A stretch of DNA of 64,000 nt from Azospirillum lipoferum 4B. Lineage in GTDB: Bacteria; Pseudomonadota; Alphaproteobacteria; Azospirillales; Azospirillaceae. A program made the translations under genes and the position numbers. The notes beneath the pieces were generated by a model. The model was not told the origin of the DNA. It ran no database searches and worked only from the letters and a program-made list of their open reading frames with translations. The stretch spans positions 1,872,501 through 1,936,500 of the forward strand of contig NC_016622.1 in the NCBI RefSeq assembly GCF_000283655.1. Direction: 5' to 3'. Every line of letters starts with the position of its first letter. The stretch's first letter is position 1. This document shows positions 1 to 64,000 of this stretch, in pieces.

Positions 1-346
1 GCCCAGCATGACCATCCCTCTCCGGGTCGAAACCGCTGAGCCATCCGGCATCCCCAGCGGTCTGGAGTCCGGTGCGGCCAGCGCGGCTTTGTCTGCTGGC
101 GACTCTGGCGCCAGGGACGGCTGCCTCGGCAGCCCGACCTCGATCCCGCAACCGGCGAACGCCAACCGTCTTCCCCGTCGTGCTCGGCCAAGGCCGGCGC
201 GCGGCTTCCTCGCGAGGCAAGACGCCCGGCTCCCGCCGGTCCTCCGCTGCGCTGCGGCCCTTTGGGTGCGGGCCGGTCGCCCGGCGCCCTTTGATCGCCA
301 TCAAGGCCGCGATGGTCGCGACCGCACCCCATCAAGGAGACGACAG
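1..346. other. Upstream non-coding stretch, nothing recognised
   Basis: This stretch is GC-rich and open in several frames, but none of the translations looks like a protein family and no ribosome binding site supports a start. It probably holds the upstream region of the DUF736 gene. I see no repeats or promoter I would defend. Confidence 0.4.
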
Positions 347-643
347 ATGGCCCAGATCGGCAGCTTTACCCGCGGCGACGACGGTTCCTTCGCCGGCACG
401 ATCAAGACCCTCACCCTCAACATCAAGGCCCGCTTCGTTCCTATGGAGAAGGAGCACGACAAGTCCCCTGACCTGCGCGCCCTGTGCGGGCCGATCGAGA
501 TCGGCGCCGGCTGGCGGAAGGCCGCCAAGGACACCGGCCGGCCCTACCACTCGGTCAAGCTCGACGATCCCAGCTTTCCGGCCCCGATCTACGCCAGCCT
601 GATCGAAGTCGATGGCGGTTACGCGCTGATCTGGTCCCGCTGA
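347..643 (+). CDS. DUF736 family protein
   Basis: This 98-residue protein begins MAQIGSFTRGDDGSFAGTIK and matches the DUF736 family, small proteins of unknown function common on alphaproteobacterial plasmids and conjugative elements. The ATG is preceded by a clear AAGGAGA ribosome binding site, which selects it over an upstream in-frame start that would add about 113 low-complexity residues. The conserved N-terminal G(S/N)F..G.F.G.I..L pattern and the C-terminal Y.SL.E.DGGY.LIWSR-like end are both present, so it looks full length. A strong hairpin follows the stop codon. The family is known; the function is not. Confidence 0.85.
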   Translation: MAQIGSFTRGDDGSFAGTIKTLTLNIKARFVPMEKEHDKSPDLRALCGPIEIGAGWRKAAKDTGRPYHSVKLDDPSFPAPIYASLIEVDGGYALIWSR

Positions 644-651
644 GGTGACAC

Positions 652-689
652 GCCGGTTGCAGCGTTCCGTCCGGGGAACTGCAACCGGC
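652..689 (+). terminator. Stem-loop after the DUF736 gene
   Basis: A perfect 11-bp inverted repeat (GCCGGTTGCAG / CTGCAACCGGC) encloses a 16-nt loop just after the DUF736 stop codon. There is no U-run behind it, so it is either a weak terminator or an mRNA-stabilising hairpin. Confidence 0.5.
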
Positions 690-947
690 AGGTCTGTCCG
701 TCTGGTCCATTACGGCCGCCGCGGTCCGACCTGCGGCATCCCCGTTTTCCCGAACGTTCTATCTGCCTTTTCAGACCTCCCAGCCTACCATGCCGGATCG
801 CCCCGCATCGAGGACGAGCGGTGCCCCCAAAATGCTGCGCATTTCGGCTCCCCCGCTCGCCGGCCGGCCGGTCGCCTGTGGCGATCCTCGACCCGGACCG
901 CTCCGGCACCGTGCGAGCCCTCCTGTCTTCAAACACAGGAGGGACCG

Positions 948-1121
948 ATGCTGACCATCGACCGGCAAATCCAGGAACTCCGCATGGAACTGGCTGCTTG
1001 CTTCCTGACCCGTCGCGAGCGTGTCCAGGCCCGGCGGGAGCTGGACACCCTCCTCGCCCGGCACGCGGACCGGGAAGGCGCTTTCAAGACCCTGGCCGCC
1101 GACGACCCGGCGCCCGATTGA
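948..1121 (+). CDS. Small hypothetical protein
   Basis: This is a 57-residue, charged, helical-looking protein starting MLTIDRQIQELRMELAACF and rich in Arg, Leu and Glu. It is supported by an ACAGGAGGG ribosome binding site five bases before the ATG. I do not recognise a family. The pattern of hydrophobic residues suggests one or two amphipathic helices, as in small regulators or antitoxin-like proteins. It stands alone between the DUF736 gene and a convergent XRE regulator. Confidence 0.5.
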   Translation: MLTIDRQIQELRMELAACFLTRRERVQARRELDTLLARHADREGAFKTLAADDPAPD

Positions 1122-1132
1122 GGCGCTGTTTC

Positions 1133-1390
1133 CTAGGATGACCGAATCGGTGCGATGGTCCCTTCTTCGTCAACCGCGGCCGCATCCGACTCCAGCAACA
1201 CACTCGCGGGCACGCCCAGCGCGTCGGCCAGTTCCTTCAGCACGGTGATGGTGGGGTTGCGGGCGCCGCGTTCGATGCCGCTGATGTAGGTGCGGTGCAG
1301 GCCCGACTCGAAGGCAAGCTGCTCCTGCGACCAGCCGCGCGTGCGCCTGATCCGCTGAACGTTGAGCCCGACCTGCCTGCAGATATCCAT
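1133..1390 (-). CDS. XRE-family helix-turn-helix regulator
   Basis: This 85-residue protein is almost entirely a Cro/C1-type helix-turn-helix domain. Residues 8-65 read as VQRIRRTRGWSQEQLAFES, then GLHRTYISGIERGARNPT and a hydrophobic helix ending DALGVPASVLLE. All five helices of the fold can be placed. It resembles stand-alone plasmid or prophage repressors and would bind DNA as a dimer, perhaps controlling its own promoter. It converges with the small gene on its left and is divergent from the next XRE gene, with about 155 bases between the two starts. Confidence 0.85.
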   Translation of the reverse strand: MDICRQVGLNVQRIRRTRGWSQEQLAFESGLHRTYISGIERGARNPTITVLKELADALGVPASVLLESDAAAVDEEGTIAPIRSS

Positions 1391-1545
1391 CCGGACAGCT
1401 AGCCGGCATGTAGCCTATCGGTCTACAGACTATGAGTAACATTTTGTTGAGAGCCTGCGCGTTACGGTCCATGCTGCACAGCCGGCGCGGGAGAAACGGT
1501 GCAACGGCATCCCGTAAGCGAAGGCGTGATGCAGGAGAAGGCTTC

Positions 1546-1995
1546 GTGAACGTCGTACCAGAGGCGAGACACAGGGGGCGCGGTCGCACGCCGAAGGTCG
1601 GGACCGGCCTGGACAGGGTGGACACCCATGTCGGCGGCCGGCTGCGGCTGCGCCGCACACTGCTCGGCCTGTCGCAGACCGAACTGGGGCAGAGGGTCGG
1701 CCTGACCTTCCAGCAAATCCAGAAGTACGAGCGCGGCGCCAACGGCATCGCCGCCTCGCGGCTCTGGCAGTTGGCGGACGTCCTCGATGTTCCGGTCAGC
1801 TTCTTCTTCGACGATATGCCCGACGTGGCGCCCCGTGCATCCGGGCTGTCCGATCCCGAAGCGCCGCCGATGGGGCGGCGGGAGACGCTGGAATTGGTAA
1901 AATGCTACTACCGCATCAGGGATCCGCGCGTGCGCCGTGGGGTCTTCGACTTGGTCAAGGCGACGGTGGACGCGGTCGAGGACGTGATCAAATGA
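1546..1995 (+). CDS. XRE-family transcriptional regulator
   Basis: This is a helix-turn-helix protein of 149 residues, taking the GTG at 1546, which has GGAGAAGG just upstream; a longer frame opens at 1432. The HTH lies near residues 28-85 (RLRLRRTLLGLSQTELGQRV, then GLTFQQIQKYERGANGI). It is followed by the DVPVSFFFDDM linker typical of a large alphaproteobacterial XRE family and a C-terminal helical region ending DAVEDVIK. Members often regulate developmental or plasmid genes. The 3' end overlaps the 3' end of the convergent XRE gene by 8 bases. Confidence 0.8.
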   Translation: MNVVPEARHRGRGRTPKVGTGLDRVDTHVGGRLRLRRTLLGLSQTELGQRVGLTFQQIQKYERGANGIAASRLWQLADVLDVPVSFFFDDMPDVAPRASGLSDPEAPPMGRRETLELVKCYYRIRDPRVRRGVFDLVKATVDAVEDVIK

Positions 1996-2266
1996 CGTCC
2001 GCCTCCTTCGGCCGATCCTTCTTCAGACGAACCCCTTCACCGCCGCCGTTCTCCGGGATGATTTCCACACCGGCAGCCTCCAGCGCTGCACGGAGGGCGC
2101 GAAGGGTGCGGATATGGAGCTGTCGCCCAGACTCGCGCTCAAAGTCCGCGATGGTCTTCTCACCGACCTCCGCAGCTTCCGCAAGCTGCTCCTGGCTCAT
2201 ACGGACCAAGCCCCGCCCCGCCCGGCATTGTGCGGGCGTTATGACGTCTTTTCTGTCGTTAGGCAT
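1988..2266 (-). CDS. XRE-family helix-turn-helix regulator
   Basis: This 92-residue protein (start at MPNDRKDVITPAQCRAGRGL) has a single Cro/C1 helix-turn-helix: RMSQEQLAEAAEVGEKTIAD followed by FERESGR. After this comes a conserved tail, LHIRTLRALRAALEAAGVEI, then IPENGGGEGVRLKK. That tail is typical of a widespread short XRE family in Rhodospirillales and Rhizobiales. A start nine codons further upstream is also possible, because the ribosome binding site is weak. Its role is probably local repression; the target is unknown. Confidence 0.8.
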   Translation of the reverse strand: MPNDRKDVITPAQCRAGRGLVRMSQEQLAEAAEVGEKTIADFERESGRQLHIRTLRALRAALEAAGVEIIPENGGGEGVRLKKDRPKEADVI

Positions 2267-2337
2267 CTTTTCTGTTGACCTGATTGCTGTCAAACGCCAG
2301 AATATCAGTTACCCTGCTTCCCGCAAAGGAGGTGAGC

Positions 2338-2955
2338 GTGTCTCCAAAGGCGCGAGCACCAAGGGCACGCCATGTGCCTCGCCGGACGAGCTTAGCTGCG
2401 GCAGCTCGCCTTCTGACGGTTGCCGTATCCGATCAACGGGACACCGACCCGCTCATTGCCCTCTGGCAGGACTGGCGGGAAACCTTCGCCTCCTCGCAGC
2501 GGCTGTGCCAGGAGGCCCAGCGCCTGGAACGGGAGCTGGCCGAAAGGATCGGCTTTCCCCGTGTCGAGGTCCCTCTTGAAGACCCGGAGCACCCCCCGGT
2601 CGTCGCCACCGCTGCTCGTCAGATCGACCGGCTGCTGGGGACGGCGCCGGCTGCACGGTCGTTGCGTCGGCGGCTGAAGCGCGACCTCGCCGCGGCACAG
2701 GCGCGCTGGGACGCCGAGGCAGCGGCGGTCGGCCTCTCCAGCGCCATCGAGCGGGAGGCCGCCGCGGACCGGCGGGCGGGCGAGATCCTCAAATCCGCCT
2801 CCCGCACACCCGCACGATCGATCCCCGGCGTGATCGCCAAGCTCGCCATCGCTGCCGAATGGGGCGAGCTGGAACCGGGAGCCGACGGCTACCCCTGGGA
2901 CTTCATCCGCGGCGCCCTCGCCGACCTGACCGCGCTGACTGCAAGGGAAACGTAG
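2338..2955 (+). CDS. Hypothetical helical protein
   Basis: This 205-residue protein is unrecognised. The GTG start is chosen because AAAGGAGGTGAGC, a near-perfect Shine-Dalgarno sequence, precedes it. The N-terminus is basic (VSPKARAPRARHVPRRTS). The middle is rich in Ala, Arg and Glu and probably forms long helices (residues ~45-150, for example RLCQEAQRLERELAERIGFP). The C-terminus ends in a Trp-containing segment, EPGADGYPWDFIRGALADL. Similar short Arg/Ala-rich proteins are frequent on Azospirillum-type plasmids and prophages. No catalytic motif is visible. Confidence 0.6.
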   Translation: MSPKARAPRARHVPRRTSLAAAARLLTVAVSDQRDTDPLIALWQDWRETFASSQRLCQEAQRLERELAERIGFPRVEVPLEDPEHPPVVATAARQIDRLLGTAPAARSLRRRLKRDLAAAQARWDAEAAAVGLSSAIEREAAADRRAGEILKSASRTPARSIPGVIAKLAIAAEWGELEPGADGYPWDFIRGALADLTALTARET

Positions 2956-3145
2956 TCCGGGTCGCTCACGCCCGCTCTGCGGTCCGAACCGACACCATAC
3001 TTGCCCGGACGAATGGCCGATCAACGGAATAGGATAAAGGTTTAGCTAAAACCCACCGGATGCGCCGTTGGCGATCACCCACTATCGAGCATCTAAAGAC
3101 ACAGCGGCACTGTGATATCCAGGACGCGCCGCCGTCGTTCCGGAT

Positions 3146-3400
3146 CTACGGATTTTCGGAAAGCCGCGCGAGGTGGGGGTGATTGGCGGGAAGTTCCAGA
3201 AGACCGCGGGGGAGTACCGGGAGCGCCGCCGTCAGGCGGCCGACAATGACGACCGTGGCCTTATGTTCCGCCCGCTCGATGGTGCCGAGATAGCTGCGGT
3301 CGATGTCGGCACGGCGCCCCCGCTCCTCCTCTTGCGTGGTGCCCTTGGCAAGGCGCAGGCGGCGGAGGTTCAGAGCCAGGATGTCGGGCATGTCCTCCAT
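3146..3400 (-). CDS. XRE-family regulator, divergent HTH
   Basis: This 84-residue protein begins MEDMPDILALNLRRLRLAKG and continues TTQEEERGRRADIDRSYLGT, IERAEHKATVVIVGRLTAAL. It is a recognisable Cro/C1 helix-turn-helix, but helix 2 reads TTQEEERGRRA where family members usually have (S/T)QEELAxxA. The usual AALGVPP segment is also altered to AALPVLP. It may be diverging or inactive. The start could be ATG 3400 or the fourth codon. It is divergent from the DUF2285-like gene at 3586. Confidence 0.65.
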   Translation of the reverse strand: MEDMPDILALNLRRLRLAKGTTQEEERGRRADIDRSYLGTIERAEHKATVVIVGRLTAALPVLPRGLLELPANHPHLARLSENP

Positions 3401-3585
3401 CGGCGGGATGGCGCGGGATTGCGGGACAGGTTTCCACCGAAGACATCGCCCGTTCGGATCCGGCCGGGCAATTCGGTGATCTTTCGGGGCCGGTCTTCGA
3501 CACCGCTTCGGATCATGCCGGCATATTATAATATGCGCCCGCCCATAGCTTCGGTGCAGGCCACACAGAGGGGGGAGACCAGTCG

Positions 3586-3861
3586 ATGACGAAGCCGCAG
3601 CTCGAACCGCCGGTGGCCGACGAACCGCCCGGTTCGGACAGTCTGACCGATTACGACCGCTTGCACCTCGTCACCTATCTGCGCCTACTCGACGCCGATG
3701 CGGAGGGGGCCGACCCGGACGAAGTCGCCCGCATCGTGCTGCGCATCGATCCCGCCCGTGAGCCCGACCGCGCCCGGCACGCCCACGCCACCCATCTGGC
3801 ACGGGCGCAATGGATGACCCGCGTCGGCTACCGCCACCTTCTCCGCCAGGGCATGCACTGA
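3586..3861 (+). CDS. DUF2285-like small protein
   Basis: This 91-residue acidic protein has the signature YDRLHLVTYLRLLDADAEGA, then an ARIVLRIDP segment, and a C-terminal AQWMTRVGYRHLLRQG. It belongs to a family of short proteins near replication and transfer genes of alphaproteobacterial plasmids, related to the DNA-binding C-terminus of DUF2285 proteins. A GGGGGAG ribosome binding site lies eight bases before the ATG. It precedes the related but broken DUF6499/DUF2285 gene, suggesting the two worked together as regulators. The family link is from pattern recognition; the function is unknown. Confidence 0.65.
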   Translation: MTKPQLEPPVADEPPGSDSLTDYDRLHLVTYLRLLDADAEGADPDEVARIVLRIDPAREPDRARHAHATHLARAQWMTRVGYRHLLRQGMH

Positions 3862-3873
3862 AATCCGCATTGC

Positions 3874-3891
3874 CGGATTTCCGGAAATCCG
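3874..3891. promoter_or_regulatory. Perfect 18-bp palindrome
   Basis: The sequence CGGATTTCCGGAAATCCG is its own reverse complement. It lies in the intergenic region between the two DUF2285-type genes. A related motif (CCGGAAATCCGG) occurs upstream of the AlpA/repA genes near 31898. The perfect symmetry suggests a binding site for a dimeric regulator, possibly one of the XRE proteins here. Confidence 0.5.
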
Positions 3892-4073
3892 CCGTTCCGA
3901 ATGGCCGGATCGGCGGACTTTGCCGGTGAGTCTGGCGATGAGTCTGGCGCTGATTCCGCCGGTGTACGCCGTTCCCGCCCCGTTCTTCGCCATCGGCGCC
4001 ATCGCAAATTTACGGCGGCAGGTCACTCTTCAACCTGGGCGTAACCTGACGCTGTCCACGCAGCGAAGGCACC

Positions 4074-4833
4074 ATGACGGCGATGAATGACTGGCGAACA
4101 TCGACCGCCTACCAGTATGTCCTGACCGTCCCCGCATCCTGTTGGGCGTGGGAGTTCCTGCGCCGCAACAGGGATTATCAGGCGGATGCGGCGGGACAGC
4201 TCGGCGAGCCGGCCTCCGCCGATGGAGCCGGCGATTGGGGGTTGCACAGTCCTGGAGGATCCGGGCAAGAGCGGGGCTGAGACCCTGGTGTTCTGGCGGT
4301 CCGAGGTGCTGCCGGCCCTGGTCCGGCTGTCGCCGGCCCCCAGGACGTATGCCGGTCCGGGCACCGACCTCGATCCCTGGTGGGGGATGTCGCGCCAAGC
4401 CATCTTCCACACCGCAGAGGGCTTCCACGTTGCGCTGGCCGAAGGGCCGCGCGAGCGTCGCTTCTGGATCGAGGGCAAGCGCCTGCCCGGACGCGGCACG
4501 CCGCTGCGGGCGCTGATCGCGCTGGACGGTGACCTCGACGCCCAGGTCGCAGCACTCCGCCGGTTCTACGAGGCGGTGACCAACCCGGCCGCTCCCCCCG
4601 ACCTGACGCCGTACCAGACCCGCATGCTCATGCGCACCCTCCAGGCACTCGACGCCCACCTCGACGGCGCCAGCATCCGGCAAACGGCCGAAGCGCTGTT
4701 CGGTGCCGAGCGCGTCAACGCCGACTGGTACCGGGACACGCCGTTGCGCGATCAGGTGCGGTACCTGATCCGCCGGGGGCGTTGGCTGATGGAGGGCGGG
4801 TATCGGGAGTTGTTGCGGAGGGGGGCGCTGTAG
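4074..4833 (+). pseudogene. DUF6499/DUF2285 protein, frameshifted
   Basis: The 5' part encodes DWRTSTAYQYVLTVPASCWA followed by WEFLRRNRDYQADAA, typical of the N-terminal DUF6499 (transcriptional-regulator-like) domain. The 3' part, in another frame, encodes a complete DUF2285 domain (MLMRTLQALDAHLDGASIRQ, TAEALFGAERVNADW, then LIRRGRWLMEGGYRELL). Removing one G from the GGGGG run at 4237-4241 fuses the two frames through WGCTVLEDPGKSGAETLVFW, which fits the family. So a single inserted base, or a sequencing error in a homopolymer, breaks an otherwise intact gene of about 250 codons. Confidence 0.75.
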
Positions 4834-4904
4834 TCCCGGTGCAGGAGCTGAAAGTGCGAAGACACAGACGGGAATTGCCGATTCATCCGCTTTGCGCGGA
4901 TATC

Positions 4905-6428
4905 GTTGAAAAAGTCGGTTGTCGCCAGCGAGCCGCTATGGCGCCAGAAAAGGGTCAGCGGGGAACCTCCCCTCATGCCGGCCTGGGTTCCAGCATCGGG
5001 ATGAGCTTGGCGAGCTTGCGGAGGTTCTGGGCGGTGGCTGCGAGGTGGAATTCGTCGCGCGCGCCGTTCGGCCCCCTCAGTCGCAACCGGTCCAGCCTCA
5101 GGATGCGTTTGAGGTGGGCGAACAGCATCTCGACCTTCTTCCGCTCGCGCCGCGAGGTGGCGTAGGCGTCCGTGGTGGCGATGGCGCGCGCCAAATCGCG
5201 GGCTCCTTCATGGATGGAGCGCGGGACCTTGCGCGCGGGCGTGTTCGGGCAGCAGCGCGGCTTGAGCGGACAGGGCGCGCAGTCCAGCGTGCTGGCGCGG
5301 TAGCGAATCATACCGTCCGTATCGGCAAGCGGGCGCGGCGTCCGATAGGTCTTCTGCCGCGGTCGAAGCTCCTTGCCGGTGGGGCAGACATAGGCGTCGG
5401 CCTCGTGATCGTAGGTGAAATCGGCCCGTTCGAAGGTCCCGTCGCGGCGTTCGGATTTGTCGAAGACCGGGATGTGCGGCTCGATCCCGCGCTCATGAAC
5501 CAGCCAGCCCAGCATCTCGGCCGAGCCGTAGGCACTGTCGGCGGCCAGCCGCTCGGGATAAAGCGCGAAATGCTCCTGGGTGCGGTCGAGCATGGTGCGG
5601 GCGGCGCCGACCTCCGCCTGGTGGATGGCACGGCTCGCCTCGACATCGACGATGACGGCGTGGTCGAGGTCGATCAGGTAGTTGGTGGCATAGGCGAAGA
5701 AGGCATGGCCCTTGTGCGCCCCCGTCCATTGCGCGGTGGGATCCGAGCGCGAGACGAACTCGGGCTTCACCTCGCTGGCGGCACCCCAGGTGGCCTCGTC
5801 CAACGTGTCGAGATACTCCCGGACCGAGCGGCGGGTCGCCGCCATCGCCTCCCAGTCGACCTCCTCCGATCCCGCCGCCGAGCGCTACTTGTTGGCGTCC
5901 GCGCGGATCAGGCTGGCATCGACCGCGAAGCCGTCACCGCCGACAAGCCCGGCCTCCATGCAGCGCTGTACGGTCGTTTCGAACAGCTTCCGCAGGAGGT
6001 CGCTGTCCCGGAAGCGGCCGTGGCGATTCTTGGAAAAGGTCGAGTGATCGGGAACGGCCCCTTCCAGGCCAAGCCGGCAGAACCAGCGGTAGGCGAGGTT
6101 CAGATGCACCTCCTCGCACAGCCGGCGCTCGGAGCGGATGCCGAAGCAGTATCCGATGATGAGCATGCGGACCATCAGCTCCGGGTCGACCGAGGGCCGC
6201 CCCCATCTCACTGTAGAACGGCCGCAGATGGGCACGGATGCCGGACAGATCGACGAACCGGTCGATCGAGCGAAGCAGGTGATCCGATGGGACGTGCCGC
6301 TCGAGGCTGAACTCGTAGAACAGCGCTTCCTGCATCACCGTCCGCTCGCCCATCATCGCCGTGCCCTCCTTCTGCTAAGGAAGATTGAATCAGGGCCTCA
6401 AACGGCCGGCAACACCGACTTTTTCAAC
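4905..6428 (-). mobile_element. IS1182-family insertion sequence (decayed)
   Basis: The element is bounded by inverted repeats beginning GTTGAAAAAGTCGGT on both ends. It carries one transposase frame on the minus strand that is interrupted twice. The flanks (GCGGATATC on the left, ACTATCCGC on the right) look like the two arms of a palindrome, which fits the known habit of IS1182 elements of inserting into stem-loops. The family call comes from the transposase sequence. Confidence 0.75.
4973..6356 (-). pseudogene. IS1182-family transposase, frameshift plus stop
   Basis: The N-terminus (MMGERTVMQEALFYEFSLER, then HVPSDHLLRSIDRFVDLSGI) is diagnostic of IS1182-type DDE transposases. The catalytic core follows (FCRLGLEGAVPDHSTFSKNR, DGFAVDASLIRADANK, then AADSAYGSAEMLGWL) with a C-terminal region containing Cys residues and a KKVEMLFAHLKRIL motif. 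Two lesions are visible. An extra base in the five-C run at 6200-6204 separates FYSEMG from GRPSVDPELM. A TAG stop follows ADANK at about 5886. Both would have to be reversed for activity, so the copy is dead. Confidence 0.8.
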
Positions 6429-6678
6429 ACTATCCGCCAGAAGTGGAAAACACCTTCCTGTAGCGTCAGCCCATCTCCTTAAGCATACCCTGAAGCTCGG
6501 ATCGAAGATCGTCCCCCAGCCCGTGGTAGTATGTTGCCTATAACAAGCACTCTTAACCGAATGAGCGTCATCAGGCGCTGGAAGTGTGGGCGGGCCAGCT
6601 TTCGACCTTGACGGATTGCATCTGCGGAGCGTCAAGCCATTATTGATCGCCTTGCCATGCCGCGTCGCGTCGCGTCTT
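6429..6678. other. Spacer between two insertion sequences
   Basis: This is slightly less GC-rich than its neighbours. No open frame has a convincing start or a recognisable product. It is probably a remnant of the region into which the two elements inserted. Confidence 0.3.
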
Positions 6679-8094
6679 GATAGCGTCCGTCAAGATGGTG
6701 GAAATTCGTGTACCCGCTGAGGTTGCCATTGTTCAGGCGGCCTTGGGTGGAAAGGTGATGGCCGGTTGGCTTTCACTGGCCGGCGTCAGCTCGGCCATGG
6801 CCTCGACCTACATGTAGCGGTTCTGGGTCTGCCATTCGTCATTCTGTTCGAGGAGCACCGCGCCGATCAGTCGGATGATCGATGCCTCTCCTGGGAAGAT
6901 GCCGACGACGTCGGCGCGGCGTTTGACCTCCTTGTTCAAGCGTTCCAAAGTGTTGGTGCCGTGCAGCTTGGTGCGATGCTGGGCGGGAAAGCCCATGTAG
7001 GCAAGCACGTCATGCTCGCTGCTGTCCATGAAGGAGGCCAGCTTGGGCCATCGGCCGCGCATCTGCTCGGCGATATGGCGGAAGGCTTGGTGAGCGGCTT
7101 CGGCGTCGGGCTGGAGAAAGGCCTGGCGCAGAGCGGCGGCGGCCATGGAGTTCTGGGCCCTGGGCACATAGGCGAGCGCGTTGCGCATCCAGTGGACTCG
7201 GCAGCGCTGCCAAGTGGCGCCCATGACACGGGCGATGGCGGCCTTCAGCCCTTCATGGGCATCGGAAATCACCAGCTTCACGCCCTTCAGGCCGCGGCCC
7301 TTGAGTTTCTTGAGAAAATCGCTCCAGAACACCTCGGCTTCCGAAGGGCCGATGTGTAGGCCGACGATCTCGCGCTTGCCCTCGGTGTTGGCGGCCACGG
7401 CGATTATGGCGGCGACGGAGACGATGCGTCCACCCTCGCGCTGCTTGAGGAAGGTGGCGTCCAGCCACAGGTAAGGCCAGTCGCCCTCCAGCGGACGGTC
7501 GAGGAAGGCGTTGACCCGCTCGTCGATGTCTCGGCACAGCTTGGAGACCGTCGACTTCGAGATCCCCGACAGACCCATCGCCTGGGTCAACTCGTCAACG
7601 CGGCGGGTCGAGACACCGCCGATCCAGGCTTCCTGGATCACCGCCACCAGGGCTTTCTCGCTGGTCTTGCAGGCCTCCAGGAAGGGCGGGAAGTAGCTGC
7701 CCTGGCGCAGCTTGGGGATGCGCAGGTTCAGCGTGCCCAGGCGCGTATCCAGCGCCCGGTCGCGGTAGCCGTTGCGGTAGGTCTGCCGCTCGGCGCTCCG
7801 TTCGTGACGCCCGGCGCCGATCTGGCCTTCGACGTCGGCTTCCATCAGCATCTGCAGCACCGTCTCGGCGACGGCGCGCAGAAAATCGCCGTCGCCGGCC
7901 TTCTGGAGCAGGTCTGCCAGTGCCATACTGTCCTCGGTCATTGGGGTGGTCCTTCGGGCAAGAGGAAGTGTCGCAACTCCACTCTAGCCGACCGGCCCAA
8001 TGACCACCTCTTTCGCGCAAGCCGCCGCCCGGGGGTGGGGCATGCCCCACCCCCGGGCGATCACCAAATTTCCACCACGTTCGCGGACACTATC
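6679..8094 (-). mobile_element. IS256-family insertion sequence
   Basis: Terminal inverted repeats starting GATAG(C/T)GTCCG and ending TGGTGGAAATT frame a single transposase gene. I cannot see a matching 8-9 bp target duplication beside the ends, which suggests a later rearrangement at one side. The right end lies directly against a Sel1-repeat gene fragment, so the insertion or an associated deletion removed that gene's 5' part. Confidence 0.8.
6808..7941 (-). CDS. IS256-family (Mutator-like) transposase
   Basis: The 377-residue transposase has the family core: [20 protein letters not shown] (first Asp), [20 protein letters not shown] (second Asp), then WQRCRVHWMRNALAYVP and TKLHGTNTLERLNKEVKRRA (catalytic Glu). 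It stops at NRYM with TAG. The next codons, read through, continue VEAMAELTPASESQPAITF to a TGA at 6733, the usual C-terminus of close relatives. So a C-to-T change (CAG to TAG) has removed about 27 residues. All catalytic residues remain, and activity is possible but uncertain. Confidence 0.85.
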   Translation of the reverse strand: MTEDSMALADLLQKAGDGDFLRAVAETVLQMLMEADVEGQIGAGRHERSAERQTYRNGYRDRALDTRLGTLNLRIPKLRQGSYFPPFLEACKTSEKALVAVIQEAWIGGVSTRRVDELTQAMGLSGISKSTVSKLCRDIDERVNAFLDRPLEGDWPYLWLDATFLKQREGGRIVSVAAIIAVAANTEGKREIVGLHIGPSEAEVFWSDFLKKLKGRGLKGVKLVISDAHEGLKAAIARVMGATWQRCRVHWMRNALAYVPRAQNSMAAAALRQAFLQPDAEAAHQAFRHIAEQMRGRWPKLASFMDSSEHDVLAYMGFPAQHRTKLHGTNTLERLNKEVKRRADVVGIFPGEASIIRLIGAVLLEQNDEWQTQNRYM

Positions 8095-8096
8095 AT

Positions 8097-8357
8097 GATC
8101 TGGCGGAACTGTTTGAAACCAGTTCGGGGGTGCAGAAGGACCCGGGCCGTGCCACGGACCTGATGCGCCGTGGAGCCGAGACGAACGACGAGGCCGGATA
8201 CTCCACGCTTGCCTGCTATCATTACGGGGTTGCGCTGTGCGAGGGGCGCGGCGTGGCGAAGGCTCCAGAGACCGGGCTCCGCTAGCTGCGTCTGGCCGCA
8301 GCCGAAGGATCGAAGGATGCCGTCGAGTATTGGCGCAAGATCGGCGCCGCACGGTAA
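8097..8357 (+). pseudogene. Sel1-repeat protein fragment
   Basis: Read in frame this encodes DLAELFETSSGVQKDPGRA and then a Sel1-like repeat (STLACYHYGVALCEGRGVAK, then a TAG, LRLAAAEGSKDAVEYWRKIG, and a stop). Sel1 repeats are alpha-alpha solenoid motifs in signalling proteins. The 5' part is missing at the IS256 junction and a TAG replaces the usual Trp of the A..WLR..A motif. This is the dead 3' remnant of a larger gene. Confidence 0.65.
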
Positions 8358-8467
8358 ACGGCTGCACGGACTGACCGAACTGCGCCCGGATCGGGTGTCG
8401 CGGTACCCTGGGCCGGCCCATGTAATACCGCATACCGATCGCCGGGACCGATGCGCCAGCCGGCGGA

Positions 8468-11400
8468 TCAGCGGGCATGGAAGCAGGTCGCCCCCATCTC
8501 ACGCGTCCCGGTCTCGCGCGTCAGGTCAAGCAGCATCCCGACCACCGGCATATGGATGAAGCATCCGCGCACCGGGGATCCCGTCGCCTCCTCCACCATG
8601 CGGCGATAGAGCGACAGTTGCGGTGCGTGTGCCAGCGCGCGGGCGGCCCATTGGTCGAAAGCCCCCGGAAAGGCCTTGTGGTCGATGATCACCACCCCGT
8701 CGGCGGCATCCACCAGCAGGTCGATCCGCCCGCCGATCCGCTGGAGACCCAGGCGCCCATGCACGGGCACCTCCGTCCGCCAGCCCGCCCCCGGCCAAAG
8801 CCGTGACAGCGCGCGCCACAGGCGGTCACCGGCCTCCACCAGAGGAGCGGCGGCCGTCGGCTCGATCCCCCAGCGCTCCAGCAGCCGCGCGGCACAGGCC
8901 AGCCGATCCTCCGGCGCGGCATCCGGACGGTCGACCGCCAGGAAGGAGTGGATGGCCTCGCCAAGGCGCGTCACGTCGACGCCTCCGGCCAGCGGCAGGC
9001 GGTCCCCCAGGGCGATCGCCGCCGGAGCGCCGGCCGCGGCGACAACCGGAGCCGGGATGCCGAAATGGCTGGGAGCGAGGCGGAGCGGCGGATGATCGGG
9101 GACGGCGGCCGGCGCGGGCGGCAGCGAAAAGACGGCATGAACCGCAGCGGGCTGCGGCGCAGCACCGTCCTCCTCCGGGGCGGCGATGGTGATGGCGGTG
9201 GCCGGATGGGGCCGTCCGGCGGCATGGACGGTCACGGCGCCCTGTCCGGCCGGAAGTGCCAGCACCGGCAGCCCCCGTGCGTCGACAAGGGCGTCGAGCC
9301 AGTCCGTCTCCAGCCCGCCGGCCTTCGCAGGCCGTGCCGCCAGGATCAGCCGGTCTCGCGCGCGCGTCATGCCGACATACATCAGGCGCACGGCTTCGGC
9401 ATGGGCACGGCGGCGGGCGACCGCCATTTCCGGTGCGGCGTCCGTGGCATCGGCGAGCGGGATCCGCGCGCGCTGCTTGTCATACGGCCAGGGCCAGAAC
9501 CGCAGCCACCGACCGTCCAGCGGACACCAGGGGTCGACCGCCGCCCCATCCTCTGCCGCCGGCCCCTCCACCGTGAGGCCGAAGGCCGACGGTTCCGGCC
9601 CGCCCTGGAGGTCGAGCAGGACGACCATCGGCCATTCCAGCCCCTTCGACTGGTGATAGGTCATCACCTGCACGGCGTTGCGGTCGCCGCTGGGCGGCTG
9701 TTCGCCGCCCTTTTCGGCATCGGACAGAAAGCCGATCAGACCGCCGGCGGTCGCGGCGGCGCGGCGCGCCCGGCAATCGTCCTCGTAGGCCCTGGCAAGC
9801 CCGCGCAGCGCGTCGAGATTGCCAAGCCGTTCAGCGCCGCCGCCCCAGCGCAGGACCGCGTCGGTCACCGACCCGGCGGCGATCGCCACCTCCAGCGCCT
9901 CCACCGGTGTCAGGTGCAGCAGCCGGTCTCGGGCGGCGTCCAGGGCGCGCAGGACCGGCGAACCCTCCCGCGCGCGCCGGGCGGCGTCCGGCGCCAGCCA
10001 GGTCTCCAGCCAATCCGGCTGCCCCGCTGCGGCATCTTCGGCCGTATCCGGCATTGTCGCCAGATGGGCCAGCTCGACCATCGCCAGGGTGTCGCCGGGA
10101 TCGACCAGATAGCGCAGGGCGGCAAGCGCCAGACCGGCCTCCGGCGTCGCGGTCAACCCGGAGCGTCCGATGGCGACCTTCAGCCCGGCGGCGGCGAAGG
10201 TGGCGGCCACCGCCGCGCAACGCTCGTTGGACCGGCACAGCACGGCGACGTCCGATCCGCGGAGCGCGCCATCCACACCCTCCGCAGCCAGCCGGTTGGC
10301 GACGCCACGGGCGAGGGCGGCCAGCGCCTTGTCCCAGTTCTTGCCCTCCAGCGTCCATATCTCCAGCGGCGACGGTTCGCCCGGCCGGTCGCTGCGGTCG
10401 CACTCGCTGACGATGGCCTGGTCCTGTGGAATGCCGGTGGGCGGAAAGGCGGCGCCGAACAGGTCGTTGTGGAAGGCCACCAGACCGGGACGGGAGCGGT
10501 AGCTGCGCGGCAGCCGTTCCAGCCACCCGCCGGTCGCCGGCGGCACCCGGGCGACGACGGCGCGGATCAGGTCGGGGTCGGTGCCGCGGAAGCCGTAGAT
10601 CGCCTGCTTGGCGTCACCGACCCAGACGGAGCGGCGGACGATCCCCGCCAGTTCCAGGAACAGGGCGAGCTGGATCGGGCTGGTGTCCTGGAATTCGTCC
10701 ACCAGCGCCAGTTCGAAGCGCTCCGCCAGCAGGCTGCGCACGTCGGAACGGCGCAGCAGGGCCAGGGCTTCCTGTTCCTGGTCGACGAAATCGACCAGAC
10801 CCTGGATCCGCTTGAACTCCGCATAATCGGCCATGGCTTCGGCGGCGCAACTGAACACGCCGTCCACCAGGGCGCGCAGGTCGGCGTGCAGGCGGGGATG
10901 GCGGTCATGCGCCTCGGCGGCGGTGACGACGGCCTCAGCCACCCCCTTCCAGCGCGCCCCGGCGTCGAGCTTGGCAAGCCGCACCCAGTCGGCCCAGGCG
11001 AGCGGCCGGCCGTTGGCCAGCGCCGCCGCGGCCTCCTTCAGCAGGGCGAACGCATCCTGGGTCTTTTTAACCGTGACCTCGCCGCCGCCTTCGATGGCCG
11101 ACACGGCGTCCCGCACCGCCCGCCCCAGCGCGGCGTCGAGAGCGGCACCATCAGCAGCCGGTGGCGGCAGCAGCGTCAGCAGCCCGTCGAGCGACCGCGC
11201 GGCCGACGCCGCCAGATCCGCCGGGGCGATGGCGTTCTGCCGGGCAAGCGCGCTGACCCTGCGGACAAGGTCGCGCCAGTCCTCCACCCGCAGGCGCCAC
11301 GCCGCCGGTTCGATGGCGGAACCGTGGCGGCGGATCACGGTGTCGGCGGCGGCGGCGAACAGGGCGGCCATCCGGTCCTCGCCGATCACGTCGGCCACCG

Positions 11401-11728
11401 GGGATCGCCCCGCCTCCAGCGCGAAGGCCGCCGCGATGCAGCCGAAGACGGCGTTGACCGTGCCGATGGCGCCGGTCAGGACGTCCCGCGCGGCATCGCC
11501 ATGCCCCTCCGCGATCAGGCGCTGGCGCACCCGTTCCAGCAGTTCCGCCGCCGCTTTGCGAGTGAAGGTGGTGGCCAGGATGCGCCCCGGCTCCGTCCCC
11601 GCCGCCACCGCGTCGCGGAAGGCGGTGGCGAGGCGATAGGTCTTGCCGGTGCCGGCGCTGGCCGTCACCACGTCGATGGGGGACAGGGATGGAAAGGAGG
11701 TGGCGGCAATCGGGGAATGGGTGCTCAA
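8468..11728 (-). CDS. addA: AddA/RecB-like helicase-nuclease
   Basis: This protein of about 1,086 residues is a UvrD/RecB-type superfamily 1 helicase with a C-terminal nuclease. Walker A is TASAGTGKTYRLATAF (near residue 20) and motif II is LVDEFQDTSPIQLALF. Motif III is WVGDAKQAIYGFRGTDPDLI, motif V TYHQSKGLEWPMVVL, and motif VI LMYVGMTRARDRLIL. The C-terminus carries a PD-(D/E)XK site (GRIDLLVDAADGVVIIDHKA, then QLSLYRRMVEEATG). The start is taken as the TTG that overlaps the addB stop (TTGA), implying translational coupling; a longer upstream frame is antisense noise. With its partner it should unwind and resect DNA ends, acting in repair or foreign-DNA degradation. It sits beside the CRISPR operon, so a role in spacer-precursor production is conceivable but unproven. 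Confidence 0.85.
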   Translation of the reverse strand: MSTHSPIAATSFPSLSPIDVVTASAGTGKTYRLATAFRDAVAAGTEPGRILATTFTRKAAAELLERVRQRLIAEGHGDAARDVLTGAIGTVNAVFGCIAAAFALEAGRSPVADVIGEDRMAALFAAAADTVIRRHGSAIEPAAWRLRVEDWRDLVRRVSALARQNAIAPADLAASAARSLDGLLTLLPPPAADGAALDAALGRAVRDAVSAIEGGGEVTVKKTQDAFALLKEAAAALANGRPLAWADWVRLAKLDAGARWKGVAEAVVTAAEAHDRHPRLHADLRALVDGVFSCAAEAMADYAEFKRIQGLVDFVDQEQEALALLRRSDVRSLLAERFELALVDEFQDTSPIQLALFLELAGIVRRSVWVGDAKQAIYGFRGTDPDLIRAVVARVPPATGGWLERLPRSYRSRPGLVAFHNDLFGAAFPPTGIPQDQAIVSECDRSDRPGEPSPLEIWTLEGKNWDKALAALARGVANRLAAEGVDGALRGSDVAVLCRSNERCAAVAATFAAAGLKVAIGRSGLTATPEAGLALAALRYLVDPGDTLAMVELAHLATMPDTAEDAAAGQPDWLETWLAPDAARRAREGSPVLRALDAARDRLLHLTPVEALEVAIAAGSVTDAVLRWGGGAERLGNLDALRGLARAYEDDCRARRAAATAGGLIGFLSDAEKGGEQPPSGDRNAVQVMTYHQSKGLEWPMVVLLDLQGGPEPSAFGLTVEGPAAEDGAAVDPWCPLDGRWLRFWPWPYDKQRARIPLADATDAAPEMAVARRRAHAEAVRLMYVGMTRARDRLILAARPAKAGGLETDWLDALVDARGLPVLALPAGQGAVTVHAAGRPHPATAITIAAPEEDGAAPQPAAVHAVFSLPPAPAAVPDHPPLRLAPSHFGIPAPVVAAAGAPAAIALGDRLPLAGGVDVTRLGEAIHSFLAVDRPDAAPEDRLACAARLLERWGIEPTAAAPLVEAGDRLWRALSRLWPGAGWRTEVPVHGRLGLQRIGGRIDLLVDAADGVVIIDHKAFPGAFDQWAARALAHAPQLSLYRRMVEEATGSPVRGCFIHMPVVGMLLDLTRETGTREMGATCFHAR

Positions 11729-14460
11729 GGCTGGATGCTCCCGACGCCGCACAGGCGTCCGTAATCGCAGATGCGGCAGGGAGGGGTAAGGACGATGGCC
11801 GGCGGCCCGGCGCCGTCGCAGCCGGTATCGGCGATGCCCGCCGCCACGATCTCCCCGCTTCGCAGGCGGTCGAGCTGGCGGGTCCGGCTGTCCCAGGCGC
11901 TGCGCCAGACCTCCGGCAGGTCGCTGCCGGGAATGTGGGCATGGGCCGGAAAGGGTGCCGGTTCGGTGAACAGCAGGCGCTGCTGGGCCAGCATGAAATA
12001 GCCGGCAGGGACGGAGGTCGTCACGCCCCCGCCCACCAGCCGGCCATAGACGGCAAGCTGGATGGCGCGGCCCTCGGCGATCTCCTGCCGGCGGTGCCTG
12101 TCGGTCCTGCTCCATTTCAGGTCGAGGATGACCGGGCCGCCCGTTTCGTCCTCCAGAAGCATGTCCACCGTGCCGTCGACAACGATGTCCCCGGCGATGC
12201 CGCCGCCCATGTCGCCCGCCAGGGTTTCCTGAAACTCCACCTCGCAGCCGCGCACGGTCAGCCCGGCGCCGCCGATCAGGCCGGCCAGCATGCGCGCCGC
12301 GTCTGCTACCGCGGCGCGGGCGCGTTCCAGCTCCAGCCCCTGGCCCAGCCGCAGCAGCGGTGCCGCCAGAACCGGAAGCAGACGGTCGAACAGGGCGGCC
12401 GCCCGCCGCGCCGCCTCCTCCGCCGACCAGGACGGGCGTTCGGTGAACAGCTCCGCCAGGACGGCGTGGGTCAGCGTGCCAACCAGTTGCGATCCGTCGG
12501 GAATCCGGCGCAGGGCGCCCGGCCGCACCCCCGCGGCATATTGCAGCGTCCAGGCGAAGGGGCAGCCGAGCAGGCGGTTCAGGCTGGTCGCAGATTCCCG
12601 GTCCCGCATCGGCACGGCGTCGGCCGGCACCCGCCACAGCCGGCGCGGTTCGGGCGGACGGCCGCCGTCGAGCGCCGCACGCTGCACCACCCGCCCGGCC
12701 AGCGGCGTGCGGTCGGCCAGCAGCAGGGCCGATGCCTGCACCGCGCAGCCCCGGCCGTGCGTCAGGCGGTCCTGCGTCAGGTCGTGCAGAACCGGCTCGA
12801 TCTCGTGCCAAAGCGGGTGGGCCGCCGCCGGCTCCCCGGCGATGGCGCGCGGTTTCACCAGGATCAGCCGTTCGGCGGCGTTCAGGACCGGCAGGCGCCA
12901 TGCCCATGCCTCGCGCCGCAGAGCCTGCGTTGCCGCTTCCGGCAGGCAGCCGGCGGCGGCCAGCGCCGCCCGTTCCGCCCCGCTCCACGGTACGGCGGCC
13001 ATGCCGGCGCTGCCGTCGAGGAAGCCCCACCAGACCACGGCGCGCGCCGGCCCCCAGATTTGCCCCGGTTCGTCCACCACCGTCCAGGGCGCTGCCTCCG
13101 CCCCGCCCGCCGGCACCGCCGCCCCGTCGGCGATCACCGAATCCAGCATGCGGTCGATCTGCGGCTTTGGAATGCGGGCCAGCCCGCTGGCGGCCACCAC
13201 CTCGGCCATCGCGCCAGCCTGAGCGGCGACCACGGCCAGCATCTCGTCACCCTGCAGGGCGCGCCCGGCCGCCCAGTCGGCGACCCGGCGGCACAGGGCG
13301 GCGGCCACCTGCGCCGGGATGCCGTCGGCCTCGGCGATGCGCGGCATCTCAAGCCAGCCGCGCCACAGCCGCTCCTCCTCGGCAAGGCGGCGGGCGATGT
13401 CCCGCTCGGCAAGGCCGCGCTCCTCAAGCCGGGTGCGGCGGCGGCCGAGGGCGTCGCGCCATGCCTCCTGCCAGACCGGACCGCCGATGCCGGGGGCCTT
13501 CTGCAAGGCAGCCGCAAAGAACTCGGCCACGCCCATGGGAATCGGCGATTGCGGCAGGGTCAGCAGTTCCATCAAGCGGTGGACGTCCACCGGTTCCCAT
13601 GCCGTGGCGAAGGCCAGCGGCAGCACCTGGACGGCGGCCCGCCAGCGCGACCGCCCCGCCCCGCCGACGCGCGGCAGGCCCAACCGGTGGCAGGCCTCGT
13701 CCAGCAGCATGGTGCGCTGGCCGCGGATGATCGCGATGGCATGGTTGTCCCCCGGCGCGGCTGCGAGCCAGCCGGCCACCGCTTCCGCCGCCAGCCATTC
13801 GTCGTCGGCCTCCAGCAGGGTCAGGGAGCCATCGCCCCGCCATGCGGCCCCTTCGGTAAAGCCGCCCAGCCGCCGCCCCAGCGCCGCAAGGTCGCCATTC
13901 CCCGCCGGTACCGGCAGCCGGCAGGGGCACACCGCCGTCCCGCCGGCCGCCAGCCGCCGCAGCAGGCGGCGCCACGGCTCCGGCAGAAGCTCTTCCGGGG
14001 TGGCGAGGCGCAGTTCCGTCAGGCAGGTCGGCCGCGGCGGCTCCAGGGCGGCGGTGACTGCGCGCAGGCGGTCGCCGGGTCCAGGCGCCAGCGCTCCGGG
14101 CGCGCGTTCGACCTCCGCCAGCGTGTCGAGCCGCCCCCCGCCGCCCGGCACGCTGCCGTCCCAGCCCGCCTCGACCAGCGAATCGCGCCAGCCCAGCAGC
14201 ATGCGGGCGACCGACCATCCATCGGCGGCCAGCGACCGGCTGTAGAAGTGCTGCCCGTCATCGACCGCGCGCAGCCGGGCCAGATATTGCGCGATGCGCA
14301 GGGCGGGCGAAACCTCCGGCCCGCCAAGCGCCAGGATGGTTTCAAGAATGCGGATCAGCCCGGCTGGCCCGACGATGTCGGTGTCCAGGCTGGCGGCCGT
14401 GCCGTCAAGGGATTCCGGCCAGCTCGGCCCGTCCAGATGCCACCCGAACAGTATCCGCAT
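11725..14460 (-). CDS. addB: AddB-like PD-(D/E)XK nuclease subunit
   Basis: This 911-residue protein resembles the AddB family of the Gram-negative AddAB recombination nuclease. The N-terminal two thirds is a divergent inactivated-helicase-like region with many Trp and Leu residues. The C-terminal nuclease has GCPFAWTLQYAAG with a cluster Cys, GDIVVDGTVDMLLEDETGGP and VILDLKWSR (the D..DLK core), QLAVYGRL, and finally PPCRICDYGRLCG. The Cys of GCPF plus the three C-terminal Cys match the four-Cys iron-sulfur cluster of AddB nucleases. Its start is 187 bases from the guide-RNA target site described below. A chromosome would normally have its own addAB, so this may be a plasmid paralogue devoted to defence. 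Confidence 0.8.
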   Translation of the reverse strand: MRILFGWHLDGPSWPESLDGTAASLDTDIVGPAGLIRILETILALGGPEVSPALRIAQYLARLRAVDDGQHFYSRSLAADGWSVARMLLGWRDSLVEAGWDGSVPGGGGRLDTLAEVERAPGALAPGPGDRLRAVTAALEPPRPTCLTELRLATPEELLPEPWRRLLRRLAAGGTAVCPCRLPVPAGNGDLAALGRRLGGFTEGAAWRGDGSLTLLEADDEWLAAEAVAGWLAAAPGDNHAIAIIRGQRTMLLDEACHRLGLPRVGGAGRSRWRAAVQVLPLAFATAWEPVDVHRLMELLTLPQSPIPMGVAEFFAAALQKAPGIGGPVWQEAWRDALGRRRTRLEERGLAERDIARRLAEEERLWRGWLEMPRIAEADGIPAQVAAALCRRVADWAAGRALQGDEMLAVVAAQAGAMAEVVAASGLARIPKPQIDRMLDSVIADGAAVPAGGAEAAPWTVVDEPGQIWGPARAVVWWGFLDGSAGMAAVPWSGAERAALAAAGCLPEAATQALRREAWAWRLPVLNAAERLILVKPRAIAGEPAAAHPLWHEIEPVLHDLTQDRLTHGRGCAVQASALLLADRTPLAGRVVQRAALDGGRPPEPRRLWRVPADAVPMRDRESATSLNRLLGCPFAWTLQYAAGVRPGALRRIPDGSQLVGTLTHAVLAELFTERPSWSAEEAARRAAALFDRLLPVLAAPLLRLGQGLELERARAAVADAARMLAGLIGGAGLTVRGCEVEFQETLAGDMGGGIAGDIVVDGTVDMLLEDETGGPVILDLKWSRTDRHRRQEIAEGRAIQLAVYGRLVGGGVTTSVPAGYFMLAQQRLLFTEPAPFPAHAHIPGSDLPEVWRSAWDSRTRQLDRLRSGEIVAAGIADTGCDGAGPPAIVLTPPCRICDYGRLCGVGSIQP

Positions 14461-14506
14461 GGATACACTCCCGCCTGATGCCCAGGGGGATGGTGGTGGG
14501 AGTCAA

Positions 14507-14653
14507 ATGAATAAAGAGTTTAACGGGCGCTCGCAGAGAAGATCCAAGCACATCTGCATTCGCAGACAAATCATTCATATGAATGTTATTGCGCCATCCA
14601 AACGACCTTCTGTTGTGCCAAAGAACGCCAGCGGCGCAGATTTTCGGTTCTAG
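14507..14653 (+). CDS. Small basic ORF with tandem AGA codons
   Basis: A 48-codon frame starts MNKEFNGRSQRRSKHICIRR and ends GADFRF, with GGTGGGAG six bases before the ATG. It is Arg/Lys-rich and contains a tandem AGA-AGA pair plus a third AGA, codons that look very rare in this GC-rich sequence. Its stop codon overlaps the PAM of the guide-RNA target. No family is recognised. It may be a real micropeptide (toxin-like tRNA sequestration by tandem rare Arg codons is known for CreT), or simply an open frame in addB's 5' region. Confidence 0.3.
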   Translation: MNKEFNGRSQRRSKHICIRRQIIHMNVIAPSKRPSVVPKNASGADFRF

Positions 14654-14682
14654 CGTTTGATCGCTGGTGTCAAAGCTTGACG
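14647..14682. promoter_or_regulatory. Divergent promoter region with crRNA-like target site
   Basis: Two -35-like hexamers lie back to back: TTGACA on the minus strand (14668-14673, towards addB) and TTGACG on the plus strand (14677-14682, towards the hairpin and guide RNA). They form the inverted repeat GTCAAAGCTTGAC. The -10 elements are weak on both sides. Positions 14651-14673 match the pseudo-spacer of the crRNA-like unit at 18 of the first 21 bases. The upstream TTC (14648-14650) fits the 5'-TTN PAM known for type I-G. Binding of a guided Cascade here would cover both promoters. Confidence 0.6.
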
Positions 14683-14708
14683 AAACCCGATTAGTGGATC
14701 AAAAAAGG

Positions 14709-14769
14709 AAAAGCCGCTGATGAGCCCTCCTCAGGTTCCAGGCCTAAAGGGTTCATAACAGCGGCTTTT
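14709..14769 (+). other. Stable hairpin enclosing a 12-codon mini-ORF (creT-like candidate)
   Basis: An 11-bp perfect stem (AAAAGCCGCTG / CAGCGGCTTTT) encloses exactly one mini-ORF: ATG at 14720 begins right after the 5' arm and TAA ends at 14758 right before the 3' arm. The ORF would encode MSPPQVPGLKGS, with tandem CCT codons and a CTA. Its first and last bases also pair (ATGAGCCC with GGGTTCAT), extending the helix. AAAAAAGGAA upstream could serve as a ribosome binding site. The U-run makes it a possible terminator in either direction. Its place, between the guided target promoter and the guide RNA, is where creT lies in known CreTA modules. Function is inferred. Confidence 0.45.
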
Positions 14770-14790
14770 CACATACGCCGGAGTACTAGG

Positions 14791-14961
14791 ATGAGAAACC
14801 ACCTAAAGAAGATGATCACCCCCAAGCCTCCGTCCGGCCATCAGGCCGAGCGTCAGATGTATATCACGTTCTCCATAACGACGCAAAGGCGACGTTTGGA
14901 AGTGATGCTGGCAGCCAGCCTCTTTGAAGCTAGCGTTCGATTGATGGTGTCGATCGAGTAA
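14791..14961 (+). CDS. Small hypothetical ORF overlapping the guide RNA
   Basis: A 56-codon frame starts MRNHLKKMITPKPPSGHQAE and ends LFEASVRLMVSIE. A GGAG sits seven bases before the ATG. The product is basic in its first half and hydrophobic-amphipathic in its second. The 3' third overlaps the degenerate repeat and pseudo-spacer of the crRNA-like unit, so either the frame is accidental or the two functions share sequence. It could be the toxin partner in a CreTA-like pair. I do not recognise a family. Confidence 0.35.
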   Translation: MRNHLKKMITPKPPSGHQAERQMYITFSITTQRRRLEVMLAASLFEASVRLMVSIE

Positions 14962-15021
14962 CGACCCACTTCCCATGCGCTTCCGTCCGGTCTCCGGGCG
15001 GAAGCGTATCGGGCCTCGTTG
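14894..15021 (+). ncRNA. Solitary crRNA-like unit (CreA/CreR-type candidate)
   Basis: Two degenerate copies of the array repeat flank one pseudo-spacer. The first (ending 14930) reads AGCCTCTTTGAAGC where the repeat has GGCCTCATTGAAGC, so the 5' handle is preserved. It is preceded by its own small hairpin (GCTGG-CAG-CCAGC), as in the true repeat. The second has CCGGGCGGAA, then CG, CGGGCCTC and TTG in the same order as the repeat, with a few changes, inside a strong hairpin from 14978 to 15006. The pseudo-spacer starting TAGCGTTCGATTGATGGTGT at 14931 matches the promoter site at 14651. Csb2 could process such an RNA. Known CreTA and CreR guides have this form and lie beside cas genes. Confidence 0.65.
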
Positions 15022-15024
15022 CCA

Positions 15025-15064
15025 CAACCCTCGCGACGGTTAACGCCGCGGGGGTTGCGTCTTT
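15025..15064 (+). terminator. Rho-independent-like terminator of the guide RNA
   Basis: An 11-bp stem (CAACCCTCGCG / CGCGGGGGTTG, one G-T pair) with an 11-nt loop is followed by CGTCTTT. It lies just after the second degenerate repeat and before the cas3 promoter, so it would end the crRNA-like transcript and separate it from the cas operon. Confidence 0.6.
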
Positions 15065-15067
15065 AAT

Positions 15068-15108
15068 CGAATATGGTCACAATATTCGCAACCCTTGCCT
15101 TTTATACT
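15068..15108 (+). promoter_or_regulatory. cas operon promoter with palindromic operator
   Basis: A 21-bp imperfect palindrome (CGAATAT-GGTCACA-ATATTCG) lies 15 bases upstream of a -10-like TATACT at 15103. The palindrome covers the -35 position. This would place a repressor or activator site across the promoter that drives cas3. No matching regulator can be named from the window. Confidence 0.5.
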
Positions 15109-15166
15109 GGTCAGCATCTAGCATGCCGGTAGAAAATGAGCGCAAGGGATCGCGAAAGGCTTCGAC

Positions 15167-17669
15167 GTGACCTCCTTCGATTCCTTCTTCGCCCGTGCGA
15201 TGGGCGATTCCTGCCAGTCTTATGAATACCAACGGCGCTTGGCACTGGAGCCTTGGCCGGAGGTGATGATCGCCCCGACCGGGGTGGGCAAGACGGCGGC
15301 GGTCGTGCTGGGATGGCTGTGGCGCCGCCAAAACGCGCCGGATGACACGCCCCTGCGGCTGGTGCTGTGCCTGCCGATGCGCTCGCTCGTCGAACAGACC
15401 CGTGATCGCGTCGAGGACTGGCTGAAGAAGCTGGGCGCCCGCACCGACCCGTCCCTGCCCCACCCCGAGCATGGTCTGGCCGTGCTGATGGGCGGCGGGG
15501 AGCGGGAGAAGCAGCCGCCCGCCTGGGTGCAGACTCCCGAACGGCCGGCCATCCTGATCGGCACCCAGGACATGCTGCTCAGCCGCGCCTTGATGCGCGG
15601 TTACGGCATCAGCCGCTTCCGCTGGCCGGTGGATTTCGCGCTTCTGCACAACGATGCGCAGTGGGTGTTCGACGAGGTGCAGGCGATGGGCGCCGGGCTG
15701 GCGACCTCGACCCAGTTGCAAGGCCTGCGGACGGCGATGGGAACGGCCCGTCCCAGCCGGTCGCTGTGGATGTCGGCGACGCTGGATCCGGCATGGCTGG
15801 CGACCGTGGATCACAAGGCTCCCGACCGGGTCCTGCGGGTGCCCCACGATGTGCCGGCGGACCAGGACAATCCCGATCTCCGCCGGCTGATCGACGCCCG
15901 CAAGCATCTCCGCCCTGCCGCGACACGGCCGGCGGGCGCCGGCGCCAAGGACAGGGACGCGTACACCACCGCCCTGGCCGGCGAGGTGCTGGAGGCGCAT
16001 CGGCACGGCACCACCACGCTGGTCATCCTGAACACGGTGGCGCGCGCCCAGGCGGTCTATGGGACGCTGAAAAAGCAAATGGGTGCTGCGGCCGGAGACA
16101 GGCTGCTGCTGATCCACGCCCGCTTCCGCCCGCGTGAACGGACGGAACAGCTGAAGCGCCTGACCGGCGAGGGGGCCGGGCGGGACCGCATCGTCGTCGC
16201 CACCCAGGCGGTCGAGGCCGGCATCGACGTCTCCTCCGCCCTGCTTGTCACCGAACTGGCGCCCTGGTCGTCGCTGGTGCAGCGGTTCGGGCGGGTCAAC
16301 CGCTATGGCGAATGCCAGAACGGCGCCGAAATCCGCTGGATCGACCTGTCCCTGTCGAAGGAGGAGGATCCCAAGGGCGAAATGGCCCTTCCCTATGCGG
16401 CGGAGGATCTGGCGGCGGCGCGCGACCGGCTCGCCGGCCTCGACGACAACGACGCCGCACCGGCCAAGCTGTCGCCCACGGATCGGCCGCCACCGGTCCG
16501 CCATGTGCTGCGGCGCAAGGATCTGCTGGACCTGTTCGACACCGATCCCGACCTGACCGGCTTCGACATCGACGTCAGCCCCTTCATCCGCGATGCCAAG
16601 GACACCGATTTCCAGGTGCTCTGGCGCGACATCCCCGACGAGGCCACCGCGCGGCGGCAACCCCTGCCCGACCGGGACGAGCTGTGCAGCGTGCCGATCC
16701 GCCGGGCCGAGGACCTGCTGAAGGGCCGTCAGGGCTGGCGCCTGAACCCGCAGGCGAAGGGGAGCGATTCCACCTGGATGCGCCTGGACGGAAAGCCCTG
16801 GCCGGGCCTTGTCGTCATGCTGGACGCGGCGCAGGGCGGCTATGACCCGGACATCGGCCTCGCGCCGGAAATGACCAAGGAGAAGGTCCCGGTCCTGGCA
16901 CCACCCGACGGGCCGGAGGACACGGCCACCGCCCCCCACATCGAAAGTCCCAACGACGACCGCGATTCGCGCCAGGATCACGCGGTCCTGCTGGCCGAGC
17001 ATCTCGGCAACGTCGCGGCGGCGGCGGAGAGGCTGTGTGCCGACCTGCATAGAACGGTCGCGATGCCCGCACCGGACCATGCCGCGGTGGTGACCGCCGC
17101 CCGCTGGCACGATGTCGGCAAGGCGCATGACGAGTTCCAGGCGCGCATGGTGGAACCCGCCCGCCCGCCGGGCACGCTGCTGGCGAAGGCGGAGAAGTAC
17201 GAGCGCGCGAAGGGGCGTCCCTATTTCCGGCACGAGCTGGCCTCGGCACTCGCCTATCTCGACCAGAATGGCGGCACCGCGAGCGCCGATCTGGTCGCCT
17301 ATCTGATCGCCGCCCACCACGGCAAGGTGCGGCTGTCGCTGCGCGCCCTTCCTCAGGAGAAGCCACCGGCCGACATATGCCGCTTCGCCCGTGGCATCCA
17401 CGAAGGCGACCCGCTGCCGGCGGTCGATCTCGGCGACGGCAGCCGGTCCGAAGCGCTGTCGCTGTCGCTGCGCCTGATGGAACTGGGCGCCGACGAGGAC
17501 GGCGATCCGAGCTGGGCAAGCCGCACCGCCCGGCTGCTGGCGGACCACCGGCCGTTCCGGCTCGCCTGGCTGGAAAGCCTGGTGCGCATCGCCGACTGGC
17601 GGGCTTCGGCGGCCGAACAGGAGAAGGCCCGGCAAGAGAAGGCCGGTAAAGCGGTGGTGGGACGGGAGG

Positions 17670-17689
<20 letters not shown>
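15167..17689 (+). CDS. cas3: Cas3 helicase-nuclease (type I-G)
   Basis: This 840-residue Cas3 unwinds and degrades target DNA after the effector complex finds a match. The superfamily 2 helicase is first: Walker A IAPTGVGKTAAV (residues ~35-46), a DEVQ box in QWVFDEVQAMGAGL, TQAVEAGIDVSSALL, and motif VI LVQRFGRVNRYGE. The HD nuclease is C-terminal: AAVVTAARWHDVGKAHDEFQ, a later RHELASALAYL and LIAAHHGKVRLSL. Helicase-then-HD order is characteristic of type I-G (formerly I-U) rather than most other type I Cas3. The GTG start has AAAGG eight bases upstream. It is the first gene of the operon and overlaps csx17 by about 20 bases. Confidence 0.93.
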
Positions 17690-20958
<3,269 letters not shown>

Positions 20959-20965
20959 GCCGCCG

Positions 20966-22696
20966 ATGCTGGCTCTCGTCTTCACCTTCCCCGCCGGGCG
21001 CTACCACGCCACGCCCTGGGGCCGCCATGTCAACGAGGCCGATGTGGCTTGGCCGCCGGAACCCTGGCGGATCCTGCGCGCGCTGGTCGCCACATGGTAC
21101 CGCAAGGCCGATCACGCCGCCTTCCCCGAGGAGGCGCTGGCGACGCTGATCGACCGGCTGGCGGAAGAACCGCCGGATTACGCACTGCCGGCCCAGGTGG
21201 TCCATGCCCACAGCCGGCATTACATGCCGCAAGCCAATCCCAAGGACACCAAGCTGGTGTTCGACGCCTTCGCCCGTTTTCCCGCCTCGGACCCCATCGT
21301 CGCGGAATGGCCGCGGCTGACGCTGGAAGGCGACGCGCTGGCCCTGCTGCGCCATCTGGCGGAACGGATCGGCTATCTCGGCCGGGCGGAAAGCTGGGCG
21401 GAATGCACGGTGTGGACCGAGACGGGGGCGTGGACCATCAATTGCCGGGAGACGTCGGCGGACCAGTCCTATGGGCTGACCGACGAGACGGAGGCCGTCC
21501 GCGTCATCGCCCCGCTGCCGCCCGCCGCCTATGCGCAGGAACGCGCCCGCCTGCTGGGGATGGCGCAGGACCGCGTTCTCGCCTCCTGGACCAAGCCCAA
21601 GCCGCCGACCGACAAGGCGATGGCGAAGCTGATCGCGCCGACCGCCGCGATCCTTCCCGACAGGCTCGTCGGCGCCCTGGCGCTCGACACCGGTGACTTC
21701 CAGAACCAGGGCTGGAACCGCCCGCCGGCCAGCCGGGACCTGCTGTACCGCTGCGTGCCCCTGTCGCCCTTGCCTCTATCGCCCCTGCCCCGCCGCAACA
21801 CCGGACGGCCCGCCCGAACCGACGGGGATCCCCCCAAAGTCGCCCGCTTCCTGCTGGCGGGACGGCCGCGCCCGCGCATCGAGGATGCGGTGAAGATCGG
21901 CGAGTTGATGCGGCTTGCCACGATGGCGCGCTTCGGCTGGGACAGCGATCCGGCGACCGGCAGGCGGCTCCCCCGCGCCCCGGCGGTGTTCGTGGGCAAG
22001 AACGCCGACGGCCGCCCGCTGGCCGACGATCCCGCCCATGCCCACGCCTTCTGGCTGCCGCAGGACGCGGACGGCGACGGGTTCATCGACCATGTCGTGG
22101 TCTATGCGGCCGACGGCTTCGATGCGCGGGAGAGAAGCGCCCTCGATCAGGTGACGCGGCTGTGGGTGCGCGAACAGGACCGGCCCCGCCGCTCCGCCAG
22201 GGGGACGGATGAAGAAACGGACGAGAGTCCGGACATCCGGCAGGAATGGCGGCTGGCGCTGGAAGGCTTCGGCATGCCGGAGGATTTCGAGGACGACGTT
22301 CCCTTCCTTGGCGAAAGCCGCCACTGGATCAGCGCCACTCCCTTCCTGGCATCCGGCCATCTGAAAGCCGGCGGACACGTTGCGGAAGCCCGGCGCCTGC
22401 TGGTCCGCCGCGGCATCGTCACGGCCGATCAGGTCGACCGGTTGAAAATCAAGGAAAGGAAGTCGATTCAAATCAAGAACCGCGTCCTTCTCCCCCTTCA
22501 CTTCCACCGCTTCCGCAGCGGCCGGGGCGAGGCGCAGCATGACGCGGCCGGCGCGTTCCTGCGTATCACCCTGCCGGAGCCGCATCGCGGTCCGCTGGCG
22601 CTGGGCTACGCCTGCCATTTCGGACTGGGGCTGTTCGTTCCCACAGAAGAAGAAAGCGACCAGGAAAAGACCGTCCTGCCAATACCCGAAGACTGA
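20966..22696 (+). CDS. csb2: Csb2, Cas5-Cas6 fusion of type I-G
   Basis: This 576-residue protein (GSU0054/Csb2) joins a Cas5-like domain, which caps the 5' handle, to a Cas6-like ribonuclease that cuts the repeat hairpin. The N-terminus MLALVFTFPAGRYHATPWGR and HVNEADVAWPPEPWRILRAL is diagnostic. The middle includes YMPQANPKDTKLVFDAFARF. The C-terminal half holds HWISATPFLASGHLKAGG, and it ends near LGYACHFGLGLFVPTEE, a glycine-rich RAMP-type stretch. It would also be the enzyme to process the crRNA-like unit upstream of cas3. The short gap to csb1 indicates one transcript. Confidence 0.9.
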   Translation: MLALVFTFPAGRYHATPWGRHVNEADVAWPPEPWRILRALVATWYRKADHAAFPEEALATLIDRLAEEPPDYALPAQVVHAHSRHYMPQANPKDTKLVFDAFARFPASDPIVAEWPRLTLEGDALALLRHLAERIGYLGRAESWAECTVWTETGAWTINCRETSADQSYGLTDETEAVRVIAPLPPAAYAQERARLLGMAQDRVLASWTKPKPPTDKAMAKLIAPTAAILPDRLVGALALDTGDFQNQGWNRPPASRDLLYRCVPLSPLPLSPLPRRNTGRPARTDGDPPKVARFLLAGRPRPRIEDAVKIGELMRLATMARFGWDSDPATGRRLPRAPAVFVGKNADGRPLADDPAHAHAFWLPQDADGDGFIDHVVVYAADGFDARERSALDQVTRLWVREQDRPRRSARGTDEETDESPDIRQEWRLALEGFGMPEDFEDDVPFLGESRHWISATPFLASGHLKAGGHVAEARRLLVRRGIVTADQVDRLKIKERKSIQIKNRVLLPLHFHRFRSGRGEAQHDAAGAFLRITLPEPHRGPLALGYACHFGLGLFVPTEEESDQEKTVLPIPED

Positions 22697-22723
22697 CCGT
22701 CCTTCAACCACGGAGCCGCGGCG

Positions 22724-24427
22724 ATGACCGACCAGCTGACCCTGCCCCTCCCAGCCCCGCCGGAGACGGACCCGGACCTGCTGGTGCCGGCGCGCATGGT
22801 GAACGAGTGGGTCTATTGCCCGCGGCTGGCCTATCTGGAGTGGGTGGAGGGCGCCTGGGCGGCCAACGCCGACACCGAGGAAGGCAAGCGCGCCCACGCC
22901 CGCGTCGACGCCGGCCGCGGCAAGCTGCCCCCGCCCGAGGAGGCCGACACCGCCCCGCCCTTCGAGGTGCGCTCCATCGAGCTGGCCTCCGACCGGCTCG
23001 GCCTGATCGCAAAGATGGACGTCATCGAGGGCGAGGACGGCGTGCTGACCCCCATCGACTTCAAAAAGGGCAAGCGCCCCCACGTCGAGGGCGGCGCCTA
23101 CGAGCCGGAGCGCGTGCAGCTCTGCGTTCAGGCCCTGGTGCTGGAGGATAACGGCTACCGCGTCGGCGAGGGCTTCCTGTGGTTCGCCGGCAGCCGCGAG
23201 CGCGTCCCCGTCAGCTTCGACGAGGAACTGCGCGCCCGCACCCGCGAGGCCGCCGCCGGCCTGCGCCTCGCCGCCGCGGCCCGGCGCGTGCCGCCTCCGC
23301 TGGATAACAGCCGCAAATGCGCGCGCTGTTCGCTGCTGCCCATCTGCCTGCCCGACGAGGTCAACCTGTTCCGCAGCGGCGGCGCACCGCGGACGCCTCC
23401 GCCGGCCGCCGACGCCGCCCTGCCCCTCTACGTCCAGCAGCCCGGCGCCCGCGTCGCCAAGAAGGGCGACCTGTTGATCATCGCCGTCGAGAACGAGCCC
23501 GACCGCGAGGTCCCCCTGGGCGAGGTGTCGGAACTGGTGCTGGCCGGCCCGGTGTCGCTGTCCACCCCGGCCCTGCATGCCCTGGTCAAGGAGGAGATCC
23601 CGATCGCCTGGATGAGCAGTGGTTTCTGGTTCATTGCCACCACCGGCGCGCGCGGTCCGCGCAGCGCCCATGTCCGCGAGGGCCAATACGCCGCCCGCAC
23701 CGACGCCTTCCGCCGCCTGCTGTTCGCCCGCGACCTGGTGCGCGCCAAGTTGCGCAACCAGCGCACCATCCTGCGCCGCAACTGGCGCGGCACCGAGGCC
23801 GAGCGCGACCACGCCGCGGAGACGCTGAAGCGCCTGGCCGACCGCACCGCCAAGGCCTCCGGCCTGCCCGAGCTGCTGGGCGTGGAGGGCGAAGGCGCGG
23901 CGGTGTATTTCCGTGCCCTGCCCGCGCTGTTCACCGACAAGGTGAAGGACCTGCCCGCCTTTTCCTTCGAGCGCCGCTCGCGCCGCCCGCCCGCCGACCC
24001 GGTCAATGCCTGCCTGTCGCTGTGCTATGCCCTGCTGACACGGACCTGCGCCACGGCGCTGGAAATCGCCGGGCTGGACCCGTGGGCCGGGCTCTACCAC
24101 GCCGACCGGCCGGGCCGGCCGTCGCTGGCGCTGGACTTCATGGAACCGCTGCGCCCGATTCTGGCGGACTCCACGGTGCTGACGGCGCTGAACAACGGCG
24201 AGCTGGCGCCGGGCGACTTCATTACCGCCGGGCCGGGCTGCAACCTGACCGCTGGCGGTCGCCGCACGCTGATCCGGGCCTTCGAGCGCCGGCTGGACCA
24301 GGAAGCCTCGCACCCGACCTTCGGCTATCAGATCTCCATGCGCCGGATGCTGCACGTCCAGGCCCGCCTGTTCGCCCGGCACCTGCTGGGCGAGATCGAC
24401 AGCTACCCGCATTACTGCCCGCGCTGA
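22724..24427 (+). CDS. cas4-cas1: Cas4-Cas1 fusion, spacer acquisition
   Basis: This 567-residue fusion selects and trims prespacers (Cas4 part) and integrates them (Cas1 part). Cas4 occupies residues ~1-215: VNEWVYCPRLAYLEWVEGAW with the first cluster Cys, nuclease residues in IAKMDVIEGEDG and TPIDFKKGKRP, and the C-terminal CARCSLLPICLP with three more Cys. Cas1 follows from about residue 225 (LYVQQPGARVAKKGDLLIIA, SELVLAGPVSLSTPALHALV, the Glu of GVEGEGAAVYFRAL, and YHADRPGRPSLALDFMEPLR). Such fusions are typical of type I-G; in Geobacter sulfurreducens the fused protein drives 5'-TTN PAM choice. It is spaced 27 bases from csb2. Confidence 0.93.
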   Translation: MTDQLTLPLPAPPETDPDLLVPARMVNEWVYCPRLAYLEWVEGAWAANADTEEGKRAHARVDAGRGKLPPPEEADTAPPFEVRSIELASDRLGLIAKMDVIEGEDGVLTPIDFKKGKRPHVEGGAYEPERVQLCVQALVLEDNGYRVGEGFLWFAGSRERVPVSFDEELRARTREAAAGLRLAAAARRVPPPLDNSRKCARCSLLPICLPDEVNLFRSGGAPRTPPPAADAALPLYVQQPGARVAKKGDLLIIAVENEPDREVPLGEVSELVLAGPVSLSTPALHALVKEEIPIAWMSSGFWFIATTGARGPRSAHVREGQYAARTDAFRRLLFARDLVRAKLRNQRTILRRNWRGTEAERDHAAETLKRLADRTAKASGLPELLGVEGEGAAVYFRALPALFTDKVKDLPAFSFERRSRRPPADPVNACLSLCYALLTRTCATALEIAGLDPWAGLYHADRPGRPSLALDFMEPLRPILADSTVLTALNNGELAPGDFITAGPGCNLTAGGRRTLIRAFERRLDQEASHPTFGYQISMRRMLHVQARLFARHLLGEIDSYPHYCPR

Positions 24428-24458
24428 GGCCCGCGCCGAGGACAGAAAGGAGGTTCGC

Positions 24459-24755
24459 ATGGCCGGCAACGAACGCCTCTACATCGTGACCTACGACATC
24501 GGCGATCAGAAGCGCTGGCGCCGTGTGTTCAAGGTGATGGAGGCCTATGGGCGCTGGCTGCAATTCTCGGTCTTCCAGTGCCGCCTGACCCCACGCCGCC
24601 GCGCCGCGCTGGGCGCCCGGCTGGACGGCATCATCAAGCCCAGCGAGGACCATGTGCTGATCATCGACATCGGCCCGGCCGACGCGGTAGACCCCCGCGT
24701 GGAAAGCCTGGGCCGTCCGTTCGAGAGCATCAAGCGCGAGGCGGTGGTGGTGTGA
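24459..24755 (+). CDS. cas2: Cas2, integration complex subunit
   Basis: This 98-residue Cas2 bridges two Cas1 dimers in the acquisition complex. It begins MAGNERLYIVTYDIGDQKRW with the conserved YDI(G/S)D segment and continues RVFKVMEAYGRWLQFSVFQC. AGAAAGGAGG precedes the ATG. It is the last gene of the operon and lies directly before the leader. Confidence 0.93.
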   Translation: MAGNERLYIVTYDIGDQKRWRRVFKVMEAYGRWLQFSVFQCRLTPRRRAALGARLDGIIKPSEDHVLIIDIGPADAVDPRVESLGRPFESIKREAVVV

Positions 24756-24984
24756 CCCGCGCGGCGCGTGTAGACTACCGCACTGCCGGGTGCCGCGCGA
24801 GCGGTCCGGCGCATGCGGAATCCCGGGACCCGCTCGCATGTAGTTGGGCCATTGATTCTGCGGGAATTTTGGACAACGTGAAGAACGAAACGTAACCGCG
24901 ATCGGCGGCTCGCGACGAACTTTTCGCGGACCGCTCGAATCCGAGCCGATTTTCAGCTATAGAACAGGAGAGTACAGCCCACCT
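24756..24984 (+). promoter_or_regulatory. CRISPR leader with array promoter
   Basis: This 229-base non-coding region lies between cas2 and the first repeat. It becomes less GC-rich towards the array. TATAGA at about 24958, some 27 bases before the first repeat, is a good -10 candidate. The repeats nearest to it are uniform, and variant repeats occur only far from it, which supports this end as the leader end. Confidence 0.75.
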
Positions 24985-27900
24985 GCCTTCCCGGGCGGAA
25001 ACGCCCGGGCCTCATTGAAGCTCGCTGTCCAAGCAGATGCAGACCGAGGTCGGAGAGCCTTCCCGGGCGGAAACGCCCGGGCCTCATTGAAGCGAGACGG
25101 TGGACCTGAACAGCCTCAATATCGTGGGTGAGCCTTCCCGGGCGGAAACGCCCGGGCCTCATTGAAGCTTACCCGGCGCGGGGCCGGTGCCCCGGCCCCG
25201 CGCCGCCGCCTTCCCGGGCGGAAACGCCCGGGCCTCATTGAAGCGCAGTTGGCGTCACGATCGTCCGGATCCGTGGGCAACGCACGCCTTCCCGGGCGGA
25301 AACGCCCGGGCCTCATTGAAGCGAGCGCAGCGCGATGACGCTCAATCAGGTGAGCCAACGCCTTCCCGGGCGGAAACGCCCGGGCCTCATTGAAGCACCT
25401 GGGCCGGGTCCAGCATGCCGTATTTCGCCGTCAGGCCTTCCCGGGCGGAAACGCCCGGGCCTCATTGAAGCTTGTTGAGGGCGCTGAATGCCTCGATGTC
25501 GCGGGTGGCGCGCCTTCCCGGGCGGAAACGCCCGGGCCTCATTGAAGCGTCACGCGAATGACGCCCGTCCAGTCGGTGGAGCAGGCCTTCCCGGGCGGAA
25601 ACGCCCGGGCCTCATTGAAGCGTCGACGCGCAATGCCTGTTTCTCGCCCGCCAACCGTTGCCTTCCCGGGCGGAAACGCCCGGGCCTCATTGAAGCTGTT
25701 AGTCGCATTAGCGACCCCGGATACCCTCAATGCGCCTTCCCGGGCGGAAACGCCCGGGCCTCATTGAAGCCCTCAACGACAGACAGTCCATCCCCGGCGG
25801 CGGCATTGCCTTCCCGGGCGGAAACGCCCGGGCCTCATTGAAGCAGGAAACTCGTCAACGAGGGCCGCGTCACGTCAGAGCCTTCCCGGGCGGAAACGCC
25901 CGGGCCTCATTGAAGCGTGACAAGCCAACTTTGGAATATTGGCCGGCCATTGCCTTCCCGGGCGGAAACGCCCGGGCCTCATTGAAGCTACTTGGTGAGG
26001 AGGCGCTCAGTCGCTGCACTCACGGCCTTCCCGGGCGGAAACGCCCGGGCCTCATTGAAGCAGTGATCGGTCTGGCGCAAGATGATGAAGTCATCGGTGC
26101 CTTCCCGGGCGGAAACGCCCGGGCCTCATTGAAGCGCCTCCGGCGGCGGGCCGACCATCTCGCCAACGCGGCGGCCTTCCCGGGCGGAAACGCCCGGGCC
26201 TCATTGAAGCACGAATCCGGATCCGCGCTCTGTACGCCATGTGAAGGGCCTTCCCGGGCGGAAACGCCCGGGCCTCATTGAAGCCATGGAAATCGCCGGG
26301 TAGACCTCAGTCCACGATCCCGCCTTCCCGGGCGGAAACGCCCGGGCCTCATTGAAGCAATGCACTCCCGCAGATCGGCGATAGCCCCCCGCAGACGCCT
26401 TCCCGGGCGGAAACGCCCGGGCCTCATTGAAGCTTCCACCGTCCATGGACGGTTGGCGTCCGCCTCGCCCCGGCCTTCCCGGGCGGAAACGCCCGGGCCT
26501 CATTGAAGCCAAGCGGAGAGGAGTTTAGCCCTGTCGACGTCGGTTGCCAGCCTTCCCGGGCGGAAACGCCCGGGCCTCATTGAAGCAAGGATCGGTATCG
26601 CGCAGTTGCTGAGCGCCCAGTCGAGGCCTTCCCGGGCGGAAACGCCCGGGCCTCATTGAAGCATGGTGGCACCGGGGCGCAGAACATTGTCGGCGTAGAG
26701 CACGCCTTCCCGGGCGGAAACGCCCGGGCCTCATTGAAGCGTCACCGGCTCGATCAGGGCCGGCTCGTCCCCGTCCGCCTTCCCGGGCGGAAACGCCCGG
26801 GCCTCATTGAAGCATGTCTGACAGCCAGCACCGTTCGGCCGACGTCGCCAGCCTTCCCGGGCGGAAACGCCCGGGCCTCATTGAAGCCGGCACCGGCGCC
26901 GGTCAGCGCCGCACCATCGCCGCGCCTTCCCGGGCGGAAACGCCCGGGCCTCATTGAAGCGGATGCTGCCATGGCCTGCCGCTCCAGTGTGTGGGCGTGC
27001 CTTCCCGGGCGGAAACGCCCGGGCCTCATTGAAGCAAGGTCTCCACCATGCACAGCGGCATAGACCTCGCTGCGCCTTCCCGGGCGGAAACGCCCGGGCC
27101 TCATTGAAGCTCGCAACAACTGTCCGTGAGTGTCTGTATGGTGGTGCTGCGGCCTTCCCGGGCGGAAACGCCCGGGCCTCATTGAAGCCACACAAGGAAA
27201 CCAAAGACGCACTGTGGCGGCGGGGCCTTCCCGGGCGGAAACGCCCGGGCCTCATTGAAGCTCGCTTTCCGGAGTCTGTGCCATCTGCGGACGGGCAGGG
27301 CCTTCCCGGGCGGAAACGCCCGGGCCTCATTGAAGCAACTTGGCCGATCAATGCGCGCCTGGATGTCTGCGATGCCTTCCCGGGCGGAAACGCCCGGGCC
27401 TCATTGAAGCCTCCGTGGAGCCATTCACCGCCCGTCGCCGCGGCGTGCGCCTTCCCGGGCGGAAACGCCCGGGCCTCATTGAAGCCCTTGCTGGTGACGT
27501 GAGCACCTCCAGCATAGGGCAAGGCCTTCCCGGGCGGAAACGCCCGGGCCTCATTGAAGCGCACCTGGGCGAGACGGGCAACAACCTGCAACGCCTGGCC
27601 TTCCCGGGCGGAAACGCCCGGGCCTCATTGAAGCCAGCCGGGACATCGACCACGACACCGATAATATCTCCGCGCCTTCCCGGGCGGAAACGCCCGGGCC
27701 TCATTGAAGCAAGCGTTTGCGGCGCCCGTCTTCGTGCGTGACGATCGCCTTCCCGGGCGGAAACGCCCGGGCCTCATTGAAGCAGCCAGATCGGCGGGGG
27801 CGAAGCCCTGAGCCGCGCGGGCCTTCCCGGGCGGAAACGCCCGGGCCTCATTGAAGCGCGTCGACGATCAACTCGAACTGGCCGGGGTACGGGTGCCTTC

Positions 27901-30371
27901 CCGGGCGGAAACGCCCGGGCCTCATTGAAGCAATACCCTGGTAGCCAGCCCCGGTTAGGCGGCGTTCGCCTTCCCGGGCGGAAACGCCCGGGCCTCATTG
28001 AAGCCTCGGCTCCCGGTGGAGGTGGAGATGCGGCGACCATGGCCTTCCCGGGCGGAAACGCCCGGGCCTCATTGAAGCAAGGAAGCGGAGACCAGACGGG
28101 CCGACCAGATCGACCGCCTTCCCGGGCGGAAACGCCCGGGCCTCATTGAAGCTACACCTCGACCGGTGCGCCGAAGATCACGGGGACCAACGCGCCTTCC
28201 CGAGCGGAAACGCCCGGGCCTCATTGAAGCAAAGATAGCCGCGCAGATGATCTGTTGACGCAGGCGGCCTTCCCGGGCGGAAACGCCCGGGCCTCATTGA
28301 AGCGCCCACATGAACGCCCTGCCCGTTGCGGCCAAGGCCAGCCTTCCCGGGCGGAAACGCCCGGGCCTCATTGAAGCTCGCTCATGACGATGGACTGCGT
28401 GGCGTGGCAAACGGCCTTCCCGGGCGGAAACGCCCGGGCCTCATTGAAGCCACCTATGGGTGGAATGGTGGCGGTGAAATAACGCGGCCTTCCCGGGCGG
28501 AAACGCCCGGGCCTCATTGAAGCGTGGATCAGGGTGGCGGCTTCGTCGTTGCAGTAGGCGCCTTCCCGGGCGGAAACGCCCGGGCCTCATTGAAGCCTGA
28601 TACCGGCGGTGTAGACCTTGTCGTTCAGGCCCTTGCCTTCCCGGGCGGAAACGCCCGGGCCTCATTGAAGCGATCCCATCGGCACGACCGACGATGCGGG
28701 GAACTGGTGGCCTTCCCGGGCGGAAACGCCCGGGCCTCATTGAAGCCAGAACCCGGCCCAGCCACTTCACTTTTTCCAATAGGGCCTTCCCGGGCGGAAA
28801 CGCCCGGGCCTCATTGAAGCAAGTTCGAGCACAACGTTGACGGTCTGGTGCGTGGCGGCCTTCCCGGGCGGAAACGCCCGGGCCTCATTGAAGCACGCGC
28901 TGGCCCGGCGCCTGCGCGGCGATGAAGCCCTGGCCTTCCCGGGCGGAAACGCCCGGGCCTCATTGAAGCGGCCTGTCGATCGACGCCGAGGGCAAGGCCA
29001 AGACGGCCTTCCCGGGCGGAAACGCCCGGGCCTCATTGAAGCTGCCCAACGGTGGCACCCCGCTGTGTCGCCATCGCTGGCCTTCCCGGGCGGAAACGCC
29101 CGGGCCTCATTGAAGCCGCCCTTCCGGTAGACCTCCCGACCCTCATTCCCGTCGCCTTCCCGGGCGGAAACGCCCGGGCCTCATTGAAGCTGCTCCCAGA
29201 CGATCGAGGTCAGCGCGTGGCAGACGCCTTCCCGGGCGGAAACGCCCGGGCCTCATTGAAGCTCGATCTCCGCGGCCGACGTGGTGCCCTGCCAGAAGCG
29301 CCTTCCCGGGCGGAAACGCCCGGGCCTCATTGAAGCGATTTGGCCAAGGTCACCAGCGATCCCGAGGCCGCGGCCTTCCCGGGCGGAAACGCCCGGGCCT
29401 CATTGAAGCAAGCACCATCCGCGCCGGGGCCGGGTCGACCGCTTTGCCTTCCCGGGCGGAAACGCCCGGGCCTCATTGAAGCGTGCCGTGCTCTGGCAAC
29501 TCGACGCGGACCCGTCCGCCTTCCCGGGCGGAAACGCCCGGGCCTCATTGAAGCGTCAGCACGACGTCTGACATGACGATCACCTTGGAGGGCCTTCCCG
29601 GGCGGAAACGCCCGGGCCTCATTGAAGCACAAATCGCAGCGGCAATCTCTGACGTGTAGGACGAGCCTTCCCGGGCGGAAACGCCCGGGCCTCATTGAAG
29701 CCAGGTCGCCGGTCAGCTGCTCGTAGGTCACGCCCATGGCCTTCCCGGGCGGAAACGCCCGGGCCTCATTGAAGCAAGGCGAAGCTGGGCATCCCGTGGG
29801 TTGGGCTGTCGATGCCTTCCCGGGCGGAAACGCCCGGGCCTCATTGAAGCATCTTCCTGGGGCAGGGCGCCACCGGCTCCTTTGCCCGCCTTCCCGGGCG
29901 GAAACGCCCGGGCCTCATTGAAGCAACACGCTGCTGGGAGTTTCCACCGGCGGCCCGAGGTGCCTTCCCGGGCGGAAACGCCCGGGCCTCATTGAAGCAC
30001 GACCGCCAGCTGCATGGCCGCCTGGATCACCTCCGGCATTCCCGGGCGGAAACGCCCGGGCCTCATTGAAGCGCAGCTACCTCAGCGAGGCCCTGCGGAT
30101 GGCCTGGAATGGCCTTCCCGGGCGGAAACGCCCGGGCCTCATTGAAGCGCTATGTCGCCAAAGCAAGCGGTGGCAGGCTGTACGTCGCCTTCCCGGGCGG
30201 AAACGCCCGGGCCTCATTGAAGCTCGTGCGGGAAAGACGGGTCGGTGGCAGCAACGAAAGCCTTCCCGGGCGGAAACGCCCGGGCCTCATTGAAGCAGCT
30301 CCGCCAGGAAAATGGCGATGGCGGTCCAGTCCGGGCCTTCCCGGGCGGAAACGCCCGGGCCTCATTGAAGC
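24985..30371 (+). CRISPR. Type I-G CRISPR array, 73 repeats and 72 spacers
   Basis: I counted 73 copies of a 37-bp repeat that starts GCCTTCCCGGGCGGAAACGC and ends CCGGGCCTCATTGAAGC. The internal palindrome CCCGGGCG-GAAA-CGCCCGGG forms the hairpin, and ATTGAAGC would be the 5' handle. Units are 72-78 bases apart, so spacers are 35-41 bases. Only two variant repeats were seen: one G-to-A near 28203, and one C-to-A at the start of the repeat at 30036 (GCATTCCC). The far end is abrupt: 28 bases after the last repeat an IS256-family element begins. Transcription is rightwards, the same as the cas genes. Confidence 0.97.
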
Positions 30372-30399
30372 AAGTGGCAGCAGCCGAAGGCTGGCCACA

Positions 30400-31838
30400 A
30401 GATCGTGCCCCTGAGCGTGGTTTAGGAGCTGCTGTGGGGAACCGGCCCGCCGTAGCGCCCTCCTATGGCTGGCGTAGGCGGGCCGGTTATCCACAGCGGG
30501 GCGGTCATCGCGGTTCTTCGATAGAGTCTGGTCACCACACCTCAACCCACACGAAGGGTGACCACGATGACCGACGAGATGATGGCGCTTCGCGCGATGC
30601 TTGAGAAGGGCGCGGATGCCGATGTTCTGCGTGAGATGATCGGCTTTGCCGCCGAGCGTCTGATGGAACTGGAAGTGCAGGGCCTGACCGGCGCCGTCCA
30701 CGGCGAACGCTCGGCCGAGCGGCTCGTTCAGCGCAATGGCTACCGGGATCGCGACTGGTAGACCCGAGCCGGGACCGTCGAGCTGCGCATTCCCAAACTG
30801 CGCAAGGGCTCTTACTTCCCCGGCTTTCTGGAGCCACGGCGGATGGCCGAGAAGGCGCTGACGGCGGTGATCCAGGAGGCCTACATCCAGGGCATCTCGA
30901 CGCGCTCGGTGGACGATCTGGTCCAGGCCATGGGAATGTCTGGCATCTCCAAGAGCCAGGTCAGCCGGTTGTGCGCCGAGATCGACGAGCGGGTGAAGAC
31001 CTTTCTCGGCCGTCCCATCGAGGGCGACTGGCCTTACCTGTGGCTCGACGCCACTTACGTGAAGGTGCGCCAGAACGGGCGCATCGTTTCGGTCGCCGTC
31101 ACCATCGCGGTGGCGGTCAACACCGACGGCCGGCGCGAGGTCCTGGGGATGGACATCGGCCCGTCCGAGGCCGAGACCTTCTGGATCGAGTTCCTGCGTA
31201 AGCTCAAGCGCCGTGGTTTGAACGGCGTCAAGCTGGTGATCTCCGACGCCCATGGCGGCATCAAGGCCGCCGTCACCCGCGTCTTCCAGGCGACGTGGCA
31301 AAGGTGCCGCGTGCATTTTTCCAGGACCGCCCTCGCCCATGCCGGCAAGAGCGGGCGCCGCGTCGTTGCGGCCTTCATCGCCACCGCCTTCGCACAGGAC
31401 GATGCGACATCCGCCCGAACGCAGTGGCGGCAAGTTGCTGATCAGGTCCGTTCAAAGCTGCCGAAGCTAGCCGCCCTGATGGACGAGGCGGAGGAAGACG
31501 TCCTGGCCTACATGACCTTCCCTAAGGAGCATCGGGCCAAGCTTCACTCAACAAACCCGATTGAACGTCTCAACGGCGAGATCAAGCGACGCACCGAGGT
31601 GGTGGGTATATTTCCGAACGAAGAAACGATTACACGCCTCATCGGCGCTATCCTCTTGGAGCAGAATGACGAATGGGCCGTTCAGCGGGCTCGTTATATG
31701 ACGTTGGAAACAATCGCCCCGCTCGGCGATGATCCCCTCGTCAGCCTGCCCGCCGTGGCCGCCTGACAATCCCGGCCAGACCAGCCGGAGAACATGATGA
31801 GCGACCCAGCTCCTACACCACGCTAAGGGGCACGATCT
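30400..31838 (+). mobile_element. IS256-family insertion sequence at the array end
   Basis: Inverted repeats of about 32 bases (AGATCGTGCCCCT(G/T)AGCGT and on to TAGGAGCTG, two mismatches) bound the element. A second, internal inverted repeat at 30431-30497 (GCTGTGG... CCACAGC with GC-rich inner arms) probably shields the transposase from outside transcription. No target duplication is visible (TGGCCACA on the left, GTCCTTTC on the right), so the element probably deleted sequence on one side, including the old end of the array. Confidence 0.85.
30567..31766 (+). pseudogene. IS256-family transposase with internal stop
   Basis: The frame begins [20 protein letters not shown] and runs through NGYRDRDW, where a TAG at 30759-30761 replaces what is normally a Glu codon. 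It then continues [20 protein letters not shown] through the catalytic core ([59 protein letters not shown]) to a normal C-terminus. Reversing one base would restore a 399-residue protein. An internal start at 30843 would give the core without the N-terminal DNA-binding part. It is distinct from the IS256 copy near 7 kb. Confidence 0.85.
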
Positions 31839-32147
31839 GTCCTTTCTCCCGGGGGAAGGTCAAAGCCGACACCCTCACTATCCGGAGAAAAGCCGATCCG
31901 GAAATCCGGATTGCCGCTGATCCGGCGTCATCACGCTGTTCTTCGGGCAAGATTGCTATCCACTCTGCCTTCCCTCGGTGATTGAACAGCGCTGAAACCA
32001 AGCCTTCTCAAGGCATTGATCGCTCCCCTCCGGGGGACTCACCCCTGCGAGGTCTTTCCCCTCCCTGATCGGTCCTCCCCTCCGCCACCGTGCTCCACGA
32101 CGCGCCCCTCTGTCCCAGGGGCGCCCGCAGACCACGGAGACGGACGA
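31839..32147. promoter_or_regulatory. Upstream region of the alpA-repA genes with regularly spaced ATCCGG motifs
   Basis: Four ATCCGG hexamers start at 31880, 31896, 31904 and 31920, so the spacings are 16, 8 and 16 bases. The central pair forms CCGGAAATCCGG. Such regular spacing suggests a multi-site operator or additional initiator-binding sites for the replication genes that follow. The rest of the interval shows a pyrimidine-rich stretch but no recognised gene. Confidence 0.45.
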
Positions 32148-32399
32148 ATGGACGACAAGACCGCCGGCCTTCCCCCACGCTTCCTGCGCACGCCGGAGGC
32201 GGCCCGCTTCCTCGGTCTGTCCGGCCGGACGATGGAAAAACACCGGCTCTACGGCACCGGCCCGCGCTACCGCAAGATCGGCGGCCGGGTGGTCTATGCC
32301 GTCGAGGACCTGAGGAGCTGGGCCGACCAGGGCCTGCGCACCTCCACCTCCGATCCGGGCACCGGTACCGTGCGCCCCGCCCGGCCGGCTCGCCGCTGA
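32148..32399 (+). CDS. AlpA/excisionase-like HTH protein
   Basis: This 83-residue protein has a MerR-like winged helix: PRFLRTPEAARFLGLSGRTM, then EKHRLYGTGPRYRKIGGRVV and YAVEDLRSWADQG. This is the HTH_17 pattern seen in AlpA-like regulators and excisionases. It is the first gene before repA, ten bases upstream, in a place where plasmids of this group keep a small copy-control or transfer regulator. ACGGAGACGG supports the start. Confidence 0.8.
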   Translation: MDDKTAGLPPRFLRTPEAARFLGLSGRTMEKHRLYGTGPRYRKIGGRVVYAVEDLRSWADQGLRTSTSDPGTGTVRPARPARR

Positions 32400-32408
32400 G
32401 GCCGCGCC

Positions 32409-33260
32409 ATGGGCGGGGACTTCCCCACCGGCGACCGCCAGATGCAGCTCGACCTGTTCGTGGCGCTGCCCGGCGACATGGCGGTGCGCGACCAGCAGGA
32501 CCTGATGGCGCATCCGTTCTTCTCGCTCGCCAAGACCAAGCGAACCGAGCCGATCGACTACGCCGCCGGCGACACCCGCATCCGCGTCGAGGGCACCGTC
32601 GAGCACGGCATCGCCACCATCTGGGACGCCGACGTGCTGATCTGGGCGGCCAGCCAGCTCGTTGAGGCGCGCGACGCCGGCCTGCGCACCGCCCGCCTGC
32701 TCAGCGCCACGCCGCATCAGATCCTCACCTTCACCGGCCGCGGCACCTCGCTGCGCGACTACCAACGCCTGCGCGCCGCGCTCGACCGGCTGCAGGCGAC
32801 CACGGTGGTCACCAACCTGCGCCAGCCCGACCTGCGGCGCCGGCATCGCTTCTCCTGGATCAACGAGTGGAAGGAGCGCACCGACGCCGCCGGCCGGCCG
32901 CTGGGGCTGGAGCTGATCCTGCCGGACTGGTTCTACCAGGGCGTCCTCGCCGACGCCTTCGTGCTGACCATCGAGCGGGACTATTTCGGCCTGACCGGCG
33001 GCATCGAACGCTGGCTGTACCGGCTCGCCCGCAAGCACGCCGGCCGCCAGGCCGAGGGCTGGGCCTTCGACTTCCGCCACCTGCACGCCAAGTCGGGCAG
33101 CCTTGCCCGCTTCGCCAACTTCGCCATCGACCTGCGCACCGTCGCCCGGCGCCAGCGGCTGCCCGGCTACCGGCTGGCCGTCGAGCGCCGGCCGGACGGC
33201 GGCGAACGGCTGCGCTTTGCGCCGCAGACTTATCCACAGACACGGGGGATAAACCGGTGA
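32409..33260 (+). CDS. repA: Replication initiator protein A (RPA family)
   Basis: This 283-residue protein starts replication by binding iterons at the origin. The conserved MAHPFFSLAKTKRTEPIDY block near residue 35, then GIATIWDADVLIWAASQL, LTFTGRGTSLRDYQRLRAAL and YFGLTGGIERWLYRLARKHA, is the RPA family pattern. The C-terminal SLARFANFAIDLRTVARRQR belongs to the second winged helix. Three iterons begin six bases after the stop codon. It identifies the replicon as a plasmid or integrated plasmid. Confidence 0.88.
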   Translation: MGGDFPTGDRQMQLDLFVALPGDMAVRDQQDLMAHPFFSLAKTKRTEPIDYAAGDTRIRVEGTVEHGIATIWDADVLIWAASQLVEARDAGLRTARLLSATPHQILTFTGRGTSLRDYQRLRAALDRLQATTVVTNLRQPDLRRRHRFSWINEWKERTDAAGRPLGLELILPDWFYQGVLADAFVLTIERDYFGLTGGIERWLYRLARKHAGRQAEGWAFDFRHLHAKSGSLARFANFAIDLRTVARRQRLPGYRLAVERRPDGGERLRFAPQTYPQTRGINR

Positions 33261-33265
33261 CACCG

Positions 33266-33337
33266 CTCGTGCTATCGGGTGTGCAAACGCTCGTGCCATC
33301 AGGTGCACGGCACCCGTGCTATCGGGTGCACGAACAC
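33266..33337 (+). repeat. Three 24-bp iterons, candidate oriV
   Basis: Three consecutive 24-base units share CTCGTGCTATCGGGTG with small changes (CTCGTGCCATCAGGTGCACG in the second, CCCGTGCTATCGGGTGCACG in the third). They repeat with an exact period of 24, just over two helical turns. They lie right after repA, and an AT-rich stretch (TTAACTTATCTAACAAAGAA, about 33380-33400) follows, as expected for an unwinding element. This is probably the replication origin. Confidence 0.8.
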
Positions 33338-33471
33338 CCTGCAAGCCCTTGGTATACCGGGCCGATTCGCGCCCTTAACTTATCTAACAAAGAATCTAAC
33401 GAGTCTTTGTTGATGGGCCGCGGGGAGGACGGGGAAAACCGGTCCGGTGCCGCGGTGCGGGGAGCGGCGCC

Positions 33472-34125
33472 ATGATCGTGGCGCTTGTGAACCAAACCCG
33501 GGGGGCCGGGCGGACGACGCTGGCGGTGCACCTCGCTGGCGAGTTGGCCCTGCAAGGCAGGCGGGTGGCGGTGCTCGACACCGACCTGCGCTCCGGTGCC
33601 CTGGAGTGGGCCGACTGCCGGCGGCGCAACGGTCTGCCGGCGCTGTTCGAGACCATCGGCATCGCCAGCCCGGACCTGCGTTGCGGCGTCTGGGGCCTGC
33701 ACGCCGGCTTCGACCACGTGATCATCGACACCCCGGCGGCGTCCACCACGGCCCTGCGCGCGGCGCTGCTGGCGGCGGACACCGTGCTGGTGCCGACCCA
33801 TCCCGAACGGGACGCCGTGGGGCGCTGCGCCGCCACCTTGCAGCTGGTGGTCGAGGCGCTGGCGGCCGAGCCGGCCCTGACGGCGTCGATGGTCCTGACG
33901 CAGGCCCCCGCGGGCCTGGAGATCGAGCCGGGCACCGAAATGACCGTCTGCGGCCTGCGTCTGCCCGTGGCCGCCGCGGTGGTGGGTGAGCGGATGAGCT
34001 TCGCCATGAGCCGGAGCACCGGGCTGCTGGTGCAGGAGATCGACTTTGTCGGGCCGGCCGAGGTCGATGTCCGGCGGCTGGCCGGTGAGGTATTCGGTCA
34101 CGGCCGGGCGGGGGAAACGGGCTGA
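33472..34125 (+). CDS. ParA-like ATPase with altered P-loop
   Basis: This 217-residue protein has the ParA/MinD fold: MIVALVNQTRGAGRTTLAVH at the N-terminus, VLDTDLRSGALEWADCR (switch I) and HVIIDTPAASTTALRAALLA (Walker B). Family members normally have KGGVGKTT; here both lysines are arginine (TRGAGRTT). It ends with DFVGPAEVDVRRLAGEVFGH. It lies after repA and the iterons, a normal place for a partition gene, but no ParB gene follows. Either the Arg version works differently, or the protein binds but does not hydrolyse ATP. Confidence 0.75.
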   Translation: MIVALVNQTRGAGRTTLAVHLAGELALQGRRVAVLDTDLRSGALEWADCRRRNGLPALFETIGIASPDLRCGVWGLHAGFDHVIIDTPAASTTALRAALLAADTVLVPTHPERDAVGRCAATLQLVVEALAAEPALTASMVLTQAPAGLEIEPGTEMTVCGLRLPVAAAVVGERMSFAMSRSTGLLVQEIDFVGPAEVDVRRLAGEVFGHGRAGETG

Positions 34126-34440
34126 GCGGGTTGGGGTCCGGGACCGGGCGTGGCATGGCGCAGGAACGGCGGCAAAGACAGGCGATCGGCGGCCATGGGG
34201 AAGAATAGGTATCGGTGGTTTGGGAATTAAGAAGGACCATTCAGCAAGATAAAAGAGCGTTTACACCGTCGTTTCGTCCCGTTCCAGATCAACCGCTTAT
34301 CTGTATTCCGGAGTTGCTTGGGAATGCAGACGTATTCACCGCATCGACTGCCATAATCCGTCCGAGATGTTGAGACAGAGCGGCGCAAGGCTCAACGATG
34401 ATCGTGCCGGATTTGTATCCGGTGATCTATGGGGTGGAGC
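34126..34440. other. Intergenic region, possible oriT
   Basis: This 315-base region between the parA-like and relaxase genes is less GC-rich than its surroundings (for example TTAAGAAGGACCATTCAGCA near 34229). A position next to the relaxase gene is typical for a transfer origin. I could not find a convincing inverted repeat or known nic site, so this is positional inference only. Confidence 0.3.
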
Positions 34441-35184
34441 ATGGGAAGGCGGTTCGGCCTGTTCGGCGGCATCCTCGACAACGACGGCTTCAAGGCGCGC
34501 ATGAAGGCGCTAGCCGACCGTGGCCGCCGCCTTGCCCGCGCCTACACCCGCCGGCCGATGCAGAAGGTCCGCGTCAAGGGGGCACCGCCGCAGGCCGGCC
34601 CCCACGCCCGCCCGGTGATGGTCAAGGTGCTCTACCACGACCGCGCCCGCGGCGCCTACCCGAACACCGTTTCGGCACTGGCCAACTACCTCGCCAAGGA
34701 GGGGCCGCTGTTCGACCGCGATCGGCTCGGCATCGACAAGCAGGACATCGTGGACGCGTGGTCGGCCGACCGCCGGGTGTTCCACCTCATCGTCAGCCCG
34801 AACGACGGGCACCGCATCGACGACATGGTCTCCTACGGCCGCGACGTCGTTGCCGCCTGGGAGCGCCGGGTCGGCCCGCTGGAGTGGGTGGCCTCGGTCG
34901 AGCGCAAGCCCGACATGGCGCATCCCGACGGCAACCAGCACCTGCACATCATGGTGCGCGGCGTCCAGCACGACCGCGACCTCCACCTCGACCCGGACGT
35001 CGTCTCGCGCTGGCTGCGCCATTATGCCGTCGAGGTGACCACCGACCGCCTCGGCTACATGACCGAGCGTGAGCGCCGCGACTTCGAGCGCCAGCTCGTC
35101 GAGATGCAGCGGCTGCGCGAGCAGCAGCGGGACCGCGAGGACGGGCGCGACGACCTCCGCGATCTGGGAGGGCGCGAGCTGTGA
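34441..35184 (+). CDS. Relaxase / mobilisation protein, short VirD2-like
   Basis: This 247-residue protein carries the relaxase core of the DUF3363-type VirD2-like family: MVKVLYHDRARGAYPNTVSA, DRRVFHLIVSPNDGHRIDDM, VASVERKPDMAHPDGNQHLH and IMVRGVQHDRDL, where the His residues of motif III bind metal. It would nick oriT and pilot DNA into the recipient. Usual family members are 600-700 residues; this one stops after a charged coiled region (LVEMQRLREQQRDREDGRDD), so the C-terminal domain is absent. The start follows GGTGGAGC. The stop overlaps the next start (TGATG). Confidence 0.75.
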   Translation: MGRRFGLFGGILDNDGFKARMKALADRGRRLARAYTRRPMQKVRVKGAPPQAGPHARPVMVKVLYHDRARGAYPNTVSALANYLAKEGPLFDRDRLGIDKQDIVDAWSADRRVFHLIVSPNDGHRIDDMVSYGRDVVAAWERRVGPLEWVASVERKPDMAHPDGNQHLHIMVRGVQHDRDLHLDPDVVSRWLRHYAVEVTTDRLGYMTERERRDFERQLVEMQRLREQQRDREDGRDDLRDLGGREL

Positions 35185-35540
35185 TGCCGTACCTCCTTCG
35201 TTTCGGAGCCCTGCTGCTGGTCTGGTTCGCGGCGGTGTTCGCCATCACCGAGCTGACCGGCTGGCTGTTCGCCTGGCCGGCCGTCTTCGGCGGGTGGCGC
35301 GCCGGTCCCATCGCCCTGTACTGGCCCGGCCAGTTCCTCGGCTGGCGCGGGCTGCTGGCCCCCGGCCACCGCTGGATCGTCGATGGCGCCGCCGTGGTGT
35401 CGGGGCTCTGCGCGCTGGCGCTGGCCGCCCGCGTCGTCCTCGACCTGCGGGGGACCCGCCGGCCGGGCTTCGGCGCCGGCCGCTGGGCCGACCGCGCCGC
35501 CGTGCGCCGCAGCGGCCTGCTGGACGGGGGACGGCGATGA
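35184..35540 (+). CDS. Membrane protein, likely N-terminal module of VirD4
   Basis: This 118-residue protein has two or three membrane segments (YLLRFGALLLVWFAAVFAIT, LTGWLFAWPAVFGG, then VVSGLCALALAARVV), followed by a basic tail. It overlaps the VirD4 ATPase gene by ATGA. In IncP TraG and VirD4 the membrane anchor is part of the ATPase; here it appears to be a separate, coupled gene. The role is inferred from size, topology and position. Confidence 0.6.
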   Translation: MPYLLRFGALLLVWFAAVFAITELTGWLFAWPAVFGGWRAGPIALYWPGQFLGWRGLLAPGHRWIVDGAAVVSGLCALALAARVVLDLRGTRRPGFGAGRWADRAAVRRSGLLDGGRR

Positions 35541-37024
35541 CCGACCGTTCCTCCGTCATCCTCGGCGCCTGGGGCCGCGACCTGCTGCACGAGCGCACCA
35601 TGCAGCCGGTGCTGGTGATCGGTCCGACCGGCTCGGGCAAGACCACCACCACCGTGCACCCGACGCTGCTGGCGGCCTGGGACGAGAGCGCGGTGGTCTG
35701 GGACTTCAAGGGCTCGGTCACCGAGGACACCAGCCGCGCCCGCACCCGCTTCGGTGACGTCATCGTCCTCGACCTCGCCCGCGCGGGCGGCCCCCGCTAC
35801 AACCCGCTGGTGGCGGTGCGGCCGGAGCCATACCTCGTCCCCGACTGCCAGCACGCTGCCCGCGTCCTCACCGAGGGCGAGCAGGAGGGCCACTGGCGCA
35901 ACGCCGCCTTCTCCTACCTCACCGGCGTCTTCGTCTACCTGCTCACATCGGCGGCCGACGGCGAGAAGTCGCTGGCGGGTGCGCGCCGGCACATCCTGCT
36001 CGGTGACGACGGGCTCAAGCTGATGCTGGCCGAGGGGGTCCACCCGACCGCCCAGCGCGCCGCCCAGGAGCTGTGGGACAAGAGCCTGGCGCTCGCCGAG
36101 GAGCGCGGCTCCGGCGAGGGCGAGGGGAAGGGGCGGCCGGGCGGCGGCTCCACCCCGCCCGACAAAAGCCTGCACTACCGCAAGTCGGTTTACGTCACCG
36201 CGTCGGTGCTGCTCGCCGAGTTCGAGGATTCCGTCCTGGAGGAGCAGACCGCCGCCAGCGACTTCTCAATCGCCGACCTCGTGGCGGGCGAGCGGCCGGT
36301 CACCCTCTACATCGTCGCCCGCCCGCTCGACGCCCGCCGCCTGCGCCGGGTGTTCAAGCTGATCCTGACGCAGATGGTGGACTTCCTCACCATCGACCGC
36401 GCCCTGGCCGACGACGGCCGGGCGCGGCGCTGGCGGCTGCTGGTGGTGCTCGACGAGTTCCTGCAATTTCACCTCCGCGAGGCGGCGGAGTGGATCAAGT
36501 ACGTCCGCGAGTACGGCATCCGCCTGCTGCTGCTGGCCCAGAGCCTGTGGGAGGTGGAGGAGGAGTACGGCCGCGGCCTCACCGCCAACTGCCGGCTGGT
36601 GGTCTTCCGTCCCAACTCGTCGGACGAGGCCGAGCGGATCAGCCGGATGGTCGGCGAGGCCATCGAGGAGGTGCCGACCCGCTCGACCTCCAAGGGGCTG
36701 TTCGACCTCTTCCCCACCGTCAGCCGCGGCGTGCGGGTGGACCGCCGGCCGGTGATGCCGATGCACGAGGCGCTGGAGATGGGCGGGGACGAGCTGATCG
36801 TCTTCGGCTACGGCAAGCCGATCCGCGCCACCCGCCTGCACCCCTACGCCGATCCGCGCTGGCGCCCGCTTTACGGCCGCGCCGCGGCGGCCTGGACTTC
36901 CAACCCCGACGCCAACCGCTGGTTCGGCGCCGCCGGCCCGGCCCCCGAGGGCCGCGTGCCCATGGTGCCCGACACGCCCGCGGCTCCCCGGCGTTCCGGC
37001 AAACCCCCGAGGGTCTGGACATGA
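35537..37024 (+). CDS. virD4: VirD4/TraG-type coupling ATPase
   Basis: This 495-residue hexameric ATPase links the relaxosome to the secretion channel. Walker A is IGPTGSGKTTTTVHPTLLAA (residues ~29-48), followed by ESAVVWDFKGSVTEDTSRA. Walker B is LLVVLDEFLQFHLREAAEWI (~302-321), and LLLLAQSLWEVEEEYGRG is the sensor-like motif. It lacks N-terminal membrane helices, which the preceding overlapping gene supplies. Its stop overlaps the next gene. Confidence 0.88.
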   Translation: MTDRSSVILGAWGRDLLHERTMQPVLVIGPTGSGKTTTTVHPTLLAAWDESAVVWDFKGSVTEDTSRARTRFGDVIVLDLARAGGPRYNPLVAVRPEPYLVPDCQHAARVLTEGEQEGHWRNAAFSYLTGVFVYLLTSAADGEKSLAGARRHILLGDDGLKLMLAEGVHPTAQRAAQELWDKSLALAEERGSGEGEGKGRPGGGSTPPDKSLHYRKSVYVTASVLLAEFEDSVLEEQTAASDFSIADLVAGERPVTLYIVARPLDARRLRRVFKLILTQMVDFLTIDRALADDGRARRWRLLVVLDEFLQFHLREAAEWIKYVREYGIRLLLLAQSLWEVEEEYGRGLTANCRLVVFRPNSSDEAERISRMVGEAIEEVPTRSTSKGLFDLFPTVSRGVRVDRRPVMPMHEALEMGGDELIVFGYGKPIRATRLHPYADPRWRPLYGRAAAAWTSNPDANRWFGAAGPAPEGRVPMVPDTPAAPRRSGKPPRVWT

Positions 37025-37392
37025 CGGACACCCCCGATACCGCCGGCACCCGCCCGGTTTCCGCCCGCGTGCCGGCGCTGCTGGCCGACCAGATCGCCCT
37101 GGTCCAGGCCCGCCAGGGGTTGCGCACGCTGAGCGACGCGGTGATCCACGTGCTCGACAAGGGGCTCGACGCCATCGCCAACGAGCGGGCGAAGACCGAG
37201 CGGCTGGAGGCGACCGTCGCCCGCATCGACGATCTGCTGATCACCGTGGTCGCGGTGCTCAACCTCGTGCACGACCTCGACCCGGCGGCGGTGGCCGAGA
37301 CCAAGGCGGCCGTTCAGCAGCAGCTCGGCCATCCCCGGCGCACCGTGCCCAGCGTGCGCGACGGCTTCCACCCGAAGGAGGCCGGGTCATGA
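37021..37392 (+). CDS. Small transfer-associated protein, possible DNA-binding accessory
   Basis: This 123-residue protein begins TDTPDTAGTRPVSARVPALL, then ADQIALVQARQGLRTLSDAV and IHVLDKGLDAIANERAKTE. The first part resembles a ribbon-helix-helix or MobC-like accessory protein. The middle forms a coiled coil. It overlaps both neighbours (ATGA), so it is part of the transfer operon. It might be the TraD-like accessory protein found between virD4 and trbB on related plasmids. Confidence 0.55.
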   Translation: MTDTPDTAGTRPVSARVPALLADQIALVQARQGLRTLSDAVIHVLDKGLDAIANERAKTERLEATVARIDDLLITVVAVLNLVHDLDPAAVAETKAAVQQQLGHPRRTVPSVRDGFHPKEAGS

Positions 37393-38426
37393 CCGAGCTG
37401 GTGGCGATCGACGGGCCGGCACGGCGCGAGATGCTGCTGGTCGCCCTGCGCCGGCTGATGGACGGGCTGTTCGGCGACCTGCTGTCCCGCGAGGACGTCG
37501 CCAACGTCCTGGTGCTGCCGCCCCTGCGCGGGCAGGGCACCTGCCGGGTGCTGGTCAAGAACGGGCCGTCGCCGGAGTTCGTGCGCGAGGTCGACCCCGA
37601 TCAGGTCCGCCGCTTCCTGGCCTACGTCGCCGGCTTTGCGCGCAAGGAGTTGCGCCGCGACCGGCCGACCCTCGACGTCACCCTGCCGGAGAGCGGCGAG
37701 CGCATCCACGCCGACGTCGAGCCGGTCACCACCGGCCCGGCCTGCTCGATCCGCAAGCCCTACCGCGGCCGCATCACGCTCGACGACTGGGTGCGCTCCG
37801 GCGCCGCGACAACAGTCCAGGCGCGAACGCTCCGCCGGCTGATCGACGGGCGCCGCACCGTGGTGATCGCCGGCGACGTCGACACCGGCAAGACCACGCT
37901 GCTGCGCGCCTGCCTGGAGGAAGCCGCCTTCCGCACCGGGCTGCCGGCGGTGTTGCAGGACCCCTATGAGTTCGAGCCGCCGTGCCCACACGCCTACGCC
38001 ATGGTCGCCGACCCCTGGGCCGACCCGCCGGTGACCCTGGAGACGCTGGTCGCCAACGCCCTGCGCGTGCCGATGACGCATCTGGTCCTGGGCGAGGTGC
38101 GCCGGGCCGAGGCGCGGCAGATGGTGGTGGGCTGGACCACCGGGCACCCGGGGCTGTGCACCGTGCACGCCGGCTCGGCCTGGGACGCCCTCGACCGCAT
38201 CGCCCAGATGGTCGGCCTCGGCGGCGTCGTCATGGACGCCCTGCAGATGCGCTGGATCGCCAAGGCCGTGCACGCGGTGGTGCATCTCGCCCGCCGCCCC
38301 GACGGGCGCCGCTTCGTGAACGAGATCGTCCGGGTTGAGCGCTTCGATCCGGAGCGGGGATTCGTCCTCCACCCGCTGGGGGCGGGGGACCCTGACGATG
38401 GGGGTGAGCATGCGGAGCAACGGTAA
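37389..38426 (+). CDS. trbB: TrbB (VirB11-family secretion ATPase)
   Basis: This 345-residue hexameric ATPase powers pilus assembly and DNA transfer from the cytoplasmic side. It has PEFVREVDPDQVRRFLAYVA in the N-terminal domain, Walker A VVIAGDVDTGKTTLLRACLE (~residue 160), LVLGEVRRAEARQMVVGWTT (Asp/Glu box) and the His box GHPGLCTVHAGSAWDALDRI. The usual P-loop glycine-serine pair is replaced by VDTG. It starts the core trb block. Confidence 0.9.
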   Translation: MTELVAIDGPARREMLLVALRRLMDGLFGDLLSREDVANVLVLPPLRGQGTCRVLVKNGPSPEFVREVDPDQVRRFLAYVAGFARKELRRDRPTLDVTLPESGERIHADVEPVTTGPACSIRKPYRGRITLDDWVRSGAATTVQARTLRRLIDGRRTVVIAGDVDTGKTTLLRACLEEAAFRTGLPAVLQDPYEFEPPCPHAYAMVADPWADPPVTLETLVANALRVPMTHLVLGEVRRAEARQMVVGWTTGHPGLCTVHAGSAWDALDRIAQMVGLGGVVMDALQMRWIAKAVHAVVHLARRPDGRRFVNEIVRVERFDPERGFVLHPLGAGDPDDGGEHAEQR

Positions 38427-38700
38427 CGCGCGCCGGGCGACCGCCCTGGCGCTGATGCTGGCCTGGACGGCGATGCCGGCGCACGCGCAGGTGATCGCCA
38501 ACCTCGGCGCCGAGCTGCTGTCCTGGCAGGCGGTGTTCGACACCAACTTCGTGCCGATCGCGGTGACCGCCGGGCTGCTGCTGGCGCTGGTGGCCGCGAT
38601 GTTCTCCCGCATCGCCGGGGTGGTGGTGTTCGTCTTCACCGTGGCGGGGGCCGCCGCCTACGGGGCGCGCGACGCCATCATCGCGCTGGCGGGGGGCTGA
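38410..38700 (+). CDS. trbC: TrbC (VirB2-family pilin)
   Basis: This 96-residue protein has a signal peptide (MRSNGNARRATALALMLAWT, then AMPAHA) and two membrane helices (FVPIAVTAGLLLALVAAMFS, IAGVVVFVFTVAGAAAYGA). This is the topology of the TrbC/VirB2 pilin, which is cleaved and polymerises into the conjugative pilus. GGGGTGAGC supports this ATG over one four codons upstream. It overlaps the trbB end. Confidence 0.85.
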   Translation: MRSNGNARRATALALMLAWTAMPAHAQVIANLGAELLSWQAVFDTNFVPIAVTAGLLLALVAAMFSRIAGVVVFVFTVAGAAAYGARDAIIALAGG

Positions 38701-38703
38701 GCG

Positions 38704-39036
38704 TTGGAATCCCCGCTGCCGTCTCCGCCCATCCCCGACGGCTGGGAGAAGCCGGTGCGCCGCACCTCGGTGCGGCCGACCAAGATGCCGCTCGGCGTAC
38801 CGATGGAATTGCTGGCCATCGCCGTCTGGCTGGCCGCCGAGCTGTGGCTGGCGCTGGGCGCCATCCCACAGGCGGTGGCGGGGTTCCTGCTGGTCTTCCT
38901 GACGGCGCGGTATCTCACCCGCCGCGATCCCTGGTGGCTGGAGATCGTCCGCCAGACCGCCGCGGCCTGGCTGCTGCGGGCGCTGCGCACCCGCGGCCGC
39001 TCGCTGTCCTTCTCGTCCTACCGCGCCCCGAGGTGA
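38704..39036 (+). CDS. trbD: TrbD (VirB3-family membrane protein)
   Basis: This 110-residue protein has KPVRRTSVRPTKMPLGVPME, then two hydrophobic segments (LLAIAVWLAAELWLALGAIP, AVAGFLLVFLTARYL) and RDPWWLEIVRQTAAAWLLRA. The RP(T/L)K.PLGVP-type N-terminus and the two helices are typical of TrbD/VirB3, which anchors the VirB4 ATPase in the inner membrane. The start is TTG, three bases after trbC. Confidence 0.85.
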   Translation: MESPLPSPPIPDGWEKPVRRTSVRPTKMPLGVPMELLAIAVWLAAELWLALGAIPQAVAGFLLVFLTARYLTRRDPWWLEIVRQTAAAWLLRALRTRGRSLSFSSYRAPR

Positions 39037-39039
39037 GGC

Positions 39040-41511
39040 ATGCTCGACCTGACCGCTTTCGACGACGGCTTCGATTCCCTGTCCCGGCATCTGCCCTGGG
39101 ACTGCTTCGTCTGGCCCGGCGTGGTGCTGCTGGAGGAGGACGGCGCGCTGATGGCGGTGGTGGAGTACGGCGGGCGCGACCAGGACGGCCAGGACCCGGC
39201 CGAGCGGATGCAGACGGCGCTCGCCGCCGGCAACGTGCTGTACCCCTTCACCGGCGGCTGGACCTTCCATTTCGAGATGCAGCGGCGGGAAGCCGGCGGT
39301 TATCCGCGTTCCACCGGGACGCACCCGGTGTCAGAGCTGATCGACCGGGAGCGGCGTGACCGTGTCGACGAGGCCGGCCGGCAACTGCGCACCCGCACCT
39401 TCGTGGCGATCACCTACATGCCGTCGCGGCCCACCACCCGCACGGTGGCGTCCTGGTTCACCCGCAACCCGCCCGAGCGTGCCCGGCCGGACGTGATGCG
39501 CGACCATGTCGAGCCGTTCCGCCAACTGGTGCTCCAGTTTGCCAGCCTGCTCGGCCGCGCCGTCGGCTGGGCCAGGATGCTGGACGACGACGGCGTGCAG
39601 ACCCTGCTGCACAACTGCGCCTCGCCTCTGTACCAGCGGCACGTCACCGCCCCTGACATCCCCGGCTTTCCGATCAAGGCCAACCTCCTGGACGTCGGCT
39701 TCAAGCCCGGTTCGTTCCCGGCCTGGAGCAACGGCGGGGCCGAGTGGCCGGTCCGCCTGATCGGCATCGGCGGCTATCCCAAGGTCAGCCACCCCGGCCT
39801 GCTCAACCTGCTGGACAAGCTGCCCTTTCCGTTCCGCTGGTCGGTGCGTTTCGAGGCGATGGACCACGTCCAGGCACGCGGCGTCTTCGCCGCGCTGTGG
39901 CGCAAGCACGACGACACCGCCTACGACTGGCGCTCGGTTCTGCTGCGCGCGGTCGGCGGCTACGCCGCCCTGCGTCACGACCCGGTCGGCGTCATGGAAG
40001 CGCTGGAGGCCGAGGCCGCCCGGCTGGAGGCCGAGCAGGCCGGCTCCAGCTCGGGCTGGATGACGCCCACCGCGGTGCTGTGGGGCCGCTCGGTCGAAGA
40101 GGTCGAAGAGCGCCGCGACGAGTTGGTCAAGGCGCTGCGCACCCTGGGCTTCACCGCGATCGAGGAGAGCTGGGGGGCGGAGCGGGCGTGGTACGGCACA
40201 CTGCCCGGCCATGTCCGCCCCAATCCCCGCAAGGTGCCGCTGACCCAGCTCCAGCTTGCGGATTTCCTCATCCTGTCGTCGGCCTGGGGCGGGCCGGAGC
40301 GCAACCCGCACCTCAAATGCGATCCGCTGATGCAGGTCGAGGCCGAGGGCGGAACTCCGTTGATGATCGATATTCACCAGGGCCAGGACGGGGCGGCGCT
40401 GGTGATCGGCCCGCCGCGCACCGGCAAGTCCACCGTGCTCGCCTTCATGGGACACCAGTTCCTCGCCCGTGTTCCACAGGGACGTGTCGTCTGGATCGAC
40501 GTGGACGCCACCGAGAGCACGTCGCTGGTGGCGACTTGGGCGGCCGGCGGCGAGTTCCTCTCCATGGGCTCCGGCGACGCAGCATTGGGCGACCTCGCCT
40601 TGCAGCCGCTGGCCGATGTCGACACCCCCAACGGCTTTGCCTGGGGCCACGGCTTCGTCATGGACCTGCTGCGCCTTCAGGGCGTGCTGGCGCCGGGCAA
40701 CCTGTCGGCGGCGCAAGCCGGCGACGCGGTGGATGCGGCGCTGCACCTGCTGGCCGTCTCGCCGCCGGCCGAACGCACGTTGTCGCATCTCGCCCATCTG
40801 GTGCAGGACAACATCGTCCGCATCGCGCTGGAGCCTTATTGCCGCGGCGGCCCGTATGGCGACCTCGTCGATGCCGCCGAGGACCGTTTCCTCGGCTCCG
40901 CCTGGACCACGGTGGACATCGGCGCGCTGATCGACCGCGGCCCCGGCGCCGCCCCGGTGATCAAGGCGCTGTTCCGCCGCTTCTACCGGCTGTTCGAGGA
41001 CGGGCGGCCGACCCTGTTCCTGGTCGACGAGGCCTTCAAGGCGCTCAAGCACCAACCGGCCGAGCTGGACGAGCTGCGCCGGCGCGGGCCGAAGAAGAAC
41101 GTCGCCCTGGTGCTCGCCACCCACCAGCTCGACGACATCGAGGGCTCGGCCATCGCGGCGATGCTCAAGACCATCCAGGTCCTGGTGCTGCTCGCCGACC
41201 CCAACGCCGCCAAGCGGAGCATCCTGCGCGACTGGGGGCTGAACGCCACCCAGGCCGCTCAGGTCGCCCGCGCCATGCCGCGCCGTGACCTCTTCTTCAA
41301 GACCCCCGAGGGCAGCCGGCTCGGCCAGCTCTCCCTCGACCCCACCGCCCTGGCGGTCTGCGGCTGCGGCGGGGCCGCCCACAAGCGCCGGGCCTTCGAA
41401 CTGAGGGCCGACGTCGGGCCGCAGCGTTTCGCCGCGGCATGGCTGCGCCGCCAGGGCCTGACCGAGGCCGCCGACACCCTGGAGACACCCCATGAAGGAG
41501 GACCATCATGA
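39040..41511 (+). CDS. trbE: TrbE (VirB4-family ATPase)
   Basis: This 823-residue ATPase is the large energy subunit of the type IV secretion system. The N-terminal domain carries LPWDCFVWPGVVLLEEDGAL and VAITYMPSRPTTRT. The ATPase domain has Walker A LVIGPPRTGKSTVLAFMGHQ (~residue 450) and Walker B RPTLFLVDEAFKALKHQPAE (~660), plus NVALVLATHQLDDIEGSAIA. The length is normal for the family. Four-base coupling with trbJ follows. Confidence 0.9.
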   Translation: MLDLTAFDDGFDSLSRHLPWDCFVWPGVVLLEEDGALMAVVEYGGRDQDGQDPAERMQTALAAGNVLYPFTGGWTFHFEMQRREAGGYPRSTGTHPVSELIDRERRDRVDEAGRQLRTRTFVAITYMPSRPTTRTVASWFTRNPPERARPDVMRDHVEPFRQLVLQFASLLGRAVGWARMLDDDGVQTLLHNCASPLYQRHVTAPDIPGFPIKANLLDVGFKPGSFPAWSNGGAEWPVRLIGIGGYPKVSHPGLLNLLDKLPFPFRWSVRFEAMDHVQARGVFAALWRKHDDTAYDWRSVLLRAVGGYAALRHDPVGVMEALEAEAARLEAEQAGSSSGWMTPTAVLWGRSVEEVEERRDELVKALRTLGFTAIEESWGAERAWYGTLPGHVRPNPRKVPLTQLQLADFLILSSAWGGPERNPHLKCDPLMQVEAEGGTPLMIDIHQGQDGAALVIGPPRTGKSTVLAFMGHQFLARVPQGRVVWIDVDATESTSLVATWAAGGEFLSMGSGDAALGDLALQPLADVDTPNGFAWGHGFVMDLLRLQGVLAPGNLSAAQAGDAVDAALHLLAVSPPAERTLSHLAHLVQDNIVRIALEPYCRGGPYGDLVDAAEDRFLGSAWTTVDIGALIDRGPGAAPVIKALFRRFYRLFEDGRPTLFLVDEAFKALKHQPAELDELRRRGPKKNVALVLATHQLDDIEGSAIAAMLKTIQVLVLLADPNAAKRSILRDWGLNATQAAQVARAMPRRDLFFKTPEGSRLGQLSLDPTALAVCGCGGAAHKRRAFELRADVGPQRFAAAWLRRQGLTEAADTLETPHEGGPS

Positions 41512-42413
41512 AGACGCGCTGGATGCGCACCTCCACGGCCATGGCCGTGGTTCTTGCCGTCACCGTCAGTTCACCGCCTCCGGCCCACGCCTTCCTGGGC
41601 GGGCTGCTCAACAGCTTCTTCGGCGGTGGTGGCGGAGGAGGCTGCTTTTCCGAACAGGGCGACGGGCTGTTCGGCACCGCGCTATCCGCCGCTGCCGGTT
41701 ATGTCACCGGCGGCCCGGTCGGTGCTGCCGTGGGGGCCGGCTCCAGTCTGACCGGGAATGGCGGCGCCCAGGCGCGCGGCTGCCCGATCGTCGAGAGCAA
41801 GCCGCTGATGGTCGAGGGTATGGTCCAGCGCCAGGAGGTCGAGATCATCGCCCAGACCGCGCACATGCTGACCCAGATCGACAACATGATCCGCATGCGT
41901 GCCCTGTCCGACCTGGACAGCGGTGCCACGGTGGCTGTCCGCCTCGGCGAGGTTCACCGCGCCGCCGGTCTGGTGGACCGGGTGCTGTGGAGCCTGGACG
42001 GCGTCGGGCGGCAGTTCGCCGACCTCTACCCCGATGCCCTTCCCGAGGGGATGAGCGCCGCGGCCCTGGCGGAGCACCAGGCCGAACAGGCGCGGCTGGC
42101 CCGCGATGCCAGCCGGGCCAGCAAGCTGGTCTCGGCTGAGGTGATGACCGGCATCGAGGACTACCCGGCCCGCGCCCGCGCGCTGATGGCAGCGCTGAAG
42201 GCGTGCGACGGCCAGACCTGCGCCATCGACGCCGGCACCCAGGCGACGCTGCTCACCGCCGAGGTCGCCGGCCAGCTCCTGATGATGCAGGCCGCCCACC
42301 ACCGGGCGGCGGAAGCCCGGCTCGACTACGAACAGGCCGCCGTCGAGCGTGCCCGCCAGCACACGCGCCTCAGCTGGCAGGGCCTTGACACCTACGGCGC
42401 ACCGGGGAGCTGA
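41508..42413 (+). CDS. trbJ: TrbJ (VirB5-family pilus-associated protein)
   Basis: This 301-residue secreted protein has a signal peptide (STAMAVVLAVTVSSPPPAHA) followed by a Gly-rich stretch FLGGLLNSFFGGGGGGG. A long alpha-helical part with Gln/Asp-rich helices follows (EVEIIAQTAHMLTQIDNMIR, AEQARLARDASRASKLVSA). This is the layout of VirB5/TrbJ, a minor pilus-tip component. Cys residues in the Gly-rich region may form disulfides. The stop precedes a trbK-like gene by three bases. Confidence 0.82.
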   Translation: MKTRWMRTSTAMAVVLAVTVSSPPPAHAFLGGLLNSFFGGGGGGGCFSEQGDGLFGTALSAAAGYVTGGPVGAAVGAGSSLTGNGGAQARGCPIVESKPLMVEGMVQRQEVEIIAQTAHMLTQIDNMIRMRALSDLDSGATVAVRLGEVHRAAGLVDRVLWSLDGVGRQFADLYPDALPEGMSAAALAEHQAEQARLARDASRASKLVSAEVMTGIEDYPARARALMAALKACDGQTCAIDAGTQATLLTAEVAGQLLMMQAAHHRAAEARLDYEQAAVERARQHTRLSWQGLDTYGAPGS

Positions 42414-42416
42414 GCC

Positions 42417-42617
42417 ATGCCCCTCCGCCGCATCCTGATCGCTCTCGGCGTCATGCTGCTGGTCGGCATCGCCGCCGCCGTCGCTCTCGTGCTCTACGCC
42501 CGCAGCCAGGAGGAGGAGGGGCTGACCCCGCTGGAGCGGCTGGAACGCAGCAACCCGGCCTGGGAAGGCATCGGCCGCTACCAGACGCCGGTGCCGGCCC
42601 GCCCTGAGCGGGAGTGA
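42417..42617 (+). CDS. Small membrane protein in the trbK position
   Basis: This 66-residue protein has one N-terminal membrane helix (RILIALGVMLLVGIAAAVAL) and a short acidic-to-neutral tail ending YQTPVPARPERE. It lies between trbJ and trbL, where IncP and Ti plasmids encode TrbK, an entry-exclusion lipoprotein. There is no lipobox Cys here, so an exclusion function is only positional inference. Confidence 0.6.
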   Translation: MPLRRILIALGVMLLVGIAAAVALVLYARSQEEEGLTPLERLERSNPAWEGIGRYQTPVPARPERE

Positions 42618-42623
42618 TCTGCC

Positions 42624-43949
42624 ATGGACGTCAGCGGTCTGTCGATTGCCCTGCACCAGCTCACCGCCGCCGTGGTCACCGGCCTCGGCCTGCTCGGGCC
42701 GGACGCCCACGCCGCGCTGCGGATGCTGATGACGCTGTCCTACACCCTGGCCTTGCTGCTCTGGCTGTTCGAGGGCAAGCCGGCGGTGCACGGCCCCTTC
42801 CTGCGCATGCTGCTGAAATTCGCCGCCATCGGCGCCCTCGTCGACTGGTTCCCCGCCGGTTCCGCCGCTCTGATGCGGGCGGCGGCCGACCAGGGACTGA
42901 GCCTCGGCTCCGGCGGCGGCATGTCGCTGGACGACCCCGGCGCCATCGCCCATCTCGGCATCCAGGCGGTGATCCCGCTGATGCTGCGCGTCAAGGAGAT
43001 GCTGGGGCCGGTCGATTTCTTCCTGAACTTCGTCGAGATCGTCATCTTCCTGCTGGCAGCATTGGTGGTGATCGTCAGCTTCGGCATCCTGGCGATCCAG
43101 GTGTTCCTCGCCTTCCTGGAATACCGCCTGCTCTCGCTCGCCGCCTATCTGGCGATTCCCTTCGCGGTGCTGGGGCCGACCAGCTTCATCGCCGAGCGCG
43201 CCATCGGCTACATCGCCGCCTCCGCGCTGAAGCTGCTGGTGCTCGGCTGCATCATCGCCATCTGCGGCGCCACCCTGACCAGCCTGAATTTCCAGGGCAC
43301 ACCGACCCTGGCCCAGGCCTTCGGCGTGGCGGTGCTGGCCGCCGCCATCTTCGTGCTGGCGATCAAGGCGCCGCGTGCCGCCGCCGGTCTGGTCAACGGC
43401 GGGCCGGTGATGGACGGCATCACCGCGCTGGCCGCGCTGTGGACCGCCGGCTGGGTCGGCATGCGCAGCATGGCCGGTGCGGCGGCCGCCACCACCGGGG
43501 CGCCCGGCAGCCTCGCCGTCGGCGCGTCGGCGCTGTGGAGCGGCCTGCGTCATGTGACGACGGGTGCAACAGCGTCCGTCGGCAGCACCGGCAGGACCGG
43601 TGGCGGCGTTGGTGGCGGGACCAGCGGTGATTCCGCCGGCACCTCGGCCGGGCGCCGCTACCCGGCCGGCCGCTTCGGTGGATCCCGGTCCCCGGCCCCG
43701 CGCGGCAGCGGCTGGGACAAGCCGATGACCGACGCCCAGCGTGGCGAACTCGACCGCCTCGCCGCCGGCCGGCCCGTCGATCCCACCCTCACTCGCGGGC
43801 AGGCCAGCCGGCTCATCGAACGCTGGGGCGGTGAGGAGTCGTGGCTGCGCCGCTCCGCCTCCAACGCCACCGAACGGCCGCAGGACCCGCCGGGCCAGAC
43901 GCCCGGATCGGATCGCCGCGCCGCCGACAAGGAGACCGACCCGTCATGA
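42624..43949 (+). CDS. trbL: TrbL (VirB6-family channel protein)
   Basis: This 441-residue polytopic protein forms part of the inner-membrane channel. Hydrophobic segments include MLMTLSYTLALLLWLFEG, IVIFLLAALVVIVSFGILAI and AFGVAVLAAAIFVLAIKAPR, with GLVNGGPVMDG after them. The C-terminus is hydrophilic and low in complexity (TGRTGGGVGGGTSG). The size and order in the operon fit TrbL. It overlaps trbF by ATGA. Confidence 0.88.
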   Translation: MDVSGLSIALHQLTAAVVTGLGLLGPDAHAALRMLMTLSYTLALLLWLFEGKPAVHGPFLRMLLKFAAIGALVDWFPAGSAALMRAAADQGLSLGSGGGMSLDDPGAIAHLGIQAVIPLMLRVKEMLGPVDFFLNFVEIVIFLLAALVVIVSFGILAIQVFLAFLEYRLLSLAAYLAIPFAVLGPTSFIAERAIGYIAASALKLLVLGCIIAICGATLTSLNFQGTPTLAQAFGVAVLAAAIFVLAIKAPRAAAGLVNGGPVMDGITALAALWTAGWVGMRSMAGAAAATTGAPGSLAVGASALWSGLRHVTTGATASVGSTGRTGGGVGGGTSGDSAGTSAGRRYPAGRFGGSRSPAPRGSGWDKPMTDAQRGELDRLAAGRPVDPTLTRGQASRLIERWGGEESWLRRSASNATERPQDPPGQTPGSDRRAADKETDPS

Positions 43950-44716
43950 AGGAGCGCGTCGTCAACGTCTACGACCCGCCGCCGGCAGCCGTGCCCGACA
44001 GTGCGAAGTACCTCGCCGCCATGACCTACCGCGCCAGCCGCGAGGCCAAGGCGCTGCGGTTGAAACGCTGGACCTTCGCCCTGGCCGTGCTCGGCCTGTC
44101 CTGGGGTTCGCTGATGACCTGGGACAACCTGCGCATCGCCGACAAGCTGGTGGAGATCGCCAAGTTCAAGCCGGTCTACCGCGTCGAGCAGGCGATGGAC
44201 GGCCACCAGCGCCTCGTGCTGCTCGACAACACCATCACCGTGACCAAGGGTGCCCGGCTCAACGCCGTCCAGTGGTTCGTGCGCTGGCAGCGCCAGATCG
44301 GTACCGACCCGGTGATGTTGGCCAGGGACCGCGCCGCCGCCCGCGCCCGGCTGACCGGTGGCGCCGAGCGCAAATGGGACGCCCTGCTGGCCGCCGACCT
44401 CGCCCCGGCCGAGGGCTGGACCCGCGACGTCGCCGACATCCGCGTCCAGGAGCGCGAGGCCGACCCGAAGACCGGCACCTCGGCCTTCTACGTGGTGTGG
44501 ACCGAGACGGTCTACCGGGACTTGAAGCCGCGCGGGAAGACCTTGATGAGTGCCGCCGTGGTGACCGTGGACGGCCCCTCGCGCGACGGCGCGCTCGACG
44601 GCGTCTCGATCTCCGGCTTTTCCGAGCCGAGCGGCACGCCGCTGAAGGCCGAGGCCAGGGAACCGGCCAAGGCCCACCCAATGCCCCCGTCCGAGACGAC
44701 CGAGCCCCAGCCATGA
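43946..44716 (+). CDS. trbF: TrbF (VirB8-family)
   Basis: This 256-residue bitopic inner-membrane protein scaffolds the translocation channel. It has an N-terminal cytoplasmic part (NPYD-like VYDPPPAAVPDSAKY), one membrane helix (WTFALAVLGLSWGSLMTW) and a periplasmic VirB8 domain (LNAVQWFVRWQRQIGTDPVM, then TSAFYVVWTETVYRDLKPR). The tail is Pro/Glu-rich. It overlaps both neighbours. Confidence 0.88.
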   Translation: MKERVVNVYDPPPAAVPDSAKYLAAMTYRASREAKALRLKRWTFALAVLGLSWGSLMTWDNLRIADKLVEIAKFKPVYRVEQAMDGHQRLVLLDNTITVTKGARLNAVQWFVRWQRQIGTDPVMLARDRAAARARLTGGAERKWDALLAADLAPAEGWTRDVADIRVQEREADPKTGTSAFYVVWTETVYRDLKPRGKTLMSAAVVTVDGPSRDGALDGVSISGFSEPSGTPLKAEAREPAKAHPMPPSETTEPQP

Positions 44717-45669
44717 GACTTCCCGTTCCCCTGCTGGCGGTGTCCCTGCTCGCCGCCTGCGCCACCGACGCGCCGCCCGCCCCGTCGGCAGGAGCAGCAC
44801 CGCAGCGCCCCTACACCCTGGCCGACCTGCATATCCCGCCGACGGCGATGGAGCGGGAGCCGAGGGAGACGGCGGGACCGCGGCCGTCGCGGGCACAGAC
44901 CCGCAGCTGGGTTGGGCAGGCCAACGAGGCGGCGCTCGACCTGCCGACGCTGACCTGCTTCAAGGGCAAGAGCTGCGAATACTGGTACCAGCCGGACCTG
45001 CAGTACCTCGTCTACATGGCCGAGGGCAACCAGACGCTGGTCTGCCTGAAGCCGGGCGAGGTGGTGCGCGACATCGTCGCCCCCGGCGCCCAGGTGTGGA
45101 TTCCCCACCAGCCCTACAGCTTCGGCAAGGGCGCGCAGCGCACCGAGTGCATCGCCTTCATGCCGCGCCGCGCCGGCCTCAACCAGCAGATCTCCCTCTT
45201 CACCAGCGAGCGGAAATACGACCTCAACGTTGAGACGCACCGGCAGGTCCACCATGTCGAGGTCCGCTGGCGCTATCCCGAGGACTATCTCGCCACGCTG
45301 AACGGTCAGGTCACCGTCCGTCCTGCCGCGGTGGAAAGCGACCGGCGCGACCGCACCACCGAGCTGGCCTACCGCGACCGACGCTGCACCTACGCGCTGG
45401 ACGGCGACACGCCGGAGTGGCGGCCGGTGCCGACCCCCGACGGCCAGCCGCCGGTGTGCGACGACGGCGAGGTGACGGTGATCAACTTCACCCCCGGCGC
45501 GCTCGGCGCCTACGGGGCGCCGATCCTCTGGCGCATCGGCGCCGACGGCACCCGCATCCCCGTCCAGTACGGCCGGATGAACGCCACCTACCGCGTCGCC
45601 GGCATTCACGACCACCTGCTGCTCGCCATCGGCGCGCAGGAGGTGCACATCCGGAGGACCCGCCCGTGA
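44713..45669 (+). CDS. trbG: TrbG (VirB9-family outer-membrane complex protein)
   Basis: This 318-residue lipoprotein-like protein starts MRLPVPLLAVSLLAACATDA, with a lipobox LLAAC. The VirB9 domain follows (EVVRDIVAPGAQVWIPHQPY, SLFTSERKYDLNVETHRQVH). The C-terminal strand region (DGTRIPVQYGRMNATYRVAG) binds the VirB7-like partner. No separate TrbH gene is visible, and the lipobox of TrbG may compensate for it. It overlaps trbI by GTGA. Confidence 0.88.
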   Translation: MRLPVPLLAVSLLAACATDAPPAPSAGAAPQRPYTLADLHIPPTAMEREPRETAGPRPSRAQTRSWVGQANEAALDLPTLTCFKGKSCEYWYQPDLQYLVYMAEGNQTLVCLKPGEVVRDIVAPGAQVWIPHQPYSFGKGAQRTECIAFMPRRAGLNQQISLFTSERKYDLNVETHRQVHHVEVRWRYPEDYLATLNGQVTVRPAAVESDRRDRTTELAYRDRRCTYALDGDTPEWRPVPTPDGQPPVCDDGEVTVINFTPGALGAYGAPILWRIGADGTRIPVQYGRMNATYRVAGIHDHLLLAIGAQEVHIRRTRP

Positions 45670-46673
45670 CATCGGTTAACGACACCCCGCCGCCGCTGCC
45701 GCCTGATCCGCTGGCCCGTCACCGGGTGATCACCTCCGGTCCGCACGTCGTCCGCATCCTGCTGGTGTTGGCCGCCGTGATCGGGCTGGGGCTTGCCGCC
45801 TACATGCTGGGCCGCAGCCAGGGAGCGGGAAGCTTGCCGAAGCTGTCGGTCGCTCTCGGCCCGACCCAGCCGGAGCTGCGGCTGCCCAGCTACGAGGACA
45901 TGGCGCCCAAGCCGGAGCCAGCCCCGCCACCGGCACCCCGCATCGAGAAGAAGGAACCGCCTCCGCCAGCACGGACGCAGGCCAAGGCGCCACCGAAGGA
46001 GGACGAGCTGCGCAAGAAGGCGATGGAGGCCGGCGTCGGCGGCTGGAGCCGCAAGGAAGAGGGCACCAGCGTTGCCTCCGCCGCTCAGGCCGGGGCGTCG
46101 GACTTCGCCGCTACCGGGTCCGATTGCCTCGTGCCGCCGGGCACGCCGATTCCCTTGCTGACGGTGAACCGGGTGGTGACCGAGCGCGGCGGGATCGTCA
46201 CCGCGCGGGTGACGCAGGACGTCTGGGACGCCGGCTTCTCCTGTCTGGCGGTGCCGGCCGGTTCGGTGGTGACGCTGGACGTGGGGAGCGGCGTCACCAA
46301 GGGGCAAAAGCGCATCGAGGTGGCCAACCCGGTGATCACCCGGCCCTGGCCGCGTAACGACACGGTGCGCGTGGCGGCGATCGGAGGGGACGCCACCGGT
46401 GCGGCGGGGTTGGCCGGGGCGGTGCAGGTGCAGTGGCTCCAGACCGGGCTGCTGATCGCCGCCAGCACCGCGGTGGATGTCGCGGCGGCGGCGTTGACCG
46501 GCGGCGGCAGCCTGATCGGCGGCATCCTCGGGCACGGCATCGACCGCCCGCTCGACAAGGCGGCCAAGGACCTGCTCGACCGGGCGCCCGTCATTACGCT
46601 GGACGCCGGCGAGCCGGTGCTGCTGTTGCTGCGAAGTGGCCTGAATGCCGACGATTTCTGGCGGACTCACTGA
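45666..46673 (+). CDS. trbI: TrbI (VirB10-family scaffold protein)
   Basis: This 335-residue protein spans both membranes. It has an N-terminal cytoplasmic tail, one helix (VRILLVLAAVIGLGLAAYML) and a Pro-rich linker (KPEPAPPPAPRIEKKEPPPP). Its C-terminal VirB10 barrel includes DCLVPPGTPIPLLTVNRVV, VTLDVGSGVTKGQKRIEVA and DAGEPVLLLLRSGLNADDFW. It ends the trb operon. The GTG overlaps the trbG stop codon. Confidence 0.88.
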   Translation: MTSVNDTPPPLPPDPLARHRVITSGPHVVRILLVLAAVIGLGLAAYMLGRSQGAGSLPKLSVALGPTQPELRLPSYEDMAPKPEPAPPPAPRIEKKEPPPPARTQAKAPPKEDELRKKAMEAGVGGWSRKEEGTSVASAAQAGASDFAATGSDCLVPPGTPIPLLTVNRVVTERGGIVTARVTQDVWDAGFSCLAVPAGSVVTLDVGSGVTKGQKRIEVANPVITRPWPRNDTVRVAAIGGDATGAAGLAGAVQVQWLQTGLLIAASTAVDVAAAALTGGGSLIGGILGHGIDRPLDKAAKDLLDRAPVITLDAGEPVLLLLRSGLNADDFWRTH

Positions 46674-47138
46674 GTAAGCATTCCTACATATGTTTTATGT
46701 GTAGAGTCTCTCTGGTTTTTCAGTCGGCATCCTGGTCAAGACGTCTCAACGCTCTGTCGTGTGGCACAACCACTGCCCTGCTGCACCCAAGTTGGGTCTA
46801 CGCTATCAGTCCCCAGCCGATTGCACGGCCAACCATTCCGAGAATGAAGTTGATACGCTCGTGCTGTCGGTGAAAGTTTCCAGCTCTTTGGAAAATGCAG
46901 CCCTGCGACGCGGTGACGCAGGCTAAACAAAGAAGATAGAAAGAAAAAATAATTACTGGATCGTGGACTTGTAACGCTCCTGAAAATTATGGAAACAATC
47001 ACTAAACCTATAACGGTTCAAACATTTCACATCGAATACAAACGTATGGGAGAAGTCATAGATAAAAACGGTTTGACTCCCTTTCTGGATAGTCCTTAAT
47101 TTTTTTCAAATCTGGATCTCCGTAGCGGAACCGTCGGA
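46674..47138. other. AT-richer intergenic region between transfer operon and kinase operon
   Basis: This 465-base non-coding region is clearly lower in GC than the flanking genes. It ends in TTAATTTTTTTCAAATCTGG just upstream of the kinase gene. No gene or strong terminator hairpin was recognised. It must contain the transfer operon's end and the promoter of the following operon. The change in base composition suggests a join between independently acquired modules. Confidence 0.45.
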
Positions 47139-48782
47139 ATGCATACTGTTCGCGGTGGGGTAGACGTGCGGGTCGCGGTAGGCGTCGATGGCGCCAACCT
47201 GGAACGCCATCTGACTGCCGCGGTGCAGGCGTTGGGCGGCGTGGATGTGGGAGAAGCCAGCAGCAAGACGCTGGTGCTGCTCGGGAACGATCTGTCCGGG
47301 GTCGCCGCCCTGGCGGAGGAGACAGGCCGTCGGGTGATTGCCGGCGTCGCCCTGTCGGGCGGACCAGCACGACCGGTGGGGCTGGAGGCGGTGGTCGGCG
47401 CCGCGGAGGAGCCTCAGGCACTTGCCGAAGCGGTCGCCGCGGCCATCGTCGCCGGGGGCGATTCGGGTGGCTATCTGATCGATTGGGAAGCGCCTTCGCC
47501 GGTGGAGTTCCGGGCACTGGTCGGCGCGCTGCTGGATGCGCTGGGAGCGGAACGGTGCCGGCCCGCAGCGGGCGTCGTCTCCCACCTCGCGGTGTTCGGC
47601 CGCACCGATGCCGACGGGCAGAGCTTCCGCGAGCTGTGGGCGGTCTTCGCCCCCGACAACCCGGCCGACGAGGATGAACTGGTGCGGTTGCTCGATCGCG
47701 CCGGCACCACGCCCCTGCGCGACCGTCTGTCCACAAGGTTGGGGCCGTTGGCGCACGCCAACCTTCTGCCGCCGGAGCTGCCGCTGTGTCTCGTGGTGAT
47801 CAGCCGCCGTCAGAGCGAGGAGCCGCGATGGCTGGCCGAGGCCCGGCTTGCCCACCCCGTGCGGATCCGCTTTCTCGGCCGGACCGATCTGGAACGGCGG
47901 CTTCAGGAACGGCCGGTGCTGCTGCGCCGCTTCTTTTCGCCTGCCGCGGTGGCGCTGAAGCGGCAGCTTGGCGAGCGCACCCGCGCCTTCGAGGAGGCGG
48001 AGGCCCGCCGCAAGGAAGCCCAGCGCATGCTAGAGGCGCTGAAGCGCGAACAGCGCGCGCGGGCACGCGCCGAACGCGATGCAGTCTGGCGCGAACTGTC
48101 CTGGCGCATCGCCCACAAGATCGGCAACCCCACCGCCACCATTGACCTGATCGAAGGCAATCTGCGCCCCTACGTGACCGACCCGGCGGGCGTCGAGTGC
48201 CTGGACGACCTCGCCACCTGCGTGACCCGCATCACCCAGCTTCTGCACGAGCTGCGCGACTACGCCGCTGCAACCGGTATCCAGCTCGTCATGACGCCGA
48301 CCCAGCGCCTGCACGCCATGATCGGCGATGCCACCCGGCTCTTCGCGCAGCGCGGCGGACACGCCACGGTGCGTGAAACGCCACCCAACGGTGCCGTCTT
48401 GCTCGATGAAGAGAAGATGAGGCAGGTTTTCGACGAGCTGTTCAAGAATGCCGAATACTGGGCGGCCAACAGTGGGCGCACGCCACACATAACCGTCCGC
48501 TACGAGGTTTCGATCACCGACACTGGAACGCAAGACCATTCAAGCGCTGCGCCGCATACGCTAACAGTGGTGGTGAAGGATAATGGCCCCGGCATTCGCC
48601 CTGACATGAAGGAGCGGATCTTCACCCCGTATGTGACGACGCGCAAGGAGGGCAGCGGGCATGGGCTCGCCATTGCGCGGACGATCGTGGAGAACCATGG
48701 CGGCGACATCGTCGAAGTCGGAATAGTTGGCGACGGCGCTACCTTCCGCCTGACCCTACCGTTGTTCGAGGAGATTGCTTGA
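47139..48782 (+). CDS. Cytoplasmic sensor histidine kinase
   Basis: This 547-residue kinase has no membrane segments. Residues 1-280 are an unrecognised N-terminal domain with a Rossmann-like look (DVRVAVGVDGANLERHLTAA, KTLVLLGNDLSGVAALAE). A coiled coil follows (AEARRKEAQRMLEALKREQR), then the H box RELSWRIAHKIGNPTATIDL (His at ~326). The ATP-binding domain has FDELFKNAEYWA, VKDNGPGIRPDMKERIF and GSGHGLAIARTIVENHGGDI. It overlaps the response regulator by one base. It probably senses an intracellular signal and phosphorylates the receivers that follow. Confidence 0.85.
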   Translation: MHTVRGGVDVRVAVGVDGANLERHLTAAVQALGGVDVGEASSKTLVLLGNDLSGVAALAEETGRRVIAGVALSGGPARPVGLEAVVGAAEEPQALAEAVAAAIVAGGDSGGYLIDWEAPSPVEFRALVGALLDALGAERCRPAAGVVSHLAVFGRTDADGQSFRELWAVFAPDNPADEDELVRLLDRAGTTPLRDRLSTRLGPLAHANLLPPELPLCLVVISRRQSEEPRWLAEARLAHPVRIRFLGRTDLERRLQERPVLLRRFFSPAAVALKRQLGERTRAFEEAEARRKEAQRMLEALKREQRARARAERDAVWRELSWRIAHKIGNPTATIDLIEGNLRPYVTDPAGVECLDDLATCVTRITQLLHELRDYAAATGIQLVMTPTQRLHAMIGDATRLFAQRGGHATVRETPPNGAVLLDEEKMRQVFDELFKNAEYWAANSGRTPHITVRYEVSITDTGTQDHSSAAPHTLTVVVKDNGPGIRPDMKERIFTPYVTTRKEGSGHGLAIARTIVENHGGDIVEVGIVGDGATFRLTLPLFEEIA

Positions 48783-49249
48783 TGCGCATCCTGATCGTCG
48801 ACGACGAGGGGGGTCAGGCAAGGCAAGTGGCGAATGCCCTGCGCGAAGTGCTACCAGACGCCGAGTTCGTCGTGTGCCATGACGAGGCTAGCGCGGAAGC
48901 CGCCATCGCTGCACAGTCCTTCGATGCCGCCATCCTCGATCTCCTGCTGCAAGAGGAGCCAACACTTGAGCAACAGAAGGATTTGGCCCCTCCCGATCTT
49001 GGTGCTTTCGAGGGAATCCGACTTGCTACAGCCCTTGCTAAAAAGCACCCTCGATGCAAAGCCGTTATCGTCAGTGCAAGTAAAATCATTGCAAAGGGAC
49101 TGCTAGTAAATTTACCGAAAACATTGAGCAATATTGTTGACGTTATTGACAAAAATCTTAAATCAATTCATGGGGGTTATAGCTATAGAGACTATCTAAG
49201 ATTCAGAATTGCCACGATTCAGCGTGATTTATCGGAGTCCGGAAGATGA
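48782..49249 (+). CDS. Stand-alone response regulator receiver
   Basis: This 156-residue receiver domain has the acidic pocket MRILIVDDE, the phospho-acceptor Asp53 in FDAAILDLLL and the conserved Thr/Ser-Lys region in AVIVSASKIIAKG. No output domain follows, so it must act by protein contact. An insertion (EEPTLEQQKDLAPPDLG) lies after the acceptor, longer than in CheY. Its 3' third is visibly AT-richer than its start. The stop overlaps the next gene. Confidence 0.82.
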   Translation: MRILIVDDEGGQARQVANALREVLPDAEFVVCHDEASAEAAIAAQSFDAAILDLLLQEEPTLEQQKDLAPPDLGAFEGIRLATALAKKHPRCKAVIVSASKIIAKGLLVNLPKTLSNIVDVIDKNLKSIHGGYSYRDYLRFRIATIQRDLSESGR

Positions 49250-49716
49250 TCGAAAGAATGGAATTTCCAAAGAACGCCAATGTGTTAATTGTAGACGACG
49301 AAGAAAAATTCTGCAAACACTTGCAAACAGCTCTCATTCAATGTGGAAGGAAACACAAAATTGTTATATCGTCAGAGTATTGCTTGAATTTTAAAGACGG
49401 ATGGGATAAAATAGAATCAGATTCAGAAAAATACAACGCTATAATTGTCGACAAAAATTTGGAAAAGACAGAAAATCCCAGAAGCGGATTATCTCCTATT
49501 CTTATTCTTAAAGCGGCATTTGCAAATAGTTCAATAAAATGCTTCTATATCTCTAGTGAGCTTGGTTTCGCAGGGAATGGCCAAATTCAGCACCCTGCCG
49601 ATTATACTGCATGGTTGTTAAAGAAACTTCTTAGGATAAATGTAAATTTTTGGAAAATGCAAAAAGACCGAGAACTTGTAGAAGATATAGTTTCAGAATT
49701 GTCGAGAGATGAATAA
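49246..49716 (+). CDS. Second receiver-like protein, AT-rich
   Basis: This 156-residue protein has a receiver core (NVLIVDDEEKFCKHLQTALI, and Asp69 in NAIIVDKNLEKTENPRSGLS) and a C-terminal helix (LLRINVNFWKMQKDRELVED). Its codon use is strikingly AT-rich compared with all neighbours (many AAA, ATA, AAT codons), so it was probably acquired separately. The Lys expected near residue 110 is not obvious (CFYISSELGFAGN). It may be a divergent receiver or an adaptor. Confidence 0.7.
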   Translation: MIERMEFPKNANVLIVDDEEKFCKHLQTALIQCGRKHKIVISSEYCLNFKDGWDKIESDSEKYNAIIVDKNLEKTENPRSGLSPILILKAAFANSSIKCFYISSELGFAGNGQIQHPADYTAWLLKKLLRINVNFWKMQKDRELVEDIVSELSRDE

Positions 49717-50737
49717 ATTGCCACATCCAAATGAAAATCTCGAGAAATGGCAGAAAATTCATCTGCTCCCATTGACCTTCCCCGACATCCGCCGAGAAGC
49801 GGGCAAGCTGACCAGCGAAAGCCTGTTCCTTCGTGAGGGTGGCCGTGAGGTAGATCGCATCATGGCAGCCATCCAGGGAAGCGCGCGGACGATGGCGATC
49901 TTCCCCCCAGGACAGGGCACCTCGACCATCCTGGGGGAGGTGATCCGCCGCGCGCGTACGTCGTCGGTTCGAGTTCAGGGGTTGTTCGTTGTGCTTGATC
50001 CGGTTGCCTGTTGCGACGCGGACGATTTCCGGGAGGAGATGGAAAGGCGCATCCGGGAGGCGATCTTCGAGCAACTTCTGATGGGGTACTGGGACGAGGC
50101 ATTCTACGGAACCCGCCGGCAGAAGCTGTTCCAACTCTTCAACGCGCCTAACGAGACGCCGCTGATCGACCTTCGCTACCAATTGCAGCAGAGCGACCTT
50201 ACCGCAGTACAAGCGGGACGGGTTAAACTGACGGCGATCTCGGATAGCTATGCAAATCGGTTGGCCGAACTCTACGCCACGCTCTACACCCAGATCGGGT
50301 TGTCGACGACGCTGATCATGGATTTCCCATACCGGGCAGACGAAGATGTCGTCTCCACCGCATTCCGCGAAGTGAAATGGTTTGACGAGAATGACAAAGG
50401 GGATGGTTTCCCGGTCGCTGCCTTCTCCGAAGCCTATTTCCTGACGAGAGAGCAGGCCGATATCGCCTATACCGTCTGGCAGCGCGACTATAATACGGTG
50501 GAGTTCCCGCCATACAACGAGGCCGAGGTCTTCGCAATCCTGGCCGCCCATTTCCGGCCGAAATCGGGCGGGCGGGAGGTTCCCCTCGGTGCCGTCTTCT
50601 CCCAGGACTTCGTCAAACGCGCATGGGCTGAAGGACGCCCTCTGGAAGAAATGATCGAGGCTATCCGCAAGGACATGCTGCACGCCTTGGACATCGATCC
50701 GGGGCGCATCCAGTACATGCTTGTACCACGCGATTGA
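49709..50737 (+). CDS. NTPase-like protein with degenerate P-loop
   Basis: This 342-residue protein resembles P-loop ATPases of the AAA/STAND kind, but the P-loop reads MAIFPPGQGTSTILGEVIRR, without the Lys of GKT. A strand-plus-Asp segment follows (RVQGLFVVLDPVACCDADDF) and later TTLIMDFPYRADEDVVSTAF, in the place of a Walker B. The C-terminus is helical. It may be an inactive partner of the intact ATPase downstream. Its start overlaps the receiver gene by eight bases and its first 40 bases are AT-rich. Confidence 0.55.
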   Translation: MNKLPHPNENLEKWQKIHLLPLTFPDIRREAGKLTSESLFLREGGREVDRIMAAIQGSARTMAIFPPGQGTSTILGEVIRRARTSSVRVQGLFVVLDPVACCDADDFREEMERRIREAIFEQLLMGYWDEAFYGTRRQKLFQLFNAPNETPLIDLRYQLQQSDLTAVQAGRVKLTAISDSYANRLAELYATLYTQIGLSTTLIMDFPYRADEDVVSTAFREVKWFDENDKGDGFPVAAFSEAYFLTREQADIAYTVWQRDYNTVEFPPYNEAEVFAILAAHFRPKSGGREVPLGAVFSQDFVKRAWAEGRPLEEMIEAIRKDMLHALDIDPGRIQYMLVPRD

Positions 50738-50753
50738 TTCGGGGAGCTGGACG

Positions 50754-51833
50754 ATGGGGTTCACCTGCAAAGATGTGATCGATCAGGCGGAAATCCTGTT
50801 CGCCCACACCGCCGCCTACAACCTGCCGGCGGCCTTCGCCAACCGGTTCGACTCACGCAGCCAGCTCAAGCAGTCGCTGCAACAGTCCATCGAAAACAAG
50901 CAGATCGCGCTGATTGCCGACATGCTGGGTACCGGAAAGACCTTCCTGGTCGAGATGGTCATCTCTGAAATGACGGAGATGAAGGAAACCCAGCTTCTCC
51001 TGTGCGGGCGGAACAAGACCGAAGCGATGCTTGCATCGGCGCGCAGCGGCGGTGCGGTGTTCGTCGATGAATGGGACATCAAGGCCAACCCGAAGGCTTT
51101 CGAGAAGGGGCTGATCTGGCTGGAGGAGTACTTCAACGCCGAAAGCCACCCGGCTGTCCTGATCGGCGACTACACCCTGCGCTCGCCCTGGGTGAGAAAG
51201 CGGCTGGAGGCGCTGGGAGTGGTGAGCGACATCCCCATGGAGCCGTTGAGCCAGCCCTTCTTCGAACTGGCCATGCGCCAGCGCCTGTGGTTCGCCTTCA
51301 AGGCGCGGTACGGTGCCGACTCCTCTTACGAGACGGTATCGAAGGAGGACGCGGCCTTCATCGACCGCGACGTTCTCGACTGCGTGGTGCCGCCATGGCA
51401 GGCCACCAACGCCACGTTCCGGGAGGTGTTCCGCACCCTGACCGAACTCGGCCATCACATCCCGGTGACCGATGCCCCGGCCCGGATCGGACCGGACGAA
51501 GCCATCAGGTGGCTGGCCGGGCAGGCAGGAAAGAAGCTGACTGACACGCAGCAGGGCTGCCTGGATGCCTTGGTCGCGCATCTACGTCCCCGGTTCCGCG
51601 AGGGCGACCGCCAGATCGCGCCGTGGTCGCTCGACGATCTTGCCGCCATCGTCGGCGGTCGGCCCGACGACGCCTTCATGGCCGATGTGGTGGAACCGCT
51701 CGCCCGCATCGGCATCATCTCTTCCATCGGCACGCCCGAGGTGCGCGACGACGGCAGCTACATCCGCCGTCCTCCGCCCTACCTGCCCGGCATCTTCACC
51801 CGCATGCAGGCGATGTTCGGAGACCGGTCATGA
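50754..51833 (+). CDS. AAA-type ATPase
   Basis: This 359-residue protein has an intact Walker A (ALIADMLGTGKTFLVEMVIS, residues ~53-72) and Walker B (SGGAVFVDEWDIKA). Then come a sensor-like strand (HPAVLIGDYTLRSPWVRKRL) and a helical C-terminal half that ends in a winged-helix-like part (LDDLAAIVGGRPDDAFMADV, VEPLARIGIISSIG). The ATG has GGGGAG ten bases upstream. It probably forms a complex with the preceding degenerate ATPase and the following proteins. Confidence 0.65.
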   Translation: MGFTCKDVIDQAEILFAHTAAYNLPAAFANRFDSRSQLKQSLQQSIENKQIALIADMLGTGKTFLVEMVISEMTEMKETQLLLCGRNKTEAMLASARSGGAVFVDEWDIKANPKAFEKGLIWLEEYFNAESHPAVLIGDYTLRSPWVRKRLEALGVVSDIPMEPLSQPFFELAMRQRLWFAFKARYGADSSYETVSKEDAAFIDRDVLDCVVPPWQATNATFREVFRTLTELGHHIPVTDAPARIGPDEAIRWLAGQAGKKLTDTQQGCLDALVAHLRPRFREGDRQIAPWSLDDLAAIVGGRPDDAFMADVVEPLARIGIISSIGTPEVRDDGSYIRRPPPYLPGIFTRMQAMFGDRS

Positions 51834-53443
51834 CCACGTTGCGCCCGGTGGACGTTTTGGTCGCCGCCGCCGCCCTGTTCGGTGGCCGCACCCTGGACGA
51901 CATCGACTTCAAGATCCGCGCCTTCGACGTTCTGTCGCGGCTGGCACCGCGCGAGGGAGAGGACGGGTTCGACCGTTTCGACCTGTTGGCAGCGGTCGAG
52001 GATTTCGCCGGTGCCCGGCCGGACGCGGAGATTCTGCGTTTAGTTCGCGACCTCCAGATGTTCGAGAGGCGGGACGACGGCACCTTCCGCCGCCGGGACC
52101 GCATCTTTCTCGCGGATCTGGTGGAGGCGGGAGCAGGCGATTCCAACCGGCATACGACTCCGTCCCTGCTGATCGACGTTCAAGAGCAATTGGGCGGCCG
52201 GGTTTCGCCAGGTGTCGTGGCGGCAATGGCGACTTTGCGGCAGGCTTGGTCGAACGTTCTGGATGTCGAGCGGGCAACCGAAAGGAGCGGCCTGCCTTGT
52301 CCGCCTCCATTCTGGCGGGTCGACGCCGATGGTGGTCTTGCCCTGTTCAGCGCTTATCCGTCGTCGACTGCTGCCGCCGACCAGTTCTCTTTGTTCGCGG
52401 AGGCACCCCTGCTGGTGCCAACTCTCAACTGCCCGGCATGGCGCGAAGGGCTGGCGACGGCCGAAGCGCTGCTCGAACGCTGCCTTCAATACATTGTGCC
52501 CGATGGTCACCGCCACGGCTACTCCGGCGCCCTGTGCGTACCCGACGATGATGATTATCCGGGCGGTACTCTGCCCACGGTTCCGACTAACGCACTCTTC
52601 GTCATCGCGCTGCGTCTTTCTGCTACGGCCCGCATTGTCGGTGGCCTGGAACCGAACGTGATGCTTTCCGCCGCGGTGCCCGGCTGCGTCCGCTTCCTGC
52701 TGACGATGCAGCTGGAGAGCGGGGCATGGAGCATTCACCGCTACATCCCAGGGGCATTCTCTGGCCTTGACTACCGTTTCTTGCCCGATCCCTATTTCAC
52801 TGCGATCACCGTCACGGCGCTGAAGATTGCCCAACCGGTGCTGGACAACGACCTGAAGGCCGCCAGTCACGACGCGCTCCACCGCTGCGCCGGTTTCATC
52901 CTCGCCGAAGCCAGGGACGAGGGCGAGGACGGGCTCGCCTGGCATGACCGGTTCGAGGAAACCGGGCAGCTCAGCGTCTACGCGACGCTCCAGGCGGCGA
53001 TGAGCCTGCTGAAGATCGGGAATGTGGTGGGCGACGACGGAGCGTTGCGCGACGCCGCTTTTCGCGGGTTGGCCTGGGCCGAACGGCACTGGCGGGTCGG
53101 GCGCGAGGGCAAGCAGAACATCGATCAGGTCAAGCTGCGCGCCCCCACCGCCACCGGGCCGGCCCAGATCAACATGACCTGGGAACAGCCGGGCCACGCC
53201 AAGGCGGTGTCCGCCTTCATCGAGGCATTCCTCGATTTCGGCTATACGCCCGCCCCGGCGACCTGGAGCCGGATCGAGGAGGCGGTCGCCGTCCTGCTGG
53301 GTGAGGCGCGCGACGGCTTCTGGACCGATTTCTACATGCCCGACAAGCGTCAGTCGTCCAACACCGCAACCTGCGCCATGACGCTGGCGCGCTACATCGC
53401 CGCGGTCGGGCGCCTGGCCGGCTTTTCGGCCGCCGCCGGCTGA
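51830..53443 (+). CDS. Alpha-alpha toroid protein (terpenoid cyclase/prenyltransferase-like)
   Basis: This 537-residue protein has a helical N-terminal part (residues ~1-200) and a C-terminal region with repeated inner and outer helices of an alpha-alpha barrel: LPTVPTNALFVIALRLSATA, FLLTMQLESGAWSIHRYIPG, YRFLPDPYFTAITVTALKIA, QLSVYATLQAAMSLLKIGN and NTATCAMTLARYIAAVGRLA. This looks like the toroid fold of terpenoid cyclases and protein prenyltransferases. I do not see the DXDD acid motif or metal-binding residues, so it is probably a binding or scaffold toroid. Confidence 0.6.
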   Translation: MTTLRPVDVLVAAAALFGGRTLDDIDFKIRAFDVLSRLAPREGEDGFDRFDLLAAVEDFAGARPDAEILRLVRDLQMFERRDDGTFRRRDRIFLADLVEAGAGDSNRHTTPSLLIDVQEQLGGRVSPGVVAAMATLRQAWSNVLDVERATERSGLPCPPPFWRVDADGGLALFSAYPSSTAAADQFSLFAEAPLLVPTLNCPAWREGLATAEALLERCLQYIVPDGHRHGYSGALCVPDDDDYPGGTLPTVPTNALFVIALRLSATARIVGGLEPNVMLSAAVPGCVRFLLTMQLESGAWSIHRYIPGAFSGLDYRFLPDPYFTAITVTALKIAQPVLDNDLKAASHDALHRCAGFILAEARDEGEDGLAWHDRFEETGQLSVYATLQAAMSLLKIGNVVGDDGALRDAAFRGLAWAERHWRVGREGKQNIDQVKLRAPTATGPAQINMTWEQPGHAKAVSAFIEAFLDFGYTPAPATWSRIEEAVAVLLGEARDGFWTDFYMPDKRQSSNTATCAMTLARYIAAVGRLAGFSAAAG

Positions 53444-54765
53444 TGGTGGAAACGGACCAAAATGCCATGGGCGGCGAGCGGGTCATCGCCATCGCCAATT
53501 TCGGCGAGCTGTTCGAGGATCCCGATGCGCCCGCATCCGTACTGGGCGAGGCGGACGGCGTTCCGCTCGGCCATGCCGCCGGGCACAAGGCCGGGTGGTG
53601 GCCGGAGGAGGACGGCTTTCTCCTGATCGCACCCACCTCGCTCGACCTGCCGCCGGTACCGGCGGGTATCCGGAAGGAACCCGCTGAGCGGCTGGTGGTC
53701 CCGGATGCCGACGGTCGGACGGCGGCGCGGCTGTTGGAAGATGCGCGATTGTGGAGCCGCGTACGCCGTTTCGTACAGGAGGCCAGACGGGTCCGACTGC
53801 TCGCGACCGTCAACAGCGCCGGCCTGCGCCGGATGGCCGACCGGCTCGCCACCGCGGCGGGCTTGGAGGTCGTGGGCGTGCCGGATTGCCCGCCGGGGCT
53901 GGTCCGCTATTGGAACACCAAGATCGGCGGGCGTGACCTGCTGCGCGGAGTGCCGGCGGCGGCTGCGTTGGTCCCCGATGCGGTGGTGTGCCATACCCCG
54001 CTCCATGCGGAGGCGATGCTGGCGGGTCACCCGGCGTCCGAGCGGTACGTGCTCAAAGCCAACATGGGGGCCGGCGGATCGGGGATCCTCTGGGTCACCG
54101 GCGGGGAAACCGGGCTGGCCGCCCGGCTGACTCGACCGGACCATACCACCGGCGCCGGCAAGAACGGCCTCTGGCCGTTGCCGCTGGACGAGCCGCTTCT
54201 GCTGGAGGTCGGCATCGGCGACCCGCGGCGCAACCGTTCGCTGACTGCGGACTTTACCGTGATGCCCGGCGGCACGGTGGCGTTCGAGGGAGCCGCCTTG
54301 CAGGTGCTTGACGACTTCACCCGCTACCGTGGGATCGCATGGTCTCCGGGTGCGGTGGCGCCTGCGGTGCTGGCGTCCGTCGCGTCGGTCGGAACCGCCG
54401 TCGGCCGCGCCATGGCCCGCCGCGGCTTCTCCGGCCCGTTCAATCTGGACTTCATCCTGCCGCCGGAAGGCAGGCTGGCCCTGGCGGAGATCAACGTTCG
54501 CCGCTCCGCTCCGCTGGACCAGCACCTGGCCATGAGGCGGCTGTTCGGACCCGACTGGCCGGACCGGGTGGCGATGCGGTCCTGGGAATGCCTTGCAGGA
54601 GCCGACCCGACTACGGTTGCCGCAGCCGGACTCGCCTTCGACGGCCGCGCCGGCGTGTTGCTGCTGGGGCCGCGGTATGGAAATGGCAGCGCCACAATGG
54701 CGGTCGCGCCCGACGCGGCAGGCCTGGACCGGCTGGTGGCAAGCTGCCATGACCTCAAGCCCTGA
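53443..54765 (+). CDS. ATP-grasp family ligase-like protein
   Basis: This 440-residue protein has an N-terminal pre-ATP-grasp-like region and a central ATP-grasp core: ASERYVLKANMGAGGSGILW (nucleotide-binding Lys and Gly-rich loop, ~residue 200-220), and LALAEINVRRSAPLDQHLAM (Glu-x-Asn for metal, ~350). FSGPFNLDFILPPEG precedes the latter. Such enzymes join a carboxylate to an amine or thiol using ATP. The substrate cannot be told from sequence. It overlaps the radical SAM gene by 17 bases. Confidence 0.7.
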   Translation: MVETDQNAMGGERVIAIANFGELFEDPDAPASVLGEADGVPLGHAAGHKAGWWPEEDGFLLIAPTSLDLPPVPAGIRKEPAERLVVPDADGRTAARLLEDARLWSRVRRFVQEARRVRLLATVNSAGLRRMADRLATAAGLEVVGVPDCPPGLVRYWNTKIGGRDLLRGVPAAAALVPDAVVCHTPLHAEAMLAGHPASERYVLKANMGAGGSGILWVTGGETGLAARLTRPDHTTGAGKNGLWPLPLDEPLLLEVGIGDPRRNRSLTADFTVMPGGTVAFEGAALQVLDDFTRYRGIAWSPGAVAPAVLASVASVGTAVGRAMARRGFSGPFNLDFILPPEGRLALAEINVRRSAPLDQHLAMRRLFGPDWPDRVAMRSWECLAGADPTTVAAAGLAFDGRAGVLLLGPRYGNGSATMAVAPDAAGLDRLVASCHDLKP

Positions 54766-55899
54766 CTCTCAGCCCGACGTCGCGGCGCTGGCGCGGCGGA
54801 TGGTCCGACTGATGCGGCGCTTCCGCCAGGATCATCCGTTGTCCGCCAAGCATTGGCCGGCCGGCATCTACATGCTGCCGATCCGTCTCGACGGACGCCC
54901 GGCGGCCAAGACCCTGGTCTGGTACGAAACCGAGGGGTGCCAATGGTCGATCAAGAGCGGCTGCACCATGTGCAACTTCGGCCAGGCGGCGACCCGCCCC
55001 AGCGATGACGATGTGGTGCGCTCCTTCAAGGAGCAGATCGATCGCCTGGATCCCGGAACGCGCTACCTGCATCTGGGACCCGGCGGGTCGTTCCTCGACT
55101 GGCATGAACTGAATCCCGACGCCCGGCGGACCATCTACGGCGAACTTCACCGCCTGCGCTTTCTGGAGGGGGTGGGGATCGAATGCCGGGCGGAGCTGGT
55201 GACGCCGGAGTATATCGCCGAGGCGCTGGCGTGGCTGCCCTCCACCGTGCGGGAGTTCACAACCGGCATCGGGCTTGAGAGTGCCGACGACCTCGTCCGG
55301 CTGGTCGCGGTGAACAAGAAGGTGCCACGCAAGCGGCTGGAGCGGGCGTTCGAGATCATCCGCGGCAGCAGCGACCCCACGCGGCGGATCGTCTTCGATC
55401 TGTATGTCCTGCTGAAACCGCCGTTCCTCAGCGAACGGGAGGCGATCGACGACGCGGTGCGGTCCATCGACTGGGCGTTCGACCGGGGTGCCGACACCGT
55501 CTCGGTGTTCCTGTCCTCGATCAAGGAGAACACCCTCTGCGACTTCCTCCACCGGCAGGACGGGTTCGTCCGTCCGCTGCGGTATGCGACGGCCTATTAC
55601 CACAGTGCGTTCGAGGTGCTGCGGATGCTGGCGCCGTCGCGCGCGGCGCGGACCCTGTTCATGGGGATCACCTCCGGCATCCCGGCGCATGGCCGGCCGC
55701 GATCCTGCCCGCTGTGTGACCACATCCTGTCCGGCGCGCTGGTCGCCCACAACTTCTCCCGCGATCCGGCCCTCTTGGATGTGGCGGCAGCCGTCCGCTG
55801 TGACTGCCGCGACAAATGGCTGGCGGAACTCGCCGAGGAACATCCACCCCTGAGCACCCGCCTGCCGCGGGATCTTGACCTAGTCGAAAAGGCTTTGAC

Positions 55900-57489
<1,590 letters not shown>

Positions 57490-57514
57490 CGCCCCCGATA
57501 GCGCCGCCTGCCGT

Positions 57515-58159
57515 CTACGCCACCACGCGCAGGCGGTAGGCGCCGAGGCCGAAGGTGGTGCGGGCGCCGGCGTGGACGACGGCGCCCAGGGCGAGCAGGG
57601 GCAGCAGCGGTCCCAGCGGGCCTTCCAGGAAGACGGTTCCGGCTTCGCCCTCCATCGGCAGCCAGCGGTCCTGCTTGGCGGAGCCGCGCCGCCATGCCAT
57701 CGGCCACAGGCCGGCGGCGTCCACCCGCACCGCGTCGGCGGCGGCCAGCAGGGCGCGGCGGTCGCAGTCCACGTCGGTGTCCAGCCAGCGGGCCAGGCCG
57801 AAGACCCGGTTCAGCAGAGCCCCGGCGAAGCCGGCCAGCCCGTGGCGCAGATCGGCACCGCCGCGCGGACAGACCGGGGTGACGAACTCCAGCGCCACCG
57901 CCTCCGCCGCCGGGGGCACCGGCACGCCCTCGACCGTCTCCAGGCGGCGATCCAGCAGGCGGGGAGCGGCCGGGCCGGGGGACGCGCCGCCGGGGCGATG
58001 GGCGGCCAGCGCGCGCCAGGCGGTCACCACCTCCACCGCCCGTCCCCCGGCGGAAACCGTGCCGCGGCCCGGCGCGCCGACCCCGGCGGAAAGGCCGTTG
58101 CGCACCGCCGCCGCCAGCGCCGCCGCCGCCGGTGCCCAGTCGTCGGCGAAACCGAAACA
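57515..58159 (-). pseudogene. cas6: Truncated Cas6-like endoribonuclease (3' part)
   Basis: The 215-codon fragment carries the C-terminal half of a Cas6/RAMP protein. EFVTPVCPRGGADLRHGLAG, DAVRVDAAGLWPMAWRRGSA and WLPMEGEAGTVFLEGPLGPL lead to the glycine-rich loop VVHAGARTTFGLGAYRLRVV, the hallmark GxxTxFGxGxYR-like motif. The 5' end is cut by the IS3-family element. The type I-G system here has its own Cas6 inside Csb2, so this is the relic of a second CRISPR-Cas system, probably type III or another type I. No other genes of that system are in the window. Confidence 0.65.
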
Positions 58160-58220
58160 TGAAGTGGTCCCCGTTTCCCGGACAGTTTGGCGGCTGGAAT
58201 AAGCTTGGTTTAGGTTCGTG

Positions 58221-59078
58221 TCACGCCGCCATTCTGATCTGGTTGAGTGTGCCCTCGTAGACCTCTGCCGGGGTTCTGCCGCCGAGCGCCGAGTGCGGGC
58301 GGTCGGCGTTGTAGTAATCGATCCAGCGGCCGATCCCGGCTCTGGCCTCGCTGCCGGTCTCGAAGGCGTGGAGGTAGGCGCACTCGTATTTCATCGATCG
58401 CCACAGCCGTTCGATGAAGACGTTGTCCATCCACCGACCACGCCCGTCCATCGATACCCGGATGCCGGCCGCGGTCAAGAGGCCGGTGAAGCGCGGGCTG
58501 GTGAACTGGCTGCCCTGATCGGTGTTGAAGATGTCCGGCCGACCGTAGTGTGTCATCGCCTCCTCTACGGCCTCGATGCAGAACTCGACGTCCATGGTGT
58601 TCGACAACCGCCAGCTCAGAACCTTGCGTGTCGCCCAGTCCATCACCGCCACCAAGTACAGAAAGCCGCGGCGCATGGGAATGTACGTGATGTCGCTGCA
58701 CCACACCTGATCGGGGCGGTCGATGGTCAGGTCGCGCAGCAGGTATGGCCAGATCTTGTGTTCGGGGTGTGGCACTGTCGTCTTCGGGCGCTGGTAAATC
58801 GCCTGCAAGCCCATCCGCACCATCAGGCGGCGAACCCGCTTGCGGATGACCTGATGGCTGTGCCGGCGCAGATGCCGGGTCATCTGCCGGCTGCCGTACC
58901 AAGGCGTTTCCAGGAACTGCTCGTCGATCAGCCGCATCAACTCCAGGTTCTCGGCCGGCTCGCCTCTGGCCGGCCCGTAGTAGCTGGACCGGCTGATCGA
59001 AACCAACTCGCACTGCCGAGTGATCGACAGGCGTGGATGATCCGCCTCGACCAGCTCCCGCCTCCGACCGATGCTCAT
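58221..59078 (-). CDS. IS3-family transposase OrfB (DDE integrase)
   Basis: This 285-residue integrase core has an HTH_21 N-terminus (MSIGRRRELVEADHPRLSIT) and the three catalytic residues in DQVWCSDITYIPMRRGFLYL, PDIFNTDQGSQFTSPRFTGL and DNVFIERLWRSMKYECAYLH. It is normally made as an OrfAB fusion by -1 frameshifting from orfA, whose end it overlaps by four bases. Confidence 0.92.
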   Translation of the reverse strand: MSIGRRRELVEADHPRLSITRQCELVSISRSSYYGPARGEPAENLELMRLIDEQFLETPWYGSRQMTRHLRRHSHQVIRKRVRRLMVRMGLQAIYQRPKTTVPHPEHKIWPYLLRDLTIDRPDQVWCSDITYIPMRRGFLYLVAVMDWATRKVLSWRLSNTMDVEFCIEAVEEAMTHYGRPDIFNTDQGSQFTSPRFTGLLTAAGIRVSMDGRGRWMDNVFIERLWRSMKYECAYLHAFETGSEARAGIGRWIDYYNADRPHSALGGRTPAEVYEGTLNQIRMAA

Positions 59079-59359
59079 CGACCGGAGGCCTTGCGCAAAA
59101 AATCCCGCTCTACGACCAACTGGCCGATCATGGCGTGCAGCTTCTCCACCTCGCTCTGATGGCTGGATTCAGCCGCTTCAGCCTTGCCGGAGAACACCCC
59201 GGCCATCCCCTCCATCGCCTGCTTCTTCCACGCGTTGATCAGCGTCTGGTGTACGCCGTGCTTGGCGACCAACTGCGACACTGTAAGCTCGCCCCGGATC
59301 GCCTCCAGCGCCACCTTCGCCTTGAACTCTGCCGAATACCGCTTCCGTTTCCCCGTCAT
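59075..59359 (-). CDS. IS3-family OrfA (HTH)
   Basis: This 94-residue protein (start MTGKRKRYSAEFKAKVALEA) has the HTH_Tnp_1 domain (LTVSQLVAKHGVHQTLINAW) and a leucine-zipper-like helix (SEVEKLHAMIGQLVVERDFL). It binds the element ends and forms the N-terminal part of the fused transposase. Confidence 0.9.
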   Translation of the reverse strand: MTGKRKRYSAEFKAKVALEAIRGELTVSQLVAKHGVHQTLINAWKKQAMEGMAGVFSGKAEAAESSHQSEVEKLHAMIGQLVVERDFLRKASGR

Positions 59360-59425
59360 CGGGTCCGTCCTTCTTCCTGGGCGAACCAAGCTCAGCCCAC
59401 TGTCCGGGAAACGGGGACCACTTCA

Positions 59426-59495
59426 GTGTTGCAGTCCGATGCACAAGCCGCTCGGCCCAGAGCTCCAACGCCTGTCGGCGCTCCGTCAGGTAGCA
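59426..59495 (-). pseudogene. Short gene fragment, possibly integrase C-terminus
   Basis: In one minus-strand frame this encodes YLTERRQALELWAERLVHRT and ends at the IS3 junction. The pattern resembles the C-terminal helix of a tyrosine recombinase, but it is too short to be sure. It is not from the cas6 gene on the other side of the element. Confidence 0.3.
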
Positions 59496-59502
59496 TGGTT
59501 GC

Positions 59503-59524
59503 CGAGTCCATAGGGTTGGACTCG
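59503..59524 (-). terminator. Hairpin after the membrane-protein gene
   Basis: An 8-bp inverted repeat (CGAGTCCA / TGGACTCG) with a 6-base loop lies five bases beyond the stop of the minus-strand gene at 59529. There is no strong U-run. It could be a terminator of that two-gene operon. Confidence 0.45.
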
Positions 59525-59528
59525 CAGG

Positions 59529-61610
59529 TCACGCTTTGCTTTCTCCATTCTTCCAAAGCCAACAGGCAATGATGGCTGACGCAAGCAACCAGATACCCGT
59601 GATGGACGACAGCAGCACCCAGGCAGGCGGATCGCCCGGCGGCGGATTTTCGGCCACCATCGGGTAAAGGGTCTTGCCGAGGGTCGAGCCGAACACGTCG
59701 GCGACCACGACGGGAAAAGCGTAGAGCGCGATGAAGCGCCCCACCCCGGCGAGCCGCAACTCGGCCAGCGAGCGCAACGCGGCCTCGATCGCCTTGACCT
59801 CGGCCTCCATGGCGGTCAGTCGTCGATCGAGACTCCAGCGCCGGTCAAGCGCGTCGCGCACGAGGCGGACGTCCGGTTCACCCGGCGGCAGCGCGTGACT
59901 GCCGCGCATTTCGGTCAGACGGCTCGCCGCCAGCGCCGCACGCCGGACAGGATCGTCCAGGTTGGGCCATCGCCTCTTCGCGTCCAGGATGGCCCGAACC
60001 TCGACGACCAAGGGGCGGATCGCCTCCGTCTCGACGGTCTTCAGCCGTCGGTCGAGCAGAGCGGCCTCCTCGAACGCGGCGCGGATGCCATCCACCGCCA
60101 ACGGCCTCTCCCGCCAATCGTCGAGGAGGAACAGGCCACCGTCGGTGACGATCGCGAATCCACCGGCCAGATCCAGTCGCTCCCAAGCCCCGCCACCGGG
60201 GAGATCATCCAGCCCGGGCGATCCCTGCCGGTCGAGCAGGGCGGCCAGCACCCGCATGGTGATGGGGGCACCGGACAGCGCGCGGGTTCCCCCGACCGCC
60301 GCGGCGTCGGATGGCCCCGGCCAGTGGGCCACGAGGAGCGTCTTGTCGTGGTCCGCCGCGGTTGTCCTGGGCAGTTCCCACACGCAGACGGGGCTGCTGC
60401 CGCGGGCGGAGCAGACCTGGACGTTCCACAAGGGGTGGCAGGCGGTCCAGACGGCGTCGCGGACGTCGCCCCAGCCGAGCTTCGACCCCGCCCGCCCGTC
60501 GAGCAGCCTTTTCGGCGCACCGATCAGGGTGCCGTCCGGTGTGATGTACCAGGGCTCGTCATGGCGGCTGTCCACGCCGGTCAGGGGGCGAGGCGCCCCG
60601 GCCGGCCGCTCCTCCCCGGAATCCCTCCAGGCGGCCGATTCCCGCATCTCCAGCTCGGCCCACAGTTCGCGCAGGTCCAGCCCGAGACGGGGATCGACGG
60701 TGATGGTGATGTCGTTTCCGGTGCCGGCGCAGGAGGGCCGGTGATGGACGGCCATCGCGAAACCCTGGCCCAGGGGCGAACGCTCGCGGTCGTTCCGGTA
60801 GAAGACCTTGGCCGTGCCCGTCGGCTGGTCCTCGACGAAGAGCAGCGCGTCGACCAGCAGACGCCGCCCCCGCGTACCGGTCAGGGGCAGCGAGAGCTGG
60901 ACCATGGCGGCATGGGACAGCCAGTCGAGGTAGGTGGCGTGTTCCTGCCGCAGGGCGGCGGTCGCCCGCCTCCAGGGCGCGGCGTCGGAAAGCGTCGGGA
61001 CCGCGTGGGGCAGCACGGACCGCTGGAGGCACAGGGCGGCGAAACCAAGCGCATCGGCCCAGGCGTCCGCCAGCGCCTCCGGCCCCGGCTCCTCCTCGGG
61101 CGGGAAGTGGCTGTGGACGTGCGCCGAGGCCAGGGCGCACCAGGAGGTCCAGGGGTCGTCGGCGTTGCCGGTGCGTTCCCAATCGTCGACGGCAGCGCCC
61201 CACGCGGCCCCCAGCTCCCCGAGCGTGACCCCGGCGAGCCGCGCCAGCAGCAGCAGGACTCCGAAGACGGAATCCGGACTGGCGTCCTCCACCACCAGCG
61301 TCAGCCCGGCAAGCGCCGCGTCGGGCGTCCGCGCCGTCTCCGCCCAGGACGCCCAGGCCCGCGCAAGCTCGTCGGGCGGATCGGTCACCAGGGCGGTGAC
61401 GCTGGAGTAATCGCGGCCGAAGCGGGCCCGCGTCCCCTTGTTGTTGAGCAGCCAGCGGCCCGGCAGCAGCGGCGTCCCGGCCGCCGGCCAGCGACCGCAG
61501 CCGACGTGCAGGCAGGGGCCGCCGTCATCGACATGGCCCTTCTCGAGAACGACGCGGGCGGGTCTGGCGCGGGCAACGCCGTCCAGGAAATCCTTGAGTG
61601 GGAGGCTCAC
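59529..61610 (-). CDS. Large protein with C-terminal coiled coil and two membrane helices
   Basis: This 693-residue protein is unrecognised as a whole (GTG start at 61610, 13 bases after the upstream gene). The N-terminal part includes GGPCLHVGCGRWPAAGTPLL and TLVVEDASPDSVFGVLLLLA. The middle has HDEPWYITPDGTLIGAPKRL and LLVAHWPGPSDAAA. The C-terminus is a coiled coil (DRRLTAMEAEVKAIEAALRS) followed by two helices (FIALYAFPVVVADVFGST, WVLLSSITGIWLLASAIIAC), an arrangement like CorA-type membrane effectors. It overlaps in context with the TPR-HEPN gene and probably works with it. Confidence 0.6.
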   Translation of the reverse strand: MSLPLKDFLDGVARARPARVVLEKGHVDDGGPCLHVGCGRWPAAGTPLLPGRWLLNNKGTRARFGRDYSSVTALVTDPPDELARAWASWAETARTPDAALAGLTLVVEDASPDSVFGVLLLLARLAGVTLGELGAAWGAAVDDWERTGNADDPWTSWCALASAHVHSHFPPEEEPGPEALADAWADALGFAALCLQRSVLPHAVPTLSDAAPWRRATAALRQEHATYLDWLSHAAMVQLSLPLTGTRGRRLLVDALLFVEDQPTGTAKVFYRNDRERSPLGQGFAMAVHHRPSCAGTGNDITITVDPRLGLDLRELWAELEMRESAAWRDSGEERPAGAPRPLTGVDSRHDEPWYITPDGTLIGAPKRLLDGRAGSKLGWGDVRDAVWTACHPLWNVQVCSARGSSPVCVWELPRTTAADHDKTLLVAHWPGPSDAAAVGGTRALSGAPITMRVLAALLDRQGSPGLDDLPGGGAWERLDLAGGFAIVTDGGLFLLDDWRERPLAVDGIRAAFEEAALLDRRLKTVETEAIRPLVVEVRAILDAKRRWPNLDDPVRRAALAASRLTEMRGSHALPPGEPDVRLVRDALDRRWSLDRRLTAMEAEVKAIEAALRSLAELRLAGVGRFIALYAFPVVVADVFGSTLGKTLYPMVAENPPPGDPPAWVLLSSITGIWLLASAIIACWLWKNGESKA

Positions 61611-61623
61611 CGGTGATCGATCC

Positions 61624-64000
61624 TCATGGGTTCGGCTCGAAAGGCGGTCGCTGGGCGCTTGCGGTGGCGGGGGGAGGCGCACAGGCGCCGCAGAAATAGG
61701 TCACGAAGGCGTCCTCATCCCCCGGCCCGCGGCCGACGATGATGGCCCAGCTGTCCGCCGCATCGTCGGCGTCGCCGCGTGGGTCGTCGGGCTCCCCCTG
61801 GTAATGCGCGGCCTCGTTGCGCAGCCCGATGAACCGCCCGAGGGCGTCGATCCGGCGCTTCCGCCGCGCGGCGTCGGCCGGGAACAGAAGGTCGGCGCGG
61901 GGCAGCGCACGCAGATGGGCGACCAGCGGCGCGAAGGTCGCATCGGCGCCACCATCCGCAAGCGACACCGCCCTTTGGAAGATGCCCACGAGTTGCCCCA
62001 GCGTCAGCGTCGTCCGCCCGGCCAGGAAGGCCGCGGCGTTCGCCTCCCGGCTGTTCGGCGCGGCATCCGTCCCGATGCGGGCGGCGCCCGCGCGGACGAG
62101 GTCGCGCGCGGGTTCCATCAGCCGCGCGTGCAGCATCCGCTCGACGGCCTTCCCCAGGCTGAACGGCACGAGCCGCGCCAGCGCCGGTTCCTGGAGAAGC
62201 TGGCCGGCTTCGGCAAGCAGGCGCCGCTCGTCGTCGGTGAGCGCCCCGTCCCACAGCGCGCCCAGCCGGCCGCGGGCCACCGCCTCTCCATCCACCAGTT
62301 CGGCCCTGTCGACGCGTGCCATGTCGGATTGCAGGCGCGATGACAGGCCCTCCGCCATCTCCGCCAACAAACGCTCCCGCTCGTCCGGGCGAAACACGGC
62401 CCGGTCGAGGATCCGGCGGTTCTCCGTCAGCGCCGCCCGCAGGATCGCTCGCACGTCGCCAAGGCCGAGGGGAAGCGTTCTTGTCGCGTCGATCGCCCCG
62501 GTCAGCGCGTCCAGCAGTTGCCTCAAGGCGTCGTCACGGCACAGGGCGACCCAGGACGCGCGGCTCCGGCCCGCGACACCGCCGTCGTGCAGACGGGCCT
62601 CGGCGGCCAAGGCCCCGGCGTGCTCCTCCAGCCGGGGCTCCTGCTCCCAGGCGACCTCCATCAGGGATTTGACGCGCCGGTCGATCTCCGCGCCGTCGAG
62701 CGGCGCGTGTTCCCGCAAGGCGCCGTCCAGGCGCGCGATGGCGTCGCGCAGCCAGCGCCCGGCCTCCGCCCCGCGGCCACGCACGTCCCGGGCGGACATG
62801 GCGGGCAAGGCCGTCGCGAACTCCAGCCGCCAGACGGCGGCCGCCAGACCGATGACGGTGTCCATCACCGGACGGGCCGCGGGGAGCGTGGCCCCCAGCA
62901 GAAGCCCCGCACCGGTCCACAGGCTTGCGATGCCGTCCCCGATCCGCCGTCGGGCGATCAGAATGCCGGCGCGATGCAGATGGCCGGCGGCGTCCGTCGG
63001 CCGTTCGGACAGGAACGCCCCCAGGATCCGGTCCGCCTCCGCGGGGTCGCCCCGGCGCTCCGCGGCCATGGCCCGAAGAGCGGCGCCGTCCGCGGTGCCG
63101 CCGAAATACAGCGTCCAGACGACGTCCAGCCGCTGCCGGGCACCGAGGATGCGGGACATCGGCTGCGCCATCGCACCGCCGCCATCCCTGCCGGACGCCA
63201 TGACCGCCGCCAGCGCCGCCGCCAGCCCCTCTACCGCCGCCTGCTGCATCCGCGGGGAGTCCGGCGCCGCGCCGGGGTTGGTCGGATCGAGATGGTCGAT
63301 CACCAGCTCCGGCACGAACTGCGGCCGGCCTGAGTCGATGTAGGCCCGGATGGTCATGTCGAACAATCGTTCCCGCTTGCTCCGCCAGACCTGCGCACCC
63401 TGCCATTCCAGCCGCCGCAGCACTTCCAGCGCGTCATCCCCCACATCGGTCGCGTCGCGGTCGGCGCCATCCGGCACGGCGATCAAAAGGAACCCGATCG
63501 AGGCGTTGCAGAAGAACTCGGCGCCTTTGATTTCGAGTTGTTCGCCCGCAACCGACGGCCGCAGGGTATCGAGGCTCGCACAGTAGGCACGGTGGGCATC
63601 GGATTGGCGGCCAAGCCCCGACAGCGCGTGGCCAAGGTTGCATTGGGCGCCCCCAAGCGTCGTTCGCTGGCCTGCGGTGATAAGTTCGGTGGCGTTGAGG
63701 AGATGGATCGCACGGTTGTACGACTCCACCGCTGCCGCCAGCGCCGACGGCGTGCCCTGCGCCCGAAGGGCATTGCCGCGTTTGGTCCACGCCGACGCCA
63801 GGGCATCGCGGTAGGCTGGCCGGGCGAGGTCGAGCGGCTCGCGAAGCGCGATGGCGCTGTCGTACGACTCCACCGCCGCCGCCAGCGCCGACGGCGTGCC
63901 CTGCGCCGCAAGGGCAATGCCGCGGTTGGTCCACGCCGTCGCCAGGGCATCGCGATAGGCCGGCCGGGCGAGGTCGAGCGGCTCGCGAAGCGCGATGGCG
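61624..64000 (-). CDS. TPR-repeat protein with C-terminal HEPN-like motif (partial)
   Basis: The gene runs off the window, so its N-terminus is missing; at least 790 residues are present. It starts (as seen) with near-identical 48-residue tetratricopeptide-like units (YDSAIALREPLDLARPAYRD, then ALATAWTNRGIALAAQGTPS). A long helical middle follows. The C-terminus has KAVERMLHARLMEPARDLVR, then PADAARRKRRIDALGRFIGL and RNEAAHYQGEP. RNEAAH fits the Rx4H motif of HEPN ribonucleases found in abortive infection and toxin-antitoxin systems. It may therefore be an RNA-cutting effector with a sensor repeat domain. Confidence 0.65.
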   Translation of the reverse strand, partial: AIALREPLDLARPAYRDALATAWTNRGIALAAQGTPSALAAAVESYDSAIALREPLDLARPAYRDALASAWTKRGNALRAQGTPSALAAAVESYNRAIHLLNATELITAGQRTTLGGAQCNLGHALSGLGRQSDAHRAYCASLDTLRPSVAGEQLEIKGAEFFCNASIGFLLIAVPDGADRDATDVGDDALEVLRRLEWQGAQVWRSKRERLFDMTIRAYIDSGRPQFVPELVIDHLDPTNPGAAPDSPRMQQAAVEGLAAALAAVMASGRDGGGAMAQPMSRILGARQRLDVVWTLYFGGTADGAALRAMAAERRGDPAEADRILGAFLSERPTDAAGHLHRAGILIARRRIGDGIASLWTGAGLLLGATLPAARPVMDTVIGLAAAVWRLEFATALPAMSARDVRGRGAEAGRWLRDAIARLDGALREHAPLDGAEIDRRVKSLMEVAWEQEPRLEEHAGALAAEARLHDGGVAGRSRASWVALCRDDALRQLLDALTGAIDATRTLPLGLGDVRAILRAALTENRRILDRAVFRPDERERLLAEMAEGLSSRLQSDMARVDRAELVDGEAVARGRLGALWDGALTDDERRLLAEAGQLLQEPALARLVPFSLGKAVERMLHARLMEPARDLVRAGAARIGTDAAPNSREANAAAFLAGRTTLTLGQLVGIFQRAVSLADGGADATFAPLVAHLRALPRADLLFPADAARRKRRIDALGRFIGLRNEAAHYQGEPDDPRGDADDAADSWAIIVGRGPGDEDAFVTYFCGACAPPPATASAQRPPFEPNP
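63719..64000 (-). repeat. Tandem 144-bp coding repeats
   Basis: Two adjacent units of 144 bases (48 codons) are nearly identical at DNA level, the second starting with the same TACGACTCCACC at 63863. They encode TPR-like units of the gene above and continue past the window edge. Such conservation at the nucleotide level implies recent duplication or gene conversion. Confidence 0.75.

Follow-up and report, generated by a model that had tools for sequence, protein, structure and literature searches.

Organization of the locus

The window, that is, the entire 64-kb stretch of DNA analyzed here, carries type I-G cas genes followed by a CRISPR array. Table 1 presents an overview of these features together with the smaller elements upstream of cas3g. 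The 37-nt array repeat, GCCTTCCCGGGCGGAAACGCCCGGGCCTCATTGAAGC, occurs as 71 exact copies and two copies with one mismatch, and the spacers are 35-41 nt in length (36-38 nt in 54 of the 68 measured). A Mutator-family transposase gene is found at 30843-31766, directly past the distal end of the array. On the other side of the cas genes is a leftward gene at 11725-14460, which we take to be AddB-like. Searches of the intergenic region for known RNAs returned nothing credible, the one match being to a snoRNA at 17.8 bits against a gathering threshold of 48, and no tRNA was found there.

Among type I effectors, that of type I-G was the last to be characterized. In the available text of the study, it is described as recognizing a TTN PAM, using a guide with an 8-nt 5' handle and flipping every sixth base; the handle arises by Csb2 cleavage 4 nt past the repeat stem (PMC9638904).

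Table 1. Features of the window, with positions counted from its first letter
Feature	Position	Strand	Basis or remark
Target PAM, TTC	14648..14650	+	Sequence; TTC in L001 too
Guide target, 18/21 match	14651..14671	+	Match search; kept in L001 at 4456
Candidate promoter, CTTGAC (14676-14681), N17, TCAAAA (14699-14704)	14676..14704	+	CTTGAC conserved; -10 by eye
Long hairpin at or near predicted transcript start	14708..14770	+	z -5.38, 0/200 shuffles
GGAG, candidate Shine-Dalgarno	14780..14783	+	Sequence; GAGG at equivalent L001 place
56-aa ORF, candidate toxin gene	14791..14961	+	3' end overlaps psiR1 and spacer
psiR1, 3' end of degenerate repeat, GCCTCTTTGAAGC	14918..14930	+	12/13 bases equal array repeat 3' end
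8-nt handle in psiR1	14923..14930	+	Predicted guide 5' end at 14923 (TTTGAAGC)
Guide spacer up to psiR2 hairpin	14931..14971	+	Folding and match search
psiR2: rewired hairpin 14972-15013 and repeat-like stretch 14994-15021	14972..15021	+	Repeat alignment and folding
Terminator-like hairpin 3' of guide	15025..15057	+	z -3.74; partly reported by terminator scan
Candidate cas3 promoter, TTGCGT-N17-CACAAT	15055..15083	+	By eye; equal spacing in L001; not in consensus scan
Type I-G operon: cas3g, csx17/cas8g, csb1/cas7g, csb2, cas4g-cas1g	15167..24427	+	NCBIfam, all above own cut-off
CRISPR array, 73 repeats	24985..30371	+	Repeat search

A guide unit and its target

About 240 nt upstream of cas3g lies a solitary guide unit consisting of psiR1, a spacer and psiR2. 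The original prediction described it as a pair of degenerate repeats, the first with a hairpin of its own. Both repeats hold up on alignment with the array repeat, psiR2 matching it in 23 of 28 aligned columns. The psiR1 hairpin does not: the arms GCTGG and CCAGC are present, but they fold no better than shuffled sequences (z 0.11) and are absent from L001, an Azospirillum-like genome described below. Outside the array, one other 13-mer in the 64-kb window resembles psiR1 at two or fewer mismatches (at 39989, with two). In psiR2, the native repeat stem is disrupted; what was its left arm now serves as the right arm of a new and stronger hairpin with upstream sequence (z -5.75, 0/200 shuffles). 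This hairpin starts 41 nt past the handle, the equivalent stretch in the array being a spacer plus five unpaired repeat bases. Since the two spacings are similar, the rewired hairpin would restore a mature guide of normal length. As in a true repeat, CCTC is located on its 3' side.

The spacer had been proposed to match a nearby site at 18 of 21 bases behind a TTC PAM, with a mismatch at position 12. The count and the PAM are correct; the mismatches, however, fall at positions 8, 12 and 14 rather than at 12 alone. Position 12 is a flipped base while 8 and 14 are not, and position 8 is part of the seed. Matching ends after position 21. Aside from the spacer itself, the target is the sole site in the window that matches at 15 or more of the 21 positions. 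Three controls, run on the intergenic region that holds the target and requiring a TTN PAM, rule out a chance match. The best of 70 array spacers (of 72) reached 14/21 and none of 20,000 shuffled spacers reached 18/21; among 20,000 random 21-mers drawn from the window, the 13 that reached 18 were all 21/21 matches, i.e. they had been taken from the region itself.

Downstream of the target is CTTGAC, a typical alphaproteobacterial -35 sequence, set at exactly 25 nt from the start of the target in both the window and L001. A scan for the sigma-70 consensus reported no promoter at the target. The predicted transcript would begin with a stable hairpin, followed by a candidate Shine-Dalgarno sequence and a small ORF. 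On the minus strand (14708-14730), this hairpin is followed by CTTTTTTGAT, a better U-rich tail than on the plus strand, so it may also terminate leftward transcripts. A 12-codon ORF within the window hairpin was set aside, having by eye no counterpart in L001.

The 56-aa ORF is 48% identical to a 52-aa ORF of L001 (L001:4589-4747), with no gap over the first 42 codons. The coding signal is weak, as pS is 0.41 and pN 0.30 in frame compared to 0.40 and 0.32 in one other frame. Searches found no protein family or PDB sequence match (best Pfam E value 0.17, none at E <= 0.1), and among 82 genomes of the family and order and 385 from the class, relatives were found in the L001 genome only. Plasmid and phage searches gave 2 and 2 records, respectively, at E >= 1; the one plasmid region inspected was without annotation. 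The predicted peptides carry net charges of +5 and +8 in the two species, and a model built from a two-sequence input suggests a single helix over residues 18-55 (mean pLDDT 83.8). A tRNA-sequestering mini-ORF like that of H. hispanica was also considered. The window ORF starts with ATG AGA, AGA accounting for 1% of Arg codons across six window genes; the L001 ORF does not start in this way, and the candidate was rejected.

Conservation in close relatives

By Csb1, the closest relatives of the window locus are L001 and L002 (Azospirillum sp. TSO35-2). L001 is filed as Roseomonas genomospecies 6, and its Csb1 and Cas3 are 86% and 75% identical, respectively, to those of the window. The order of elements in L001 is that of the window: TTC and target, CTTGAC-N17-TCAAAA, hairpin, Shine-Dalgarno-like stretch, ORF, guide, psiR2, terminator hairpin and cas3. 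Identity is high on the guide side (handle 14/14, spacer stretch 44/56, psiR2 32/37, terminator 30/35) and lower on the target side (5' hairpin 34/65, PAM and target 14/24, just upstream 14/47). The 5' hairpin nonetheless keeps its pairing, with four of nine inner pairs changed on both sides in a hand-registered alignment.

The pairing of spacer and target can be compared with that of type I-B CreA, for which the available text reports that pairs 1-5 and 7-11 are needed while positions 6 and 12 are free (PMC8501985). L001 pairs at every one of the needed positions, and the window is mismatched at 8 and matched at 15-21. Over positions 1-16, the L001 spacer and target agree everywhere except at two positions, 6 and 12, both of which are flipped bases in type I-G. 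Position 13 has changed on both sides between the species and is the sole position at which spacer and target clearly covary. The sequence TTNTAGCGNTCGAT is found once in the 6.8-Mb L001 genome, at the guide target.

Turning to the other relatives, neither L002 nor L110 (Cas3 73% identical to that of the window) has a candidate handle in the 1200 nt that precede cas3. By BLAST, L110 lacks the module but retains the start of cas3 and, at 83% over 119 nt, the sequence on the left flank. Matches to psiR2-like DNA turned up in four genomes of the family; of the two inspected, neither had a repeat unit.

Recurrence among type I-G loci

The original prediction had also proposed a search of type I-G loci for degenerate repeat pairs upstream of cas3. 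A search there for handles followed by spacers with a partial target was positive in 8 of 74 loci. It looked for the handle of the repeat found at each locus, replaced by a generic handle where the array was not in the sequence, and covered 74 of 94 sequences (93 loci and the window), the remainder having no usable cas3 start or too little upstream DNA. There were 24 handle candidates, and for eight of them a partial target behind a TTN PAM reached p <= 0.001 relative to shuffled spacers. These belong to the window, L001, L011 (Spirochaetaceae), L023 (Burkholderiaceae), L027 (Hydrocarboniphaga), L028 (Bryobacterales), L038 (a gammaproteobacterium) and L056 (Hyphomonadaceae). L005 and L069 were weaker (p 0.0125 and 0.02), and the remaining 14 candidates had p > 0.1. 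When whole loci were searched, 12 of 273 candidates reached p <= 0.002; the counts for six permuted decoy handles were 1/307, 1/257, 0/237, 2/193, 0/287 and 0/517. Two of the 12, L063 and L109, have a TTG PAM and were left out of the ten-unit tables as likely chance. Enlarging the type I-G set over the phylum gave 6 of 398 genomes.

The PAM of the ten units is TTC in six and TTT in four. Mismatches occur at position 6 in seven units and at position 12 in eight; as these positions were not scored, the mismatches indicate a lack of constraint and do not constitute an independent test. At its 3' end, psiR1 reads TTGAAGC in every unit. When its final eight bases are compared with those of the repeat, eight of the ten units have a mismatch, in each case at the first base of the handle, which is T in six. 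Three of the eight were judged against a generic repeat, and candidates with more than one mismatch in these bases were excluded by the search. A psiR2 hairpin without a full handle can be recognized in the window, L001, L019, L028 and L038, and by eye in L011. In L023 it is weak, its score of 14 being at the level of L027, L056 and L102, where none was recognized. A separate observation concerns the paired positions 1-17 of the ten units, at which 7 of 18 mismatches are spacer C against target T, where base composition predicts 1.49 (binomial 0.0004, post hoc). One explanation may be that the displaced strand undergoes deamination.

Some of the units suggest other kinds of target. In L011, L023 and L027 (units at L011:2668-2757, L023:449-510 and L027:4384-4452), the target lies only 77-115 nt before cas3, and CreR-like autoregulation is therefore the likely reading. 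In L056 (4511-4927), a gene for a 58-aa DUF1508 protein (45.7 bits) is located downstream of the guide target and could be guide-repressed cargo. Right after the guide unit of L038 is an 80-aa ORF (L038:222-464) resembling the Csb1 N-terminus (25.3 bits, cut-off 25).

In L019, the guide unit (10324-10738) is situated between csb2 and cas4-1, and its target at 10324 is upstream of a tRNA-like gene at 10455-10557 (Rfam tRNA 47.9 bits, gathering 29). This gene has a long variable arm like that of tRNA-Ser, an anticodon loop, TTTGCAA, that corresponds to UGC (alanine), and an anticodon stem with one bulged base. ARAGORN makes no call on it, and the genome has separate tRNA-Ser genes with anticodons TGA, GGA, GCT and CGA. 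Seryl-tRNA synthetase recognizes the long arm and not the anticodon. Read by that enzyme, the product could mistranslate, which makes a guide-repressed mistranslating toxin a possible interpretation; the plain alternative is a degenerate pseudogene.

A candidate guide-repressed module

The guide anatomy, PAM, partial match, conservation and recurrence across type I-G can all be read from the sequences compared here. From these, we infer that the guide is transcribed and processed and that it represses the target promoter. In the mechanism envisaged, transcription of the guide gene at 14918-15021 would yield an RNA that Csb2 cuts and the type I-G effector takes up. The effector would then bind the TTC-flanked site at 14651, where the R-loop could reach the -35 box at 14676, thereby blocking the promoter of a short transcript with a stable 5' hairpin and a 56-aa cationic ORF. 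Matching that stops after position 21 is probably too short for Cas3 to be licensed to destroy the chromosome. In Haloarcula, according to the available text, a spacer of 24 bp brought about repression of a gene but not interference (PMC10989794). Should the effector be lost or inhibited, the promoter would be freed and the RNA or peptide product might arrest or kill the cell. Toxicity is suggested by analogy with the known modules, and both an RNA toxin and a peptide toxin are candidates for the product. Taken together, the locus is best explained as a CreTA/CrePA-like, CRISPR-repressed toxin-antitoxin-like module of a type I-G system, to which we assign a probability of roughly 0.6. The original prediction of a CreTA/CreR-like element is supported by the unit, PAM, target and 25-nt box offset kept in L001, by recurrence above decoys and by the fit to the type I-G PAM and handle. 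Of its two options, the CreTA-like one is the better fit to the window locus.

If what the guide represses is instead a small gene or RNA that is harmless or has a regulatory role, the module would hold cargo rather than a toxin. Consistent with this, the small ORF has no known relative beyond L001 and the L056 target precedes the DUF1508 protein gene. We regard it as unlikely, given that the guide-repressed units beside cas genes that have been tested are toxins or cas promoters, as far as the available texts go (PMC12737573, PMC8501985, PMC10097628). Alternatively, the target promoter may read through the guide into cas3, such that the guide senses the effector level and damps cas in a CreR-like manner with no toxin involved. 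The targets in L011, L023 and L027 have exactly this look. The window target, however, is 516 nt before cas3 with the ORF, guide and terminator-like hairpin in between; cas3 has its own candidate promoter, identified by eye and kept in L001; and the guide has no second site of at least 15/21 in the window. Autoregulation is quite unlikely here.

The module is missing from two of three close relatives and has a seed mismatch at position 8 in the window, as might be expected of a dead mini-array relic with no present function. Conservation in L001 makes such a relic very unlikely, since the two loci, whose Cas3 proteins are 75% identical, share the handle, psiR2 and target, the offset of the box and the pairing of the hairpin. 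Control of the AddB-like gene, which would link DNA repair to spacer supply, draws on a gene start 191 nt from the target and on a PDDEXK_1 domain in the product. In L001, only two short stretches of the 5' end of this gene remain (52 and 93 nt aligned; L001:4193-4329) while the guide, target and box are kept, and control of this gene is therefore the least credible reading, with hardly any weight.

For a CRISPR-repressed toxin-antitoxin-like module, loss of the effector would free the candidate toxin, and the CRISPR system could thereby become addictive or able to sense anti-CRISPRs. A wider view, which is speculative and on balance doubtful, is that type I-G systems of several phyla carry distinct guide-repressed suicide modules, marked by a changed first base of the handle and with freely swapped toxins. 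For the window, this toxin would be a novel peptide, small, helical, cationic and without relation to CreP; for L019, it would be a rogue tRNA that resembles tRNA-Ser but reads alanine codons. On the present reading, guide-repressed modules with a toxin or a regulatory role would also occur in type I-G, and the target geometry, in which a seed and flipped sixth bases reach a -35 box, is testable in reconstituted I-G systems. It also yields related loci in other phyla and a simple way to find more, along with a candidate toxin unlike those in the literature surveyed. If the modules are toxic, they would bear on the resistance of CRISPR systems to loss and on anti-CRISPR detection.

Comparison with known systems

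A literature search of partial coverage found no description of such a guide unit in type I-G. A 2023 survey by Shmakov et al. reportedly found that many type I systems have crRNA-like elements directed at promoters of cas genes or of cargo. Racr (RNA anti-CRISPR) is a solitary repeat unit on a mobile element, whereas the window has two degenerate repeats directly upstream of the cas operon, in the same place as in L001. Closer is CreR, described in the accessible part of its source as a crRNA-like guide beside cas genes that represses a promoter (PMC12737573). CreR targets a cas promoter; the window guide has its target 516 nt before cas3, where there is a separate small candidate unit. The same source, to the extent available, describes CrePA as having a guide-repressed protein toxin (PMC12737573), a likeness to the module proposed here; CreP differs in having a KilA-N domain, for which the window ORF, much shorter, gave no match.

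The closest likeness is to CreTA of the type I-B systems of Haloarcula hispanica and Halobacterium hubeiense and the type I-F system of Acinetobacter. The window module differs from these in its type I-G effector, its location upstream of cas3, its rewired psiR2 stem and its seed mismatch at position 8. Its ORF is longer, at 52-56 aa, and is preceded by a 5' hairpin, and its toxin is a candidate; the toxic RNA of the Acinetobacter I-F module consists of a Shine-Dalgarno sequence, a mini-ORF and a hairpin in the available description (PMC10097628). In CreTA, which is found beside type I or III cas loci, the target lies in the toxin promoter, the known repressed products are toxic RNAs, and repression depends on Cascade and not on Cas3. 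At the window target no promoter emerged from the consensus scan, yet the conserved CTTGAC box stands at its fixed offset. The position next to cas genes and the flanking degenerate repeats are those of CreTA. Within the accessible text of the two sources, the shared features are a psiR1/psiR2 pair in which psiR1 carries the handle and psiR2 the hairpin, as in published creA, where psiR1 keeps the handle and psiR2 the hairpin side (PMC8501985), together with a PAM-flanked partial match to a nearby promoter, a candidate one in the window, and adjoining cas genes (PMC8501985, PMC10097628).
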